A DNA stretch of 64,000 bases from Combretum micranthum (Eukaryota; Streptophyta; Magnoliopsida; Myrtales; Combretaceae). Under the pieces are notes generated by a model. The model saw only the letters and a list, made by a program, of their open reading frames with translations. It had not been told where the DNA came from and made no database searches. The DNA lies in the NCBI GenBank assembly GCA_024138025.1, contig JAMXBD010002850.1, positions 93,821 to 157,820 of the forward strand, written 5' to 3'. Shown one piece after another: positions 1 through 64,000 of the stretch. The number at the start of each line of letters is the position of its first letter. Position 1 is the stretch's first letter. The translations under genes and the position numbers were made by a program.

Positions 1-104
1 CAAAAACCCATACATTTTCATCACTTTCATGATCATTTGGGTTAAGCCAAATATTTTCAAGCAGATAGTTAATGTTGTTATCTCATATAAGTTCTACCAA
101 GCTT

Positions 105-216
105 AAGCAATCAATCCAGCTACACCATCTCTAGATAATGGGCCATAGAGTAAAGATCTAAAGCAATCAATCCAGCTACACCATCTCTAGATAATGGGCC
201 ATAGAATAAAGATCTA
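105..216. repeat. Tandem duplication, 56-bp unit x2
   Basis: The block beginning AAGCAATCAATCCAGCTACA is repeated immediately (105-160 and 161-216). The copies differ only near their ends (atagag versus atagaa), so the duplication is recent. No gene is associated with it. Confidence 0.95.
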
Positions 217-1187
217 ATAAGGCCATCAACGCTCCACCTATACTCCCAAAAACTTATTTTCCTAATCCTAGCGTTATCAGATCAAGTAACGAGATTCTTA
301 TTCATTTATTCATTGGCTTGAAAGAAAGTTTTAAAGAACTCGGAGCCCCTTTTATTCTTTTGGATCCACCCTCCTGTAATTCATATGTTTTCTTGAAACC
401 AACCAGTTTAGACCAAACTCGCTCTACCGGCCTAGTTTTTAAATATGGCACTGGTCATTTATGATCTAACTTTGGTTGCTTGATCGTACCATCCTGAAGG
501 CCTATCCCTTACCTCAATTAAACGGGCCGAGAGCTAATTGGGCTTTAATAGCTTAGGTTTTGATGCTCGAATATCCCACCATTTCCACATGAAATTCGAT
601 AAGCTCACGAAACTTTAAAGATGACATAAAATCGAAAAGACTAAATATATAAAATAAAAATATAAATAAGTAGAAGAGTAGACATTGAATAAATATTAAG
701 TTGTGTAAATATACATATATGTTATTTAGAAATTAGTTTTTTTTTTTTTCAGATTAATGAGCATATTTATCGAGTCTACTCACGAGCTTAAATAATTTTA
801 CTCACAAACCTTAACAAGCCTACTCACAAGTTGGTTCGCATGCTTGAATTGAAACTTCACTTCAGCTTGTTTAGAAAGATGAGAGCGCTTAAACTTCACT
901 CTTTTACTAAATAAACTCAAGCCGAGCCAAATTCGAATAACTTGGCTTGTTTGCAACCCACTAAAATAGTCCAATCGATTCATAAAAAGTAGGAAATTAT
1001 AATATGACATTTAAGGTGGCATCTTTTGATTGGAAGGAAAGTTAACAAATCGGACAACAAATTATTGATAATTTTTTTATATGAAAAAACAAATATTAAG
1101 TTCTATCTAGAAAAAAGAATCATGTGGTAAGTTGAGAAATGAAGCAAAATTAAAAGTATCATAAATATAATCCTTACAAAATATTTC

Positions 1188-1220
<33 letters not shown>

Positions 1221-1390
1221 AAAGTATGGTGATACATGATTTAATTTTATCAAATAATACCCATGAATTTCATAATTTTATTTATCAGCATCAAAGTTCA
1301 AAAACCCTTATTCTTGTCAAAGGTATTCTTTATTAGATTATTAAGTAAAATTCATATACAACTTTGGTAGGTTTTTATTTTGGAAGTTAT
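217..1390. other. Non-genic flank with a MITE-like palindromic patch
   Basis: No coding potential is visible. About 740-1010 is rich in short inverted motifs (ACTCACGAGCTT, TACTCACAAG, AAGCCGAGCCAAATTCG, CTTGGCTTG) like those at 28249-28575, suggesting an old hAT-type MITE with worn ends. An (AT)n(GT)n microsatellite sits at about 1188-1220. The rest shows nothing recognisable. Confidence 0.45.
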
Positions 1391-2640
1391 TGTAATGCCT
1401 CGAGGGGTAACGAGGCCGCAAGATTTATTTAGTGGAACATCAATGTGGATTACAATTACTTGTTTTACTAAATTATTATAAGAAATGTAATATGAAACAT
1501 GATCAAAGTTGCTTCAATAATAAATATTGACACATATAAGTCACATAGCAAATTAAAAAGTATTTTACATCACTATTAGTTACTACTTATTGCAGACTAA
1601 GTCTTAAGATGACAAAAAATAATTATAATTAGTAAATCTTATTCTACTCCTTAGGCTTTCTCTCCAAGCCCTAACCCATGGCTTTATAATTCGTACCTGG
1701 ACAAAAGTCCTAGATAGCACGAGCCAAGGACTCCCTTGAAACCTAAAATTTCTATAAGGAGATGAGCAAAACCACAGTTTAGTATAGTAATCAAATCATA
1801 TCCCACATCATGCAATAACATGTGAGTTTGATTAACAAGCATATGTAATACCACACTCAACTATATGAAACACATATAAGTTTGAATAGCCAAAATTCAA
1901 ACTGTGTGTAGATTTGCTCCCTCTCATTGGGGTTATCAGGAACCAGTCCTGGGTTAACAGTGCTTAGGAGAAACTAAGAACCAAGGAAATAAGGAAACAC
2001 ATGTACATTTACTTGTCTCTTCATAATTAAGTATTTTAATCATTTCAAATTACCCTTAGAACTTAGAAACTTTACTAAGTGTTGACCAACTTCACGTCGA
2101 AACATATATTACAAACAATGGATTTTCACTTTTATCATAATAATCCAACAATCACTACAACCACTAAGCAACACACAATCCCATATCCCTATATACAATT
2201 CATTTTTTTTAATTATCTTTATACTTAATGCTACCATACTACAGACATACACCATGGACTTGTTTGAATTACTCACCCATTTCGATTTTTTTTTCATTAC
2301 TCATCATAATAATAGTTTGGGAAGTTAGAAAACTGATCTATTTCTCCTAAAAGATGATAATAATAACAATATCATTATAGAGATAATTGAATACATATAC
2401 TTATTTATGCCTATGTGTCATAAATTTAGAATTTACTAAACATATTGTCATTTTCTTATTTCTAACCCTATTCTAGAACTCAAATAGTCATTTTGAGGTT
2501 TACAGTGACTACTTTTTCATAATTCTTTTAAATTAATCAATAGAGTCTGCATAAAACTTGAATTGTTAGAAAAAAAAATACCTTAAATAAATTGGCAAAC
2601 CTTGGAGGAGAAGCTATCTATGGTTAGAGCCTAGAGGAAG
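1391..2640 (-). mobile_element. Solo-LTR remnant (LTR-G), 3' portion, minus strand
   Basis: Read on the minus strand, this ends in CCCCTCGAGGCATTACA, equivalent to the GGCGTGACA ends of LTR-A to LTR-D. It shows the same downstream plan: a GTGAGTA donor-like site (first G at about 2276), a CCTTATAG acceptor-like site (AG at about 1752-1753), and a tail of about 361 bp. It also has a block resembling the 'TTAGTCTCC..GATGAGAGGACGTAAATC' region of LTR-D. The opposite boundary and a target duplication were not found, so it is probably truncated; 2640 is approximate. Confidence 0.6.
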
Positions 2641-3099
2641 TTGCTCCAAAATTATGAAAGAAATAGAGAATACTCTACTCTATTGGGTGGCAAGAACCAG
2701 GTAGAAATGGTCATGGTTTTTCAGTATTACACATGAATTAATTAGTTGCATATATTTATAAAATATTAATATGTGAATATTTTAAAAAGTATTACTATTA
2801 CCTTTATTTGTGTCACTACTTAGCGATCACTGCTCTTATTTATTTGTCAACAAGAGAATTAAAGCATGTATTGATATAAGTATGAAGTTAAAACTTAGAA
2901 AAGTCTCACTTAACAAAAATTATGAATTATATTAAGAATTTATGAGAGTAAAGACCCATCAACCAAATAGTTTAAGATTTTTGTTAGATATAGTATCAAA
3001 CCCATTAATATATTCATCAAGAATGTGTAATTGTAAACTTTTAGCTTATTAAAGGCTTATTCTTTCCTTAACAAGTGGTATTGAAACTAGTGATACAAT
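2641..3099. other. Non-genic spacer
   Basis: AT-rich sequence without a recognisable gene, RNA or transposon terminus. Confidence 0.4.
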
Positions 3100-3260
3100 A
3101 ACTATAAGAAAATTGACCTTTATTGATTGAAATTTTACAATGAAAAATTAACAAAATAATTTATATCTCTACAAATAGAATCAGCGATGATAATTTTTAT
3201 GATAGAAATTTACATTTAGAGATCGAAATTTTGTCTTTAAATCCTAATTTTCTTGTAGTG
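3100..3260. mobile_element. 161-bp CACTA-type MITE
   Basis: The left end ACTATAAGAAAATTGACC and the right end CTAATTTTCTTGTAGTG are imperfect inverted repeats of the CACTA superfamily terminus CACTACAAGAAAA. The 3-bp direct repeat AAT flanks both sides (3097-3099 and 3261-3263), as expected for CACTA insertion. Internal GATNGAAATT motifs repeat near both ends like subterminal repeats. The left terminus has lost its first C. Too short to code for anything. Confidence 0.75.
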
Positions 3261-3328
3261 AATTATGACCTTTCCAAGGTTAGTCCCTTCATGTGAAAAG
3301 AAGAAATGTATGATGGTGAGTTTTAGGA

Positions 3329-4621
3329 TGCACAATAGAGTTAGATGATTGGCATAAGAGCAAGGACATAATATTATTATTTTAGGAAGATTGTTATTTT
3401 TTTTTATAGATTTGATTAGTATTATTTTAATAGAAGTGATATCTTTTCAATAGGATTAATGTCTCTTTTTTATATATGTCAAATCTTTTAATTGGATTTT
3501 ATTTGAATCCTATAAATAGACTAGCCTTGTAAAGTTGAGATAGAGATTTAAAGGAATAATAATATCGTTCTGTCTCTCCTATCTTTCTTGGTATTCTATA
3601 GAATCAACAGGTTGATAGCAGATTGTTCTCCGGAATTTGTGTGCAAATTAATATATTGCAAATTTTTATCTCTTTTCCAAAACTCACACTCTTATTGAAT
3701 TTTTGAATTTTGATACTTATTTTTTGGGTATTCTCAGAATCAACAGACATATAAAAGATAGTCTTCTAAAAATCATGTGCGATTCAACAGATTTTGGTCT
3801 CAATCTTCTCTTTTCTAGTATTCGCAAAATCAATGAAACATGATAGTTATCTCTTTTCTTTTGTTGCATTTGTTGGTATCAAAACCGACACTCATCTTAG
3901 GATAACTTAGCAACATGAAAGTAGCAATAACGTGTAGAAGAGATTCAAGATTCAAAATTTTACCCATCTATGGATGTGTTTAATGTTAAACACAGGATTC
4001 CTTAGACTAGTGATTCTTCAGCTGATGAAATTCTGAGGGCTAATTTTGTCCCACTTGGGTAGAATGATGCAAGATGCACAACAAAGTTTGATTATTGGTA
4101 CAAAAGTAAGAAGGGCATATTATTATTTTAGAAAGATTGTTATTATTTTTTTGATAGATTTAATTAGTATTATTTTAATAGGAGTGATATCTTTTAATAG
4201 AATTAGTATCTCTTTTTATGTTTGCCAAATCTTTTAATTGGATTTTATTTTAATCATATAAATATACTAAACTTGTAAAAAGTTAAGACAAATATTTTAT
4301 GGAATAATAATATCGTTTTGTCTCTCCTAACGTTCCTGGTATTCTATGGAATCAACAAGTTGATGGTAGATTGCTTTTATGGAATTTGTGTGCAAATCAA
4401 CATATATTGCAATTTATCTCTTCCAAAATTTGTACTCTTATTGAGTTTTCAAATTTGATATCTATTTGTCTAGGTATTCTTAAAATCAATAGGCATATAG
4501 AAGATCATCTTTTGGCAATTGTACTCATTTCAACGAATTTTGATTTTATTTTAGTCTTCACTTTCTAGGTATTTGCAAAATCAATAGAATGTGATAATTA
4601 TCTTTTTTCTCTGTTGTGTCA
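3329..4621 (+). mobile_element. TRIM-like element: two direct ~540-bp repeats with a short internal region
   Basis: About 3329-3868 and 4075-4621 are clearly alignable direct repeats, offset by about 746 bp, beginning GATGCACAA. The first has a TATA-like TATAAATA at 3511 and ends TTGTTGCA; TTGGTATCAAAACC follows at 3873, resembling the initiator-Met tRNA primer site TGGTATCAGAGC. The internal part is only about 200 bp and non-coding. Two LTR-like repeats, a primer site and no genes fit a terminal-repeat retrotransposon in miniature. No matching target duplication was found, and the exact LTR start is uncertain. Confidence 0.6.
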
Positions 4622-6839
4622 TGGTGACTCATGTAAAGCCTCATGATGGAAGGTAAGGAAGCAAGTACTAAGTGGTTCACAAAGTGTAAGCCCAGAAAAT
4701 TTCAATAAATAATTTCAAGATGAACTTCGAAAATAAACCCTAAAAATCACTCTAGATTAAAACCAAATTTCGATAAGTCCTAAATCACGAACGAATCCAA
4801 AAATTTCTTAATCATGAGAAAATGAAAATCCTTAAAAATAAAATAGGAACTCAGTGATCTCCAAATTCAAAACCACGACGTATGAAAAATTCCATATTTA
4901 ACTCCGACTTATAAAATCAGGTAATATAAAGCCCAAAAACAAATTATTAAAAAGTAAATAATGATTGACTTTCGAAAATATAACTCAATTCATGAATTCT
5001 GAAAACATTAAGAGACATTAAATACTTACAAAAATTAAATGTGAAATAAATTTCTTAAAGTAAATACGTTGTATAATATATATATATATATATATCAGTT
5101 TCCAAATTGGCAAAGACCTAAACGGAAAAAATCACCCGGAAACCCTAACGGATTCAATAGTGTAAGTCCGGCAATCTAGTGCCCCTAACCCTAGAGGCCG
5201 AGATGTAGTTTAAATATATAGAATAGCTCATAGTAATTTAAGTTTTCTTAAAAATATCAGATTGGTAAATTTTTAACTTATTTCGAACCCGTTCAGATAC
5301 AGACTTCGAAAAGCGTGTCCCGAGGCTCCAGATATAAAAAATATACCAATAGTACCGTTAGACTCGTAATTTCATAAGATTTCCAAATATATCAGTTATG
5401 AAATTTTTCGGGTTATAAAAGTTACAGTTATAACCTTTTTTTTTTCTTTGTATTTCCATTATTATCGGTAATTGATTAGTCTTTTGCACTATTCATTTTT
5501 ATTTCATTACAAAATTTTGTTATTCTTATAAAGCCTTATATTTTTAGATAAATATTTTATATGTTATAGAAAATTTTGTTTTTCTAAAATTTAGTTCGTT
5601 TCGGGTCTTTACGGGATTAGATTCTGTTTAAGACCCGATACTAAAAATAAAATAAATTAATTTAATAATTGAAAAATACTTTAAAATATTTTTATTTTCA
5701 TAAAATAATTTTTTTATAATTTTTCGGGTTATAAAAATATTATTTATAGCCCATATTCGCGTATTTTGATCATACCGGTAACATATTTGTTAAAATACTA
5801 AAATAATTCAAATAATTATTTAAATTTAATTATGAAAAATCTTCTACAAATATTTGGAATAAATTTTCTAATTTTATTTTATTTTAATTTATTTTATTAA
5901 TAAAGTATTTTTACAACCCATACCTTCAAGTACACCTTACACATATCACTTCCTTTTCACTTCAATCTTTCTACACATAACCCCACAATTCATGGCAGAT
6001 TTTTGACTCATTCATGGCTGCCATTGTCCTTTAATTTACTCATATTTTGACTAAAATTAATTATATTTCAATCCTTCTTCAAAAAGTTACATTACACATT
6101 AATTATACAATTCAAATTTGAGTCAAATTTCAACAAAATTCACTCTCTCTCCTCCTTATCTTTCACGTGCAGCATGTACACTTCTTGGTTGCCTTGTTTT
6201 ATTTTTTTTCTCATTTAATACACTCATTTTCTCTCTCTCTTTCATTTACTCATTTTCCTTTTTCATTCTTTAACCTTTCTCTCTCATTTTCCTCTCTTTC
6301 TTCTTCCTTGTTCTTATTTCTTCAACAAAACAAGTTGCCCCCAATTCATTCTTGAGCCTCCACCCATATTTCTTGAAGATTTTAAAGCAAATCTTCATCT
6401 CAAAGCCTCCATAGGTGATATAGGTAAAGTGTAATGAAGGTTTCATGCATCAAATGACCTTCCATAAGCTTAAAAGCTTAGGATGATGATGCCAAAAATG
6501 AAACTCTCTTTTCTCTACTTTTATTATCTTGTATTTCAATTATTTTCTTGTTTAAAATTGATATATATTGTAGATCTAACTTTTTATAGCTTTGATTTTT
6601 GTTTATGCCATAGATCTTGTATTTAAGTTGTTATTTTTGTTATTCCTTATGATTTATGCATAGATCTAGCATCCACATGTCTATCTTAGTGATTCATGCA
6701 TGTAAAACTAGTTTAGAAAACTAGATCTAAAGTTTTGAGTTCATAGATGCATTGGATCTTTGTTTATGTTCATGAACAACTTGCTATAGCTTGATGATGG
6801 TAGGAAAGTTGTAGGAAACCCAAGATCTATTTTGTTTTC

Positions 6840-8060
6840 AACAAAAATCAATTTTGAAAATTCGGATGAAAATGGAACCATAGTTAGAAAAGTGGTTTTT
6901 CAACTTCAAAATGTGTATTTTTCATTTAAAATGAAGGCTTAGGGTATAGATAACATAAATGAGTAATTTTGATGAGCAAATTTTAGATCTATGAGTTTAA
7001 AGTTTGTTTTCATGGGTTTCATCTAGGTGTATGTTCATATTATGTGAAGATCTTAGATTTGAACTTGAACAAAATTTGTGAAATTCGTATTTTGGCAAGA
7101 CCAATATTTAAAAACCACTTTCCAAGTGTCAAAGTGTAATTTTTTCTTAAGAAAATGAAGGCTTAATATATGAATATCATCAAGATTTCTTTTTACAAGA
7201 ATCTAATGTGATTTTCAAAATAAAAATTCTATTTTCGGATTTTGGCCAAGGCCTATTTTAAAAACATGTTTTCCAACTCAAAAATGAAGTTTTTATTTAA
7301 GAAATGAAAGGTTCTTAAGATATGATATGTAAGGAATGGATTTTCATGAGCTTAGATAGATTTTATCAAAAGATATAACTAAAAATGAATTTTGTAAATT
7401 CGGATCCCAACCAAGACCAATTTTTAAAACCCATTTATCAACTTCAAAACTCATGTTTTATGTGAAAAATGAAGTATATAGGTAATAGGTATCATTAAGT
7501 AGTGATTTTTATAAGTTGAAGGGAGTTTTGATGAGATTAAAGTGTAAAACAAGAAGTAGAAGCAAGATGGAAAATTTTGAGTTAGTAGTCAATTGTGAAA
7601 TTCGTAATTTTGAATGAAGGCCATAAGAACACCTAGTATCAAGCTCAAAATGAATGTTTTATGTGTTAAATGAAGTCCTTAGGTAATTGATATAGTGCCT
7701 TAAATTTTAATGCTTTAAACGAGTTTTTCCCAAAGGAATCATTCAAAAAGTGGATTTTCTAAAATTCGGATTTTTGAGTAAATCATATTGTAAAACATAT
7801 TTGCAAGGTGTAAAATGCAAATTTTTGTGTAAAAATGAAGTCCTTAGTGGTTATGTATGATTAAGATCTAATTTTCTAATATCAAATGATTTTTACTTAA
7901 AGGAATCACTCAAGAACCAATTTTTACCAAATTCAGATTTTGGAATCAACCCCACTTGAAAACATGTTTACCAAGTGTAAAATGGAAATTTTTATGAAGA
8001 AATGAAGGTCATAAATAGTATATATAATGAAGACTCAATTTTGACAAAAATAATTATATT
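6840..8060 (+). repeat. Degenerate tandem array, about 150-220 bp period, inside LTR-A
   Basis: Seven diverged units each carry an AAATGAAG-type core (near 6930, 7150, 7300, 7465, 7665, 7830 and 8000). The core is preceded by a 'caacttcaaaatg..tttt' segment and followed by 'attttcggatttt' variants. Unit similarity is low, so the array is old. Confidence 0.6.
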
Positions 8061-8578
8061 TTCTTAAGTAACAAATCCAAAACAAATGGAAATGATCAAA
8101 GTTAGAAAACTAGATTTTTCAAAAAGTAGTTATAGTTGAAGTCTTGCAAAATAAAGAGTTCCAAAATTTCTTTTACCAAAAATCATCAAGATCATGCATA
8201 CATGAAACTCATTTCATGCCATTCATGTTAAGAAATCACTCATATTGCATGTACAGCTAATTTATATAGTAGGAACATTACAAACATTTACAAAACTATT
8301 TTTCGGAATCGGAAACCATTACTGATCAGATCTGATCTCTCTGTTCCGAGACCTAAATGTTTTGAAAACTTGAAAATAATATTAGGAATAGATAGATCTT
8401 TTGAAGTAGATAGAAATCGATATATAATTTGCGAGATTTCGAGTTAAATGACCAAGTTATGGCCGTTTTAAGTTGGAATTCCCGCCTAGGACGCGAATTG
8501 TGAATTTGATAGTTTGAATGAGATAGTTTGGATTAGTTAAGTGATGAAATACTTATTAGAGTATTTCTTCCTTTTTAG

Positions 8579-8648
8579 GAGGTCCCGAGATCGACGGTTC
8601 CCTACCACCGAATTATTATTACTAGAAGACCGGTGATCCAATGGCCGA
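8579..8648 (+). other. Mini-exon-like block of LTR-A
   Basis: Seventy bases between a polypyrimidine acceptor (TTCTTCCTTTTTAG, AG at 8577-8578) and a donor (GTGAGTATT from 8649). The next good acceptor, CCCCAATAG, ends at 9309, giving an intron-like stretch of about 661 bp and a 407-bp tail to the LTR end. Equivalent blocks occur in LTR-B, C, D and E. Splicing is inferred from motif position only. Confidence 0.5.
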
Positions 8649-9721
8649 GTGAGTATTCTCCTTGTTTTGTTACCTTGATTGTGCTTGTAGTTAGTTGCAT
8701 TAGATTATAGGAACAAGATAAAAATCGATACGAATGGGGATGGGATATATGATGAGGTGTGATGATGTATGCCAAAATACTAAAGCATATCGAAACCACG
8801 ATTTGATTGGATAACTGCACCGTTCATATTATTTCTGTTATATGTGTGATATTGGTTGGTCACTCTAAAGAATGTATAAATATTTTTGACTTAAGCAAAA
8901 ATTAAATTGGTCATGCATCGCATCGGACATATTGCATTTGGTAGCATGCTATTCCTACGCAGGTCGATCGGTATGGTTCGTGGATGTCTCATTTGGATAA
9001 CGAAACCGGTGGCAGAGCTCATTCAGGGGTACTAAGGCGCATGTGGATGCATTCTTGGATGAGCCTAGCCGAGTCGAGTGCTAAGAGCCGAGGGCTTGGG
9101 GACTAGATGTGGTCGTGTAGACTCAATACCATTCCTAACCCAAGATACGGAGGGCGTAAATCCGTTATGTGTGTGGGTTCCGAATGCCCATGCATAATTG
9201 CTTGCTCACGTGTTTGTTCATGCATAGCATATGACTGATTTTAACTTGTTTGTTATGGTACGGAATTAAGGGAATTCTCACTAAACTAGTGTAGCTTATA
9301 CCCCAATAGTTATTTAAATGGATAGGCTATCTCAAGTATGCAAAGTGGGAACCGAATTGGTTGGAGCCGGGAATGACTTTGGGATTTTGGCAAAGAATAC
9401 GAATGATTGAAGTTATCAGCTAGTTTATGATTTGTCTTGTAATAGTTTATGTAGGGAAGTCTATGGATGAATGTAATCGAAGTTGAATGATTGTATTTTG
9501 AAGTATAGTGATTTATTGAAGTATAGTAAATTTGCATTTCCTATACATTGTTACTTAGTTGTATCAACATAAAATGTATCATTCCGATGTGTCTCCTTCA
9601 TGTGTTAGACGCTTGTGTATAGTATGGAAGCCTTCGTGTGACTGAGGTGGTCATTCTTAGGCTTTAATATTGTGTATGGCGGACTGCCACGTTTAGGGTA
9701 CCTTTGGGGTGTGACACAAAG

Positions 9722-11274
9722 TGGACTTAAAGTCAATTTGATAAACTCTTAGTAAGACTACAAAATTTCTATCCAAAAAGAGCAAGACCTAAGTCTACTT
9801 TGGGGGAGGGGGGTGATTATTGGGATCAAGTATGAGATTAGAAAAGTCCCATATAAGAAACCTCACCACTTTATTTGTAAATGTGTCACATTGGCACCTT
9901 AAGACTTTCTTCTTCAAAAATCACACTACGTTATTTATAAGATTTTTCATCTGAGGTTCTTTTTTTTTTTAAGTTTTTATGGATCCTACTAACTTTTTAC
10001 ACTATACTTTTAAAAGAATAAATATTGTGAAGGAATTTATTTATTTATTTTTATTCTAGTTGAAGATAAAAAATGTTGAAGGAGCTTAAAAAAAAAAGAG
10101 ATCATTAGCTTAGGAACCCATATCAAGGATCTTGAATGTAGATGCTTTAATGTTCCAAAATATAGGAACATTATCACCAAATGTTCTTTCTTTTTTTCTT
10201 GTTCCAATAAATGAATCAATCTTGAGACTCTTAATACTATATGGTCTTTTGTAATGATATAAATAGTTGGATCAAGATGATATCACACTAAGCCCAGCTT
10301 GATTGGAAGTAGTGTGTGTTGGGTTTTCATAGGATTTTAGAATTTATAAAAATAAACCAAATCTTTTGCAAAGGAATTCAAAAAGAAAATCCTAATGCAA
10401 TATCCATATGTTTTCATTAGATTAAAATAAAATAAATAGTTCGAATTTATACCATAACCTTGAAGATTGAAATCAATTGGCAGATTGGATCTATAGGTAT
10501 TGTGAATTCGCAATCCCCTCTATGATATCCACATGAATGAACACTCCTTCAAAAGGATCCTTCAAGTGCTAGCATTATCTAGAACACTTCTAAATTTGAT
10601 CCGAAAATTTTTACTCATGACTCTCATATGTCTCTCTTTTAGGGTTTACAGAGTTTTTCTATAGGTCTGATATTGATAACACATGTCATTCACCCTAAAA
10701 GAAACCTCTGTCTTATTTATAATAATGTTAATATGAATAATGACATTATTGCCCCTAATCTTATAAGGCATAAATTAATTATATATTTATTTATTAACAT
10801 AAGAATTCTTAGTCCAATTAGGAATTATTAGTGTTCTTAACAAATTATATTTATTTATTATTCTTAACAAATTAAGATTAATAATAAATAAATTTATTAT
10901 TCTCGCTGGACTTATTTAAATTTAGTCCACGATCTTTTTGTTCACTCTTTTGTGTGTGACCTTGTAGGTTCACTTAATGTTGACAGTTGACCAAAAATCA
11001 TTTTCCTAAACAAAATATAAGTGACCTATAACAAGACATTATGTTTACCCAAATTAAGTGAAGATCGATGATCCGATTTTTACTTGATCCATAACTTATG
11101 TCATTATCCTTTTGTCACATGATATCTATACGGAACATAAGATAAGGATAATATCATTCTTATATCGTTCAATCTTATAATTTCTCGATCTCTAAGTGAA
11201 CTGACAAAACAAATGAAATTGATCTCATTATCAATTAATTTGAGTACGACCATATATTTATTAGTTTCACTTAT
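9722..11274. other. Non-genic DNA, old LTR-retroelement debris
   Basis: A purine run CTTTGGGGGAGGGGGG at about 9799 followed by TGATTATTGGGATCAAG looks like a polypurine tract next to an LTR start. The LTR-like start resembles the second TRIM-like repeat at 4089, so both may belong to one older copia-like element. From about 10317, text beginning TGTTGGGTTTTCATAGG also looks LTR-like and resumes after the CACTA insertion (18449-18696). No coding sequence is recognisable. Confidence 0.4.
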
Positions 11275-13292
11275 CACTACAACAAAATAAGCCTTTGGCT
11301 ACGTCTAATAAACGTGGCTAAACATTAATTAAACGTGACCAAAGATTTTTAGTCACGTTTTTTTACACGTGGCCTATAGACGTCGCAAAAGGTCCGTCGC
11401 AGATTTGATAAGTAACATTAAAAATTGAAACGTCGCTAATGTTAGTTTGGCAGCCAAATACACTTTGTTAGGCCACGTTTAAACATGGCCTATTATCATG
11501 TTTTGGTCACACTTATGTGTGGCTAAATATAACTAATCTCCATCCCGCTAAATATAAAAGGAGAGAAACTTGTGATCAGCGACGTTTAAACGTGGACAAA
11601 TATTTTTATTAGTAACGTGTAAACGTAAGTAGGTTAATTAATTGGCGATGTTTAATCGTGGCCATGCATAGGTTGAATAAGCTTTACATATGTTTGTTGG
11701 ACAACAATGGCGATTTATAAACGTGACAAATCTCATATTCACCACAATTTAAACGTGGCTATTCTAATACATTGGCAACGTCTACATATAAGTATTCAAT
11801 TAAAATAATAATTTCTAAATGTGGTTGTTATTTTAATTTAGTGACGTTTATACGTGACTATTCTTATTAAGAAGATATTAATGTTTAACTCGATTTAATT
11901 TGACAATATATACTTGTTTATTGTGTAACATATGCACAATTAACAATATACACCTGTTTGATCACAATATAATTGATACCTACTATTACTTCTACACATG
12001 AAATTTATGTATGAATAAATATCACTAATACATTTTGAAGCATACAATGCACTCGATATGTAATAAAAACTTATAATATAAAAATTACTTAAAGATCACC
12101 ATGACTATCCTTTCATTAAAGGAAAAAAAAAAAAAAAAACACAAAACAATATGGTTTAGTGTCCTTAGAAGAGACATAAGCACAAACTCCAAATTACATC
12201 AAAATGAGCATATGTACACACTTTATTACATTAATTTAACCCCATTCATGCCAATTGCTTTAGCCAAAAAACAAAAAACAAAAAACAAAAACAGAGTTTT
12301 TAATTTTCTTCCTTACTGTTGTCATCATCATCTCTAAGTAATGGATTTGATGAAGTATCTCGTGCACTTGTAGAAGTATTTCTATTTGGATTTGCTGTCA
12401 CACAATATGTAAATATAATTATTGAATGGTTAAAAAAACACGAATGAGATAATGAAAAACAACCCATGATAACTAACCTGAACTACTAGGAAAACTTGAT
12501 ATAAGTTATTCTACAAGTCGAGTTAGTTGAGCAAGCTGTAAATACCATTGAGTAGCAAATTCAATTCAAGAAAATCGGAAAAAATCTAGTCACATGTGAA
12601 TTTTCTCAGAACCAATCTCATTACATATGAATAGGAAAAAGGAAAAAATAATATTGTAGTAAGCATCAGGATAAAAATAATTCAAAGAGACGAACTTCAT
12701 ATAATCTATCAATTTCATCTCTTGAAAAAATAAGTTAGTTCGTAACTTATATTTTTAAGTTGCCTAAAAATAAAATTATTTTCACTTCAATAGCAGTCAC
12801 TTACACTTGCAACAAAGTAATCACTCCGGAATTACATATAGACATAGATTTCACTAATCTTAAAATACCAAATAAGAATGCTGCTAAGGTGAGTGCTATA
12901 TTTGTTTTATGATCTGGTATTGGCTAAAATACACATCTAAGGATCGAACATCTAAATCTTAGAAACAATAATACAATGTAAAATTGCTTGACATTGTTTG
13001 CTAGAAAAAGTGACCAAAAAAATTTGTTTCAATGATATACCAAATCCTAGCTACAATATAAAAGTACCGTCACATGGAAAGGAAAAATATGCTAACTTAG
13101 AGTTAGTAATAATCAAATTTCAAATTTTGTTTCCATGTATCAACCAACTAACAATAAAGACAAGCAAGAAAGGACCCCAATGAAATTACAATCTCCAGGA
13201 TGTTGATTAGCCTCAACAAATTACATAAATCGTTGAAGCAGCAGATAAATAGTTTTTGAGTTGATCTAGTAATATCCAATAATTTTTATTAC

Positions 13293-13560
13293 CTTGTCAC
13301 TAGTGTGAATGCAAACTGAATCAATTGGACACCTTAAGAAGCATGCACAACCTGCCAATGGATTGAATAAGACATATTTCAACCAAATTAATAACAAGGA
13401 CCACCTAAAATTATCATCGAAAAGAACTATAAACTAAATTACATACCAATGATAAACCTTGCATCATAATATTTGCGCAAAACAAAGAATGAGATGGCAT
13501 CCACGTTCAAGTGATATGTACCCATAAAAAGCATATCTTTGAAAAGGCTACAATAATGCA
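13293..13560 (-). pseudogene. Unrecognised spliced gene fragment inside the CACTA element
   Basis: On the minus strand an open stretch (about 13447-13560) encodes a peptide containing HLNVDAISFFVLRKYYDARF and ends ATCATTG|GTATGT, a good donor. The next block (13293-13351, 59 bp) is preceded by CAATCCATTGGCAG and followed by GTAATAAA. It keeps the frame across the junction and encodes about 19 residues, including CACFLRCPIDSVCIHTSDK. Two adjoining exons with matching phase suggest a genuine gene piece, but I do not recognise the family. It could be part of the transposon's own gene or a captured host gene. Confidence 0.4.
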
Positions 13561-16500
13561 TACCATAACTTCTTTTGATTAGCTAATTTCAAAGCTTATG
13601 AAATTATCAAGCAAAAGTTTAGAAGTATAGTGGGATGAAACACAAAGCAGAGACTTAACTATTTGGCAAGCAAAACACATCAACGTTTGAACCATATTCT
13701 TCTCTATAAGCCCCAAAAAAACAATTCCAACAAAGTCATTAATAACAACATAATACATATTTTTCTATTCTGCCCTTAATAACATAATATATTTAAAATC
13801 CTTTTATTACTAAAAATATGATAAAATGTGAAATTTATAGGTTGCAGACTCTCTAATGCTAATAAATATCCCAATGCTCCTCTACATTAATGGGTGACTT
13901 TATTAGCTTCTAACCTCTACAGACATCATATTCATGCTAAAACATCTGGCCTTCTTGTAATTCCATGTGATCACAAACAACAACAAGAGTAAAAGAAAGG
14001 GATCTAGACTTATATAAAGAATTATATATAATCCATAAAGCACACAGAGATTGAATCCATTTGTAGGGACTACTCCATCAAGCTATATGAAGCCTAAGCT
14101 ATAACGTAAAATGCTTTGGAATGTAATGTAAAATGTTCTCCAAAGTCATAATTTGTGTGCATAAAAAATATCACTAATATATACTTATTTTTATGTCTAC
14201 TTGATATATATGAGTGAGAAGACATCATGCTATAAAATGCATGCAAAGGGAACAACTTCATTTCTTTATTACTAAATTAAGTAATATAGATAATAGAGTA
14301 CTAAAAAAAATAAAATAACCATAAAATTTTAAGGGTAAAAATTAATGTAGAAGATAACAACTTATAATTCTCCTCTCTCAAGTGGCTAGAATAATACTCC
14401 CAATTTTCACATATTAATGAAAAGCGCAAAAGTAAAAAACCCCACTTTACCCAAAAAAATATCTTCTTATTCATTACAAATGACACCACCGACTGCTACC
14501 ATCACTTCAGCTACCACCTACTGTTAAAAGCTTCCAATAATTGCAACCATCCTCGGTTGCTATAATAACATTTGACTAAATTCAATATAGTAAAGATGAA
14601 ACGAATAATCTAAGGCTTCGATTGAGAGTAAACATTTTCCTGACTCGATTATGATGGTCAACAAGAGTGTCCGTCTATGAGATCATGGATGTTTTCTCAA
14701 AGTAACTAAAGTATAAATGGATGATGGAATGGAGATTAAAAGGGAGTCCTTTTTACCTAATAAAAACTGGGCTTCTTTATGTTTCAATAAATTGATAAGC
14801 GAGAGCTGAGATTTGAAACTATATTGCTATATAACAACTTCATAAAAACACAAAATGACTCTTGAACATTCAATAAATGGTTGGTACCATTAATAATTTT
14901 CATAATATAGCAAAGTTTTGGCAATTTTACTACATTTGAGGTCCTGTTTAGCAAAAAAACAAAAATTAAATGGTTGGTCAAAGTCATGAATTTGAAAATC
15001 TATCAAATCAAAATGAATTCATGCCTTAGAAGTGATTTTAGTCATGGCAATTTACAACAAAACCAATAAACGTGGTCGATCTGAAGTTTTCACCATTATG
15101 ACTACAATAATATAAGGAATAAGTGAAATTTAATTCTTAGTATTTTATATTTTTTATTTGAATATAAAATTTTACTTTTTTAAGTTTTCAATGTTTTTAG
15201 AAGTTTATTAAAAAAATGGTCTTTTATAAGATCACTAGTTTTTTTTTCCAATAATTTTTACATGTGGCATAATATTATTAGTTAGAATTTATTAATTTAA
15301 CTGAACATATTAATTAATCAACATAAGCCAGATAACTTAATAAAAATAAATAAATAAGCAAATCGAAAATTAGAAAAAAATTTGCATCCATTTCTCTAGC
15401 GGAATGCAGAACATCTTCATGACCTTAATTAAGGAAATGATCACGCTTGAGGTGGAATCTTGGCTAAATTGAATACAACCAAAGGGCATACATCCATGTC
15501 TGCCTTCTCACGGAAGAACTCAATAATGTAATATGGAGATAAGCTTCCACAGTCCTTGGGATCCAATAAATAACATTATAGAAACTAATGGAGAAAATGG
15601 AAAACAACTAGATAATAGCAATTGGTGCCCAAAAAAAATAATAATAAAGCATGTGTATTTAACGAAACATATAGGTAGAACATGCATAAAAGGCAAAGAA
15701 TATTTTTCATGTACCAAATGATAAAGTCCAAAGGAAAGGGTTGCCAAGAAATGAGAAGAACATTAATTCATGACATCTAATCACAATAATACCTATGGGC
15801 CTGAGCATCTACTTTCTGGGTGGAACTTCATGAACCTCAAAGCTAGCCCTATGCATAGTGGTTTGATGCACTTTAGTAGTGGCTAATGAATATTTTCCCA
15901 AATTCACTGCATACTGGGACTAGAAAACAAGCAGCAAAATAAACCAACAAATGTGTCACCACTATTAAATTTCAAAGATCATGCAAATTCAAAGATAGAC
16001 AATATAAAATCATTCTATAAAATTTGCTTCAATCAAAACACCAGAGCATTATACAGTCAAAGATGGTATGATGACCAAGGATATCATGGTATGCATTACA
16101 AGAATAATTAGTGAGAAATCTTCCATAAAACCTCAAATAAGAAAGTGTCTACACAAACTCAGGGAATCTCACATGCAGACGATGAAAAGTCTCCTTTCCT
16201 AATATGTGTGCCTTCTCTGTTATCTTCAAGAAATAGAAAAGCTATCCTAGCACATGGACTAGCACCAGCATTGTCCTGTGCACCACAATGACAATAAGCC
16301 TTTCTAACCAGCCATCATGAATGCATCATTTAAAAATAAGATAGCATGAAAAATTTCAAAAACAATATCTTTGTTTAACCAAATTCATGATAGCTATCAA
16401 GTCAAGGAGGAAAAATTACCAAGAGGAGCAGTATAGAGATAAATTTTACTGACAAACAACTAAAGGCATTTTATTAGGTGGAATTATTTATAGAATCTAT

Positions 16501-16718
16501 TCTTTATTGTGCTCTATTAAATGAATAATCCCACATACTGCAAGCATAGTTACTGGTGAATAATATACATGTATTAATCTACTAAACTTTCTTTTATGCG
16601 TTTTTGCATACTCCTGATGTTTTAATAGTTTACAAATATACTTCTATTATTTATTAAAAATTTATAAATGACCCATACTTGCACATATACCACATAAAAA
16701 AAAAAAACAATAACTCAC

Positions 16719-16959
16719 TTGACATTGCTGGAGTAAGAACACCATCACCTACGACCACGAAAGGATTAAACAATACAACAATAAGGAGAGTAGTCTATTG
16801 CTTATTATGCTCCTCTAAGAATATCTTCAGTCCAGAAAGTATCTAACCTGTGGTGAGCCATATTTGTTCGTGGAAAGCTCCTCATCAAATGCTTGTTGAT
16901 TCGAAAGTAAACTAAATTTTCCATACTTGCACAGTAGTGAATAAACAGCAAATGTCCCA
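16719..16959 (-). pseudogene. HAK/KUP/KT potassium-transporter gene fragment captured in the CACTA element
   Basis: On the minus strand one exon-like block (16848-16959) follows an acceptor (GCTGTTCTTCAAG) and encodes [20 protein letters not shown] followed by [13 protein letters not shown]. The family consensus here reads GTFALYSLLCR(H/Y)AK..L.PNQQ..DEELSTY. The next block (16719-16835) encodes FLEEHNKQ, an in-frame stop, then TTLLIVVLF and VVVGDGVLTPAMS, and ends at a GTGAGTTA donor. It matches the family's FLEKH..LLLLIVL..MVIGDGVLTPAIS segment (transmembrane helix 3 region). Only about 70 of roughly 750-800 residues are present, with a stop and a frame disruption between the blocks, so it is non-functional. 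No other HAK exons were recognised nearby. The assignment rests on remembered family motifs, which are distinctive. Confidence 0.8.
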
Positions 16960-18448
16960 CTTGAAGAACAGCTACCAAGTCAAAATCAAGGAAAAGCTTA
17001 ATAAATCCTAGGATACTGACAAATGAGAGTAGAGTTATATAGCAATATAAATTCGGTTTCCATATATCACAAATCTAGTCAAATTATGAAGTCAAAATAT
17101 TGTCAAAGGTAATAACAGTCATTAAAACTAGATCCGTCCCCTAAGGATTTTTTATTTTTATTTGTGTGTGAAAACCATAATTCATCTAGAGAATTCACCT
17201 AATTCTCTAATAACCATTTCTTAAGAAATCACAAAATTTTATCAACAAAAAAATGCCATCTCTTTTCTCCTATCAATATGATAGTAACATTTTACAATAG
17301 CAAGAAGCATAGGAAAAAATGTTATTCGACATGATACTGCAAATACGTATTCTTTAATTTATTTACACATAAAAAAAAAGAATCTGAAACCCCTGTACAC
17401 ATTTAATCACAAATTAAACATGCAAGAAGAAGAAGAAGAAGATTGTATGACCTCTAATGTTGTGAGTATGGCAGGTGGGAACCCCCAATTTTCATGTTGC
17501 CGAGACCTTAAGAGGAGTTAGATGGATGCTTAAATACGAGTTGTAGTGTTTCGTAGTGATGAGGAATCCAAGTGCAGCAAAGTATGTCTATTCTTTGTTG
17601 GTTGTGAGGTGTTTGTTATCATAATGGAAGCTCCTAGATGTTGCTCCGATAGGGAGCGTCATGGTATTTCTCGAACAGGGGCTGGTGGTCTAATTGAAAA
17701 GGATTGGAATGGCAGATGCTAGGGTTTCATTTGGGGGTTTCTACATAGATGTCGTTGGTGGCTGTCGATAGTTATTGTGAGATCGGGAAACAAAATAAAG
17801 GAAGTCAAGCCTGTTATGGTGGCCATTTCAATGTTGAGGGTGACTTTTTTTCTTTTCTTCGTTAAGGTGGTCCAGTCAAGAGAGAAGGAAGAAGGAAAAG
17901 GAGAAGAAGTGAATAAAAAGGAGAAGGAAGAAAGGATAAGGGAGGGGCGGCCACAAATTAGGAGGGAAGCGTGCGGTGGTAGACTGAGATTAGATCTAGG
18001 GTTTCACTCGTTTGTTGAAGGGAAGTTTGGATCTGTCAAAAGAAAAAGGCATAGGAGAGTTTTGAGAAAGTGGAATGTCATAGAGACAGAGATGTAAGTG
18101 AATTACCCTACAAGGTTTAATTTCCAAAGTGTGGCGGGATTTTGAGAAATATTTAAAGTCTTTTAATTTAATTTTCATATTTCTTAAATTTTTAAATAAT
18201 GTAATAAAATTAAAATTGGTTAGTACTAACTATTTATTTGATTTATTTATTTAACAAATATGATTGGTCACGTTTACAATTAATAAAAAATTACAAATTA
18301 AATCAGAGGTTCGTATAATTTAAAATTGTATATAAATTACCAATTATAAATTTAGTTAATGTTTAATAGACATTACTAAATCATAATGAAATGGCGACGT
18401 TTGCATAATATGCACACGTCGCCCTATGTCAAAATTCTTGTAGTGTAT

Positions 18449-18696
18449 GGAGGGCCCAAAGATAACTATTCATAATAAGAGGGAAAAATCCCATCTTAAT
18501 TACTCAACTTTCTCTACTTGATTCACCTTACACTCAATCTCAACCTTTATAATTATTCGGTTAAAGACAATATTTAATTGAGTTGAATCATAATGTTCCT
18601 TATGTTGGAACCTATGGTGATTTAAGCTCTAAGGATACGCTGGCATTGTCATTGCGAGTATTAATTATGACACTTATCCATGTAGTGATCTCATAG
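18449..18696. other. Non-genic continuation of the CACTA target sequence
   Basis: Short flank between the CACTA target duplication and the Tat-like LTR. It reads like the continuation of the LTR-type sequence interrupted at 11274. Confidence 0.35.
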
Positions 18697-20601
18697 TGAT
18701 AAGATATTTGCATAGAACTTTTTGATGTTTAAATAGCTAGAATGGGTAATTGTTTTGTTAAAATTCATGGTTTAGGTTAATTTGGACAAAGGAACCAAAA
18801 CAAGAAACTTTGAAATGGAAAAAGGAAAATTTCAGGGGTACGCCGCGTACGGCCAGCCTTCATCATCAACAGAATGAAAATCCTTAAGGTTGCCTCTACA
18901 TCGCCAGCCTTAGGCAGTGTAGACTAAGAAGATAAACAAATTGGCTCAACATTACCAGTGTAGAAGAAGAAGAAGCCAGCTTCTGCAGATTTCATTCAAC
19001 GCCGGCTTTCTGGGAATCAAAGCCGACGGCATTGAGATGGCCTACAAGATGAACATGTTTGCCCTTCTCAAAGCCATTGCATACATTGCCGCCTTACAAG
19101 CCTTGATTCAATTGAACATACGCCACCTAAAAGCCACCGACATAGAAGGTGAATAGTCAGTGTAGATTAAAGGTCGGCAGCTCAGAGCTCAAGAGTTGCC
19201 AATGCAGAAGTTACAACGTACGCTGGACTAAAAGCCCCGGCATTGAGGTAGTGTAGATCGAAGATCAGGAGGCACAAGTAGATACCACATGCTCGGTTAC
19301 AAAATGAACGATCAACTTTAATGGATTGTCTAAGCCACATGAAGCCGGCTTTGGGATAGCTTTCCTTATAAAATAGCCCAACCTTTCATTTTGAGTATTA
19401 CACGCTAGCTTAGATCCATATTTAAGCCGCCGGCGTACAAGCGGTCTACACTTGTAACCGAATATGAAAGCTGTCAGTGCACTGCCTGTGCAATGAAATA
19501 AGCTACTTTAAGCCGCCTGTAAGCCACCGAGTAGGAATTGTAACTGCCGGCGTATAAGTTGAAACTGCAATTTTTCATTAATGCTTCTCATGAAATTTTT
19601 CCTATATAAAGGGGATTTCCCTCCGCCAGTTCCATAAGTCAAGAAAAACAGAAAAAACACTTTAGTGTACATCAGTAGATCAATAGCTTTAGCATTTTGT
19701 AGAGATTTGTGCTCTCAAGAATTTAATAATTAAAGATTATGATATTTGAATTGGTGATATCTGATCTCTCTTTTCTTATGCAATTCATTTATCTGATTTC
19801 TTTGCTCATAATGATATCAATTGCATATTCTTATTTGATTATTAATCATCATTCATGAATAGCTAAACTTTTCCTTGTAGAAGTGATGAAACCCTAATCT
19901 TGCTAAAATGATTTTGAATTTATATCATGGGATTGTTAGAGTTATGGAATATTTGTATTGAATCCTGATTATCTATTTTATTTCTGTTTGAAATTGAATT
20001 GATAAGAATTTTGATAATTTAGAAGAAGAATTAGGGTTCATAAGGAATTCATAAATTAAGATTAAACAACAATTGCGGAAGCGGCGGAGTTTAATCTAAT
20101 TTAGAAATTGTCTCATGAAATTCATGCAATATTTTATTTTAATTTCTCACTAAGGAATTAGGAGAAGTTAATTTAGGATATTAGACAGTTATAGAATCGG
20201 GAGTTATAATTGTAAATTAGATTCCATTGATAATTTATAGCGGAAGCTAATAGATAATTTTGTTTGCTAAAACTTGATAGTTTTAGGTTTTGGCAATTTC
20301 TTACAAATATCCATAATTCTAATTATTCATATAATATAACTTCAATATGATTAGCAAAGATTAGGGTAAATTCTGCTCCTTCCCACATTTATCTTAGATA
20401 ACTTTCTCACAATCTCATTGCATTCATTGTTAGATATTAGATTAAAATAGAATTAGTTAAATAGTTTAAATTGATGCAACTTGATTACCTAAATATTAGT
20501 AAAAGCTAATATCGATCTAGTAAATTAAATTGGCCCTTGTGGGAACGATACTCGACTCACTTTTATATATTACTTGATCAGACCCAATATACTTACTGGT
20601 A
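18697..20601 (+). mobile_element. Tat/Ogre-like LTR, plus orientation (left arm of an inverted pair)
   Basis: It begins TGATAAGAT and contains a TATA box (CTATATAAAG, about 19602) upstream of a probable transcript start. It runs into TTGGCCCTTGTGGGAACGATACTCGAC, the kind of sequence found near the 3' end of plant Tat/Athila LTRs, and ends near ACTTACTGGTA. The U3 part is unusually rich in imperfect GCCGGC-type motifs (18840-19560). About 18697-20125 is the reverse complement of 20606-21860. No coding sequence; the 71-codon frame at 18941 is incidental. The right boundary is approximate and no target duplication was found. Confidence 0.7.
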
Positions 20602-20605
20602 GTAT

Positions 20606-21860
20606 CCGAATTTCATGAGACAATTTCAAAATTAGATTAAACTCCGCCGCTTCCACAAATGTTGTTTAATCTTAATTTATGAATTCCTTATGAACCCTAA
20701 TTATTCTTCCAAATTATCAGAATTCTTATCAATTCAATTTCAAACAGAAATAAAATAGATAATCAGGATTCAATACATAATTCTAATAATCCTATGATAT
20801 AAATTCAAAAATCATTTTAGCAAGATTAGGGTTTCACTTCCCCAAGGAAAAGTTTAGCTACTCATGAATGATGATTCAATAATCAGATAAAATATACAAT
20901 TGATATCATTATGAACAAAGAAATCAGGTAAATGAATTGCATAAGAAAAGAGAGATCAAATATCACTAATTCAAATATCACAATCTTTAATTACAAATTC
21001 TTGAAAGCTCAAATCTCTCACAAATCTCTACGAAATGCTAAAGCTATTGATCTATTGAATGTATACTAAAGTGTTTCTCTGACTTTCTTCATTTATGGAA
21101 CTAAAGGAGGGAAATCCCCTTTATATAGGAAAATTTTTGTGAGAGGCATTAATGAAAAATTGCAATTTCAAGTTGTACGCTAGCAGTTACAGTTCCTACG
21201 TCGGTGGTTTATAGGCGGCTTAAAGTAGTTTACTTCATTGCACAGGCAGTGCACTAGCAGCTTTCATTTTCGGTTACAAGTGTAGACTGCTTGTACGTTA
21301 GCTGCTTAGATATGGATCTAGCCGGCGTATATACTCAAAAATAAAAGGTTGGGCCATTTTATAAGGAAAGCCGTCCCAAAGCCGGCGGCTTTTATGCCAG
21401 CTTAGACAATCCATCAAAGTTAACCGTTCATTTTGTAACCGAGCATGTGGTATCTACTTGTGCCTCCTGATCTTCGATCTACGCTGCCTCAACGCCGGTA
21501 GCTTTGATTCCCAGAAAGCCGGCATTGAATGAAATCTACAGAAGCTGGCTTCTTCTTCTTCTACACTAGCGGTGTTGAGCCAGTTTGTTTATCTTCTCTT
21601 AGTCTACATCGCCTCAAGGCTGGCGGTGTAAAGGCAGCCTTAAGGATTTTCATTATGTTGATGATGAAGGCTGGCTGTAAGCTGGCGGCTTAGACATCAG
21701 AATAGCCAGCGTACCCCTTGAAATTTTCATATTTCCATTTCATAGTTTCTTGTTTTGGTTCCTCTGTCTAAATTAGACCTGAAACATGAATTTTAACCAA
21801 AACAAGTACCCATTCTAGCTATTTAAACATCAAAAAGTTATATGTAATATGATCTTATCA
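20606..21860 (-). mobile_element. Tat/Ogre-like 3' LTR, minus orientation, truncated (right arm)
   Basis: On the minus strand it starts TGATAAGATC at 21860, directly after a polypurine-type AAGTGTGGGGAAT, as a 3' LTR should. It matches the left LTR for about 1.25 kb, with estimated identity near 90% or higher in several blocks. It then stops at GAATTTCATGAGAC, where the left copy continues, so its last part is missing. The TATA box is present (CTATATAAAG reading leftward, near 21122). A promoter here would fire toward the left arm. Confidence 0.7.
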
Positions 21861-23130
21861 ATTCCCCACACTTGAACTTTTGCTTGTCCTCAAGCAAAAT
21901 AATTAAAAAAAATTCTTGAAATCTCTCATAGATAGTACAATTTTTCTAATTTAAGCACAAATTCTTTAACTTGTTTTTCTTGTACCTACTGCTCTAACCA
22001 CACTATTTTCTTGTAATTAGAGTATTATAATCAAAATTGAAGATTTAATCCAGACAAAACAAGTTTTAATCTCAGTTTTTAACAAAAGCACATTCTATTC
22101 AAAAGGTAAATACACAATCTACTAAGGAAAAATACTCATTTAAACTTCATTGGACTTTTAGCTTATATATATATATATATATATATATACTCTTTGTAAC
22201 ACCAAATGAAAGCATGTGGTATCTACTTTTTCGTAGATTTTCTCCTTCTTTATTATAAGTCTCCTTTTTGAATATTTGCATTCATTTTTCTTTTTTTTTT
22301 TAAGCATTTATTTTTTTTTTGGAGGTTTTTGCCTCCATCTTTTTGCTTTTCAAAGTTCATAATTTGAATTTTTGCCTTTCTTCCCTTCTCGTTATAGTGA
22401 GTTCATTGAGTTAGCACATCCCAGGCTCATCACCTAAGTAACCAGTTTCAAAATACCCCTAAGAACTCTTCCTTACTTTAACATTCAAGTTCAGATACTC
22501 AACTTAGATTTTTAAGTCAGAGGAGTAGTGGCTATGCTTGTTTCTTTCTTTTTGAATGCAATAACAAATCAAAGACTTATTTTTATAAAGGATCACTAAG
22601 TTTAAAAGTTTCATTTGCCTCTTTCACTAAATGTTATAATTCAAAGAGTATACAAACTAAAATGTCCTAGAAGTAAACCTGTTTATTTTCACAAAAGGAT
22701 TTGACAAGCTCTTAAATTTCCAATTCCAAAGTTAAAAATAAAGTAAACTTGTTCCTTAAGGATTTTGCAATTCAATTTCAACTTAGTAAACCAATCACAA
22801 CAGCTGGTGAGTAAGATACTTTAACAAGTTAATTTCATTGTTTCTTTGTTTAATCAAATGTTTCAATCATTATTTTGTATTATCTCCAATTTTCAAGAGA
22901 TTTTTGAAAAATTTTGGCAGAATTTCCCCATAATTTGCTTTCAAACCAAAATACAAGGTGGGTGTTTACTCAGATAAATCTTGTCAAACAACAATTAATC
23001 CAAACAATTCAAATAGCAGATCATATTCACAACTCCATTCAATTTAGTTTACCCCTTCCCCCACACTTCAACTAAACAGTGTCCTGACTGTTTCAGAGAT
23101 ATAGAACAAAAGAGAAAGAAACAAAAACCT
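21861..23130 (-). mobile_element. 3' internal untranslated region of a Tat/Ogre-like element
   Basis: Immediately outside the LTR lies, on the minus strand, TTGCTTGAGGACAAGCAAAAG followed by TTCAAGTGTGGGGAATTG. This near-palindrome plus polypurine tract is characteristic of the sequence just before the 3' LTR in plant Tat/Athila-type Ty3/gypsy elements. A second tract-like TTGAAGTGTGGGGGAAGG (about 23051-23070, minus) marks the far end. No integrase or RT coding is visible, so only the 3' untranslated part remains. Confidence 0.6.
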
Positions 23131-23401
23131 TTATATTTTCCTTTTGAATCAGAGTTAGCACAAACTTGATTCGATTAAAATGTGTATAGTCCTCTAATAT
23201 GTGCTTATGGGTTTGATTTTTATCCTTATACAAATAGACATCTGATGACTATCAAATAAAAACTCATACTAGATTTAATTTATTATCATTCACACAATAA
23301 TGAGCATCCAAGAATATTTATAATAATTAAATTATTTATGAATCCTATTGTAAAGTAAACATGCATACAATATAATAAAAATGCCTCTATAAATAATATA
23401 T
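23131..23401. other. AT-rich spacer
   Basis: No feature is recognisable between the Tat-like region and the next LTR. Confidence 0.35.
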
Positions 23402-24210
23402 TGTAGAGGGTCATTTCGGTAAAGGCTTTTGGCCTAATTTAATGCCACGGGCTGGTCTTTTGGGTTAGTGACATGGCTTAGAAGACCGAGTCCAATAAGG
23501 GATGTCGTAGGGAGATTTGGCTTGGTAGGCTCGGAGCAGGGATCATCGGATCAGTTTATTCTGCTCTCAACCTTATTCGGATTTTTGTGCGCAAAAAGTA
23601 GACTCCAAAAATATCTTCATTGGTTAATTTGGGCTTTACTTGGCTAAAATAAGGCTTATTGGAATAAAATGAGCTTATTTCTATTTTATATTAAAGATGA
23701 TCTTTTATAAGAAAATGGGCTCCATTTTTATTATAAAAGCCCTCATTTTATTCCAAACCCATGTCCACATATATAAAAGAAGGGATGGATTCTGGCCGTC
23801 GGATTCATAAAAGAGATCTAATGGTTGTAAGTAATGCTTCACCTCAACCATCCATCTAGATTCATCTAACGGCTGCTATTAGCCTCCAACATCTATAAAT
23901 AAGACGTTTCTCCTCTCATTTGGGGGCATTCTGCAAATTGCTAAGATTGAAAGCACTACAAATACTCTGCTGAAACATCTCCAAGAAAGATCAAAGCATC
24001 TATTCTATCAAGAATGAGTTAAGAACGATCGACTCTACTTGATTTGATCTTCTGTTATACTCGTGCACTCAAGAAACCAGGTTTGCTGTTTCCTCTTCCC
24101 ATACCTCTCTCTAGGACATCCTACACATGTCATCTGTTTAGGACTTCTCTCAGGTTGACTGCCACACCAATCGCACGTGATCGGCCAGCTGCACTAACCC
24201 CCACCATACA
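23402..24210 (+). mobile_element. 5' LTR of a second Ty3/gypsy element
   Basis: It starts TGTAGAGGGTCATTTCGG, ends CCACCATACA, and lies five bases before a tRNA primer-binding site. A TATA box (TATAAATAAG, 23894) is placed as expected for the U3/R boundary. The 3' LTR is not in the window. Confidence 0.75.
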
Positions 24211-24215
24211 TTATT

Positions 24216-24233
24216 TGGCGACTCTACTGGGGA
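24216..24233 (+). promoter_or_regulatory. Retrotransposon primer-binding site (tRNA-Arg type)
   Basis: TGGCGACTCTACTGGGGA matches the TGGCGACTC.GCTGGGGA primer site used by many plant Ty3/gypsy elements of the Tat/Ogre type, with the usual short spacer after the LTR. The tRNA assignment is from memory of these families. Confidence 0.8.
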
Positions 24234-24255
24234 TGAGAGTAAGCTCTTGACAAGA

Positions 24256-25910
24256 ATGGCACCTCCATGCAAGAGAATTGGATATGAAGCAAACCCACCA
24301 AGATCAAGAGAATCATCCTGATGTAGTTAAGGAGACTCACGCTGTAGATGAAATGCTACTACTGTGGCTATACAAGCTCCTACAATTGATAATGTACTCA
24401 TGATACGCACAATGCAGGAAAATACTAAAGCTATGAATCAATTTTGAATGCTTTTAAGCAATTTCTACCTGGTATGGTAGAAGCTGTTACTGTATCGGGA
24501 AATTTACTTCCCAGGATAACTTTCCCTGTACCAAGTGTGCAAGTGGCTGGTACCGTGCTAGCTACTATTGTCTTAGAGGGTGTTCGCCATGAGACCCTAC
24601 ATGATGCTCAACCTGAGCAAACTATTATTCTTGTTATTGAAAATGAAGGAGGACATCGGCAAGAGCTACTAGAGCCTTTGTTGCCTCAAACTCCAGAGAT
24701 CTCATGCTTGCTATTGGAGAAGGGGTAAGGTCCATCTCGGAGGTTCCTCTTCCTCTGGATGCAATGTCCAACCACTTACGACTGGCATAGTTGCGCCTCA
24801 TAGCATTACTCTAACTCCTCAAGTGGGAGTTAATATGTCATCTGCTTCCGCTTCATATGTGACGAATGAAGACCTTGAAAAGTACTTGAGACAAGTGCGA
24901 GCTGCATTTGCTACTAGTTTCATCAATCTGACGCTTCCATACCCATAAAGGATTGTAGAAAAAACCCTATCCCAAGGACTGCACTAGTCCAAAGTTTATC
25001 AAATTCAATAGGAAACAAGATAGTGCTAAAGAGCACCTTCTCAAGTTCATTGAGACTCTCGAAGTCTGTGGACTTGATGATGACCTGAAACTCAAGGAAT
25101 TTTCTAAGTCCCTGATAGAAATGGCATATACCTAGTATGTCAATCTCATTCCTAGCTCAATTGATTCATGGGGGACTATGCGTAAGATGTTTCTTGAGAA
25201 ATTTTTTGAAACTCAAGAGCGAGTGACATTGATTGACATGGGGCATATCCAACAATGCCCAAAGGAAGATCTCATGGAGTACATTGAGTGTTTCAGGGAA
25301 TGCTCCTTGGACATCTAGGATACGTGTGACGAAAGTGAACTTGTCAAAATCTACATCTAGGGTATGTTCATAGACTATACTATGCATTTGGAGAATTTAT
25401 CACTTTATTCATTCTCGATTTTGGTGGAGAATGCACGAAGGACAAACAATTCGGTTATCAAACAAAGGGGTGATCCAAATAAGAAGCAACAACCATCAGT
25501 GAGCTTTGCTCAAGGAAGAAGCTTCTAGGGTAGCAAGAAACCCAGAAGAGATGGTGCTCAGGAAGTTCCAACTTTTTCATGTGCCATGAATAAAGTTCAT
25601 GCTGTCCTTAACCTATGGTTGAAGGATGGTTTCCTCAGATTATCAAGGGTTGAGCGGGAACCCCTACACAGATAAAGGAGATGCAAAGTTTTGTAGGTTC
25701 CATAGATGGTAGGACACCAACAAAAGATTATCGGACGCTGAAGAGGATTTTTAATGGACTGAAGTTTTACTAGCAAGTACAGACATTTGCCTCACAATAA
25801 ATATGGACCTTGAGATTGGAAGGCTAGCAATCCGTCCTTGTGTTCCTCGAAAGGATCCCTTAGCTATTGAGAGGGTTGCCCTAACCTTGGTATGAAAGTT
25901 ACCATGAACA
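24256..25910 (+). pseudogene. Degenerate Ty3/gypsy gag
   Basis: The frame opens MAPPCKRIGYEANPPRSRE 23 bases after the primer site and stops after 21 codons. Later pieces in shifting frames are gag-like. 24444-24728 (94 codons) is acidic and proline-rich. From about 24990 the segments PKFIKFNRKQDSAKEHLLKF, SLIEMAYT, SSIDSWGTMRKMFLEKFFET, DLMEYIECFRECSLDI and LENLSLYSF follow the order of the plant retrotransposon gag domain (Y.W....S..SW..M...F...F). A CRFHRW motif near 25690 resembles the modified zinc knuckle of these gags. Several stops and frameshifts rule out function. The sequence ends abruptly at the psbA fragment at 25919. Confidence 0.75.
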
Positions 25911-25918
25911 TAATATAA

Positions 25919-26108
25919 AAGAGGAAGAAACTTATATTATTACAACTGCTCATAGCTATTTTAATCGATTAATCTACCAATATGCTAATTTCAATAATTC
26001 TCATCCTTTACAGTTTTTCTTAGCTGCTTGGCTTGTAGTAGGTATTTGATCTACTGCTTTAGGTATCAACACTATGGCTTTCAACTTAAATGGTTTCAAT
26101 TTCAACCA

Positions 26109-26110
<2 letters not shown>
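25919..26110 (+). pseudogene. psbA: Nuclear insertion of chloroplast psbA (NUPT), fragment of photosystem II D1
   Basis: One frame reads [17 protein letters not shown], then [23 protein letters not shown], a stop, and STALGINTMAFNLNGFNFNQ. This is D1 from about residue 242 to 310 (EEETYNIVAAHGYFGRL to FNFNQ). It is about 64 codons, with one TGG-to-TGA stop and many C-to-T or G-to-A changes such as AGT to AAT at the Ser264 codon. That pattern is expected of a methylated, non-functional nuclear copy. It is not plastid DNA: it sits between a gag pseudogene and an (AT)n tract. Confidence 0.93.
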
Positions 26111-26139
<29 letters not shown>

Positions 26140-26768
26140 TTAAATCCTCATAATCAAAACCTAAAGGTCTCATAGTGAATGCAGATCTTGGTTTCGCACA
26201 GCCAATACAAACCTAACAGACCGTTTACTTAAACATAGAGGGAGAATAGCAAAGTTATGCAAAAATGATATCACCATTAAAAAACTAGAAATTATGTACT
26301 CTGGTGTTTACTTCATCCAAAGTTTTATTATCAACAATACTTATTCTGGCATCTACTTCAATTTATTAATTGTAGTATTAAACTAGGAATAAAATTAAAA
26401 ATGCTATTATGCCCCCAATAAAAAGTTATATAAATGTGCTCATATACCTACATCCATACTTACACACATACACGCACGTATATTATTAATAATAAATGCA
26501 TTATATATATAAACATATCATTTATATATATGATATAAATAACGCACACATATGTAAATATATATTATATAGACTTTGTGTTAAAATATATGTCACACAG
26601 ATACACCATATATAATACATAGATTATATATTTATATTTTTTAGACATTTTTATGTATATAACTTATAACTTATACCTGACTTATATATATAAACTTATA
26701 TGTATATATAACTTATATATATATATATATATATGAGCTCTAGCTTCTATATATATTTTATAACTTTA

Positions 26769-27004
26769 GGTTAATTTTAATAATGGTACCTGAACTTTTG
26801 CAAAAAGTTCAATTAGGTCTCTGAAGTTTGGTTTTAAATAATTTGGTGCTTGAAGCAAGTTTTCACATACATTTTTCCTACTTGAAGTTTGGTTTTGAGC
26901 AATCTGGTATCTGAAAAAATTTGGTACTAAATTGTTCAAAACCAAACTTTAGGTACTTGATTAAACTTTTGTAAAAATTTGTATATCATTTTTTATATTA
27001 TCCC
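26769..27004. mobile_element. MITE, 'GGTTAAT..GGTACCTGAACTTT' family, copy 1
   Basis: The left end GGTTAATTTTAATAATGGTA and the reverse complement of the right end (GGGATAATATAAAAAATGAT) form long imperfect terminal inverted repeats. AAGTTTGG motifs lie inward on both sides. The type is common in eudicots and usually placed with Mutator-like MITEs. Flanking duplications were not resolved. Confidence 0.6.
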
Positions 27005-27166
27005 TATAACTTATAACTTATAAACACAAAATATATAACTTATAACTTATATATAACTCACAACTTATATGTATAACTGATATATTTTATAACCTATATA
27101 TATAACTTATAAAATATATGTATGACATAGAGCTTATATATATAACTTTTAACTTATAAAAGAAAA

Positions 27167-27447
27167 GGGTTAATATCACAAATAGTACCTAATCTTTCGT
27201 AAAATATACAATTGATCATTTTAGTATCTGAAATTTGAAATTAATCAATTTACTACATGAAAGAACTTTTTGTGCACAGCAACAGTACTTCCATCAAGTT
27301 TTTTCATAGTAAATTGATTAATTTCAAAATTTTTTAAATACTAAATTAATCAATTTTAAAGTTTAGGCATTAAATTAATCAATTTTAAAGTTTAGGTGCT
27401 TAATTGCATACGTTACCAAAGTTTAGTTACTATTTATGACATTATCC
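27167..27447. mobile_element. MITE, same family, copy 2
   Basis: The ends GGGTTAATATCACAAATAGT and (reverse complement) GGATAATGTCATAAATAGTA match well over 20 bp. The interior alternates AATTGATTAATTT and AAACTTTAAA motifs in both orientations. No coding. Confidence 0.7.
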
Positions 27448-28248
27448 ATATAAAAAGTAAAACATATATAACTTATATATATATAATAAACTTATGTGTA
27501 GATATAACTCATATATTAACTTATATACTACATCAATACCCTATTTATTTGCCATATATATAACAGATTCAATACATAGCTTATATATTTATAATCTCAA
27601 TACATAGCTATATATAACTTATATACTCACTACTTATGTATATAATTGATATATTATAACTTGTACATATATAACTTATATATGAAATTTATAACTTATA
27701 AACATAAAACACATAAAAACTTATAAGTTACATATACAACTTATAAGTTATAACTTATATTCAATACCCTATTTACTTGTCATTATATAACAAATACAAT
27801 ACATAGCTTATAAATTTATAATCTATAAATTATGTATTTATATCTTTTAGACAGTTATATACATGACTTGTAACATATAGATGTGTTATATGTATATGTT
27901 ATAAATAATCTGCATAATAAAATTTTACATAATTTGTTAAATTATTAACATGAAAATAAATAGAGAATGACATAATTGCATTAAAAAAGGGGCTAAAATA
28001 AGCTATTGCATTATTTTATTATATGGGTATTTTTGTCGATGATTAATTTTATTGAGGTAAAATGATATCATCATTTGAATTTCCATTCACATTGAAGAGG
28101 GAATGGAAAGATTCTTGATAATAAGTATGCCCAGTCCATTTTTGTAAGTGAACAAGGTAATATGTTGATTATTAGGAACAGTTTTTCTATTCCCTTTCCA
28201 TTACCTTAAATAAATGGGTCATAACTCTCACAACCATTATGAGTAATA

Positions 28249-28575
28249 GCGCAAACGAGTCAAGCCAAGTTGGACTTTTGAAGGTTTATACTTGGCTCAT
28301 TTAACAAATCAACGAACTCGAGTTGAGTCAAACTTTTAACGAGTTTAAATATACATGCTTGAGCTCGAATCTATTAAGGATTTGTGAGTTCAAGCTTAGC
28401 TCGCTAGGTTCATTTAGTTCAATGAATTTGAGCTCATTCACCTAAATAATTATATATAATTGTATTTATAATATTACATTAATGTATTAAACAAACTCTT
28501 AAAGAGTATGTTCGTAACCTTAAAAGAAGCTTAAGTTTGGCTAGTTTGGCTCAGTTGTAGCCCAAATTATGAGCC
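28249..28575. mobile_element. hAT-like MITE
   Basis: The left part AACGAGTCAAGCCAAGTTGG and the right part CTAGTTTGGCTCAGTTG are imperfect inverted repeats. The body is full of GAGCTCGAA and AACTCGAGTT motifs. It resembles the patch at 740-1010. Boundaries are approximate. Confidence 0.45.
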
Positions 28576-29527
28576 CTTATCTTCCAAAAACATCTATGTT
28601 TTCAAAAATTTTTAAAAATAGTCCATGTAGTGTAAGTTCCTAAATACTTTTATGAAAAATTGTCTATATGTTCCTAACTTTTTTTGAAAAGTAACTCTTC
28701 TACAGCACACTAAAATATATTTACTCATAAAAAATAATACAATCAATTTGAATTGTAAAATTTCTTTCCAAACTTTTTCTTTTCTAATTTTCAAAAGTAA
28801 CCAAAATTGCATGTACCTACAAATTAATCCCGGTCGTCGAGTTAAGTAAGCCACGGTAGACTCGAGGTAGCCAACTAGCCTAGTTCAGTCATCTTCTCCA
28901 ATCGCGATCCAATCCATATATCAGTTTGAGGTCCTTCCAGTGCGAATTGTTTTTCCGGAGTGTTTTGCTCTAACTTTTTGCAATAAAATATTGATCTTTA
29001 ATTTCTTTTTCACCTTGTTGATTCATTAATCCGGCTTTCACTGAATTCATAAACAACCATTATTATTATTACTAATCTCAAAACCGTTAGCAAGTTTTAG
29101 TTGTTATATCAATATCCTAATAAGATTTTAGATTCTAGATTCTTTTTTGATGTGATAGATATTTTCACATGGATCTGTTTGGATTGTTTGATTTTATTTA
29201 TATATTATTTATATTTGATTTGTATCTATTTCTAATTTGTATATTATCTTCATCTTATATAATTTATATATATATATATATATCTCATTTATTTGATCTT
29301 TCATGATAGATATATTTGAAAATGATAAAAATAAGATGTCAAAATGATTAAGAAAAAAAAATGAAACACATAGACACCATGGATCGGTTCTGAATCTGGA
29401 ACCACCCAAACTATTACCATCGGTTCTCAAATTGGAAATAGTTCTAGTGGATTAGGCCAGCTTGTTTGTCTAAAACCAACAGACCTATCGGGTCCTAAAC
29501 CGAAAACCCGGCTGTCCAACTTGGTTA
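28576..29527. other. Non-genic spacer
   Basis: No recognisable gene. A GGTTCTGAATCTGGAACC-like inverted motif cluster at 29385-29500 may be another worn hAT MITE end. Confidence 0.35.
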
Positions 29528-29528
29528 A

Positions 29529-29663
29529 AAAAAATGTGCTCATTCTACAACTATTCTCTGCGTTCCTTTCCACGTGATCACATTGTTTCATCAATAACAT
29601 CTCAATATTTGCAAGTTGCTTGAGCTTGATCTCCAGTCTCTTCAACCACGACATGGAATACAC
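29529..29663 (-). pseudogene. SWI3C-like (SWI/SNF subunit) gene fragment
   Basis: The minus strand encodes SWLKRLEIKLKQLANIEMLL, then MKQCDHVERNAE and RMSTF. Plant SWI3C proteins have an acidic/basic coiled coil near the C-terminus reading QLKRLELKLKQFAEVET.LM.ECEQVER..(Q)R...ER.RM. SWI3C is a subunit of the SWI/SNF chromatin remodeller that dimerises through such helices. Only about 40 of some 750-800 residues are present, with no SWIRM or SANT domain nearby and a downstream frame that reads into transposon-like sequence. I infer a relic or captured exon. The match is short but patterned along its whole length. Confidence 0.6.
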
Positions 29664-29759
29664 TTTTAGCCGACTCCACCTACACAGTTATGCTATCAAG
29701 ATATGCTATCCTTGCATCCAGGAAATGAATTGACCCTTAAGGAAAAAAAAAAAAAAAAA

Positions 29760-30158
29760 CTAACCAAATTGCAACCACATTCCATCACAAGCATCATCAT
29801 GGGAAAGAGAATATCTGGCTCTTAAGCATAGCAAGGCGTGTGCCACATGGAGTTCAGGAAAACATGAACTAAATACAAGTTGATTTAGAAATGAAATAAG
29901 GTTGACATAATAAATGACATGATTCAGCAAAATTTGAAGGAGGACATTTCTTTTCAGCATGCGCCGCAAATGCATACATATCACCGCGAAAAATTTATTT
30001 TGATAATGTAACAGTGTTGAAATGTTCTGCTCTGATGAATAAAAAATGAATAAACTGATAAATTGTGCATATATTTTGGTTTGGCGAAGTTGTTTTGATA
30101 ATTGGATGAATAAGCATAATGTCAATGGATTATTCTTAACTCCTAAGAACTTTCTCAT
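29760..30158 (-). pseudogene. Unrecognised coding-like fragment (132-codon frame)
   Basis: An open frame on the minus strand. Its last third (about 29760-29880) reads like protein, with PELHVAHALLCLRARYSLSH followed by DDACDGMWLQFG. A different minus frame just upstream (about 29885-29995) reads GDMYAFAAHAEKKCPPSNFA, then ESCHLLCQPYFISK. Two protein-like stretches in different frames suggest a frameshifted or spliced gene relic. I cannot name the family. It may belong with the SWI3C-like piece 100 bp downstream, or the frame may be chance. Confidence 0.3.
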
Positions 30159-30305
30159 TTTCCCAGCATGTTTACAATAAGCAAAATTCGTGTGTTCTTC
30201 TATTTTAATGAGATTAATTGATAGCTAAGGTATATAGGACACTCATGTTAGTAAAATGTAAACAAATGGACCAATTTTATAATGTCAGGCTTGAAGTTTA
30301 CAAAA

Positions 30306-30651
30306 GGGAAAATGTCAATTTAATAACCAAACTTTATATGAAAATTCAATTTGGTACATAAATTTTGAATTGGTTAATTTGGTATCCAATTGAATTTTTC
30401 ATGACTACTTTTATTACTTCAGTAACATAATTTGCTATGTTTCCTAACATGGAAGAGATATTCTATTTATGATAGCCGGCGTTAAAAGAAGTAGTAAAAA
30501 TACAATGATAAACTATTTATTTTATATCAGCAAACAAAGTAAATGGTGTTAAACATGTAGTAAAAAAAGTTACAAAAACGTCTAATTGGGTATTAAATTT
30601 AATACTTCAAAATTTAGATACTATATAGAATTTTGTAAAAAATTCAAGTCC
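30306..30651. mobile_element. MITE, same family, copy 3
   Basis: The left end GGGAAAATGTCAATTTAATA and the right end (reverse complement) GGGACTTGAATTTTTTACAA have the family's layout. AATTCAATTTGGTA and AATTTAGATACTATA lie inward, with a central palindromic part. About 346 bp. Confidence 0.55.
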
Positions 30652-33600
30652 CAAATTTGGTAAGATGTTGGGCTTAGCCCCTATAAGGTAATTTAAAGGC
30701 CCTAGTAGGGCTAATGAATTATGTATTAAAAAGCCCAATGCAATTTTGAGTAAATGAGCATTTAAAATTTTCAATGAAATACTATCCATTAGTGCGCTGC
30801 GCCTAAAACATTTTAGAAAAGAAAATTCAAAAATATATACACATAAATTTCAAGACAAGGCCCATTTAAATTGTTATTATTAGTATTATCAAATAAAGGT
30901 TCAGCTCACTCAATTTAGAGAAATTTAAATTGGACAAGAGAATAAATAGATAAAAAACTGGGTCTAAACTAAATAAGAGGAAATAGAGATAAATGAATAA
31001 TGGCATCATAGCGGCCCAAAAAAAAGAATAATGACATCATAATAGACTTAAAATTAATTAGGATCGAATAGTAAAATTGACAAAAGAAATAAAACAAACT
31101 GTAATCAAGAGAAAAAGGGCCCTATCGGCTTAAGCCAAGGCTGACTCAAACCTCCTACGCCCACGGACGGAACCCATGACAGATCGACTAGAGAATCATC
31201 CGAACGAGCCCACAACCCCAAGCGCGGTTCTCTTGATGAAGTAATAATAATAATAATTTACTCATAGGTCGAACCTGCCCAAGGGCGGTTCAAAACATGA
31301 AGCCCACCGAACCAAACTGAAGCACCAATCCAATGATTCAAGTTTATTTTGCCAGGTAGAATTAAGTTTATTTATCGAATTTACTAAGCCCATAAAGATT
31401 GAATTAAGGTTCGTTTAAGTTTATTTATCCAATTGGACTTAAATTAGTGTTTACGCCCATCCTATAATTTAAAAGTCCAAATATTTATTCTAAGCATGGA
31501 TTTAACTAACGAGTCAATTTTAAAATTTTTAAGCCCATCGTATTTAATTTTTGAGACTGGATAGAGCTTAGTGTTATCAGATCCGTCGTATACAGGAGCA
31601 TTAGTTATTATTGTCATCTTTCTTATAAGTCACCAATTTGCCTAATTTAGTGATTCGTATTGCTAAAAATTTAAAATAAAATGTTGTCAGATTTACATCT
31701 AGTAACACTATGTTATCACACACGTGTCGCACGTTCATCTAATACATTCTTGTTCGGATTTTTCAAATAACTGCATCACCATTAAAACCAAATATGAATT
31801 AAGGCTTATTCAGCAAGACAGGGAGATGGCAACATTCCATTCACCATATGTGTATACATCCAGTTTAGTTTATTTAAATATTAAATGTAATTGTAATGGT
31901 GTGCTCCGCAATGAAGAAATAATTAGTTCACAAAATATCACATTCTCTTTTATTTATTTATTTCTTTCTTACTATTACTTTTTATTATAATAATAACCCT
32001 TTTATTCTTATTTTTATTATATTTTTTTTCTATTAAATGAACCTTCTAAAAATTCAATATAGTTCTAGCTTAGCATACTACATAAGAATTATATATGCAT
32101 CACGGAATATATATATATATATATATGTATGTATATACTAATCTAAATTATGCGCACGTCTTCGATTTAACCAATCGCAATTCAATTCCTAGACGCGTAT
32201 GTTCATATATTCGCGGCACCGATACTCAATAATTTATCAATCCGGACATCAACTTTCATTTTAGTTCATATATAAACATATATATGTATTAATTTTAGTT
32301 CATTGTAATATATATTTAGTAATATATCGGACGCGTAGTACGTACATGAAATTTCATCAAATCACACTACACATTCAGATATTATTTGACAACTAAAAAA
32401 AATCAAACCGGCATATTATATTGATTAATGAAATAGCAATTGGACCGACGGACCAAACAACATTGAGGAAAGAATCTCATCAAAGCAATCGTTAAGGAGC
32501 ATTAACTTAATTGTTTTTATATTCAATTAATTATTTCTTGGGTTTAACCAAATTCGTATACATACAGCCAATATCTATTCGTCAAATCGGCTTCGTGCGT
32601 TTTGATACTAGCATCGTTAATTTAATCATCATCGTTACCCATAAAATTCATCCTCATGCATATACAAGTTGTTATTATTATTATTATTATACTAAAAACG
32701 CATTTTTCGTAAAATAATAAAAAGAATAAATCAATTTCAATGCCATATACACCTTTTAGAGAGAACCGGTACAAAATTTCTTCATATTCATCACATTATG
32801 TAAATTCAAAAATCATATCCACTAATACACATATATTACTTTGGCACTTATATATTCAATATATAATTTATATATATAAAAAAATATAATTTAGTATCTA
32901 GATTGTCGGTTTTTCATCTGTATCAAATCAATATCTGTAATTTATCTGTATCAGTTCTATTTGGTCAATTTATGAGTAAAATTGTTGGTTTTTCATCGGT
33001 ATCAATAGTTTTAACAAACATCTGTTCGAAAGAAATAGAAAAATGATACTAAAATGATCCATAAATAATAAAACTAATAGGCCCTAATCATCAATTTGGC
33101 ACTAGTCATACAATCACAAACAATTAAATTAACAACTAATTCGTATTAGAAGAAATTAATGAACTCCCTTAATGAAATTTTGATGAAACTTCAAATACTT
33201 AAGCCCTAATTCCACTTCAGTTAGTACATCATAATTCAAAAGAAAAAATAGATTAAATAAGAGTTCTACCGGGCATAAGAATGAGATAATGTTGTAGGAT
33301 TGAGTTATAATGGTGATTGAAAAAGGAATGGGTTTGTTGAGTTTTTGGGAGTTCAAAGTGAAAGTGAAAGTGAGAGTGTGTAATTTCCTACTGATTTTAG
33401 ATGTGTCTAAATATGTAGGGTTAGGGGAGTTTTTGGCTAAAGTGAAAGATGACATGGATATGATTAATTAGATATCGGAATAGATTTTAGAAAATTATGA
33501 GATGTAATTCAATTACATTAACTTAGTTATCTATACTATATAGTTCACTAAGACTATTTAGTTAAATCATCTAAATTCAATTACAAATCTAATATCAAAA

Positions 33601-33688
33601 TCTCTCATATTTTCACTAATTAACAGACACATTAATACTTAAACTTGACATTCATTAGGAATGTTTCACTAACATATCTAGACAAGGG
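30652..33688. other. 3-kb non-genic region
   Basis: AT-rich and low in complexity. A slightly GC-richer stretch at 31110-31330 (GGGCCC, CCCACGGACGGAACCC, GCGCGGTTC, GGGCGGTTC) may be a worn retroelement LTR. The 99-codon minus frame at 33156-33455 is low-complexity and unsupported. A (TTA)n tract lies at about 32671-32691. Confidence 0.4.
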
Positions 33689-34544
33689 GAAAATGTGAGC
33701 TCCGAAAAATTTCCGATTTCTGATTTCTTAAATTGTTTTGATAATTTTAATTATTATTTATTTTTTATTTTATTTTATTTATCAAATTAAGTATAAACTT
33801 CTTCATAAATTAATTTTTCTTTATTCAATTATGAATCTACTCTAAACAGTATTAATTAAAGATTTTATTTATAAATTCCTTGTCCGAATGTTGTCTGAAT
33901 ATTTGATCTTATACGATAATAATATTATTCGATTTACTATTAAAAATTTAGACCGTGCTATTTTGTTTAAATGGGATATTCCTTATTTTTGGATTAAAAT
34001 TTTCCGAGACGATTAGTCAACAAGAAATTTAAGAAGATCCATGTTGCAATTATTTTATTACATATATATATTTATATAAGATAATTGCGAAGGATAAGTC
34101 TGACAGTTGGGTTTGTTGACCACAAGCTCCCTTTGACTTTGGATTTATATATATATATATACTTAAGCTGCGGTTTCCTTCTCCTCCTTTTCTTTCTTTT
34201 TCTTTCGTTTTGGATTTCCTCTGTTTCTTTCCTTTCTTTGTTTCATTTTCTTTTCTTTTCTTTTGATCTTCTTTCTTCTTCCGTAGGAGCAGTGGTCCGA
34301 AGAAAGGTGAGCTCCTCTGTTTCTTCTTCTTCTTCTTTTTTTCTTCTTCTTCTTCCTCTGTTTCTTCTTCCTCCTCTGTTTTTCTTCTTCTTCTTCCTCG
34401 TCGCACCATCCCAGCACACCACCGCACTGCCCCAGCACCCCACAGCACCCCACCGCACCACATCAGTCGCCCAGCATCACCCAAAACACACACACCCGCA
34501 CCACCGCTCTCTGACAGAGCCCCTGCTCTGTCTTCGCTGGGCAA

Positions 34545-34715
34545 CGCTTAGCGAGCGCGCATGGAGCGCTCAGCGAGCGCTCATGGAGGGCTCGAGCTAT
34601 CGCTCGAGCAGCGCTCCAGCGCTCAGCGAGCGCTCAAGGAGCGCTGAAAGAGCGCCCAGCGAGCGCTCAGCAGCGCTCGAGCAGGCGCTCCAGATGAGCG
34701 CTCGAGCGGCAGCGG
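34545..34715. repeat. GC-rich, self-complementary AGCGAGCGCTC array in LTR-B
   Basis: About 170 bp of overlapping GAGCGCTC, GCTCAGCGAGC and CTCGAGC units, dense in CpG and palindromic, in an otherwise AT-rich LTR. It sits about 870-1040 bp before the mini-exon donor. Other LTRs have GC-rich patches of unrelated sequence at a similar place. The 242-codon frame spanning it (34085-34813) is a product of base composition. Confidence 0.8.
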
Positions 34716-35101
34716 CCACGCTGCCTCTCCTTCCCAAAGCAGCTCTGCTGCTTCTTATGGAGATATATATATATATATATATGTATATGTATATAATATA
34801 TATATATGATTAGTATATATGTATATATGTGTTTGATATATATATATATATACGATAGGTATATGTATATATGTATATATTATATACTTAAATAATTTGT
34901 CTATGTATATATGTATATGTATAAGCCCTTATATGCTATATATTTATATATTCATACTTATATATACTATAGGATATATTTATTTCTTGTTATATATATA
35001 TAATTTATGCTTTATATATATAAGAATTAAATTATTAATATAATATAAGTATGTTAATCTATTTGTTTTAATATGCTTATATATACATAGACTTAAATAT
35101 G

Positions 35102-35102
<1 letters not shown>

Positions 35103-35145
<43 letters not shown>

Positions 35146-35166
35146 GTTATTATTATTATTATTATT
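35103..35166. repeat. (TTA)n microsatellite
   Basis: About 21 nearly perfect TTA units with one G interruption, inside LTR-B. Confidence 0.95.
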
Positions 35167-35525
35167 CGTGTTTATTAAATTATTTCTTTAACCTTTCAAT
35201 ACATACTTATATATATATATATATCTATATGTTTAATTACTTAGGTTACTTGATCAAAATTTTCTTTATCCTTAATAATGATATTTTTATTTATTTAGAT
35301 ACTATTATTATTTTGCGTATATTTCATATAGCTCAAAAATAATTAGTAAACTACGTTTGTACGTATAATCTACGTTAAATCGATTTATATTAGCTATATA
35401 AGGTTTTAGTAATAGATTCTAGAATATAGGAAGTCTGTAGTAGAGATATATATATATATATATATTTATATATTAGATGTTTTAGTCAATTCTTATAGTA
35501 TATTTCCATCTTTACTTATATTCAG

Positions 35526-35588
35526 GTGATTCTGACTCTGAGCTTGATCTGCCTGTTGACTATTACGACTGACAAGAAATATGGACAG
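35526..35588 (+). other. Mini-exon-like block of LTR-B
   Basis: Sixty-three bases between an acceptor (CTTATATTCAG) and a donor (ACAG|GTGAGTATA at 35589). It contains GTTGACTATTACGACTGA. The following intron-like stretch (734 bp) ends at CTCCCTTACAG (AG at 36321-36322), leaving a 439-bp tail. Confidence 0.55.
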
Positions 35589-37037
35589 GTGAGTATATTC
35601 CTATGATCTCTATACTTGATTGTGGTTGTAGAATAGAATTAATCATGTAATCAAATATTAAGGGTTGGAAATAAACTGTGACTGTGGTTACTTGAATTGG
35701 TTAATAAAATATTGTAAGTATATTCTAACCCATTGGATGCTATAGAATAGAAATGAAAGTGTATGAAGCTTTTTGCACACCAAGTAAATAAATATAAAAC
35801 AATCTGACATAATAATTGAATACGTTCATGCATAGCATTCATGCACGTAGAAGGCCATCACCACTACACCTTGATCCGGATGGGCCGCATTGTCCCGTGA
35901 GGATGGTGAACATGGAGGACCGAAGTGGTATATACCTAGTGTGTACCATGGGCCTTGTTCTAGGGGAATGGGAACTAAGTCGTCCTGGGGAGACGGCCCT
36001 TCTCCTAGAATCGCGCCGGGTCATTGTTTCGGATTTATTACTTCACTGGGATGTTGTTATATGTATATTATTTTGATATATAAAAAGTTTTCTTGAGAAA
36101 TTTGATTCCCGAAGTATATTAATCTGGGTGCTGATGAGTGGATGTACCCCAACCCCCGGATTCGGAGGGCGCAAATCCGAATATGTATATGGTTACCGGT
36201 TGGCTATATATATTTGTTCACTTGATTGTTTGCATTGCATATGTTTGAATTAATAACTTGCTTGAATGGTATAGTGTGAGGAATATAACTCGCTGAGCCT
36301 GTGGTCGCTCACTCCCTTACAGTTTATTGTCACAGGACTATCTTTGGTACCAGTCAGGACGAGGCTACCCTCAGGTTAGCTCCCCTTTGGATTCAGGGTT
36401 TTGAGGGAAGGATACGAGGGTTGAAGAGAGTTCCTTCTTCTTTTTCCTGGGAGGGGTTTTTAAATAAATCTTTGAAACAAGATTGAAATATTTATAGGAT
36501 CAGTGACCCAACTGCTTTGTTGTATACACTCTTAAACTACTTTTCTTTTAATGTTATATTTCTGCAGTAGTTATTAAGTTAGTTTTGAGACTATTAGTTG
36601 TATTTTATATGGCTAATCTGGTACTATCAAACCCTGTGGTTATCTATTCAGGATACGCTTCTGCACAATATTATGGCTTTAAGAGATTTATGATTTAAAT
36701 CTTAAGCTGGATATTGTGTATGGCGGAACTGTCCCGTCTAAGATACCCTCGGGGCGTGACAGAAAAAATTCTAGACAACTTATATCAGGAGCAAAAAAAA
36801 AAAAAAAAAAGTATAAGGAAAGGTAAAACATATGATGCAGAAAAACTTATACACAAAAATACCCTTACAAATGGTCTTGCAGTAAGGAATAAAAAGATCA
36901 AAGAAGACAACAAAAACTGCGAGAACAGAAGCAATGTTACTTATCTTTTTAAGATCTCAATAACACACTTTGCTATGCGAATTGAACTAGGGGGATGGTG
37001 CGAGTTCCATAGCCATCTTCTCCGGATCACTTCTTGT

Positions 37038-39697
37038 CTATAGTTTGCAACACACTTCTTCCACTATGAGTTTCGCAAGCCCAGGAAGCCTAAACAAAAC
37101 AAAACAAAATTATAATCATCTGAACAAATTGCATTGAAGAAGCACCTAGTGTTTATTTGTTTGCCTAGATGAAGCTATGGTTTATTCTACGACCATCCAA
37201 ATGATGGAAGTCTCCATTGCATTAAAACCTATGGCCAACGCATCAATGGACTGCGCTTAACGACTTCGCATGGATGGGATGTTAAGCTTGAACGACTTGA
37301 ACGAGACTTTAATCAAACATGGTCGAAGTACTCTTTTTTTTTTTTTTTTTCAATAAGAAAAGAATTTAAGACTCGAATAGTAAATGGTAACTGTCAACTT
37401 CGGTAGTAGTTTGCATGAAATTTCAATTTCATCCGTATAATTTGAAGTAGTCAATTTAATACTTAATTAAACATTTTATAGCTATTTTCTCTACATCTTT
37501 AATACTATTTACTCTAATTATCGACCTAAAAAAAGTAGCCATTATTAGATCTTTACTACCTTCCTAACAGCATCTAACATTTAATTAATTGTCTCTTCCA
37601 CGTCACAAATAAAAATAACAAAAATAGCTATGAAAAATTTGATCGATTGTGAAATTAATCAATTCAAAGTAAAAGTATACTAGATTGAATTTTCATAAAT
37701 AGTTTAAATACTAAATTTGATATTTTCCCAATAATAAATTAAAAACGAATGCTAAGATAACACAAGATAATGTTGAAGATTAAATTTATGCTTCTTCCCA
37801 GAACTTAATACCTAAGAAAGCAAGATCAATTGCTAAGTGAAACAGATAAGAGCATTATTACCCATGATTACGTATGTCCCATGCCTTGATTTTAGCAGCC
37901 TTCTGAAGTGCAATCTCCCACGACTTTACCACATCTTCACCTAACACATCCTTGTGCTTTTGTAGGGCATTGGTGTACGCTTCAGTTTGTAGTCCGACAT
38001 CCTTAAAATCGACACCATAAAGGATGGGTAAAATTGTTTTCTTCTCCTCCTGCTCCTGTGAAGCTTCCCAACACTCCATTATTTTTTCTAGTTCATAGAG
38101 GCACCACTTGCTAGCCGCATAGTCCTTCGAGAAAATGGGGATGTAGATTTTGGAGTTGATGATGCCTTCCTTTAGCTCTTCTTTAGTGACTTCACCTTTA
38201 CTTCCATCGTCGTAAAACACTTGAATTCCAGCACGGTTCAATGCATCACAGAGAACATTAGCAACTGTAAAACGACTGTCAGGTCCTCGGAAATTGAGGA
38301 ACACCTCCAATTTCCTACTCGAAGTTTTTCTATTTGTCGTTGCTTCAGCCTCATTTTTATGAACATCTTTCCTAAGCTTCTCAAGTGGATCTCCCTGCTT
38401 ATTTAGATCACTTCTCGCTTGTAATTTACAGCGAACTTCTTCTACTATAACTCTGGTAAGCCTAGCAAGCCTAACAAAAACAAAATTGCAACCACCTCAT
38501 CAACGCTAGCACTGCAAAAGCAGTAGTATTGCTTGTTTATTTCCTAGAAGAAGCAGTAGTTTATTACATGGTTTATAGTTTATATAATTCATTTGTGGAT
38601 CTTTTAGTTTATCATTTACCCATTAAAATATCTATCACATGAGAATCTATATAACTTCTCCCAATCCATTTTATCACACTAAATCATTAGTTATCCATCT
38701 CATGATGGGTGCTTAGATGATCCAAAAGCTTAAACTTAATACATATAGTACAAACTATTATATTTATTATATAATAAAATCCCCATTTGATCTAAAAATT
38801 TAGATTTAATATATATGATGTAAGCAATTATATTTATTACATAATAATTATTACTCCTTGAATCCATCTGCTATTACACAATGTCTCTAAAGCCAAAAAC
38901 CTTGTTTGATCTTTTTAAAAGAAGTCGACACTTGTTAAGCATGTACGAGGCTTGGTCTAGATTGTCTTTTAAAACTTGAAATACATTGAACTCAAAATAA
39001 TTGTATAAAAAAAAATGTTGATTACAAAGATTAGATAATTGTAGAACTCTTTAAGTTCAAGATCAATTACTAGGTAAAACATATAAGAACATTACCCATA
39101 ACTATTTATGTCCCATCCCTTGATTCCAGTGGCCTTCTGGAGAGCAATCTCCCATGGTTTTACAACATCTTCGCCGAGCTCATCCTTGTGCTTCTGCAGA
39201 GAAGTGGTGTACACTTCTAATTTAAGCTTGATATCAGTGCTTACATCAACATCATAGAAGATGGGTAAAATTGTTTTCTTCTCCCCCTGCTTCTGAGAAA
39301 TTTCCAAGCACTCCATTATTTTTTCTAGCTCACGGAGGCACCACCTGCATGATGCATAGTTCTTGGAGAAAATGACGATGTAGATATTCGAGTTGGTGAT
39401 GGCTTCTATTATTTCTCCTTCAATGACTTCCCCTTGCTTAATGCTTCTTCCATCAACATTATTGAATATCCGTACTCCTGCGCCAAGAACCAATGCATCA
39501 TAGATAAAATCAGCTACTGCACAATAGCTGTCGGATCCTTCGAAATTTAGGAACTCCTCTGCGTCCCTGCTCGAAGGTCTTGTGGTAGTTGTTGCTTCAG
39601 CACTCAATGTTCCTGCCTCATCTGCCATCATTTTTTGCTTGCTGGTTGCCAAGAACGAAGAAACACAAGAAAGGTGTCTATTAAGTAGAGATAGCAT
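37038..39697 (-). CDS. Tandem TIR-TIR protein (three exons), no NB-ARC or LRR
   Basis: TIR domains of plant immunity proteins are NADases that self-associate to signal. Exon 1 (39096-39697) and exon 2 (37862-38470) each carry one. Both end in the same place and manner: GWDINSYG and AWDIRNHG, then GG|GTAATG and GG|GTAATAA. The following exons start G|CTTGCTAGG and G|CTTCCTGGG after TTTTTGTTAG and TTTTGTTTAG. Phases match, so exons 1, 2 and 3 (37038-37089) read through as 1263 bp, 420 residues, with no stop. TIR2 opens EVFLNFRGPDSR, near-canonical; TIR1 has EEFLNFEGSDS, lacking the usual Arg. Both keep the catalytic Glu in WCL.EL (RWCLRELEKI, KWCLYELEKI). Each is followed by a (V/L)IVEEV.CKL helix, and exon 3 stops right after it. 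Start: 39697, or more likely Met at 39631 (MADEAGTL). TTGACT W-box cores lie at 39715 and 39867. It could instead be two single-TIR genes. Confidence 0.7.
37385..37730. mobile_element. MITE, same family, copy 4, in intron 2 of the TIR gene
   Basis: The right end (reverse complement GGGAAAATATCAAATTTAGT) matches the family terminus; the left end GGTAACTGTCAACTTCGG is more worn. About 346 bp, the same size as copy 3. It occupies nearly half of the predicted intron 37090-37861. Confidence 0.55.
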
Positions 39698-40455
39698 ATT
39701 TACTGATAACTCCTTTGACTGGTTCTCATTGGAAAAATGGAAATACAGATAGTGACGAGGGATGTTTAAAAAGGAACATGATCCTCTTAGTAAAAGAAAA
39801 AATCATCACCATTAGTGTTTTCTTGTTTAATTATCCATTGCTCCTGATTTTGTACTAGAAACACAGTTGACTGGATCATACTCCTAACGATTACTAGTAG
39901 TATATAAAATAACTCCATGATAGACCAAGACCAGAAGTGCAAGTTGGGAAAAGAAAAATAAAAACTTCTCTATCATAAACCATGACTAATAGCAAAAGTT
40001 GGAGCGGAATCACATTCTCCCACTTAGAAGTGGAATTATTGATTCTAGAATAGCATGTCTCCTTTCAATACACCCAAACATAAAACCGGGTTCACACTTG
40101 GATTTACGATTTTATTTCAAATATATTTTTACGTTTTACATAACTTAATATAAAATGAAATAATTAGATATACATATATATGTATTCAATTATAAAATAT
40201 ATATAATTGTCATAAAGAAAAAAAATTGTTTAAATTAAATTATAGTAGTTGTATTGTATTTAAAGTAATATTTTTATTAACATATATAATAATTATGTTT
40301 TCTATAATTTTATCATTAATTCTTTCAAATTAGTCCCATTGATTATATAATAATTCAGATTCATATCTAATTGTGATCATATTAAAAAAATTAATGTTTT
40401 AATTATTATATTTATTTTAACAATTAAATAGTTATTTAAATATGTTTTTGTTTGT
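39698..40455. other. Upstream flank of the TIR gene
   Basis: Non-coding. About 39898-39985 is an inverted partial copy of the 'CTTCTGGTCTTGGTC' part of the direct repeats further upstream (its reverse complement GACCAAGACCAGAAG is present at 39924). The remainder is AT-rich. Confidence 0.5.
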
Positions 40456-40665
40456 GGTATAAATCAAAACGTTGTCATATCCAATATCTTGCTGACAAAT
40501 AAACAAGAGGTTGTGTGTTTTAAAACGGTAATAAAGAACAGGATATGAACCTTCAATAGATAATGAAAAAAGTTACCCAAACACAACCAATAAAGTAATC
40601 AATGAAAACATTTTATTAGTGCTCGTGAGTTTTATCTATATATATTTTTTTTTTTTGGCCACTCG

Positions 40666-41168
40666 TGAGTTTTACTTTTATCTATCGTATAAATCAAAAC
40701 GTTGTCCATGTCAGATATCCAATATCTTGCTGACAAATAAACGAGAGTACACTGGCTTTACTCTTGCCTCATCAATTTCCAAGCCAAGAGGAAGACGACA
40801 AGACATGCACAACAAGCCCGGCCCACTGCCCACGGTCACACATCAACATGACGGCATCATCAACTAGACCAAGGCCATAGTGTCTTTTTTTCTTAGGCCT
40901 GAAGACCATAGGTTTATAGGAGCGTTTTAAGATGATATATATAATATATGCATATATTTTGCAACTTGCATTTATGGTCTTCATCGATGATGGACTTTTC
41001 TGTTTTTTGGGTTTTCTTTTCCCCGAACTTTCGCTTCTGGTCTTGGTCTCTGATGGAGCAATAATTTATATACATTGATTATAGATGACTAGTCATCGTT
41101 AGAGCAAATGTGTGTCTGTACAAAGTCGGCACTAATGAATAGTCAAACAAGAAAACATTAGTAGTGGT
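40666..41168 (+). repeat. Direct repeat block R1 upstream of the TIR gene
   Basis: Alignable over about 500 bp with R2 (42169-42690). Shared landmarks: CAGATATCCAATATCTTGCTGACAAATAAAC, CCCGGCCCACTGCCCACGG, GACCATAGGTTTATAGGAGCG and CTAGTCATCGTTAGAG. A third partial copy (40456-40510) carries only the first landmark. No coding; possibly duplicated 5' regulatory DNA left by tandem TIR gene duplication. Confidence 0.85.
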
Positions 41169-41599
41169 TACCTTTCTTTTTTCATTTTCTTTTGTAGGAA
41201 TAAGAGCTATTATAATTTGATCATATAAGATCAATACAATACGTATTAAATTCAATATGTTAAGAATGATAATCTAGATTAGATATCATTGAATTATAAA
41301 ATCATTATTATAATAGTGATGGTAATCTTTTATTATCATTAATTTTGATGGATTAGTCTCATTTATCATTTAAGGATTTAGATTAATATCTAATTATGAT
41401 CATACTAAAAAGGTTAATCTTTTAATTATTTTATTTATTTTAATAGTTAAATAATTATCTGGATGTTCCTCTACACAAACACTTTTAAGTAAACTTATTA
41501 TTTTTATAAAATGTATATATTTTAAAAATAAAACCCAACACGGGATTTTGATAAGTATATATAAAAAGTATTGGAGCATGATTCTATATAAAATAGTTA

Positions 41600-42165
41600 C
41601 TTAAAACATTTTATTAAAGCATCTTTAATGGTGAGTTCCTTAAAGAGTTGTTTAAGGTGTCACATCAACAATTTAAGTAGCTTTTACTATCAAGCAACTT
41701 ACACTTTATCAATAAGATACTTTAAGAGAGTTACTTAATATTTTTTTAATAATTTTTTATATAAAGTAAGTTAAGGAACTTACTTTTTAATTGTTTAATT
41801 AAGCAACTCTTATCTTAGTTCTTGTATCAAGAACCTTATTTCATTGATTATATAGAGTTGTTTGACATATGTTCTTATACCAAACAACTCCAATGAAGAT
41901 GGTATTAGAGCATTCACAACCCACAGGACCTCCAAGAGATTTTTAATATATCACATCAAAATTTTAAGGACCACGTTTTTTAAAGAATCCTATCAATTTA
42001 TCCCTAAGATTCTTCAAATAAGTTTTTCACAAATAAAAAATACACATAATACCATAAAAAAAAATTATAACTACAGAAGCCGATCCCTGTCAAAAAAACC
42101 GATCTTTTGTTTTAGTACCCTCCCATACCGTAAGAACCAAAACAAAGTTCCTTCTCCTTAGCACT
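41600..42165. mobile_element. Two adjacent MITE-like elements
   Basis: The first (about 41620-41910) starts GCATCTTTAATGGTGAGTTC and ends CCAATGAAGATGGTATTAGAGC, which are inverted complements of the common eudicot 'GAGCATC(T/C)CCAATGG' MITE terminus. The interior has TAAGGTGTCACATCAACAATTTAAG-type motifs. The second begins GAGCATTCACAACCCAC at 41909 and has the same internal 'TATCACATCAAAATTTTAAGGA' motif; its far end is unclear. The 99-codon frame at 41862 crosses both and is not a gene. Confidence 0.55.
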
Positions 42166-42168
42166 CAA

Positions 42169-42690
42169 ATGAGTTTTCTCTATCGCACAAATCAAAAAGG
42201 TTTTCCACGTCAGATATCCAATATCTTGCTGACAAATAAACAAGAGTGGGGTGACTTTATTCTTGCCTAATCAGTATCCAAGCCAAGAGTAAGACAACAA
42301 GACGTGCACAACACGCCCGGCCCACTGCCCACGGCCACACATCAACACGACAACATCAATGGCTGCATCCCAGATATCAAGTAGACCAAGACCCTAGGCC
42401 CTTTTTTATACATATATATATTTGGCCTCAAGACCATAGGTTTATAGGAGCGTTTTATGATCATGTATATACATATATATTTTGCAAGTTGCGCATCTGG
42501 TCTTCATCTATGATAGATTTTTTGTTTTTGGGTTTTCTTTTCCCTGAGCTTTCGCTTTTGGTCTTGGTCTATGATGAAGCAATAGTTTATATATATTGAT
42601 CATATAGATGGCTAGTCATCGTTAGAGTCAAATGTGTCTGTGTACAAAATCGGGACTAATGAATAGTCACACATGAAAACATAAGTAGTA
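42169..42690 (+). repeat. Direct repeat block R2 upstream of the TIR gene
   Basis: Partner of R1 at an offset of about 1.5 kb, with an estimated 85-90% identity. It differs by a short ATGGCTGCATCCCAGATATC insertion near 42359. Confidence 0.85.
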
Positions 42691-43641
42691 ATAATCTTTT
42701 AGAAGACCATTTTTAATACTAAGAGTTATTAGGTATTATGGGAATATCTTAAAGAAGTCTATTTATAGAAAAATTTTAATTTAATCTTTAAATTTTTTAA
42801 AAATTCTTAATATTTATTTATTTTATTTATGAAACCCACAAAATAGTATTATACAAACAAATCTTTAAAAAAAAATGCAACTTTTTCTAAGATCCTTCTC
42901 AAATGGCCCTATTTCAAATATATATATATATATATATATATATACAGGAGTTTAAGCTTTAAGAACCTCATGATGGGTCCCTTGTCATTGGGAGCAATTC
43001 CAAGCAACCCGCATTAAAGTTGCTTTATGTGAATGGGCTTCAAAATGCATATTATTTATTTATTTAGGACTCATATGTGTTGAGTGACAAGTTTCGACGA
43101 GTCCGATTTCTTTATTATGATGATCAAGAGAGTTTTGACATGGTGGGCTTGGAGTAGGCGGCCTGCCCATCATCTATCCTTTCTTAGTTTAGTTCATATA
43201 CTAAAAAAGATTCATATTAATCGTTGCACGCCAACGTGATCCAACATATGACGTTGATGACCAAACTCTATAAATACCTCATGTCCCTCCAAAATAAAAA
43301 AAAAGGGAAGAAATTAGATATAAACACTGAGTGTTGCTAAAATTCTGTCTTAAGAGATCAAGACACATGTTCATCATTGCTTGTGGGATTTTATGGTCAA
43401 TAGTTCCATCACCTATCACAAATATGTGAGACGATTAAGATTAGTTACTGATAAAGTTATATTTTATACACTTTTCATTGAACAAATGATGATAAATTAT
43501 TATTAATTTTATAGATATCTAAGGAAATGGTACTTCATTGTGCTTTATTATAATATTTTAGGTCAAAAAGGACTTTGAAAGCAAATATAGGAAAATTGAA
43601 GGAGTTTTAAGAAAAATTTGATGAAGAAATCAAAGTACATC
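42691..43641. other. Non-genic spacer with a TATA-like site
   Basis: Contains an (AT)n run (42917-42944) and CTCTATAAATACCTC at about 43268, a good TATA-box context followed by transcript-leader-like sequence. No reading frame follows. It may be a decayed LTR promoter. Confidence 0.4.
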
Positions 43642-44007
43642 TGTGTCAAGCCCAAATTTTACTCTTTTTTTCCTAAAGGTCCCGATCCATATCAAACCCG
43701 TCCCATTTGACATGAAACACTTGACAAGGAAACAAAAACAGAGTTTTTTGAAAAATATTTCAACTGGAGTCGTCACCGGCTAAAGCCAAAAAAAGGTGAA
43801 TCATAAACTAAATGGATGGTTTTGTTTCTAGTTCGACCACTGGTATGCGTGAAAAACCAGAAATTGATAAGTCTGGAGGCTGCTATTTTAAAACCTAAAT
43901 GGTTATCCACGCTTTGGATGAGCTTTAGAAATCTTTATATGGGCAAAAGAGATTAATTCTTATTTTTTAATTTTTTTATATTCTTTATTCTTTTCACATG
44001 TTTACAA

Positions 44008-44064
44008 TATATATATATATATATATATGCGTGTGTGTGTGTGTGTGTATGTGTGTGTGTGTGT
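44008..44064. repeat. (AT)n-(GT)n microsatellite
   Basis: An AT run (44008-44028) followed by GT repeats (44031-44064), inside element F. Confidence 0.95.
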
Positions 44065-44902
44065 ATTTTTAAAAAAAGATCCTAAAAGTTTTTTACTTTT
44101 GTGACTGCCTCGCAGGTGCCTACGTATCCGCTGAGTGGAATCAGGTCCCCGTAGTTTGTTTTGATTTTTTATAATTTTTAATTTGTTTTTATTTTTTTAA
44201 TTTTAAAATGCCGCCAAGTTTAAAGTTATTTAGCCAATTTGTATTTGTTTTCTTGAAAATTCCTAATAAGTCTAATTTTTATTCCATGATTTTTAAAAAC
44301 ACCTAAAAGGCATTAATTTTGAGAAAACCCCATTTATTCTATTTTTGGTAATATAGAAAATAACTCGGTGGTATTATTTATAAGATAAGAAAACATTTTT
44401 AGTATATTATAAAGATCAAAGAATTTTGTTTATAAATTCTCTCATTTCATTTTTTTTTTGTTTTCATAAAAAGATGATATTTATAGGGGTGATAAAAAAA
44501 ACAAGACATTATGCTAAACATTTCGTGAATTCCAACAAGTAATCCTTTAACTGAACCATCGCGATTTATAATTATAGCACATGATATAATAATGATAATA
44601 ATAATACTAATAACAGGTAATAATAATAATGATATTAATAATAAATAAAACTATCAAACTTATTTTTTATATTTATAATTTATCTCAAAAAAACATATTT
44701 GCTAATTTTACTAAAAAAATTATATCCTAAAACAATATTTATTTACTAACTATACTTATATTTTAAAATTTTATTTATCTAATCATAATATTATTCATTA
44801 ATACTAATAGAAATATATCATGCATATTATGCACACAAACATATATTATTATTATTTTTTCTTTTCCTTCTTCTTTTTTTTCTATTCATTTTTTCTTATT
44901 TC

Positions 44903-44904
<2 letters not shown>

Positions 44905-44959
<55 letters not shown>
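44905..44959. repeat. (TTA)n microsatellite
   Basis: About 18 perfect TTA units in a T-rich stretch of element F. Confidence 0.95.
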
Positions 44960-44962
<3 letters not shown>

Positions 44963-45329
44963 CTTTTTTTTCTTGTTTTCCAATTTTTTATTTTAATTTT
45001 AAAAAGTTTATTTACTAAAAAGATGGAGTTTTTTTTTTTTCAAATTTTTAGTTTTCTAATTTTTATATTCTTTTATAATTTTTTAATTTTTTGTTGATTT
45101 TTAATTTAGCTAATTTTTTTTAAACTTTCAATTTTTATTGTACTTTCTATCTTTTTTACAGTTTTTATGATTTTTTAATTTTGAATTTTTTGGTATTTTT
45201 TTATTTGTATTTTTTAAAGAGAGGCAAAAATGGGGTGTGGATAATTGTCCCTCTTTATGATAGATTTTGAACAAAACTTCACTATAAAGACAAAAAAGAC
45301 ACTATTTTTGCCTAAGACCTAAACTTGAC

Positions 45330-45672
45330 GATCTTAATTACAAAAACTTATCCTGACAAACAAGGGTTTTGAGAATGGTCATCTTGACAGCCAATGGTTT
45401 TTGAAAATGTCACCTTGATAGATAAGGATTTTTGAAAAGGTCACCCTGATGAACAAGGATTATGGTCACCTTGATAAATAAGGGTTTTTGAAACAGTAAT
45501 CCTGATATGCAGAGATTTTGGTCACCTTTAGAGCTAAGGATTTTTTAAAAAGGTCACTTTGATAGACAAAGGTTTTGGTTATCTTGATAAACAAAAGTTT
45601 TTTGTCACCTTGATAAACAAGGGTTTTGGTCACCTTGATAGCCAAAGATTTTGGTCATCTTGATAGACAAGG
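45330..45672 (+). repeat. Minisatellite, GTCACCTTGATAAACAAGG core, left part
   Basis: Roughly ten units of variable length (about 25-45 bp) built on 'GGTCACCTTGATAAACAAGGATTTTTGAAAA'. The array continues at 52114-52400, on the other side of the inserted element E. Confidence 0.85.
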
Positions 45673-46599
45673 TAAAATAGCCATAATTTCCCAAATCATA
45701 TTTTATAAATGTGTTAATGAATTTATGCATAATCATGAAGCATGACGAATATGATTTATGTTGGTATATGATATATGTGTTGTGTTAATGTGATTAAATA
45801 TCTATATATCTTAGTGTAACTAAATATTGAGTTTATAAATTTATAAATGTAATAGAGTGTATGAAAAATTTCTTGAAACGATGTTAAATAAGTTGTAGAC
45901 ATAGCAAAAATTTAAGCTAATTAAACAAAGCCAAAACAAGCCCATTTAGTGCAAAATAAGCCCATCCCTTTTGGTAGCCACTAAAGTCAAAGTTTGGATA
46001 AATATTAGCCCTATTTGATAAAGAAAACCAACTAGAAAATTTGCCAAAAAATTTCACACAAATTTTACCCATTCTACAAGTTTCCCTTCTTGTTTCTTTC
46101 AAAACCATACACTTCAAGCCCTAAACAAGGTGAAGATCATAAGCCCAAGTGAGATCAATGGTTCAAGTGTCTTTCTTCAAAGTTTAAAGCCTCTTAAGGT
46201 ATGTGTGTTGTTTGTTATATGTATATTTGTTAGTAGACTTTCTTATGTGAAGGAGGCTTTAATGCTAAATATGAGGTTGAATGAGTTTTATGTGTTGATG
46301 ATAGTTTAAGTAGTTTATTGATGGTAAAAGAGCTAGTAGTAAAGCAAACTTGTAACTAGAAGTGTTTGGATGATTGAAGTGTGGGATAGTGGCGTTGCGA
46401 AATGTGTAGGTTAAATGAGGTTGGCGTTTGGAATTGTGTTTTATGTGTGTAGATGAGTGTTTGATGAGGTGAAGTGAAGAATTTGTATGTTAAAAGAGGT
46501 TAGAATATATATATAGGTTGAGGTTGGGTGTTAGAAATGTATTTGAATGAAGTTTGGAAATGAAAACTTTTGGCAAAAAGTGTGTCTTCGAAACAGGGG

Positions 46600-46910
46600 A
46601 GTCTACAATTTTTTCGAAAATCTGTGCTGCAGTGTACGCTACCTCAACGCCGTCAGCGTAGGGGGTCAACACTACCGATGTACACAGCAACACTGATAAT
46701 GTTTGGGGTATTCACAGGCGTGGACCAACTCCGTGGAACTCTCGGATTTTTGGAGAAAATGCAGTTGTAGTCTACACCGGCTCAACACCGCTGGCGTAGA
46801 CCACAACACTGTTGGCGTTTGTGTTAACACTACCAGCATTGGTAAGCGTAGAATTTTGGTGCAGACTACACCACCTCAACACCACTGGCATTAGAGGTCA
46901 ACGTGTCCTC
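46600..46910. repeat. GC-rich patch with imperfect CTCAACRCCGNCGGCGT repeats
   Basis: Repeated variants of CTACACCGGCTCAACACCGC, TGGCGTAGACCACAACACTG and TTGGCGTT in an AT-rich element. The style resembles the GCCGGC-rich U3 of the Tat-like LTRs at 18.8-21.7 kb and the patch in LTR-C. Confidence 0.6.
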
Positions 46911-47124
46911 TACAGTTTTCTATTTTCAAAACTTCTTCAAAACCAATCTTTTAGCTTGTTAAATTGTCCTTTGAGTATTTGTTGAGCATGTATGATGTAT
47001 AAATACTATGTTAAGATCTTGCGTTAAATTTATTTGAATTTCTTTGAGTGTTTTGCTTAGATATTTAATGTTTATGCATGACTTAAAATTAGAATATTGA
47101 TTTGAGATGATTTTCTTGGAACAG

Positions 47125-47172
47125 TGATAGATCCCCGCTTGGCTACCCCTATTAATTCCCAATTTGATTCAG
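47125..47172 (+). other. Mini-exon-like block of element E
   Basis: Forty-eight bases between TTTTCTTGGAACAG and CAG|GTACGTAG. The next acceptor is at 51625-51626. Subtracting LTR-C (3.8 kb), the intron-like stretch is about 630 bp and the tail 487 bp, as in A to D. Confidence 0.45.
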
Positions 47173-48944
47173 GTACGTAGTAACCTGCTTGTTTTTTGCC
47201 TAGGATAGGCATGATCAAATTTACTCTAAATTATGAAAACTTAAATTTTGTTTGAATTGGTTGTTTATTATGCTGTTGAATTTGTTCGGGATATAGACCC
47301 CGAAAAAATTTCACAATAGTACACGACACTAGAATAGAAAAATACGAATTAATTAGTAAATCTAGAATTCAACAAAAACTCTATAATAAATCCATGAGTT
47401 AGATTAAGCTCACTTATGATTTGAACGCTTGAATAAAAACTTCTTTAACCTTATTTGATACCAAAAACGAGATTTCGTATCTTGAGCTGATAACTCAAGA
47501 TATAATTAAAAGCAACCTAAATTTTCAAACCTCGAAACTTGACATATAAGTAGAAATAGATAGAAATGTATAAATATAGAAAATAAATGGTTACTTTTGA
47601 CCTCAACAAAGACTTAAGGCTAGAACTATGAGTAAGAATGAGCCTATATATAGTTTTAAATCTTAAAAATAAAGATTCCTAGATAGTATTAAACACTACT
47701 AATAAGATTTTATAGTAGGTATCGAAAACCAAGATATAAAGATAACTTGGTTAAAGATATTAAGAGAGATAGTGAGTGAATAACAAATTATACTTATAGT
47801 TAGGAAACGATAACCTAAAGATAAACCGTTGGGTTATAAATACACAATAAAAACATAAATAAATGTGTAATAAATAATCTAGACTCCAAATAAATATTTA
47901 GATCACACCAATGTTTTAGTTATGATATTCTTAATCTAGTGGAGCCTAAAACAAAAATTGACTTAATAAGCTTAGAAAATCTTAATCATGGGAGATAAAA
48001 TTTTAAAAATAATTAATCGCATAAACTTTAAACCTAAATATAAACTTAATGATAATCTAGAAAATTTGTAAAACTCTAAATGAATTTTTGAACATAAAAC
48101 TCTTGAATAATTGTCATAATTATACCCGGTTAACTTAATAAACTACCCTAAAATTAAGCTAATTATTAACTAGCAAATATAATAATAATTTTTCTCTTCA
48201 TATCTAGCTAAAATATGGTGTAAGTGTATGTGAATGTGTGGCTTTACTTTTCTCGGATGGTGTAACTCGAAATACCTCTCAAGTTGGTCCAATAATACAC
48301 TCTTAAGTCAACAAAATGCACACACTCACCAATCAAAGAGAGATAATTGGATAAGCTAATTAATGCTGCAAAAACTTGTTAAAAACAATGAAAAATTGGA
48401 GAAAACTAGACCAACTTCCCGGATGGAAACCGCATCATTCTTCTTCTTCTTCTTCTATGAAAACTCGTTAATGAACATAAAAGCAAGACATTAACTCACA
48501 ACAAACAACATTAGAAAACTCTCTCAATTTTGTGCTCCCAAATAACACCCAAACCACACATAAACAGCACCAAGAACAATACAACCAAACTCCATCAAAA
48601 CTCTAGCTTAAGCTCAGAATAAGGTGGAGCAAGGTAAGATAAACCCATTTTAAGTTGTTTTGAGTGTTGAACTTTAATCTAAATGATATTTCCATTAATT
48701 TAGGATCGAAACAACTAACTCTGGAACCAATCTCAAACGTCCATATTAGCCCTAACAAGATAAGACTCTAAAAACCCTAAGTTACACCACTTTCCAATCC
48801 GAAAATTTAAGATCATACACATGTTGTTGCATTAAGAGTCGATATATGTATTCATATATCACATAGAAATACTTAGGAATATTTTGAAAATAATTTTAAC
48901 GTAGGAAATTCAAGAAATATAAACTGGTTTATCGAAGAGAAGAT

Positions 48945-49215
48945 GAACAATACCAGCACCGGTCCAATGCCGGTGACTCATCAGGATAGGCCGACAATGT
49001 AAATAACCGCATAGTCTGGAACAGAAGCTACGTAAAGTTTATTTTTACATAAAATGAACAAACGTCAGCCAACTTGAATTCTACATTGGTAGTGTAGAAG
49101 TTGGCGTATGTGGTAAAGTTGGCAGCTTATGAGCCAGCGTATCCTGATACAAAATAACATGTAAAACCTATGAAAACCAACATCTTGGTATCAACGCTGG
49201 CGGCGTTAGAGCCGG
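48945..49215. repeat. GC-richer CCGG/GGCGT patch in LTR-C
   Basis: Contains CAGCACCGGTCCAATGCCGG, GTCAGCCAACTTG, AGTGTAGAAGTTGGCGTATG, GCTGGCGGCGTTAGAGCCGG and TCTCGCGCGAAG. It lies about 720-990 bp before the mini-exon donor. LTR-D has a different GC-rich sequence at the same relative place. Confidence 0.6.
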
Positions 49216-49876
49216 TGTACACACATATTATTCTCGCGCGAAGTATGTTCTATATCAACAGATTATATATATATTAATAAAAAATATTTTTTTAAGTAAG
49301 CAAATACATACAAGATTTATAAATATAATAATAATAATGATTATAATAATTGGCTTAATATTTTAAGATTATTAAACCCTAAGAGCTATAAAGAAATATT
49401 AATGTTATTAGCAATTATAATTGTAAAATATTCGTCTTACACTGACAAATGTACAAGAATGGAAATCTAGATAAGCTAAATTTATGAATAATTTGATATC
49501 TAGAAATGACAAAATAATTATATGAAATAAATTAAGAGAAACACGATGAAACTAAATAATAAGAAATAAATACTAGTTATCCTAATGTGTTAACTAAAAG
49601 AACGGTATAAAAATAGCAATAATAGTAATGATAAAAATGTTAATTTAATGAATACAACTTTTATGAACACCTAATAAAAGTATATAAATATCCGACAAGA
49701 TTAAGACAAGCAAAATGAAATAAAATATTAAATAATAATTGATTATCATAGGACCATTAAAGAACCAATACAAGTATATAGAGAAAATCAAAATCACTAT
49801 AGGGCACTTGGACACTCATAGGAGTTTAACCATATAGTTTATGTGATATTGATGAATATATTAATAATCTCAATAG

Positions 49877-49936
49877 GTGATCTTGGTACTTGTGAGGATT
49901 TTCCTGACGATTATTACTACTAGCTAACACGAACAG
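49877..49936 (+). other. Mini-exon-like block of LTR-C
   Basis: Sixty bases between AATCTCAATAG and ACAG|GTGAGTAAC (49937). It contains CCTGACGATTATTACTACTAG, equivalent to GTTGACTATTACGACTGA of LTR-B. The intron-like stretch runs 777 bp to CACTCCAACAG (50713), with a 393-bp tail. Confidence 0.55.
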
Positions 49937-52061
49937 GTGAGTAACTCAGTCTTATTACATTATATGTGCTTATCAAACTTAGTGAACCTTAAATAAATGA
50001 TAATAACCTGAGTGTACTGTATGGGTTTGTGGGAATTGTTTGTTGTATGAAATATTGATTGCCAAGTTACTCTGATAATAATAACAACAGAATTATGTAT
50101 GAGTATATTGGTTGTGTAACATGATTGATTGTCTGTGTATTGATTAATCGCCTTCAACTTGAATAAAACTACTGGTACCATAAAGGAAATTGAACATGCA
50201 TTGCATGAATAGCAAAAAGTAACATTTGAGTAAGTGGTAACCTACTACGTGCTAGTATTTTAGATCTCTGGTAATGCTTGGTTTATATAGGTAAAGAAAC
50301 TATTAGTTAATTGCAAGATTACTTTTGTTCTGTTGATATCATAGAAACTAAATGGTAAATAAATGATGCCGCTTATGGTATTGCTTGGAAATAACTAACA
50401 CTTAGTGGAGTTTCTAAAGCTAAAACAAGAAATAAGTGTTTAAGACATAATAAATTCAAAGAGAGAATTAAAGTGAGTATTGTTCTTTTCCTGAAAGCTT
50501 AGTCTCTTCTAGGTAGGTAGGGCATAGATTGTGATCCTTTAACCCCGATGAGAAGGTGTAAATATTCATCCTGCTTTGGATTTCGGATTATTCAAGCTTG
50601 TATTTGTACATGTGCTTGATTGATGCATTTCATATGATTGTTAAAAATCTTGTTTGATATGTGGTAAGTTCTGGTTATTTACTGAGCCCATGGTTTAGCT
50701 CACACTCCAACAGTCCTTTTAAGTTTACACTATGACTTGGCTCATTACTTCCAAGAGCATGGTCCCAATAAGAATTTAGAAGATGAAAGCTTATGAAGTA
50801 GTTCGGGTTAAAATATTTATTTCCGTTTCTAGTTATAAGTAGTTAGCATTTGGAACTTTAGTTATGTATTTGGAGGTTTTCTAGAAAAGTTATTGTCTGT
50901 AATATTATTACTATGACAATCTCTACTTTGGATGACAGTTATTTACTAATTTATGTCTTTTATATATATATATATATATATATATTTTTTTTATCAAAGC
51001 AACTAAAAGATCCTGTTTATTGATATGTCATTCTCAGAAGGTAAACTAGTAATAGTATTCAAGTATATCTAGTTTACTACTACTAAGATACCTTCGAGGC
51101 GTGACACGGGGAGCGGCACCTTGTCATGATGCAATGACACGGTAGTTTTAGGTGCTTAGGCCACCTCAATCATGACGCAATGACTTATATAAGTGGTACA
51201 ACAGGTAGTCGATGGGATGTTTGGTATCGGTATAACATTTGCTTAAACTTAAAATGAAGTAACATGATTAATTCGATGTTTTTAGGACTTGAATTAAGTG
51301 ATGTTATGGACTGAGATAAGTAAATATGAGAAACGGCTGAGAACCTTAGATGAGACTATTTATCATTTTCAGATATATCATCTAGGAGATATAAGTGTCC
51401 GAACAACTTATATCAACCCCCTAAGCATCGAGGTCGTTACTCAGGTCCCCTAAATATCCTCGTTGCCTGGAGTTTGAATACTTTAGTGTTGCTTGATTAC
51501 TTAAAGATTATCTAATAACCTATTGATTGTTGCATATACATATAGTTTAAGTTTGTGTGTATCACTCACCTTTGTTCTCGGTTACTTGTGCACTAGACCA
51601 TTGGCTCATTATTTTATCTCTTTTAGGAACCAAAGATGATGAATTTTATGCTACCATAGGCTATGGAATCGATTTTGAAGATTTTCTAGATGGTTTAGAA
51701 GATTAAGTTGACCAAGGACTTTATAGATTCCTTCTTTGTAATAGAATAGACTCTTTTAGGAAGATATGTAATAGACGTTACAGCTTAGTTATATCTTTTA
51801 TGTCTTTTGTATAAGGCTTGTTATTAGCCTTTGTTTGTAATATATATATACTTAGCTATGTATGTTTTAAGTTATATCTCTTATGATATGTGATGATGAT
51901 GATGATGATGTTATGTTTTTCTTGAAAGTTTTAAAAATCAATAGTTTTCAAGTTTGTTCTCATTGAGGATTTAGACAAACAATTATTCAAACACTTCTTT
52001 AAGAACAACCTTACATATGATATTACAGGTTATATGTGGTTGGGAACTCAAATTCACCTAT

Positions 52062-52097
<36 letters not shown>

Positions 52098-52113
52098 AGT
52101 GCGGGTCTTTACA

Positions 52114-52400
52114 CAAGGATTTTTGGTTACCTTGATAAATAAGGATTTTTTGTCACCTTGATAAACAAGGATTTTGGAAAAAAGTCACCCTGATAAACAG
52201 GATTTTGAAAAGGTCACCTTGATCAACAGGGATTTTAGTCGCCTTAATAAATAAGGGTTTTTGAAAAGATCACCCTGATAAACAGGGATTTTGAAAAGGT
52301 CACCTTGATAAATAAGGATTTTGGTCACTTTAATAAACAAGAGTTTTTGAAAAGGTCACCCTGATAAATAGAGATTTTGTTTAGGTCATTGTGATGGCCA
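52114..52400 (+). repeat. Minisatellite, GTCACCTTGATAAACAAGG core, right part
   Basis: Continuation of 45330-45672 after element E. Units alternate 'GTCACCCTGATAAACAGG' and 'GTCACCTTGATAAATAAGG'. The 66-codon minus frame across it has no support. Confidence 0.85.
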
Positions 52401-52790
52401 GGGATTTTGTTCAACATCCTAAGCAAGGGTAAAAAACTTGTTGGGGGTTCAAAACGATTCATCTGGTCGAAAGAAACTTTAGTTGTCAATGCACTTTGAG
52501 GAAAAGAATTTGTCAGATTCCACACAAAAGTAAGTTTGTTAACAGAGATTTGTTACTTGTTTCACCTCCACTGGGGAAGGTTGTAGTAGGGATGTATTTT
52601 AACTAGAATTTAGTGAGTCATGTTATCTTATCGGGCATACAGGAAGAGCACTCACTGGGGAGATTAATTTCACACAATGGGACAAAGTTCAGTATACTTA
52701 CCTGAATAAGAGAGATCGTGCCCATTCCACTTGCTCTTTAATTTCACAATAATCACTTTGAGGTCAAATTTTGATTTAATTGGGTACCAA

Positions 52791-53430
52791 CAGCAAGGCT
52801 CGGGGATCCATAATACAAACTTGAGCTATATTTTTATAATACAATATTGAATGCTATTCTTTTGGGAATTTCCCATGAGAAGATTATTTTCTTTCAAATT
52901 TAAGCATTTCAAGTATAACAAGCTTAACAATCATTTTAATTCACTTACATGGCTTAGATGATGTGTTATAACTAGCAATTCAATGTATCCAAAATGACCT
53001 TCACATTTTCTTGTCTCAGAATTGTCACAGGTCTGGTACCTTCTAAGTTTTCAACTGCACTTGAATAATTTTCTTCCATCCTTTCTATTGAGAGCTTTTG
53101 TTGGGATTTGTTGCAAATCATATTGTTCAAATTGTTTTGAAAATTAAATGTTTACTCTTCCCTTAACTGGTAATGAGGAGGGTTAGTCCATATAATAATA
53201 AAAGTCTCTTTTCAAGATAAGAAGTTAAGTAAAGTAGTCGTACGGAAAGTGCACGTGTGTGAGTTTTCATGAGAGTGTGATTTTGTGTGGATTTTCAATT
53301 ATGTAGAGTGAATTGGCTTACAAGAGGAAGAAGGAGGCAAGACAGTCTATCGCCATTAGTCTTTTCTTGATATCATTTTCATTCACAACAAACAAGAATG
53401 TGACAATAAGGAGATAAACCATCATTTTAT
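52791..53430 (-). other. Probable 3' untranslated remnant of a Ty3/gypsy element
   Basis: Lies on the minus strand just downstream of the integrase tail's stop codon. No coding. Candidate internal-to-LTR region of the same element; its LTR is not recognised. Confidence 0.35.
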
Positions 53431-53556
53431 TCAAGGATAATAAAGCTTTACAACATCTGCATTTATGGGGTCCCTCAGAGTTGACCCATCCATTTTAGTT
53501 AATATTAGTGCACCCCCTATCATGGATTATGGACTATGTAGGGTCCTTCATAGACT
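53431..53556 (-). pseudogene. Ty3/gypsy (Tat-type) integrase C-terminal fragment
   Basis: The minus strand reads GPYIVHNP, then after a one-base shift GGALILTKMDGSTLRDPIN followed by ADVVKLYYP and a stop. Plant Tat/Ogre-type polyproteins end their integrase with EGPY.V....GGA..L..MDG......N.D.VK.YY. Only the last 40 residues remain. At 53556 the sequence switches to copia reverse transcriptase in the same orientation, so two unrelated retroelements are joined. Confidence 0.75.
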
Positions 53557-54169
53557 TAGCAAATTTTTGACAATATATTTCATTAGTAGAACCAAATATG
53601 ATATCATCCACATATATTTGAACAATTAAAATATCTTGATCATATGATTTTAAAAACAAAGTTGTGTCAACAGTTCCTCTTTGAAATCCTTTTGAAATTA
53701 GAAATAAACTCAATCTTTCATACCATGCCCCTAGGGTTTGTTTTAAACCATATAAAGCTTTATTTAATTTGTAAACGTAATCAGGTTTGAAACATGCATA
53801 TGCAAGCATCAAACGAATTGCTTCTAATTTAGCTATAGGCGCATATGTTTCATCAAATTCTATTCCTTCTTCTTGTGAATATCCTTTAGCTACTAATCTT
53901 ACTTTGTTTCTAACTATTTTACCATCTTCATCCAATTTATTTTTGAATACCCATTTAGTTCCAATTATTGATTTTCCTTTAAGTCTAGGCACAAGATTCC
54001 ATACATTATTTCTTTGAAATTGATTTAGCTCATTTTGCATAGCATCAATCCAATTTTTATCATTTAATGCTTCATCAACATTGTTAGGATCAAATTGATA
54101 ATAATGCAAAATGATTTTCAAAATCTTGTAAACTAGCTCTTGTTTTAACACCATATTGAACATTACCAA
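53557..54169 (-). pseudogene. Ty1/copia reverse transcriptase, internally deleted and 3'-truncated
   Basis: The minus strand encodes the start of the RVT_2 domain: WIDAMQNELNQFQRNNVWNL, GTKWVFKNKLDEDGKIVRNK, RLVAKGYSQEEGIEFDETYA, then KALYGLKQTLGAWYERLS and YVDDIIFGSTNE (the YVDD active site). Between ACFK and PDYVYKL about 35-40 residues present in relatives are missing, including the MDVKSAFLNG segment with the first catalytic Asp. The frame stays open across this deletion. The sequence breaks off 13 residues after YVDD (AKSMK) and continues as gypsy integrase tail. RNase H and the 3' LTR are absent. Confidence 0.9.
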
Positions 54170-54275
54170 TTATTTGTTCAAGAGGATGAGCAGAGTTATA
54201 TTTCCAAGCCCTAGAAGTTTTTTGTTCATATTCTCTATGTTCTGGAGTACCTTCTGTATTATCTTATGGAATACG

Positions 54276-54638
54276 TTATGGGTTTCCAAATTCATAGATC
54301 TCAACAGCTGGTGCTTTAGACTTTAGTTTTGAACAAGATTCTTCTTTAAAGTTAGATTCTTTTTCATCATCAGATTCATGATCCTTTATATCAACAAACT
54401 TAACATTTATTGATTCTTCAACAGTTTTAGATGTTTTATTGAAAACACAATAAGCATGACTATTTAATGAATATCCTAAAGGTATAGCTTCAACAGATCC
54501 TTCATCAAACTTACAAAGATTAAAAACATTCTTTTTCAGAAAACATTTAGAATAAAAAATATGAAAGTAAGACACATTAGGCTTCTTACCTTTAAAGAGT
54601 TCATATGTTGTCTTGAATGTCATGGGTCGAATATAAAC
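54276..54638 (-). pseudogene. Ty1/copia integrase-RT linker region
   Basis: Encodes TTYELFKGKKPNVSYFHIFY, the conserved start of the post-integrase region (P.ELW.GKKP..S.FH.FG), followed by DEGSVEAIPLGYSLNSHAYC (DE......LGYS..S.AYRV) and an acidic linker. It is separated from the RT frame by stops and a shift (54170-54275). Confidence 0.85.
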
Positions 54639-55152
54639 TCAATTAATGATGTAGCAAGCTATAGATACTGCTTCTACCCAAAAATACTCAGTAATACCAC
54701 TTTCATTGAAAATAAATCTTGTCATTTCTTGTATAGTTCTATTCTTGCATTCTACAACTCCATTTTTTTTAGGTGTATATGGAGCAGAGAAATTATGAGA
54801 TATACCTTGTTCTTCACAAAATTTTATAAATTTTGAATTTTGAAACTTAGTTCCATGATCAGTTCTAAGACTAATTATGAAAATTCCTTTTTCATTTTGA
54901 ATTTGTTTTGCAAATTTTTGAAAGGAATCAAAAGTATCTCTCTTATGATGCAAGAATAAAACCCACGTGTATCTTGAATAATCATCAACAATCACAAGTC
55001 CATATTTACTACCACCCATGCTTAAAACTATTGTAAGTCCAAACAAATCAAGGTGTAACAATTCAAGAGATTGTTTTGTTGAAATTTCATTTTTTACTTT
55101 TGTGAGATACAAAAACCATCTTATTTTTCAAACAAATATCACATTTCACATG
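54639..55152 (-). pseudogene. Ty1/copia integrase core
   Basis: The frame at 54639-55112 shows the catalytic triad in order: HLDLFG (Asp), RTDHGTKFQNSKF (Asp) and KNGVVECKNRT (Glu; the usual ER is EC). Also present: YGLVIVDDYSRYTWVLFLHH. Upstream (55113-55152) a remnant zinc-binding CDICLKNK is separated by frame breaks. Catalytic residues remain, but surrounding stops prevent an intact polyprotein. Confidence 0.9.
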
Positions 55153-55588
55153 TCATTTAATATTTATTTTAGGCAAATCTCTTATTATATTCTTTTTAGA
55201 TAATTTTTCTAATTGATTGAAATTTACATGACCTAAACATTTATGCCACACAAAAATATTATCATTCATTGATAACAAACAACTAGCATCTTCAACTTCA
55301 TTAGGTTTTATCAAATATATGTTCTTCTTTCTAAATCCTTCAAACAATTTTATACCATTTTCATCAAAAGGAAAACATTTGTCTTTTGCAAAAACCATTT
55401 TATAACATTTGTCACATAATTGACTAATGCTCAAAAGATTATGTTTTAAGCCTTTAACTAGATAAACATTTTCTATGATATAAGGAGACATTCCAATGCT
55501 TCTAGCTGCAACAATTTTACCTCTACTATCATCTCCAAATTTCACATATCATTTTTCTTCCCTTGTTATGCTAGTGAACAATGAAGCT
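55153..55588 (-). pseudogene. Ty1/copia protease C-terminal part and GAG-pre-integrase domain
   Basis: Begins on the minus strand at TGKASLFTSITREEK, where the usual W codon is now TGA, then YVKFGDDSRGKI. GLKHNLLSISQLCDKCYKMV and WHKCLGHVNFNQLEKLSKKN follow, which is the gag-pre-integrase H/C zinc motif region. The N-terminal protease part lies 5.5 kb away (61092-61140), split by LTR-D. Confidence 0.88.
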
Positions 55589-56163
55589 TTTCCTGTAATC
55601 CCCTTAATTTTACATAACTCAATTATAATAAATATTATAAATGAAATGTAGAATCATAAAAGAACTATAATAAAAAATTAGAAATCACTCCAAATTTGTC
55701 GTGATTTAAATTTTAAGTATAAACAAATTAGAATAAAGAATTCTTATCACTAAGATTTTAAAAATTCATAATGTTCGAAATAAAGAATAAAGAAAACTAT
55801 TTAATATTTAAGAATCTAAGTTTTAATATTCGAAACATATCAATACCTTTAAGTTAAATAATTCTCAGTCTATAGAAACTAAAATTCTGATCTAACTTAA
55901 TAACTTATAATTAGTAAAAAGAACCAAGTAACAAATATAAAATAAATAATAAATTTTTAATCTAATAAAAACTTTAGAGTAAATCTATAAATAGAAATGA
56001 ATTCATATGTAATTTCAAACCTTATAAATTTATAATAAAGTCGAATCAAGGGCAATATAATTATTAATTTATCAAAATACCACTAAACAAAGTTTTTAAA
56101 CGGATAAAAATATTTTACGATAGCAGATATAAAAGCATAAAAATAAAAACGTTAAACTAAAGA

Positions 56164-56728
56164 TTCTATATATACTATAGTATTCAAAATATTTAATATC
56201 ATTAATATGTAAATTTTTATCTAAAAATATTATAGAATCAGTATTTATCATACGTGTCATTTAGATCCACCAAATTAACTTTTTGCACTAGTTCATATTT
56301 TTGCTCACTCCTTACATAGTTGTTGGTTATAAATTTATCATCTTCTTTTTGTTTTTGTATTTCCATTCATCCCAACTCCCTTACATTTTTTTTATTTTGT
56401 TTTCACGTTTCTCCTTCATCTCATTTTTGAACTCCTACTGTACGTAACAAATGCGAAAATTAACACATATACACATATTTTCAATAGAAATTCTATGTAT
56501 ACCATAGTGTTCAGAATATTTAATAACGATAATATGGAAATTTTCATCTAAAAATATTATCGAATAAGTATTTATCATACATGTCACTTGGACCTGCAAA
56601 ATTGATTTTTTTCACAAGTTCATATTTTTTCCCACTACTTACATAGTTGTTGGTCATAAATCTATCATCTTCTTTTTATTTTTGCATTTCCATTCATCCT
56701 ATCTCCCTTACATTTTTTATTTTTTCTT
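56164..56728 (+). repeat. Direct repeat, ~240-bp copies 327 bp apart, in LTR-D
   Basis: 56164-56405 and 56491-56728 align throughout. Shared text includes CTAAAAATATTAT, GTATTTATCATACGTGTCA and CTTACATAGTTGTTGGT. An internal duplication of U3. Confidence 0.85.
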
Positions 56729-58869
56729 TTCTACGTATGGTTTACGATGAAAAATCGGAGTAGGAAGTTAGCCCTTATTTCCTAAAATTGATTATGGCAA
56801 CTTGCTTCTTGCAAATGGGACAAGTTGCAAAATTTTAGTCAAACAGAAAGTGACACCATCCAATGAAAGTCCTCCAAATATCACATAAAATTAATGAAGA
56901 TAGCTAACTCAAATAATACTTATGAAGCCGGTACAATTTTTTTTTCATTCGTAAAATGTCCATGCAAATTTAGATAACAATTTGACTTGTAAAAAAAAAA
57001 AAAAAAAAAAAAAGCTCAATCACGTAAATTTTAAAACTCAAGATTTCAACCTAAGAATAATATGGGAATATTACAGAAGCCTTAGATGAACTTTTATAAT
57101 AGAAACTCAAGAATAACTAATAAAATTCTTCGCATGTGGCTTAATATTTGACAAAATAATCTAGATATTTAATTATATAATTATTTTACTAGCTAAATAC
57201 ACCAAGTAGGTGCAAAGTGGAATAAGGAATCAGCCTTATATTCTTGAAAGAAAATTTATGCCACCTGCTTCAAGAATTAGATCAAGTTGTGGTTAACTTG
57301 AAAATAATAACCTGACAAATAATAAACATTCATTTTAGCTCTTCATTAAATGATACAAAGGAGATTCACTTTACTTGTAGTAGCAGGCACATCCTTTTCA
57401 ACTCACTGTAACTTTTAAAAAAAACAATAAACAAATAAATAAAATAAAATAACATACAATAAAATGAAAACATGAAATTGACACAATATTGTACAGTTAT
57501 TCACTTCTTGTAACCGTGAAAATCAAAGGAAAAATTATATATATTATATATAAATATATAACTTAATCAACAAATTCAATTCAATTTCTCATTGTCACCG
57601 TGACCCTTATAGGATTATAGATATAGGCTTTAATCAACAAAAGGCAACACAAGAACAACTCACATCCCACTTGTATCTATTGTTATTACTTTAGAATTTT
57701 CTAGGATTATACATAGCGAATCAAAACTAATAAAATAGATATCAAGTTGACAAGTAATTGACCACTAAAACTTCCTCTTACACAAAACTCTAACCGTGTA
57801 TACAAACCCACTTGACCCTAACATTGAAAATCAATTAAAAAAATTATTTTATTTGCTTCATCTTGTCATATAGAAATTCCAACACACATCAACATCAAAC
57901 TACAACTTGACAATTAGCGTTCTTAATAAATAAACAAATAAAACAATAATCCTCATCTAAGTCTAAAACTGCAACACACATGCCCCTCCATATAAAGTCA
58001 AGTTCAACAAGACAAATATCACTTTCTTCCAATTTCAAAACCGTAAGCTCCACTTTTCATAAGATAAATAGTATCAAAACTAAACACTACTTTGCTTCAC
58101 AATTCAATCGTAACACGATATCACAAAGCAAAACAAAATAACACCTTCCTTCATATGTTTAACTTTGAATCTCACAGCTTTTCAAAGAAAAAACTATATC
58201 AAAACAAAGTTCCAACACACACAACCTATCTCAACCATAAATTCCATGACAAAAACTCCACCTTGCTGAAGTAAATTGAAAATTCAAGAATAAAGGTCAA
58301 AGGTAAGGTAAGGTCTTAAACAAATTAATTATTCATAGAAAATTTTAAAACTTATTCTATTGTTCTTATTCATAGGTTCAGTTCTAGCAAAGGAAGTGCT
58401 TATCACTTCAAACTCCATATCTAAACAAGGTAAGCTCCAACTATCTTAAAGTCTACTTCATGTATTATATCTATGGACGGAAAAACTAGGAAAAACACTA
58501 AGTTGGATTATGAAGCTTATCAAGTGCGGTTAGACCATGTATGTATAAACAAATATTTGATGACTTGCCAAAACTTGAATCATTTATGTTCTATGCTAGA
58601 AATATGTTAAGTTTAGAGTTAAATATCATAGAGAATCAATTAGTGCAATAGGAATAACGAATTTTAAGTTTTGATCCATATGTAAATTAGGGTTTTCCAT
58701 GAATGTATTAGCCTAAAACTAGTTTAATACTTAGTAAAATGCACTTGTTATATAGTATATGGAGTAAAAACTAACAAAAAGAAACTTTAGAAACCTAACA
58801 AGGAAGTGTAACTCTAAGACCATAACAAGAATCGACTCACAAAATTTGGAAAAATTACAAATTAGCTCA

Positions 58870-59010
58870 TCCTTTCCTTTAGAACTGGCAGTGCAGAAGG
58901 CGAGGTAGAGAGCAAACAGGCCTTCCCTCCCTCCAGCATGGGCAAGGCAAAAGCCAGGGGAGAAAACAGAGCATCACCCCCCCTTCAGCACCACCCTGCA
59001 GCCCTTAGTG
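58870..59010. repeat. GC-rich patch of LTR-D
   Basis: Local GC-rich island with GGCAGTGCAGAAGGCGAGG, CAAGGCAAAAGCCAGGGG and CCCCCCCTTCAGCACCACC. It sits about 890-1030 bp before the mini-exon donor, as in LTR-B and C, but is unrelated in sequence. Confidence 0.6.
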
Positions 59011-59837
59011 CAGAAATTAAAACTCTAATTTACCTTCTTTTCCACCATGAAACCAAACCAAACTTTTAGGATTATAACTTACATACCTCGACTCTATTTT
59101 TATAAAATATATATAATATTAAATATTAAATATAATATACGTTTGATACCAACCCTGTAAATATTAGAAATTACAACCTGCAAAGATAGATAAGGTAGAC
59201 GAACGAAGAAGTAATAAAAAAATTCACTATCAATTTGGACACTAATGGAATGGAAACTTAAATAAATATATGATAAAGAAAACACCTTAAATAAAATATG
59301 ATTGTCAATTAAGAACAAGATAAGCAAAATAAAAATAAATAATAAAAATAAATATCAACTACCTTAAGATAGAAATATATTAAAAGGACGGCATAAATGA
59401 ATAAAAGCTTGATAACAAAATTTTTAAGCAAAACAAAACTTAAAATATTCTATGACAATTACCGGTACTCATAGAATAAATAAAACTTACAGATTAATAA
59501 AATTAAGTCAATTATTATACAATACTCAAAATAAGTTTTCTAAACGCCTAAACATACGCTAAAATGGAGTTAAAATAAAAATAACAGACCTAGTCTAAAA
59601 TTATACAATTAAAGTTAGTACCTATAATTTTTAGGAAGACTTCTCTTACAAAAAATGTGTTTACATGGATTTTCTGACAATGTTAAATAAGGACAACCCT
59701 TTAAAATTTGAAACTCCTACCTAGGGAAAACAAAGTGAATTAAAAAGAGTGAAACTTAAATTTAGGACACAAAAAGTGCAACCAAAAGCATTATGAATAA
59801 TAGTGTAATATTAAATAGCTGCTATCTCATTTTATAG

Positions 59838-59900
59838 GAAAAATATAACTAGTTCTTGGAATCCCAGTAGCTTACTACGACAAATTAATAAGGACAACAG
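59838..59900 (+). other. Mini-exon-like block of LTR-D
   Basis: Sixty-three bases between CATTTTATAG and ACAACAG|GTGAGTAAC (59901). It contains GTAGCTTACTACGACAAAT, matching the TATTACGAC core of B. The intron-like stretch runs 789 bp to CCTCCAACAG (60689), with a 397-bp tail. Confidence 0.55.
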
Positions 59901-61091
59901 GTGAGTAACTTTAACCTTATCATACTATTTGTGCTTGCAGTATAGCTGCATTTATAATAATAATATATCAAACTAATATGCATGTGGGGTTTGGGTGTAC
60001 TGCATGATGTTTGTTGTATGTTTGATTGCCAAAATTATCCTTTTATAAGTGATAAGTTTATTATATGATAATTACTGTATGAAGCATATTGAAATTGTCT
60101 GTGAATTGTATGATCACCTTAAACCTGACTAAAAACTTTTGATACCGTAAAAGAAAATGATCATGCATTGCACGATTTGCATAAACAACATTTGAGCAAG
60201 TGGCAACCTACTACGTGTTAGTATTTAGCCCTCTGATAATGCTTGGTTGACCTAGGCTAAAAGCTATTAGATCAACGCAAGGTTACCTTTGAGCTGTCGG
60301 TACTATAGGAACTAAATGGTAAACGAAGGATACCGCTTATGGTATCGCTTTGAAAGGACTAACACTTAGTGGAGTTTCTTAGGCTAAAAACAGGAAATGA
60401 GAGATTTAAGATATGGTTAATTTAAAAAGATAATTAAAGTGAGTATTGTTATATTCCTGTATGCTTAGTCTCCTTTGGGTAGGTGGGTCATAGCACTATG
60501 ATCCTTCAACTTTGATGAGAGGACGTAAATCTCTATCCTGCTTTGGATTTTAGATCATCTAAGCTTGTAATGTGCATATGATTGATGTTACATTACATAT
60601 GATTGGTAATTATACTTGTTTGTTATTGTTTGATGTGTGGTTTGGTCAGGTCATCTCCCTAAGCCCGTGGTTTGCTCACCCTCCAACAGTTTTTGTGCAG
60701 GATTAATACTAGCTGGGATTGGGATAGGATTGTGTGAAGAGAGCTTCTCCAACAAACTCTATTAAAGATAGAAATATAGGATATGGTAAACTTAGAATGT
60801 AAAGTAGATAATTTTTATAATAATTTGAAATTTGTAAGTCGTAAGTTTGAAACCCATTTTCACTATTTGGTAGGGGATACCGATTCTCTGCGATCTTGGT
60901 AGAAAGTGGATAATCAGATTCCATAGTTGAAATCCAATAATATAATATATCATTTATATGAAAGACATTGATAAATAAATAGAGTTTTGTACACTCTAAC
61001 TTACAAGACGGCTCTCATATTACCAGTGCACACGTGGTATGATAGCTTTAGATTAATCCTACTAGACCCCCTTTTGAGGCGTGACATTTCC

Positions 61092-61172
61092 TATCATATG
61101 TCTGGAACATCTACTATCTTTATACCATGTTCCTTTAATTTTAGCTTCATGTTCTTGCAAAATTCAAGAGGA
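61092..61172 (-). pseudogene. Ty1/copia protease active-site region, mutated
   Basis: The minus strand reads WYKDSRCSRHMIGN up to the LTR-D insertion; relatives have WYLDSGCSRHMTG. The DSG active-site triplet has become DSR, so the protease would be dead even without the insertion. A stop lies just upstream, after PKLVWVPKKV. Confidence 0.85.
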
Positions 61173-62217
61173 TTAAACCTTTTTAGGAACCCAAACTAGT
61201 TTGGGTCTTTTATAAGACAAACTCGTTTGGTTTCTTTGTTTAACTTCTTCATTACTAAGCTTGTTTCTTTTATAATAACAATATTTCTCAATATGACCAG
61301 ATTTATTATAAAAGAAACATGCATATGAAATGTAATTACTATACATGTTGTTTACCTGTTTCATGTTATTTTGTATAGGGTAACTTCTAGAATACCTTTT
61401 GGTATTGTTTTCATGAGTTGGGTAACTTCTAAAATACCTTTTGGTATTGTTTTCATATGAATGATACCTTCTGGTATTTTTTTCATAATAAGAAGAACTT
61501 TTGGAATACCTTCTGATGTTGCGTGTGTAACTTCTTTTCATGTGATTTGATTTTAAATTTTGCTTTTTAACACTTGATTCATTATTTGTGTTTGGTTTAG
61601 CTTTTACAAATACGGTTTTCTTAGATGTATTAGAACTAGATCCATGCTCATATCCTAAACCATGCTTTTCAAAGGATAATCTTTGAGATAAAATTAACAT
61701 TGTTAATTTTTTGTCACTTTCATTGAATTTATTAAATGCATTCTTTATTGAATTAGATAACTCGTCTATTTTCACTTTCAACACTCCGGTTTCTTCTTTT
61801 GACAAACTATTATCTTTTCTTAGTTTTTCATTATCTACATGCAACTTTTCAAGATCATGCTTTAATATGTTGCTTTAAAGCCTCCTTTTCATTCTTAAGC
61901 GATTTTACTTCATTATCATAATTAGCTATTTTTAAGTCAGCCTTTTTAAGAGCTTTTAATAACTTTTGCATTTTAAGAAGCATATCATCTAAAGTTATTT
62001 CATTATCAGATTCAGAGTGTACCTCAGAAGTAGCCATGAGTCAAAGGTTTGCTTCTTCTTCTTCTCCATCCGAATCTTTTGGACTACTTTCCATGTCATC
62101 CAAATCACTCGATGTTGCTAACATTGCTTGACTTCTCTCTTTGTATTTCTCCATTTTCTTTATCAAAGTGGGACACTCATATTTGATATGTCCTGGCTTT
62201 TTGCACTCATAACACTG
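61173..62217 (-). pseudogene. Ty1/copia (SIRE-like) gag, C-terminal half with two zinc knuckles
   Basis: An intact knuckle CYECKKPGHIKYECP (CX2CX4HX4C) is encoded at about 62168-62212. It is followed by a coiled-coil-rich part (61855-62037, then 61173-61844) with lysine- and serine-rich sequence. A second knuckle reads CFFYNKSGHIEKYC, with its second Cys replaced by Tyr. Between them lies a small repeat of NNTKRY..SYP units (61370-61480). Frameshifts separate the pieces. The order gag, knuckle, coiled coil, second knuckle fits the long gag of SIRE/Maximus-type copia elements. Confidence 0.82.
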
Positions 62218-63104
62218 AATCTCTTTCTTTTCCTTTTTCTTATCCTTTTCGTTGAATCCCTTTCCTACATCATTTTTCTTATATTTAGTAGTTTTCTTAA
62301 AAGTACTAAATTTCTTACCTCTTTGTTTCTTGAAGAATCGGTTAAGCTTTTTGGCTAGTAGTGTTATGTCTTCTTCATCTTCATCTTCACAATCATTAGA
62401 TCCAGCTTGAATAACTTCTTTAGCTTTGAATGCAATCCCTTTGGTACTACTCTCCTCTATGTAGTTTTCTTGTGGGATTCATAAGCCATTAACTTTTCTC
62501 TTAGTTGGCTATGAGAAAGTTTGTTGAGATCCTGAGCTTCTTCTATAGCAGTTTTCTCTGCATCCTAAGAAGGGGTTAAGATTCTCAGCATCTTTCTCAC
62601 AAGATCAGGATCACCAATCACTTTGCCAAGTGATGCCAGCTCATTTGTTATTGCAGTGAACCTGTTAAAAGCATCTTTGACAGACTCATCAATTTTAAAC
62701 TTAAATAACTCATATTGCTGAAGTAAAGCATTAATTTTAGTTTCTTTAATTGTATTTGTTCCTTCATAAGTTTCACTTAATTTATCCTAGATCTCCTTTA
62801 TTGTTCCACATGAAGATATCAAATAAAATTCTGAAGCAGAAATAGTGGTTAACAACAACTTTTTAGCTTTGTTGTTCTTTTCAATAATCTTCTTCTGAGC
62901 ATCTGTCAGGACTATATTTCCATTCATTGTAATCACATTGTCTCCAATGGAAATGGCCTGCCAAGAATCATAATCGTTAGCTTTTATATAAGTTTCCATA
63001 TGCAATCTCCAATAGGAAAAATTTGAACCATCAAAGAAAGGAGCACGGTTAATTGCTACATTGTTCTCAGCTATTTTAATTAGATCACTCAAAACAATAA
63101 AATG
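62218..63104 (-). pseudogene. Ty1/copia gag, N-terminal half (DUF4219/UBN2)
   Basis: 62787-63104 encodes INRAPFFDGSNFSYWRLHME (typical PPFFDG.NYSYWK...), then DYDSWQAI and DAQKKIIEKNNKAKKLLLTT. Beyond a stop, further UBN2 text follows: DKLSETYEGTNTIKETKINA, QQYELFKFKIDESVKDAFNR, GKVIGDPDLVRKMLRILTPS and TAIEEAQDLNKLSHSQLREK. It is recognisable over the full domain but broken by several stops. No good start ATG is seen in frame. Confidence 0.88.
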
Positions 63105-63124
63105 AGCCTGCTCTAAAACCAATT
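63105..63124 (-). promoter_or_regulatory. Copia primer-binding site, mutated
   Basis: The minus strand reads TTGGTTTTAGAGCAGGC. The initiator-Met tRNA site used by copia elements is TGGTATCAGAGC, so two positions have changed (A to T and C to T). Confidence 0.7.
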
Positions 63125-63126
63125 AT

Positions 63127-64000
63127 TGTTCCCAAATATATAATCAACAAAGTTGGGGGGGGGGAGCTTGAATTGATTATTAATAATAAAATTTGCCTTT
63201 AAAAATTTTCCCTTGAGTTTTAAATATGAGAACAATATATCAATTAAACGATTTAACAATAAAAATTGCTAAAAATAAAAGATTAGGGAAAAAGAAGATC
63301 AGGCAGCTATTTATAGTGGTTCCGCCTTGTGCGTCAGTCCACTCTTCTAGCTCCGAGTCGAGGACCTCAATATCCTTCGGGTTTGTTCTACTATATCCAA
63401 TGAATTCAAATTACAAGCTTGTACAATTCTCTCTGCTCGATTCTCGATGCTATCTACTAGCTACAGTCGATCTACACAGTCTAAACTCGTAATTGAACTA
63501 TTACTCAAGAAGGCAACAACAAGTTCCTTCTTTTTACAATCAAGAGTATCAAAGTCTTAAAAGATGCAATAAGAAAATAGTTTGCAAAATTCTGTTTGTA
63601 AGAAATAGTAAAGAAGATGCTTTCTCAGTAAAAAAAAAAAAATGATTTCGATCAAAACATGAAGAGCGAAAGTTCTTATTTTCTCTATGGTTTTCTGCGC
63701 ATATATCCTTCTTCTTTGTCTAACATTCAAAACTGCTTGGAAAATATGATCATATCCCACTTTCTCTGCTAAAGATTTGTAGTTTCTTATCCTATTTTGA
63801 ATTTGAAATTTAGCCAATAGCTTTAATGAATAGAACATGTTCTTCTAATTTATTGTAATTCTATTTGATTTGAATTTGAATGACTTGAGGTGCTGATAAT
63901 GAAGATAAAGTCTACTTGATTCCGTGATTCATCCAAATATGATTTTATTCACTTTGAAATTCTCCCATAACATTGTTCTACTTGGAGATAGACTTTAGAA
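63127..64000 (-). mobile_element. 5' LTR of the SIRE-like copia element (continues past the window end)
   Basis: On the minus strand the LTR ends TTTGGGAACA just before the primer site. It has a TATA box (CTATAAATAG, 63307-63316) and the C-run plus 'CAACTTTGTTGATTA' leader common in SIRE-type LTRs. The 88-codon plus frame and the 93-codon minus frame here are incidental. Confidence 0.7.

What the first reader, a model, noticed from the sequence alone, without database searches (positions are those of the whole stretch)
47125..60689. Conserved mini-exon plus intron architecture built into five diverged solo LTRs
LTRs A, B, C, D and E share little sequence overall, and their lengths range from 2.6 to 5.5 kb. 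Each nevertheless has, in order: an AG acceptor, a 48-70 bp block (70, 63, 60, 63 and 48 bp), a GTGAGT or GTACGT donor, an intron-like stretch of about 661, 734, 777, 789 and 634 bp, a second pyrimidine-AG acceptor, and a tail of 407, 439, 393, 397 and 487 bp to the LTR end. Donors are at 8649, 35589, 49937, 59901 and 47173. Three blocks (B, C, D) share a TATTAC(G/T)AC core. Position and splice motifs outlast sequence similarity, which suggests selection for splicing of an LTR-derived RNA. Introns in coding parts of Ogre elements are known; I know of no description of one inside the LTR.
Basis: partly seen in the sequence, partly recalled or inferred. Interest (0 to 1): 0.78.

Follow-up and report, generated by a model that had tools for sequence, protein, structure and literature searches.

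The report
Polymerase's last exon hidden in LTR
In a large plant genome, the splice-flanked blocks inside several long retrotransposon LTRs look like the last coding exon of the element's own polymerase gene, which would be reached only by splicing into the downstream LTR; this is inferred from DNA, and no RNA was available.

Summary
The interpretation needs changing. The block looks protein-coding: after the AG come two bases, 14 codons and a stop (D-x-[DE]..[LF]-P-x-D-Y-Y-[DY]-stop). pN/pS is 0.17-0.43 in that frame in the three families scored, and 0.7-3.9 in the other frames. Its phase fits a conserved donor (CAG|GTA) at the end of pol, 47-48 bp before the 3' LTR, giving ...YPHLFENS-GDFDTLEDLPADYYD* after a 1.7-2.65 kb intron. 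My reading: the last pol exon of these Tekay-like chromoviruses lies in the 3' LTR, and splicing chooses between two Pol C-termini. Against it: no RNA was available, no spliced genomic copies were found, three protein searches showed no spliced tail (54, 77, 87), and recent copies lose the acceptor as fast as its flank (82). E is another family with a tentative two-exon acidic tail. Family A's pol end was not seen. New variant of a known kind.

The parts
4685..9716 (+). LTR A (solo), TSD caaag
8579..8648 (+). A mini-exon; coding part 8579-8625, xGA-GPEIDGSLPPNYYY*
8649..9325 (+). A downstream intron (677 nt), donor GTGAGT
33694..36761 (+). LTR B (solo), TSD gaaaa
35526..35588 (+). B mini-exon; coding part 35526-35572, xGT-DSDSELDLPVDYYD*
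35589..36335 (+). B downstream intron (747 nt), donor CAG|GTGAGT, acceptor TTGTCACAG|GA
47293..51106 (+). LTR C, nested inside E (imperfect TSD cggga/cgggg)
   Evidence: by eye; 5' end by comparison with relatives
48704..48759 (+). C: candidate leader exon 2 (its donor decayed to AT); exon 1 donor GTAAGA at 48634
   Evidence: alignment, family alignment
49877..49936 (+). C mini-exon; coding part 49877-49923, xGT-DLGTCEDFPDDYYY*
49937..50723 (+). C downstream intron (about 787 nt)
55594..61086 (+). LTR D (solo), TSD tttcc, with copia coding fragments on the minus strand to either side
59838..59900 (+). D mini-exon, decayed (..GIPVAYYDK, stop lost)
59901..60700 (+). D downstream intron (about 800 nt)
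45673..52113 (+). LTR E, interrupted by C; TSD caagg, inside a satellite-like array
47125..47172 (+). E block: different family; open frame xTG-IDPRLATPINSQFDS-G|
51627..51706 (+). E second exon after TATCTCTTTTAG: xGA-TKDDEFYATIGYGIDFEDFLDGLED*

Best explanation
The mini-exon is the terminal coding exon of pol and works in the 3' LTR. A donor at the very end of the pol ORF (..YPHLFENS G|GTA..), 47-48 bp before the LTR, is joined to the acceptor of the mini-exon (AG|GT GAY ..), removing the polypurine tract, U3 and the front of R (1.7-2.65 kb). This adds an acidic tail, GDFDTLEDLPADYYD*. A second, 3'-UTR intron (about 0.65-0.8 kb) follows the stop. In the 5' LTR the same exon would fall in the leader, behind two candidate leader exons. 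Unspliced RNA keeps what reverse transcription needs and ends Pol as ..GTHSSFEDKAYFKGRRM*. Spliced RNA lacks the polypurine tract and U3, so it could serve only as mRNA. Shown: motif, phase, coding constraint, donor conservation, order within single elements. Inferred: that splicing occurs, which RNA is translated, and what the tail does.
For: Coding constraint in the exon frame only: 13-sequence family pN/pS 0.17 against 1.11 and 1.29; A-type (4) 0.26 against 3.87 and 1.63; other C-like (8) 0.43 against 0.69 and 1.17; 28 of 30 loci were used (L015, L034 left out) and B-type had only 2 distinct rows, too few. Of the 30 loci, AG stands right before the fixed 47-nt block in 26, it starts GT in 27, has no inner stop in 27, and all three hold in 24; stops are TGA 13, TAA 9, TAG 8. 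The YY core and a TRR stop were part of the search pattern. Candidate exon 2 is not coding in the needed frame: pN/pS 1.16, stops in 5 of 10. Pol ends: TATCCNCAYTTN{18,45}GAGGACAAA has 219+252 hits, control 0+0; of the 100 listed, donor GT is intact in 99 and AGGT in 93 (hand count). Of 23 pol ends listed on contigs C1-C27, 7 have a listed mini-exon 1,698-2,647 nt downstream on the same strand. LTR nature: PBS TGGTATCAGAGC after L040's LTR; gag-like frame, RT, RNase H, integrase inside. In other plants' Pol tails 26 of the 39 that reach the place read Gly-Met or Gly-Thr there, as GGT ATG/ACN would give; their DNA was not seen and several are near-identical.
Against: No RNA. No genomic copy of the spliced pol-exon join (0 hits, control 0) nor of the mini-exon/next-exon join (23 hits against 33 in the control, none the join by eye). 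Protein searches showed no spliced tail: 0 of the 120 listed of 297, no candidate, none. For 16 of 23 pol ends no mini-exon is listed downstream; the patterns are exact and miss diverged copies, and the fetch to check them did not complete. A-type: 6 places, LTR start seen in 4, no pol beside it. Recent copies lose AG as fast as the flank, and codon positions 1 and 2 differ no less than the upstream intron. Donor and acceptor phases could agree by chance (1 in 3).
Confidence: 0.72

Rival explanations
1. The mini-exon encodes the end of a separate small protein made from an LTR transcript, with its start in exons 1-2 of the same LTR.
For: Candidate exons 1 and 2 with good splice sites lie upstream in the same LTR, and a frame through exon 2 can enter the mini-exon.
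Against: Exon 2 shows no coding constraint in that frame and has stops in 5 of 10 copies. Read by eye, the exon-1 candidates of the copies inspected have no conserved ATG leading into the frame.
Confidence: 0.1
2. The block is a conserved element of the 5' leader (splicing or translation control), and the peptide is not made.
For: The block would sit in the 5' leader; 29 of 30 loci have an ATG 5-15 nt after the stop, and in several copies it opens a short frame across the downstream intron.
Against: Wobble pattern, three different stop codons, and low pN/pS in one frame only are what translation leaves.
Confidence: 0.12
3. The motif is a fossil: the frame was used in an ancestor, and present copies only inherit it.
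For: The window's copies are solo LTRs, one clearly decayed; recent differences look near neutral at the acceptor; no spliced protein in the databases searched.
Against: Families with little remaining nucleotide similarity (A, B, C-like) keep the same length, phase and residues, so the constraint lasted through their separation.
Confidence: 0.06

Closest known systems
CRM group A centromeric chromoviruses (PMC3059260, passages read)
   Same: Ty3/gypsy chromovirus whose Pol C-terminus is encoded partly in the 3' LTR.
   Different: There the polyprotein region extends into the LTR and encodes the CR motif, with no splicing mentioned (the word stem does not occur in the main text); here the exon lies 1.7-2.65 kb away and needs splicing, and the tail is a short acidic peptide.
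Tekay/Del clade chromoviruses, e.g. Bongo of beet (PMC3605345, passages)
   Same: Long LTRs (about 2.6-3 kb) and a chromodomain-type Pol end close to the polypurine tract.
   Different: Splicing is not mentioned in the main text by that word stem; in the passage on Bongo3 the gag-pol stop overlaps an extra polypurine tract before the 3' LTR.
Ogre, EVADE and BARE1 (review PMC12786077, passages; the Ogre paper is not held)
   Same: Plant LTR retrotransposons with functional introns or splicing that change Gag/Pol output.
   Different: EVADE's splicing removes the protease region; Ogre's intron, as recalled, also lies in the internal coding region. None is described in the LTR in the passages read.
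Cer1 of C. elegans (PMC10309623, abstract and passages)
   Same: Ty3/gypsy element with spliced mRNA separate from genomic RNA.
   Different: The spliced mRNA encodes CERV, a separate regulator; [quoted passage not shown] no LTR exon appears in the passages read.
Complex retroviruses with coding exons in or over the 3' LTR (tax/rex, sag; recalled, no call)
   Same: Coding sequence of the 3' LTR region reached by splicing.
   Different: Accessory proteins, not the Pol C-terminus; not plants.

Membership tests
LTR retrotransposon LTR | TG..CA-type ends with target-site duplication | tested here: met
   A, B, D; C with one TSD mismatch and decayed 5' end, E with decayed 5' end
LTR retrotransposon LTR | PBS after 5' LTR and polypurine tract before 3' LTR | tested here: met
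   in relatives, not in the window's solo LTRs: L040 PBS TGGTATCAGAGC; L043, L044 purine tract then LTR
Ty3/gypsy | RT and RNase H before integrase | tested here: met
   RVT_1, then RT_RNaseH and Integrase_H2C2, then SH3_Tf2-1 in L043
Chromovirus, Tekay clade | chromodomain at the integrase C-terminus | tested here: inconclusive
   Pfam calls none on L043/L044 pieces, but many of the 120 listed relatives carry PF00385
Chromovirus, Tekay clade | placement in the RT tree | not tested
   no reference RT set was fetched
CRM group A | Pol ORF runs into the 3' LTR and encodes the CR motif | tested here: not met
   L044 Pol frame stops at the LTR border; the exon is 2.45 kb downstream of the donor. 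The CR motif itself was not searched for
Spliced gene in vivo | junction-spanning RNA | not testable with these tools
   no RNA data held

The most novel reading that the evidence does not exclude
Tekay-type chromoviruses of flowering plants generally keep the last exon of pol inside the 3' LTR and use splicing to separate two RNA fates: unspliced RNA is the genome and makes one Pol C-terminus, spliced RNA can only be mRNA and makes Pol with an acidic tail. Different LTR families (YYD-type in A-D, a two-exon acidic tail in E) evolved or kept the same trick, and the Gly-Met/Thr seen just before FED in many plant Pol tails is the trace of the donor GGTATG/GGTACN.
Probability: 0.35. Interest if true: 0.85.

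Novelty: new variant of a known kind. Interest (0 to 1): 0.72.

Why it matters
Tekay-like elements are among the common repeats of plant genomes (recalled; [quoted passage not shown] If the last exon lies in the LTR, their integrase C-terminus has been misread, long LTRs gain a reason for being long and conserved in the middle, and splicing would be a simple switch between genome and message in plant retrotransposons, which are said generally to lack introns (PMC12786077). It also gives a ready test: a specific junction in long-read cDNA.

Tried and rejected
Rejected: an ORF from exons 1-2 of the LTR (no coding signal in exon 2 in that frame). ORF2, starting at the ATG after the stop and crossing the downstream intron: readable in many copies but short and of uneven length; not tested for constraint, left open. 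Spliced-join copies as proof of splicing: none found; a spliced RNA without polypurine tract and U3 could not make a new LTR copy anyway.

Led nowhere: protein searches for the spliced tail; plant DNA in viral contigs (52 stretches matched a pattern, none confirmed); A-type pol ends (6 places, LTR start seen in 4, no pol beside it); a first unanchored donor pattern with a gap set too short (13 odd copies), whose corrected form did not complete (86, 90, 91, 101, 112). E copies: 3 hits, one the window itself and one identical over the letters shown; the wider search and the DNA did not complete.

The recent-mutation test does not support selection on the acceptor in present copies. Of the 100 rows listed, 93 were used: three left out are exact repeats, four differ from kept rows by a base or two and were left out by oversight.

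Literature: eight full-text searches were answered. In none of the listings do title and abstract start describe a spliced pol exon in an LTR; PMC6317226, PMC3059260, PMC12786077, PMC3605345 and PMC10309623 were read as passages only. Many journals are not in the library.
Full report
What was checked. The window is C2850:93821-157820 of a 1.86-Gb genome. TIR-domain fragments and copia remains in the window, Ty3/gypsy pol in its relatives and the named relatives of the Pol end, all flowering plants among the names shown, point to a plant. The composite motif does not arise in shuffled LTRs (0 of 200 sets with four or more). C is inserted in E, and E sits in a satellite-like array.

The block is a coding exon. 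In A, B and C the block reads, from the acceptor, two bases, 14 codons and a stop: GPEIDGSLPPNYYY*, DSDSELDLPVDYYD*, DLGTCEDFPDDYYY*. D is decayed. A pattern for this core plus the donor has 2,375 hits in the genome against 35 for its reversed control. In the 30 loci cut out, AG stands right before the fixed 47-nt block in 26, the block begins GT in 27 and is free of inner stops in 27; all three hold in 24. The core and a TRR stop were part of the pattern; the 11 codons before it were not. In those 11 codons synonymous sites vary far more than non-synonymous ones in this frame (pN/pS 0.17, 0.26, 0.43 in three families), but not in the other two frames. Three stop codons replace each other (TGA 13, TAA 9, TAG 8). 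This is what translation leaves behind; a leader element would not.

Where the frame comes from. In the commonest family there is a TATA-like run, a first exon ending TTCAAAG|GTRAGT and a 55-nt second exon ATAG|GAACATAAT...GAG|GTAAAA; three other copies show like signals at the same places. Exon 2 is not coding in the needed frame (pN/pS 1.16, stops in 5 of 10; another frame gave 0.41 with stops in 1 of 10, but it does not lead into the mini-exon frame). The internal region of two elements ends in pol (RT, RNase H, integrase, SH3), and the last codons before the polypurine tract are ..YPHLFENS G|GTACGC (L044) and ..YPHLLQNS G|GTAAAT (L043, which has a frameshift a little before). The donor is in phase with the mini-exon. 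A pattern at the pol end has 471 hits and no control hit; among the 100 listed, GT is intact in 99 and AGGT in 93 (my count).

Donor and exon in one element. Of the 23 pol ends listed on contigs C1-C27, seven are followed on the same strand by a listed mini-exon: 1,704 nt (C26), 2,454 (C2), 1,770 (C6, donor context CTCTG), 2,352 (C6, second element), 1,698 (C1), 2,328 (C9) and 2,647 (C19), worked out by hand; the C2 pair and the C26 donor were checked. For C2, C26, C9, C19 and the first C6 element a 5' LTR copy is listed as well. For the other 16 none is listed. The mini-exon patterns are exact and miss diverged copies, so this is expected, but the DNA that would settle it was asked for and not delivered.

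Outside this genome. Of 297 relatives of the Pol end, 120 were listed; 39 of these reach at least 8 residues past the YPxLF motif, and 26 of the 39 have Gly-Met or Gly-Thr next, which GGTATG or GGTACN would encode. This fits a donor kept across plants but can also be plain protein conservation; the DNA was not seen, and several of the 39 are near-identical. None of the 120 has the YYD tail, and two further searches gave nothing. Those searches cover only proteins of limited length that share exact words with the query, so absence is weak evidence.

E. E has no YYD block. Its 48-bp block and the exon after its TATCTCTTTTAG acceptor form one open frame..IDPRLATPINSQFDS-GTKDDEFYATIGYGIDFEDFLDGLED*, again acidic and again phase 1 (frame, junction read by hand). 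One diverged copy on C140 keeps the second exon's frame with no gap (TKDDEFYVSMGYGSNFEDFLDGWE..). By my hand comparison 5 of 11 changed codons are silent; with one pair this is only a lead.

Against the reading. There is no RNA. No genomic copy carries either spliced join. In nearest-neighbour comparisons of 93 copies the acceptor AG differs as often as the intron beside it (0.043, 0.045), and codon positions 1 and 2 no less (0.060, 0.062), with only position 3 higher (0.108). I read this as neutral decay of dead copies over a family-level signal, but it means present selection is not shown. Family A's pol end was not found.

How it most likely works. Unspliced RNA carries polypurine tract and U3 and can be reverse-transcribed; its Pol ends ..FEDKAYFKGRRM*. 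Removing the 1.7-2.65 kb from pol to the mini-exon takes away the polypurine tract and U3, so that RNA can serve only as message, and Pol gains an acidic tail of 15 residues at the chromodomain side of integrase. The tail may bear on target choice or on integrase control; that is a guess.

Compared with what is known. CRM group A elements code into the 3' LTR, with no splicing mentioned (PMC3059260). Ogre, EVADE and BARE1 use introns or splicing elsewhere (PMC12786077; Ogre's place recalled). I found no description of a spliced pol exon in an LTR in the searches listed under Tried and rejected. It is best called a new variant of a known kind.

Noticed in passing
window 37861-38496 and 39095-39802, minus strand: Two TIR-domain gene fragments side by side, sharing a 191-nt direct repeat (82%).
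   Followed up: partly
window about 53537-63122, minus strand: Copia-like coding fragments (RVT_2, a CCHC zinc knuckle, others) lie on both sides of LTR D, so D probably inserted into a copia element.
   Followed up: partly
window 18778-21775: A nearly 3-kb inverted repeat in eight matching blocks (86-94% complementary) around a 484-nt centre.
   Followed up: no
window 34500-34750, 46600-46900, 48950-49240, 58880-59030: B, E, C and D each have a GC-richer, partly repetitive stretch upstream of the block, with different sequence per family (by eye).
   Followed up: no
mini-exons, e.g. 35578-35588 and 8640-8648: An ATG lies 5-15 bases after the stop in 29 of 30 loci and opens a short frame that crosses the downstream intron (B: MDRTIFGTSQDEATLRLAPLW...).
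   Followed up: partly
window 45340-45672 and 52114-52400: Satellite-like array (GGTCACCTTGATAAACAAGG units) split by the E insertion.
   Followed up: no
L039 about 4730 (C2:1761730): The 5' LTR of the C2 element runs into gag-like sequence inside the downstream intron, probably by a deletion.
   Followed up: no
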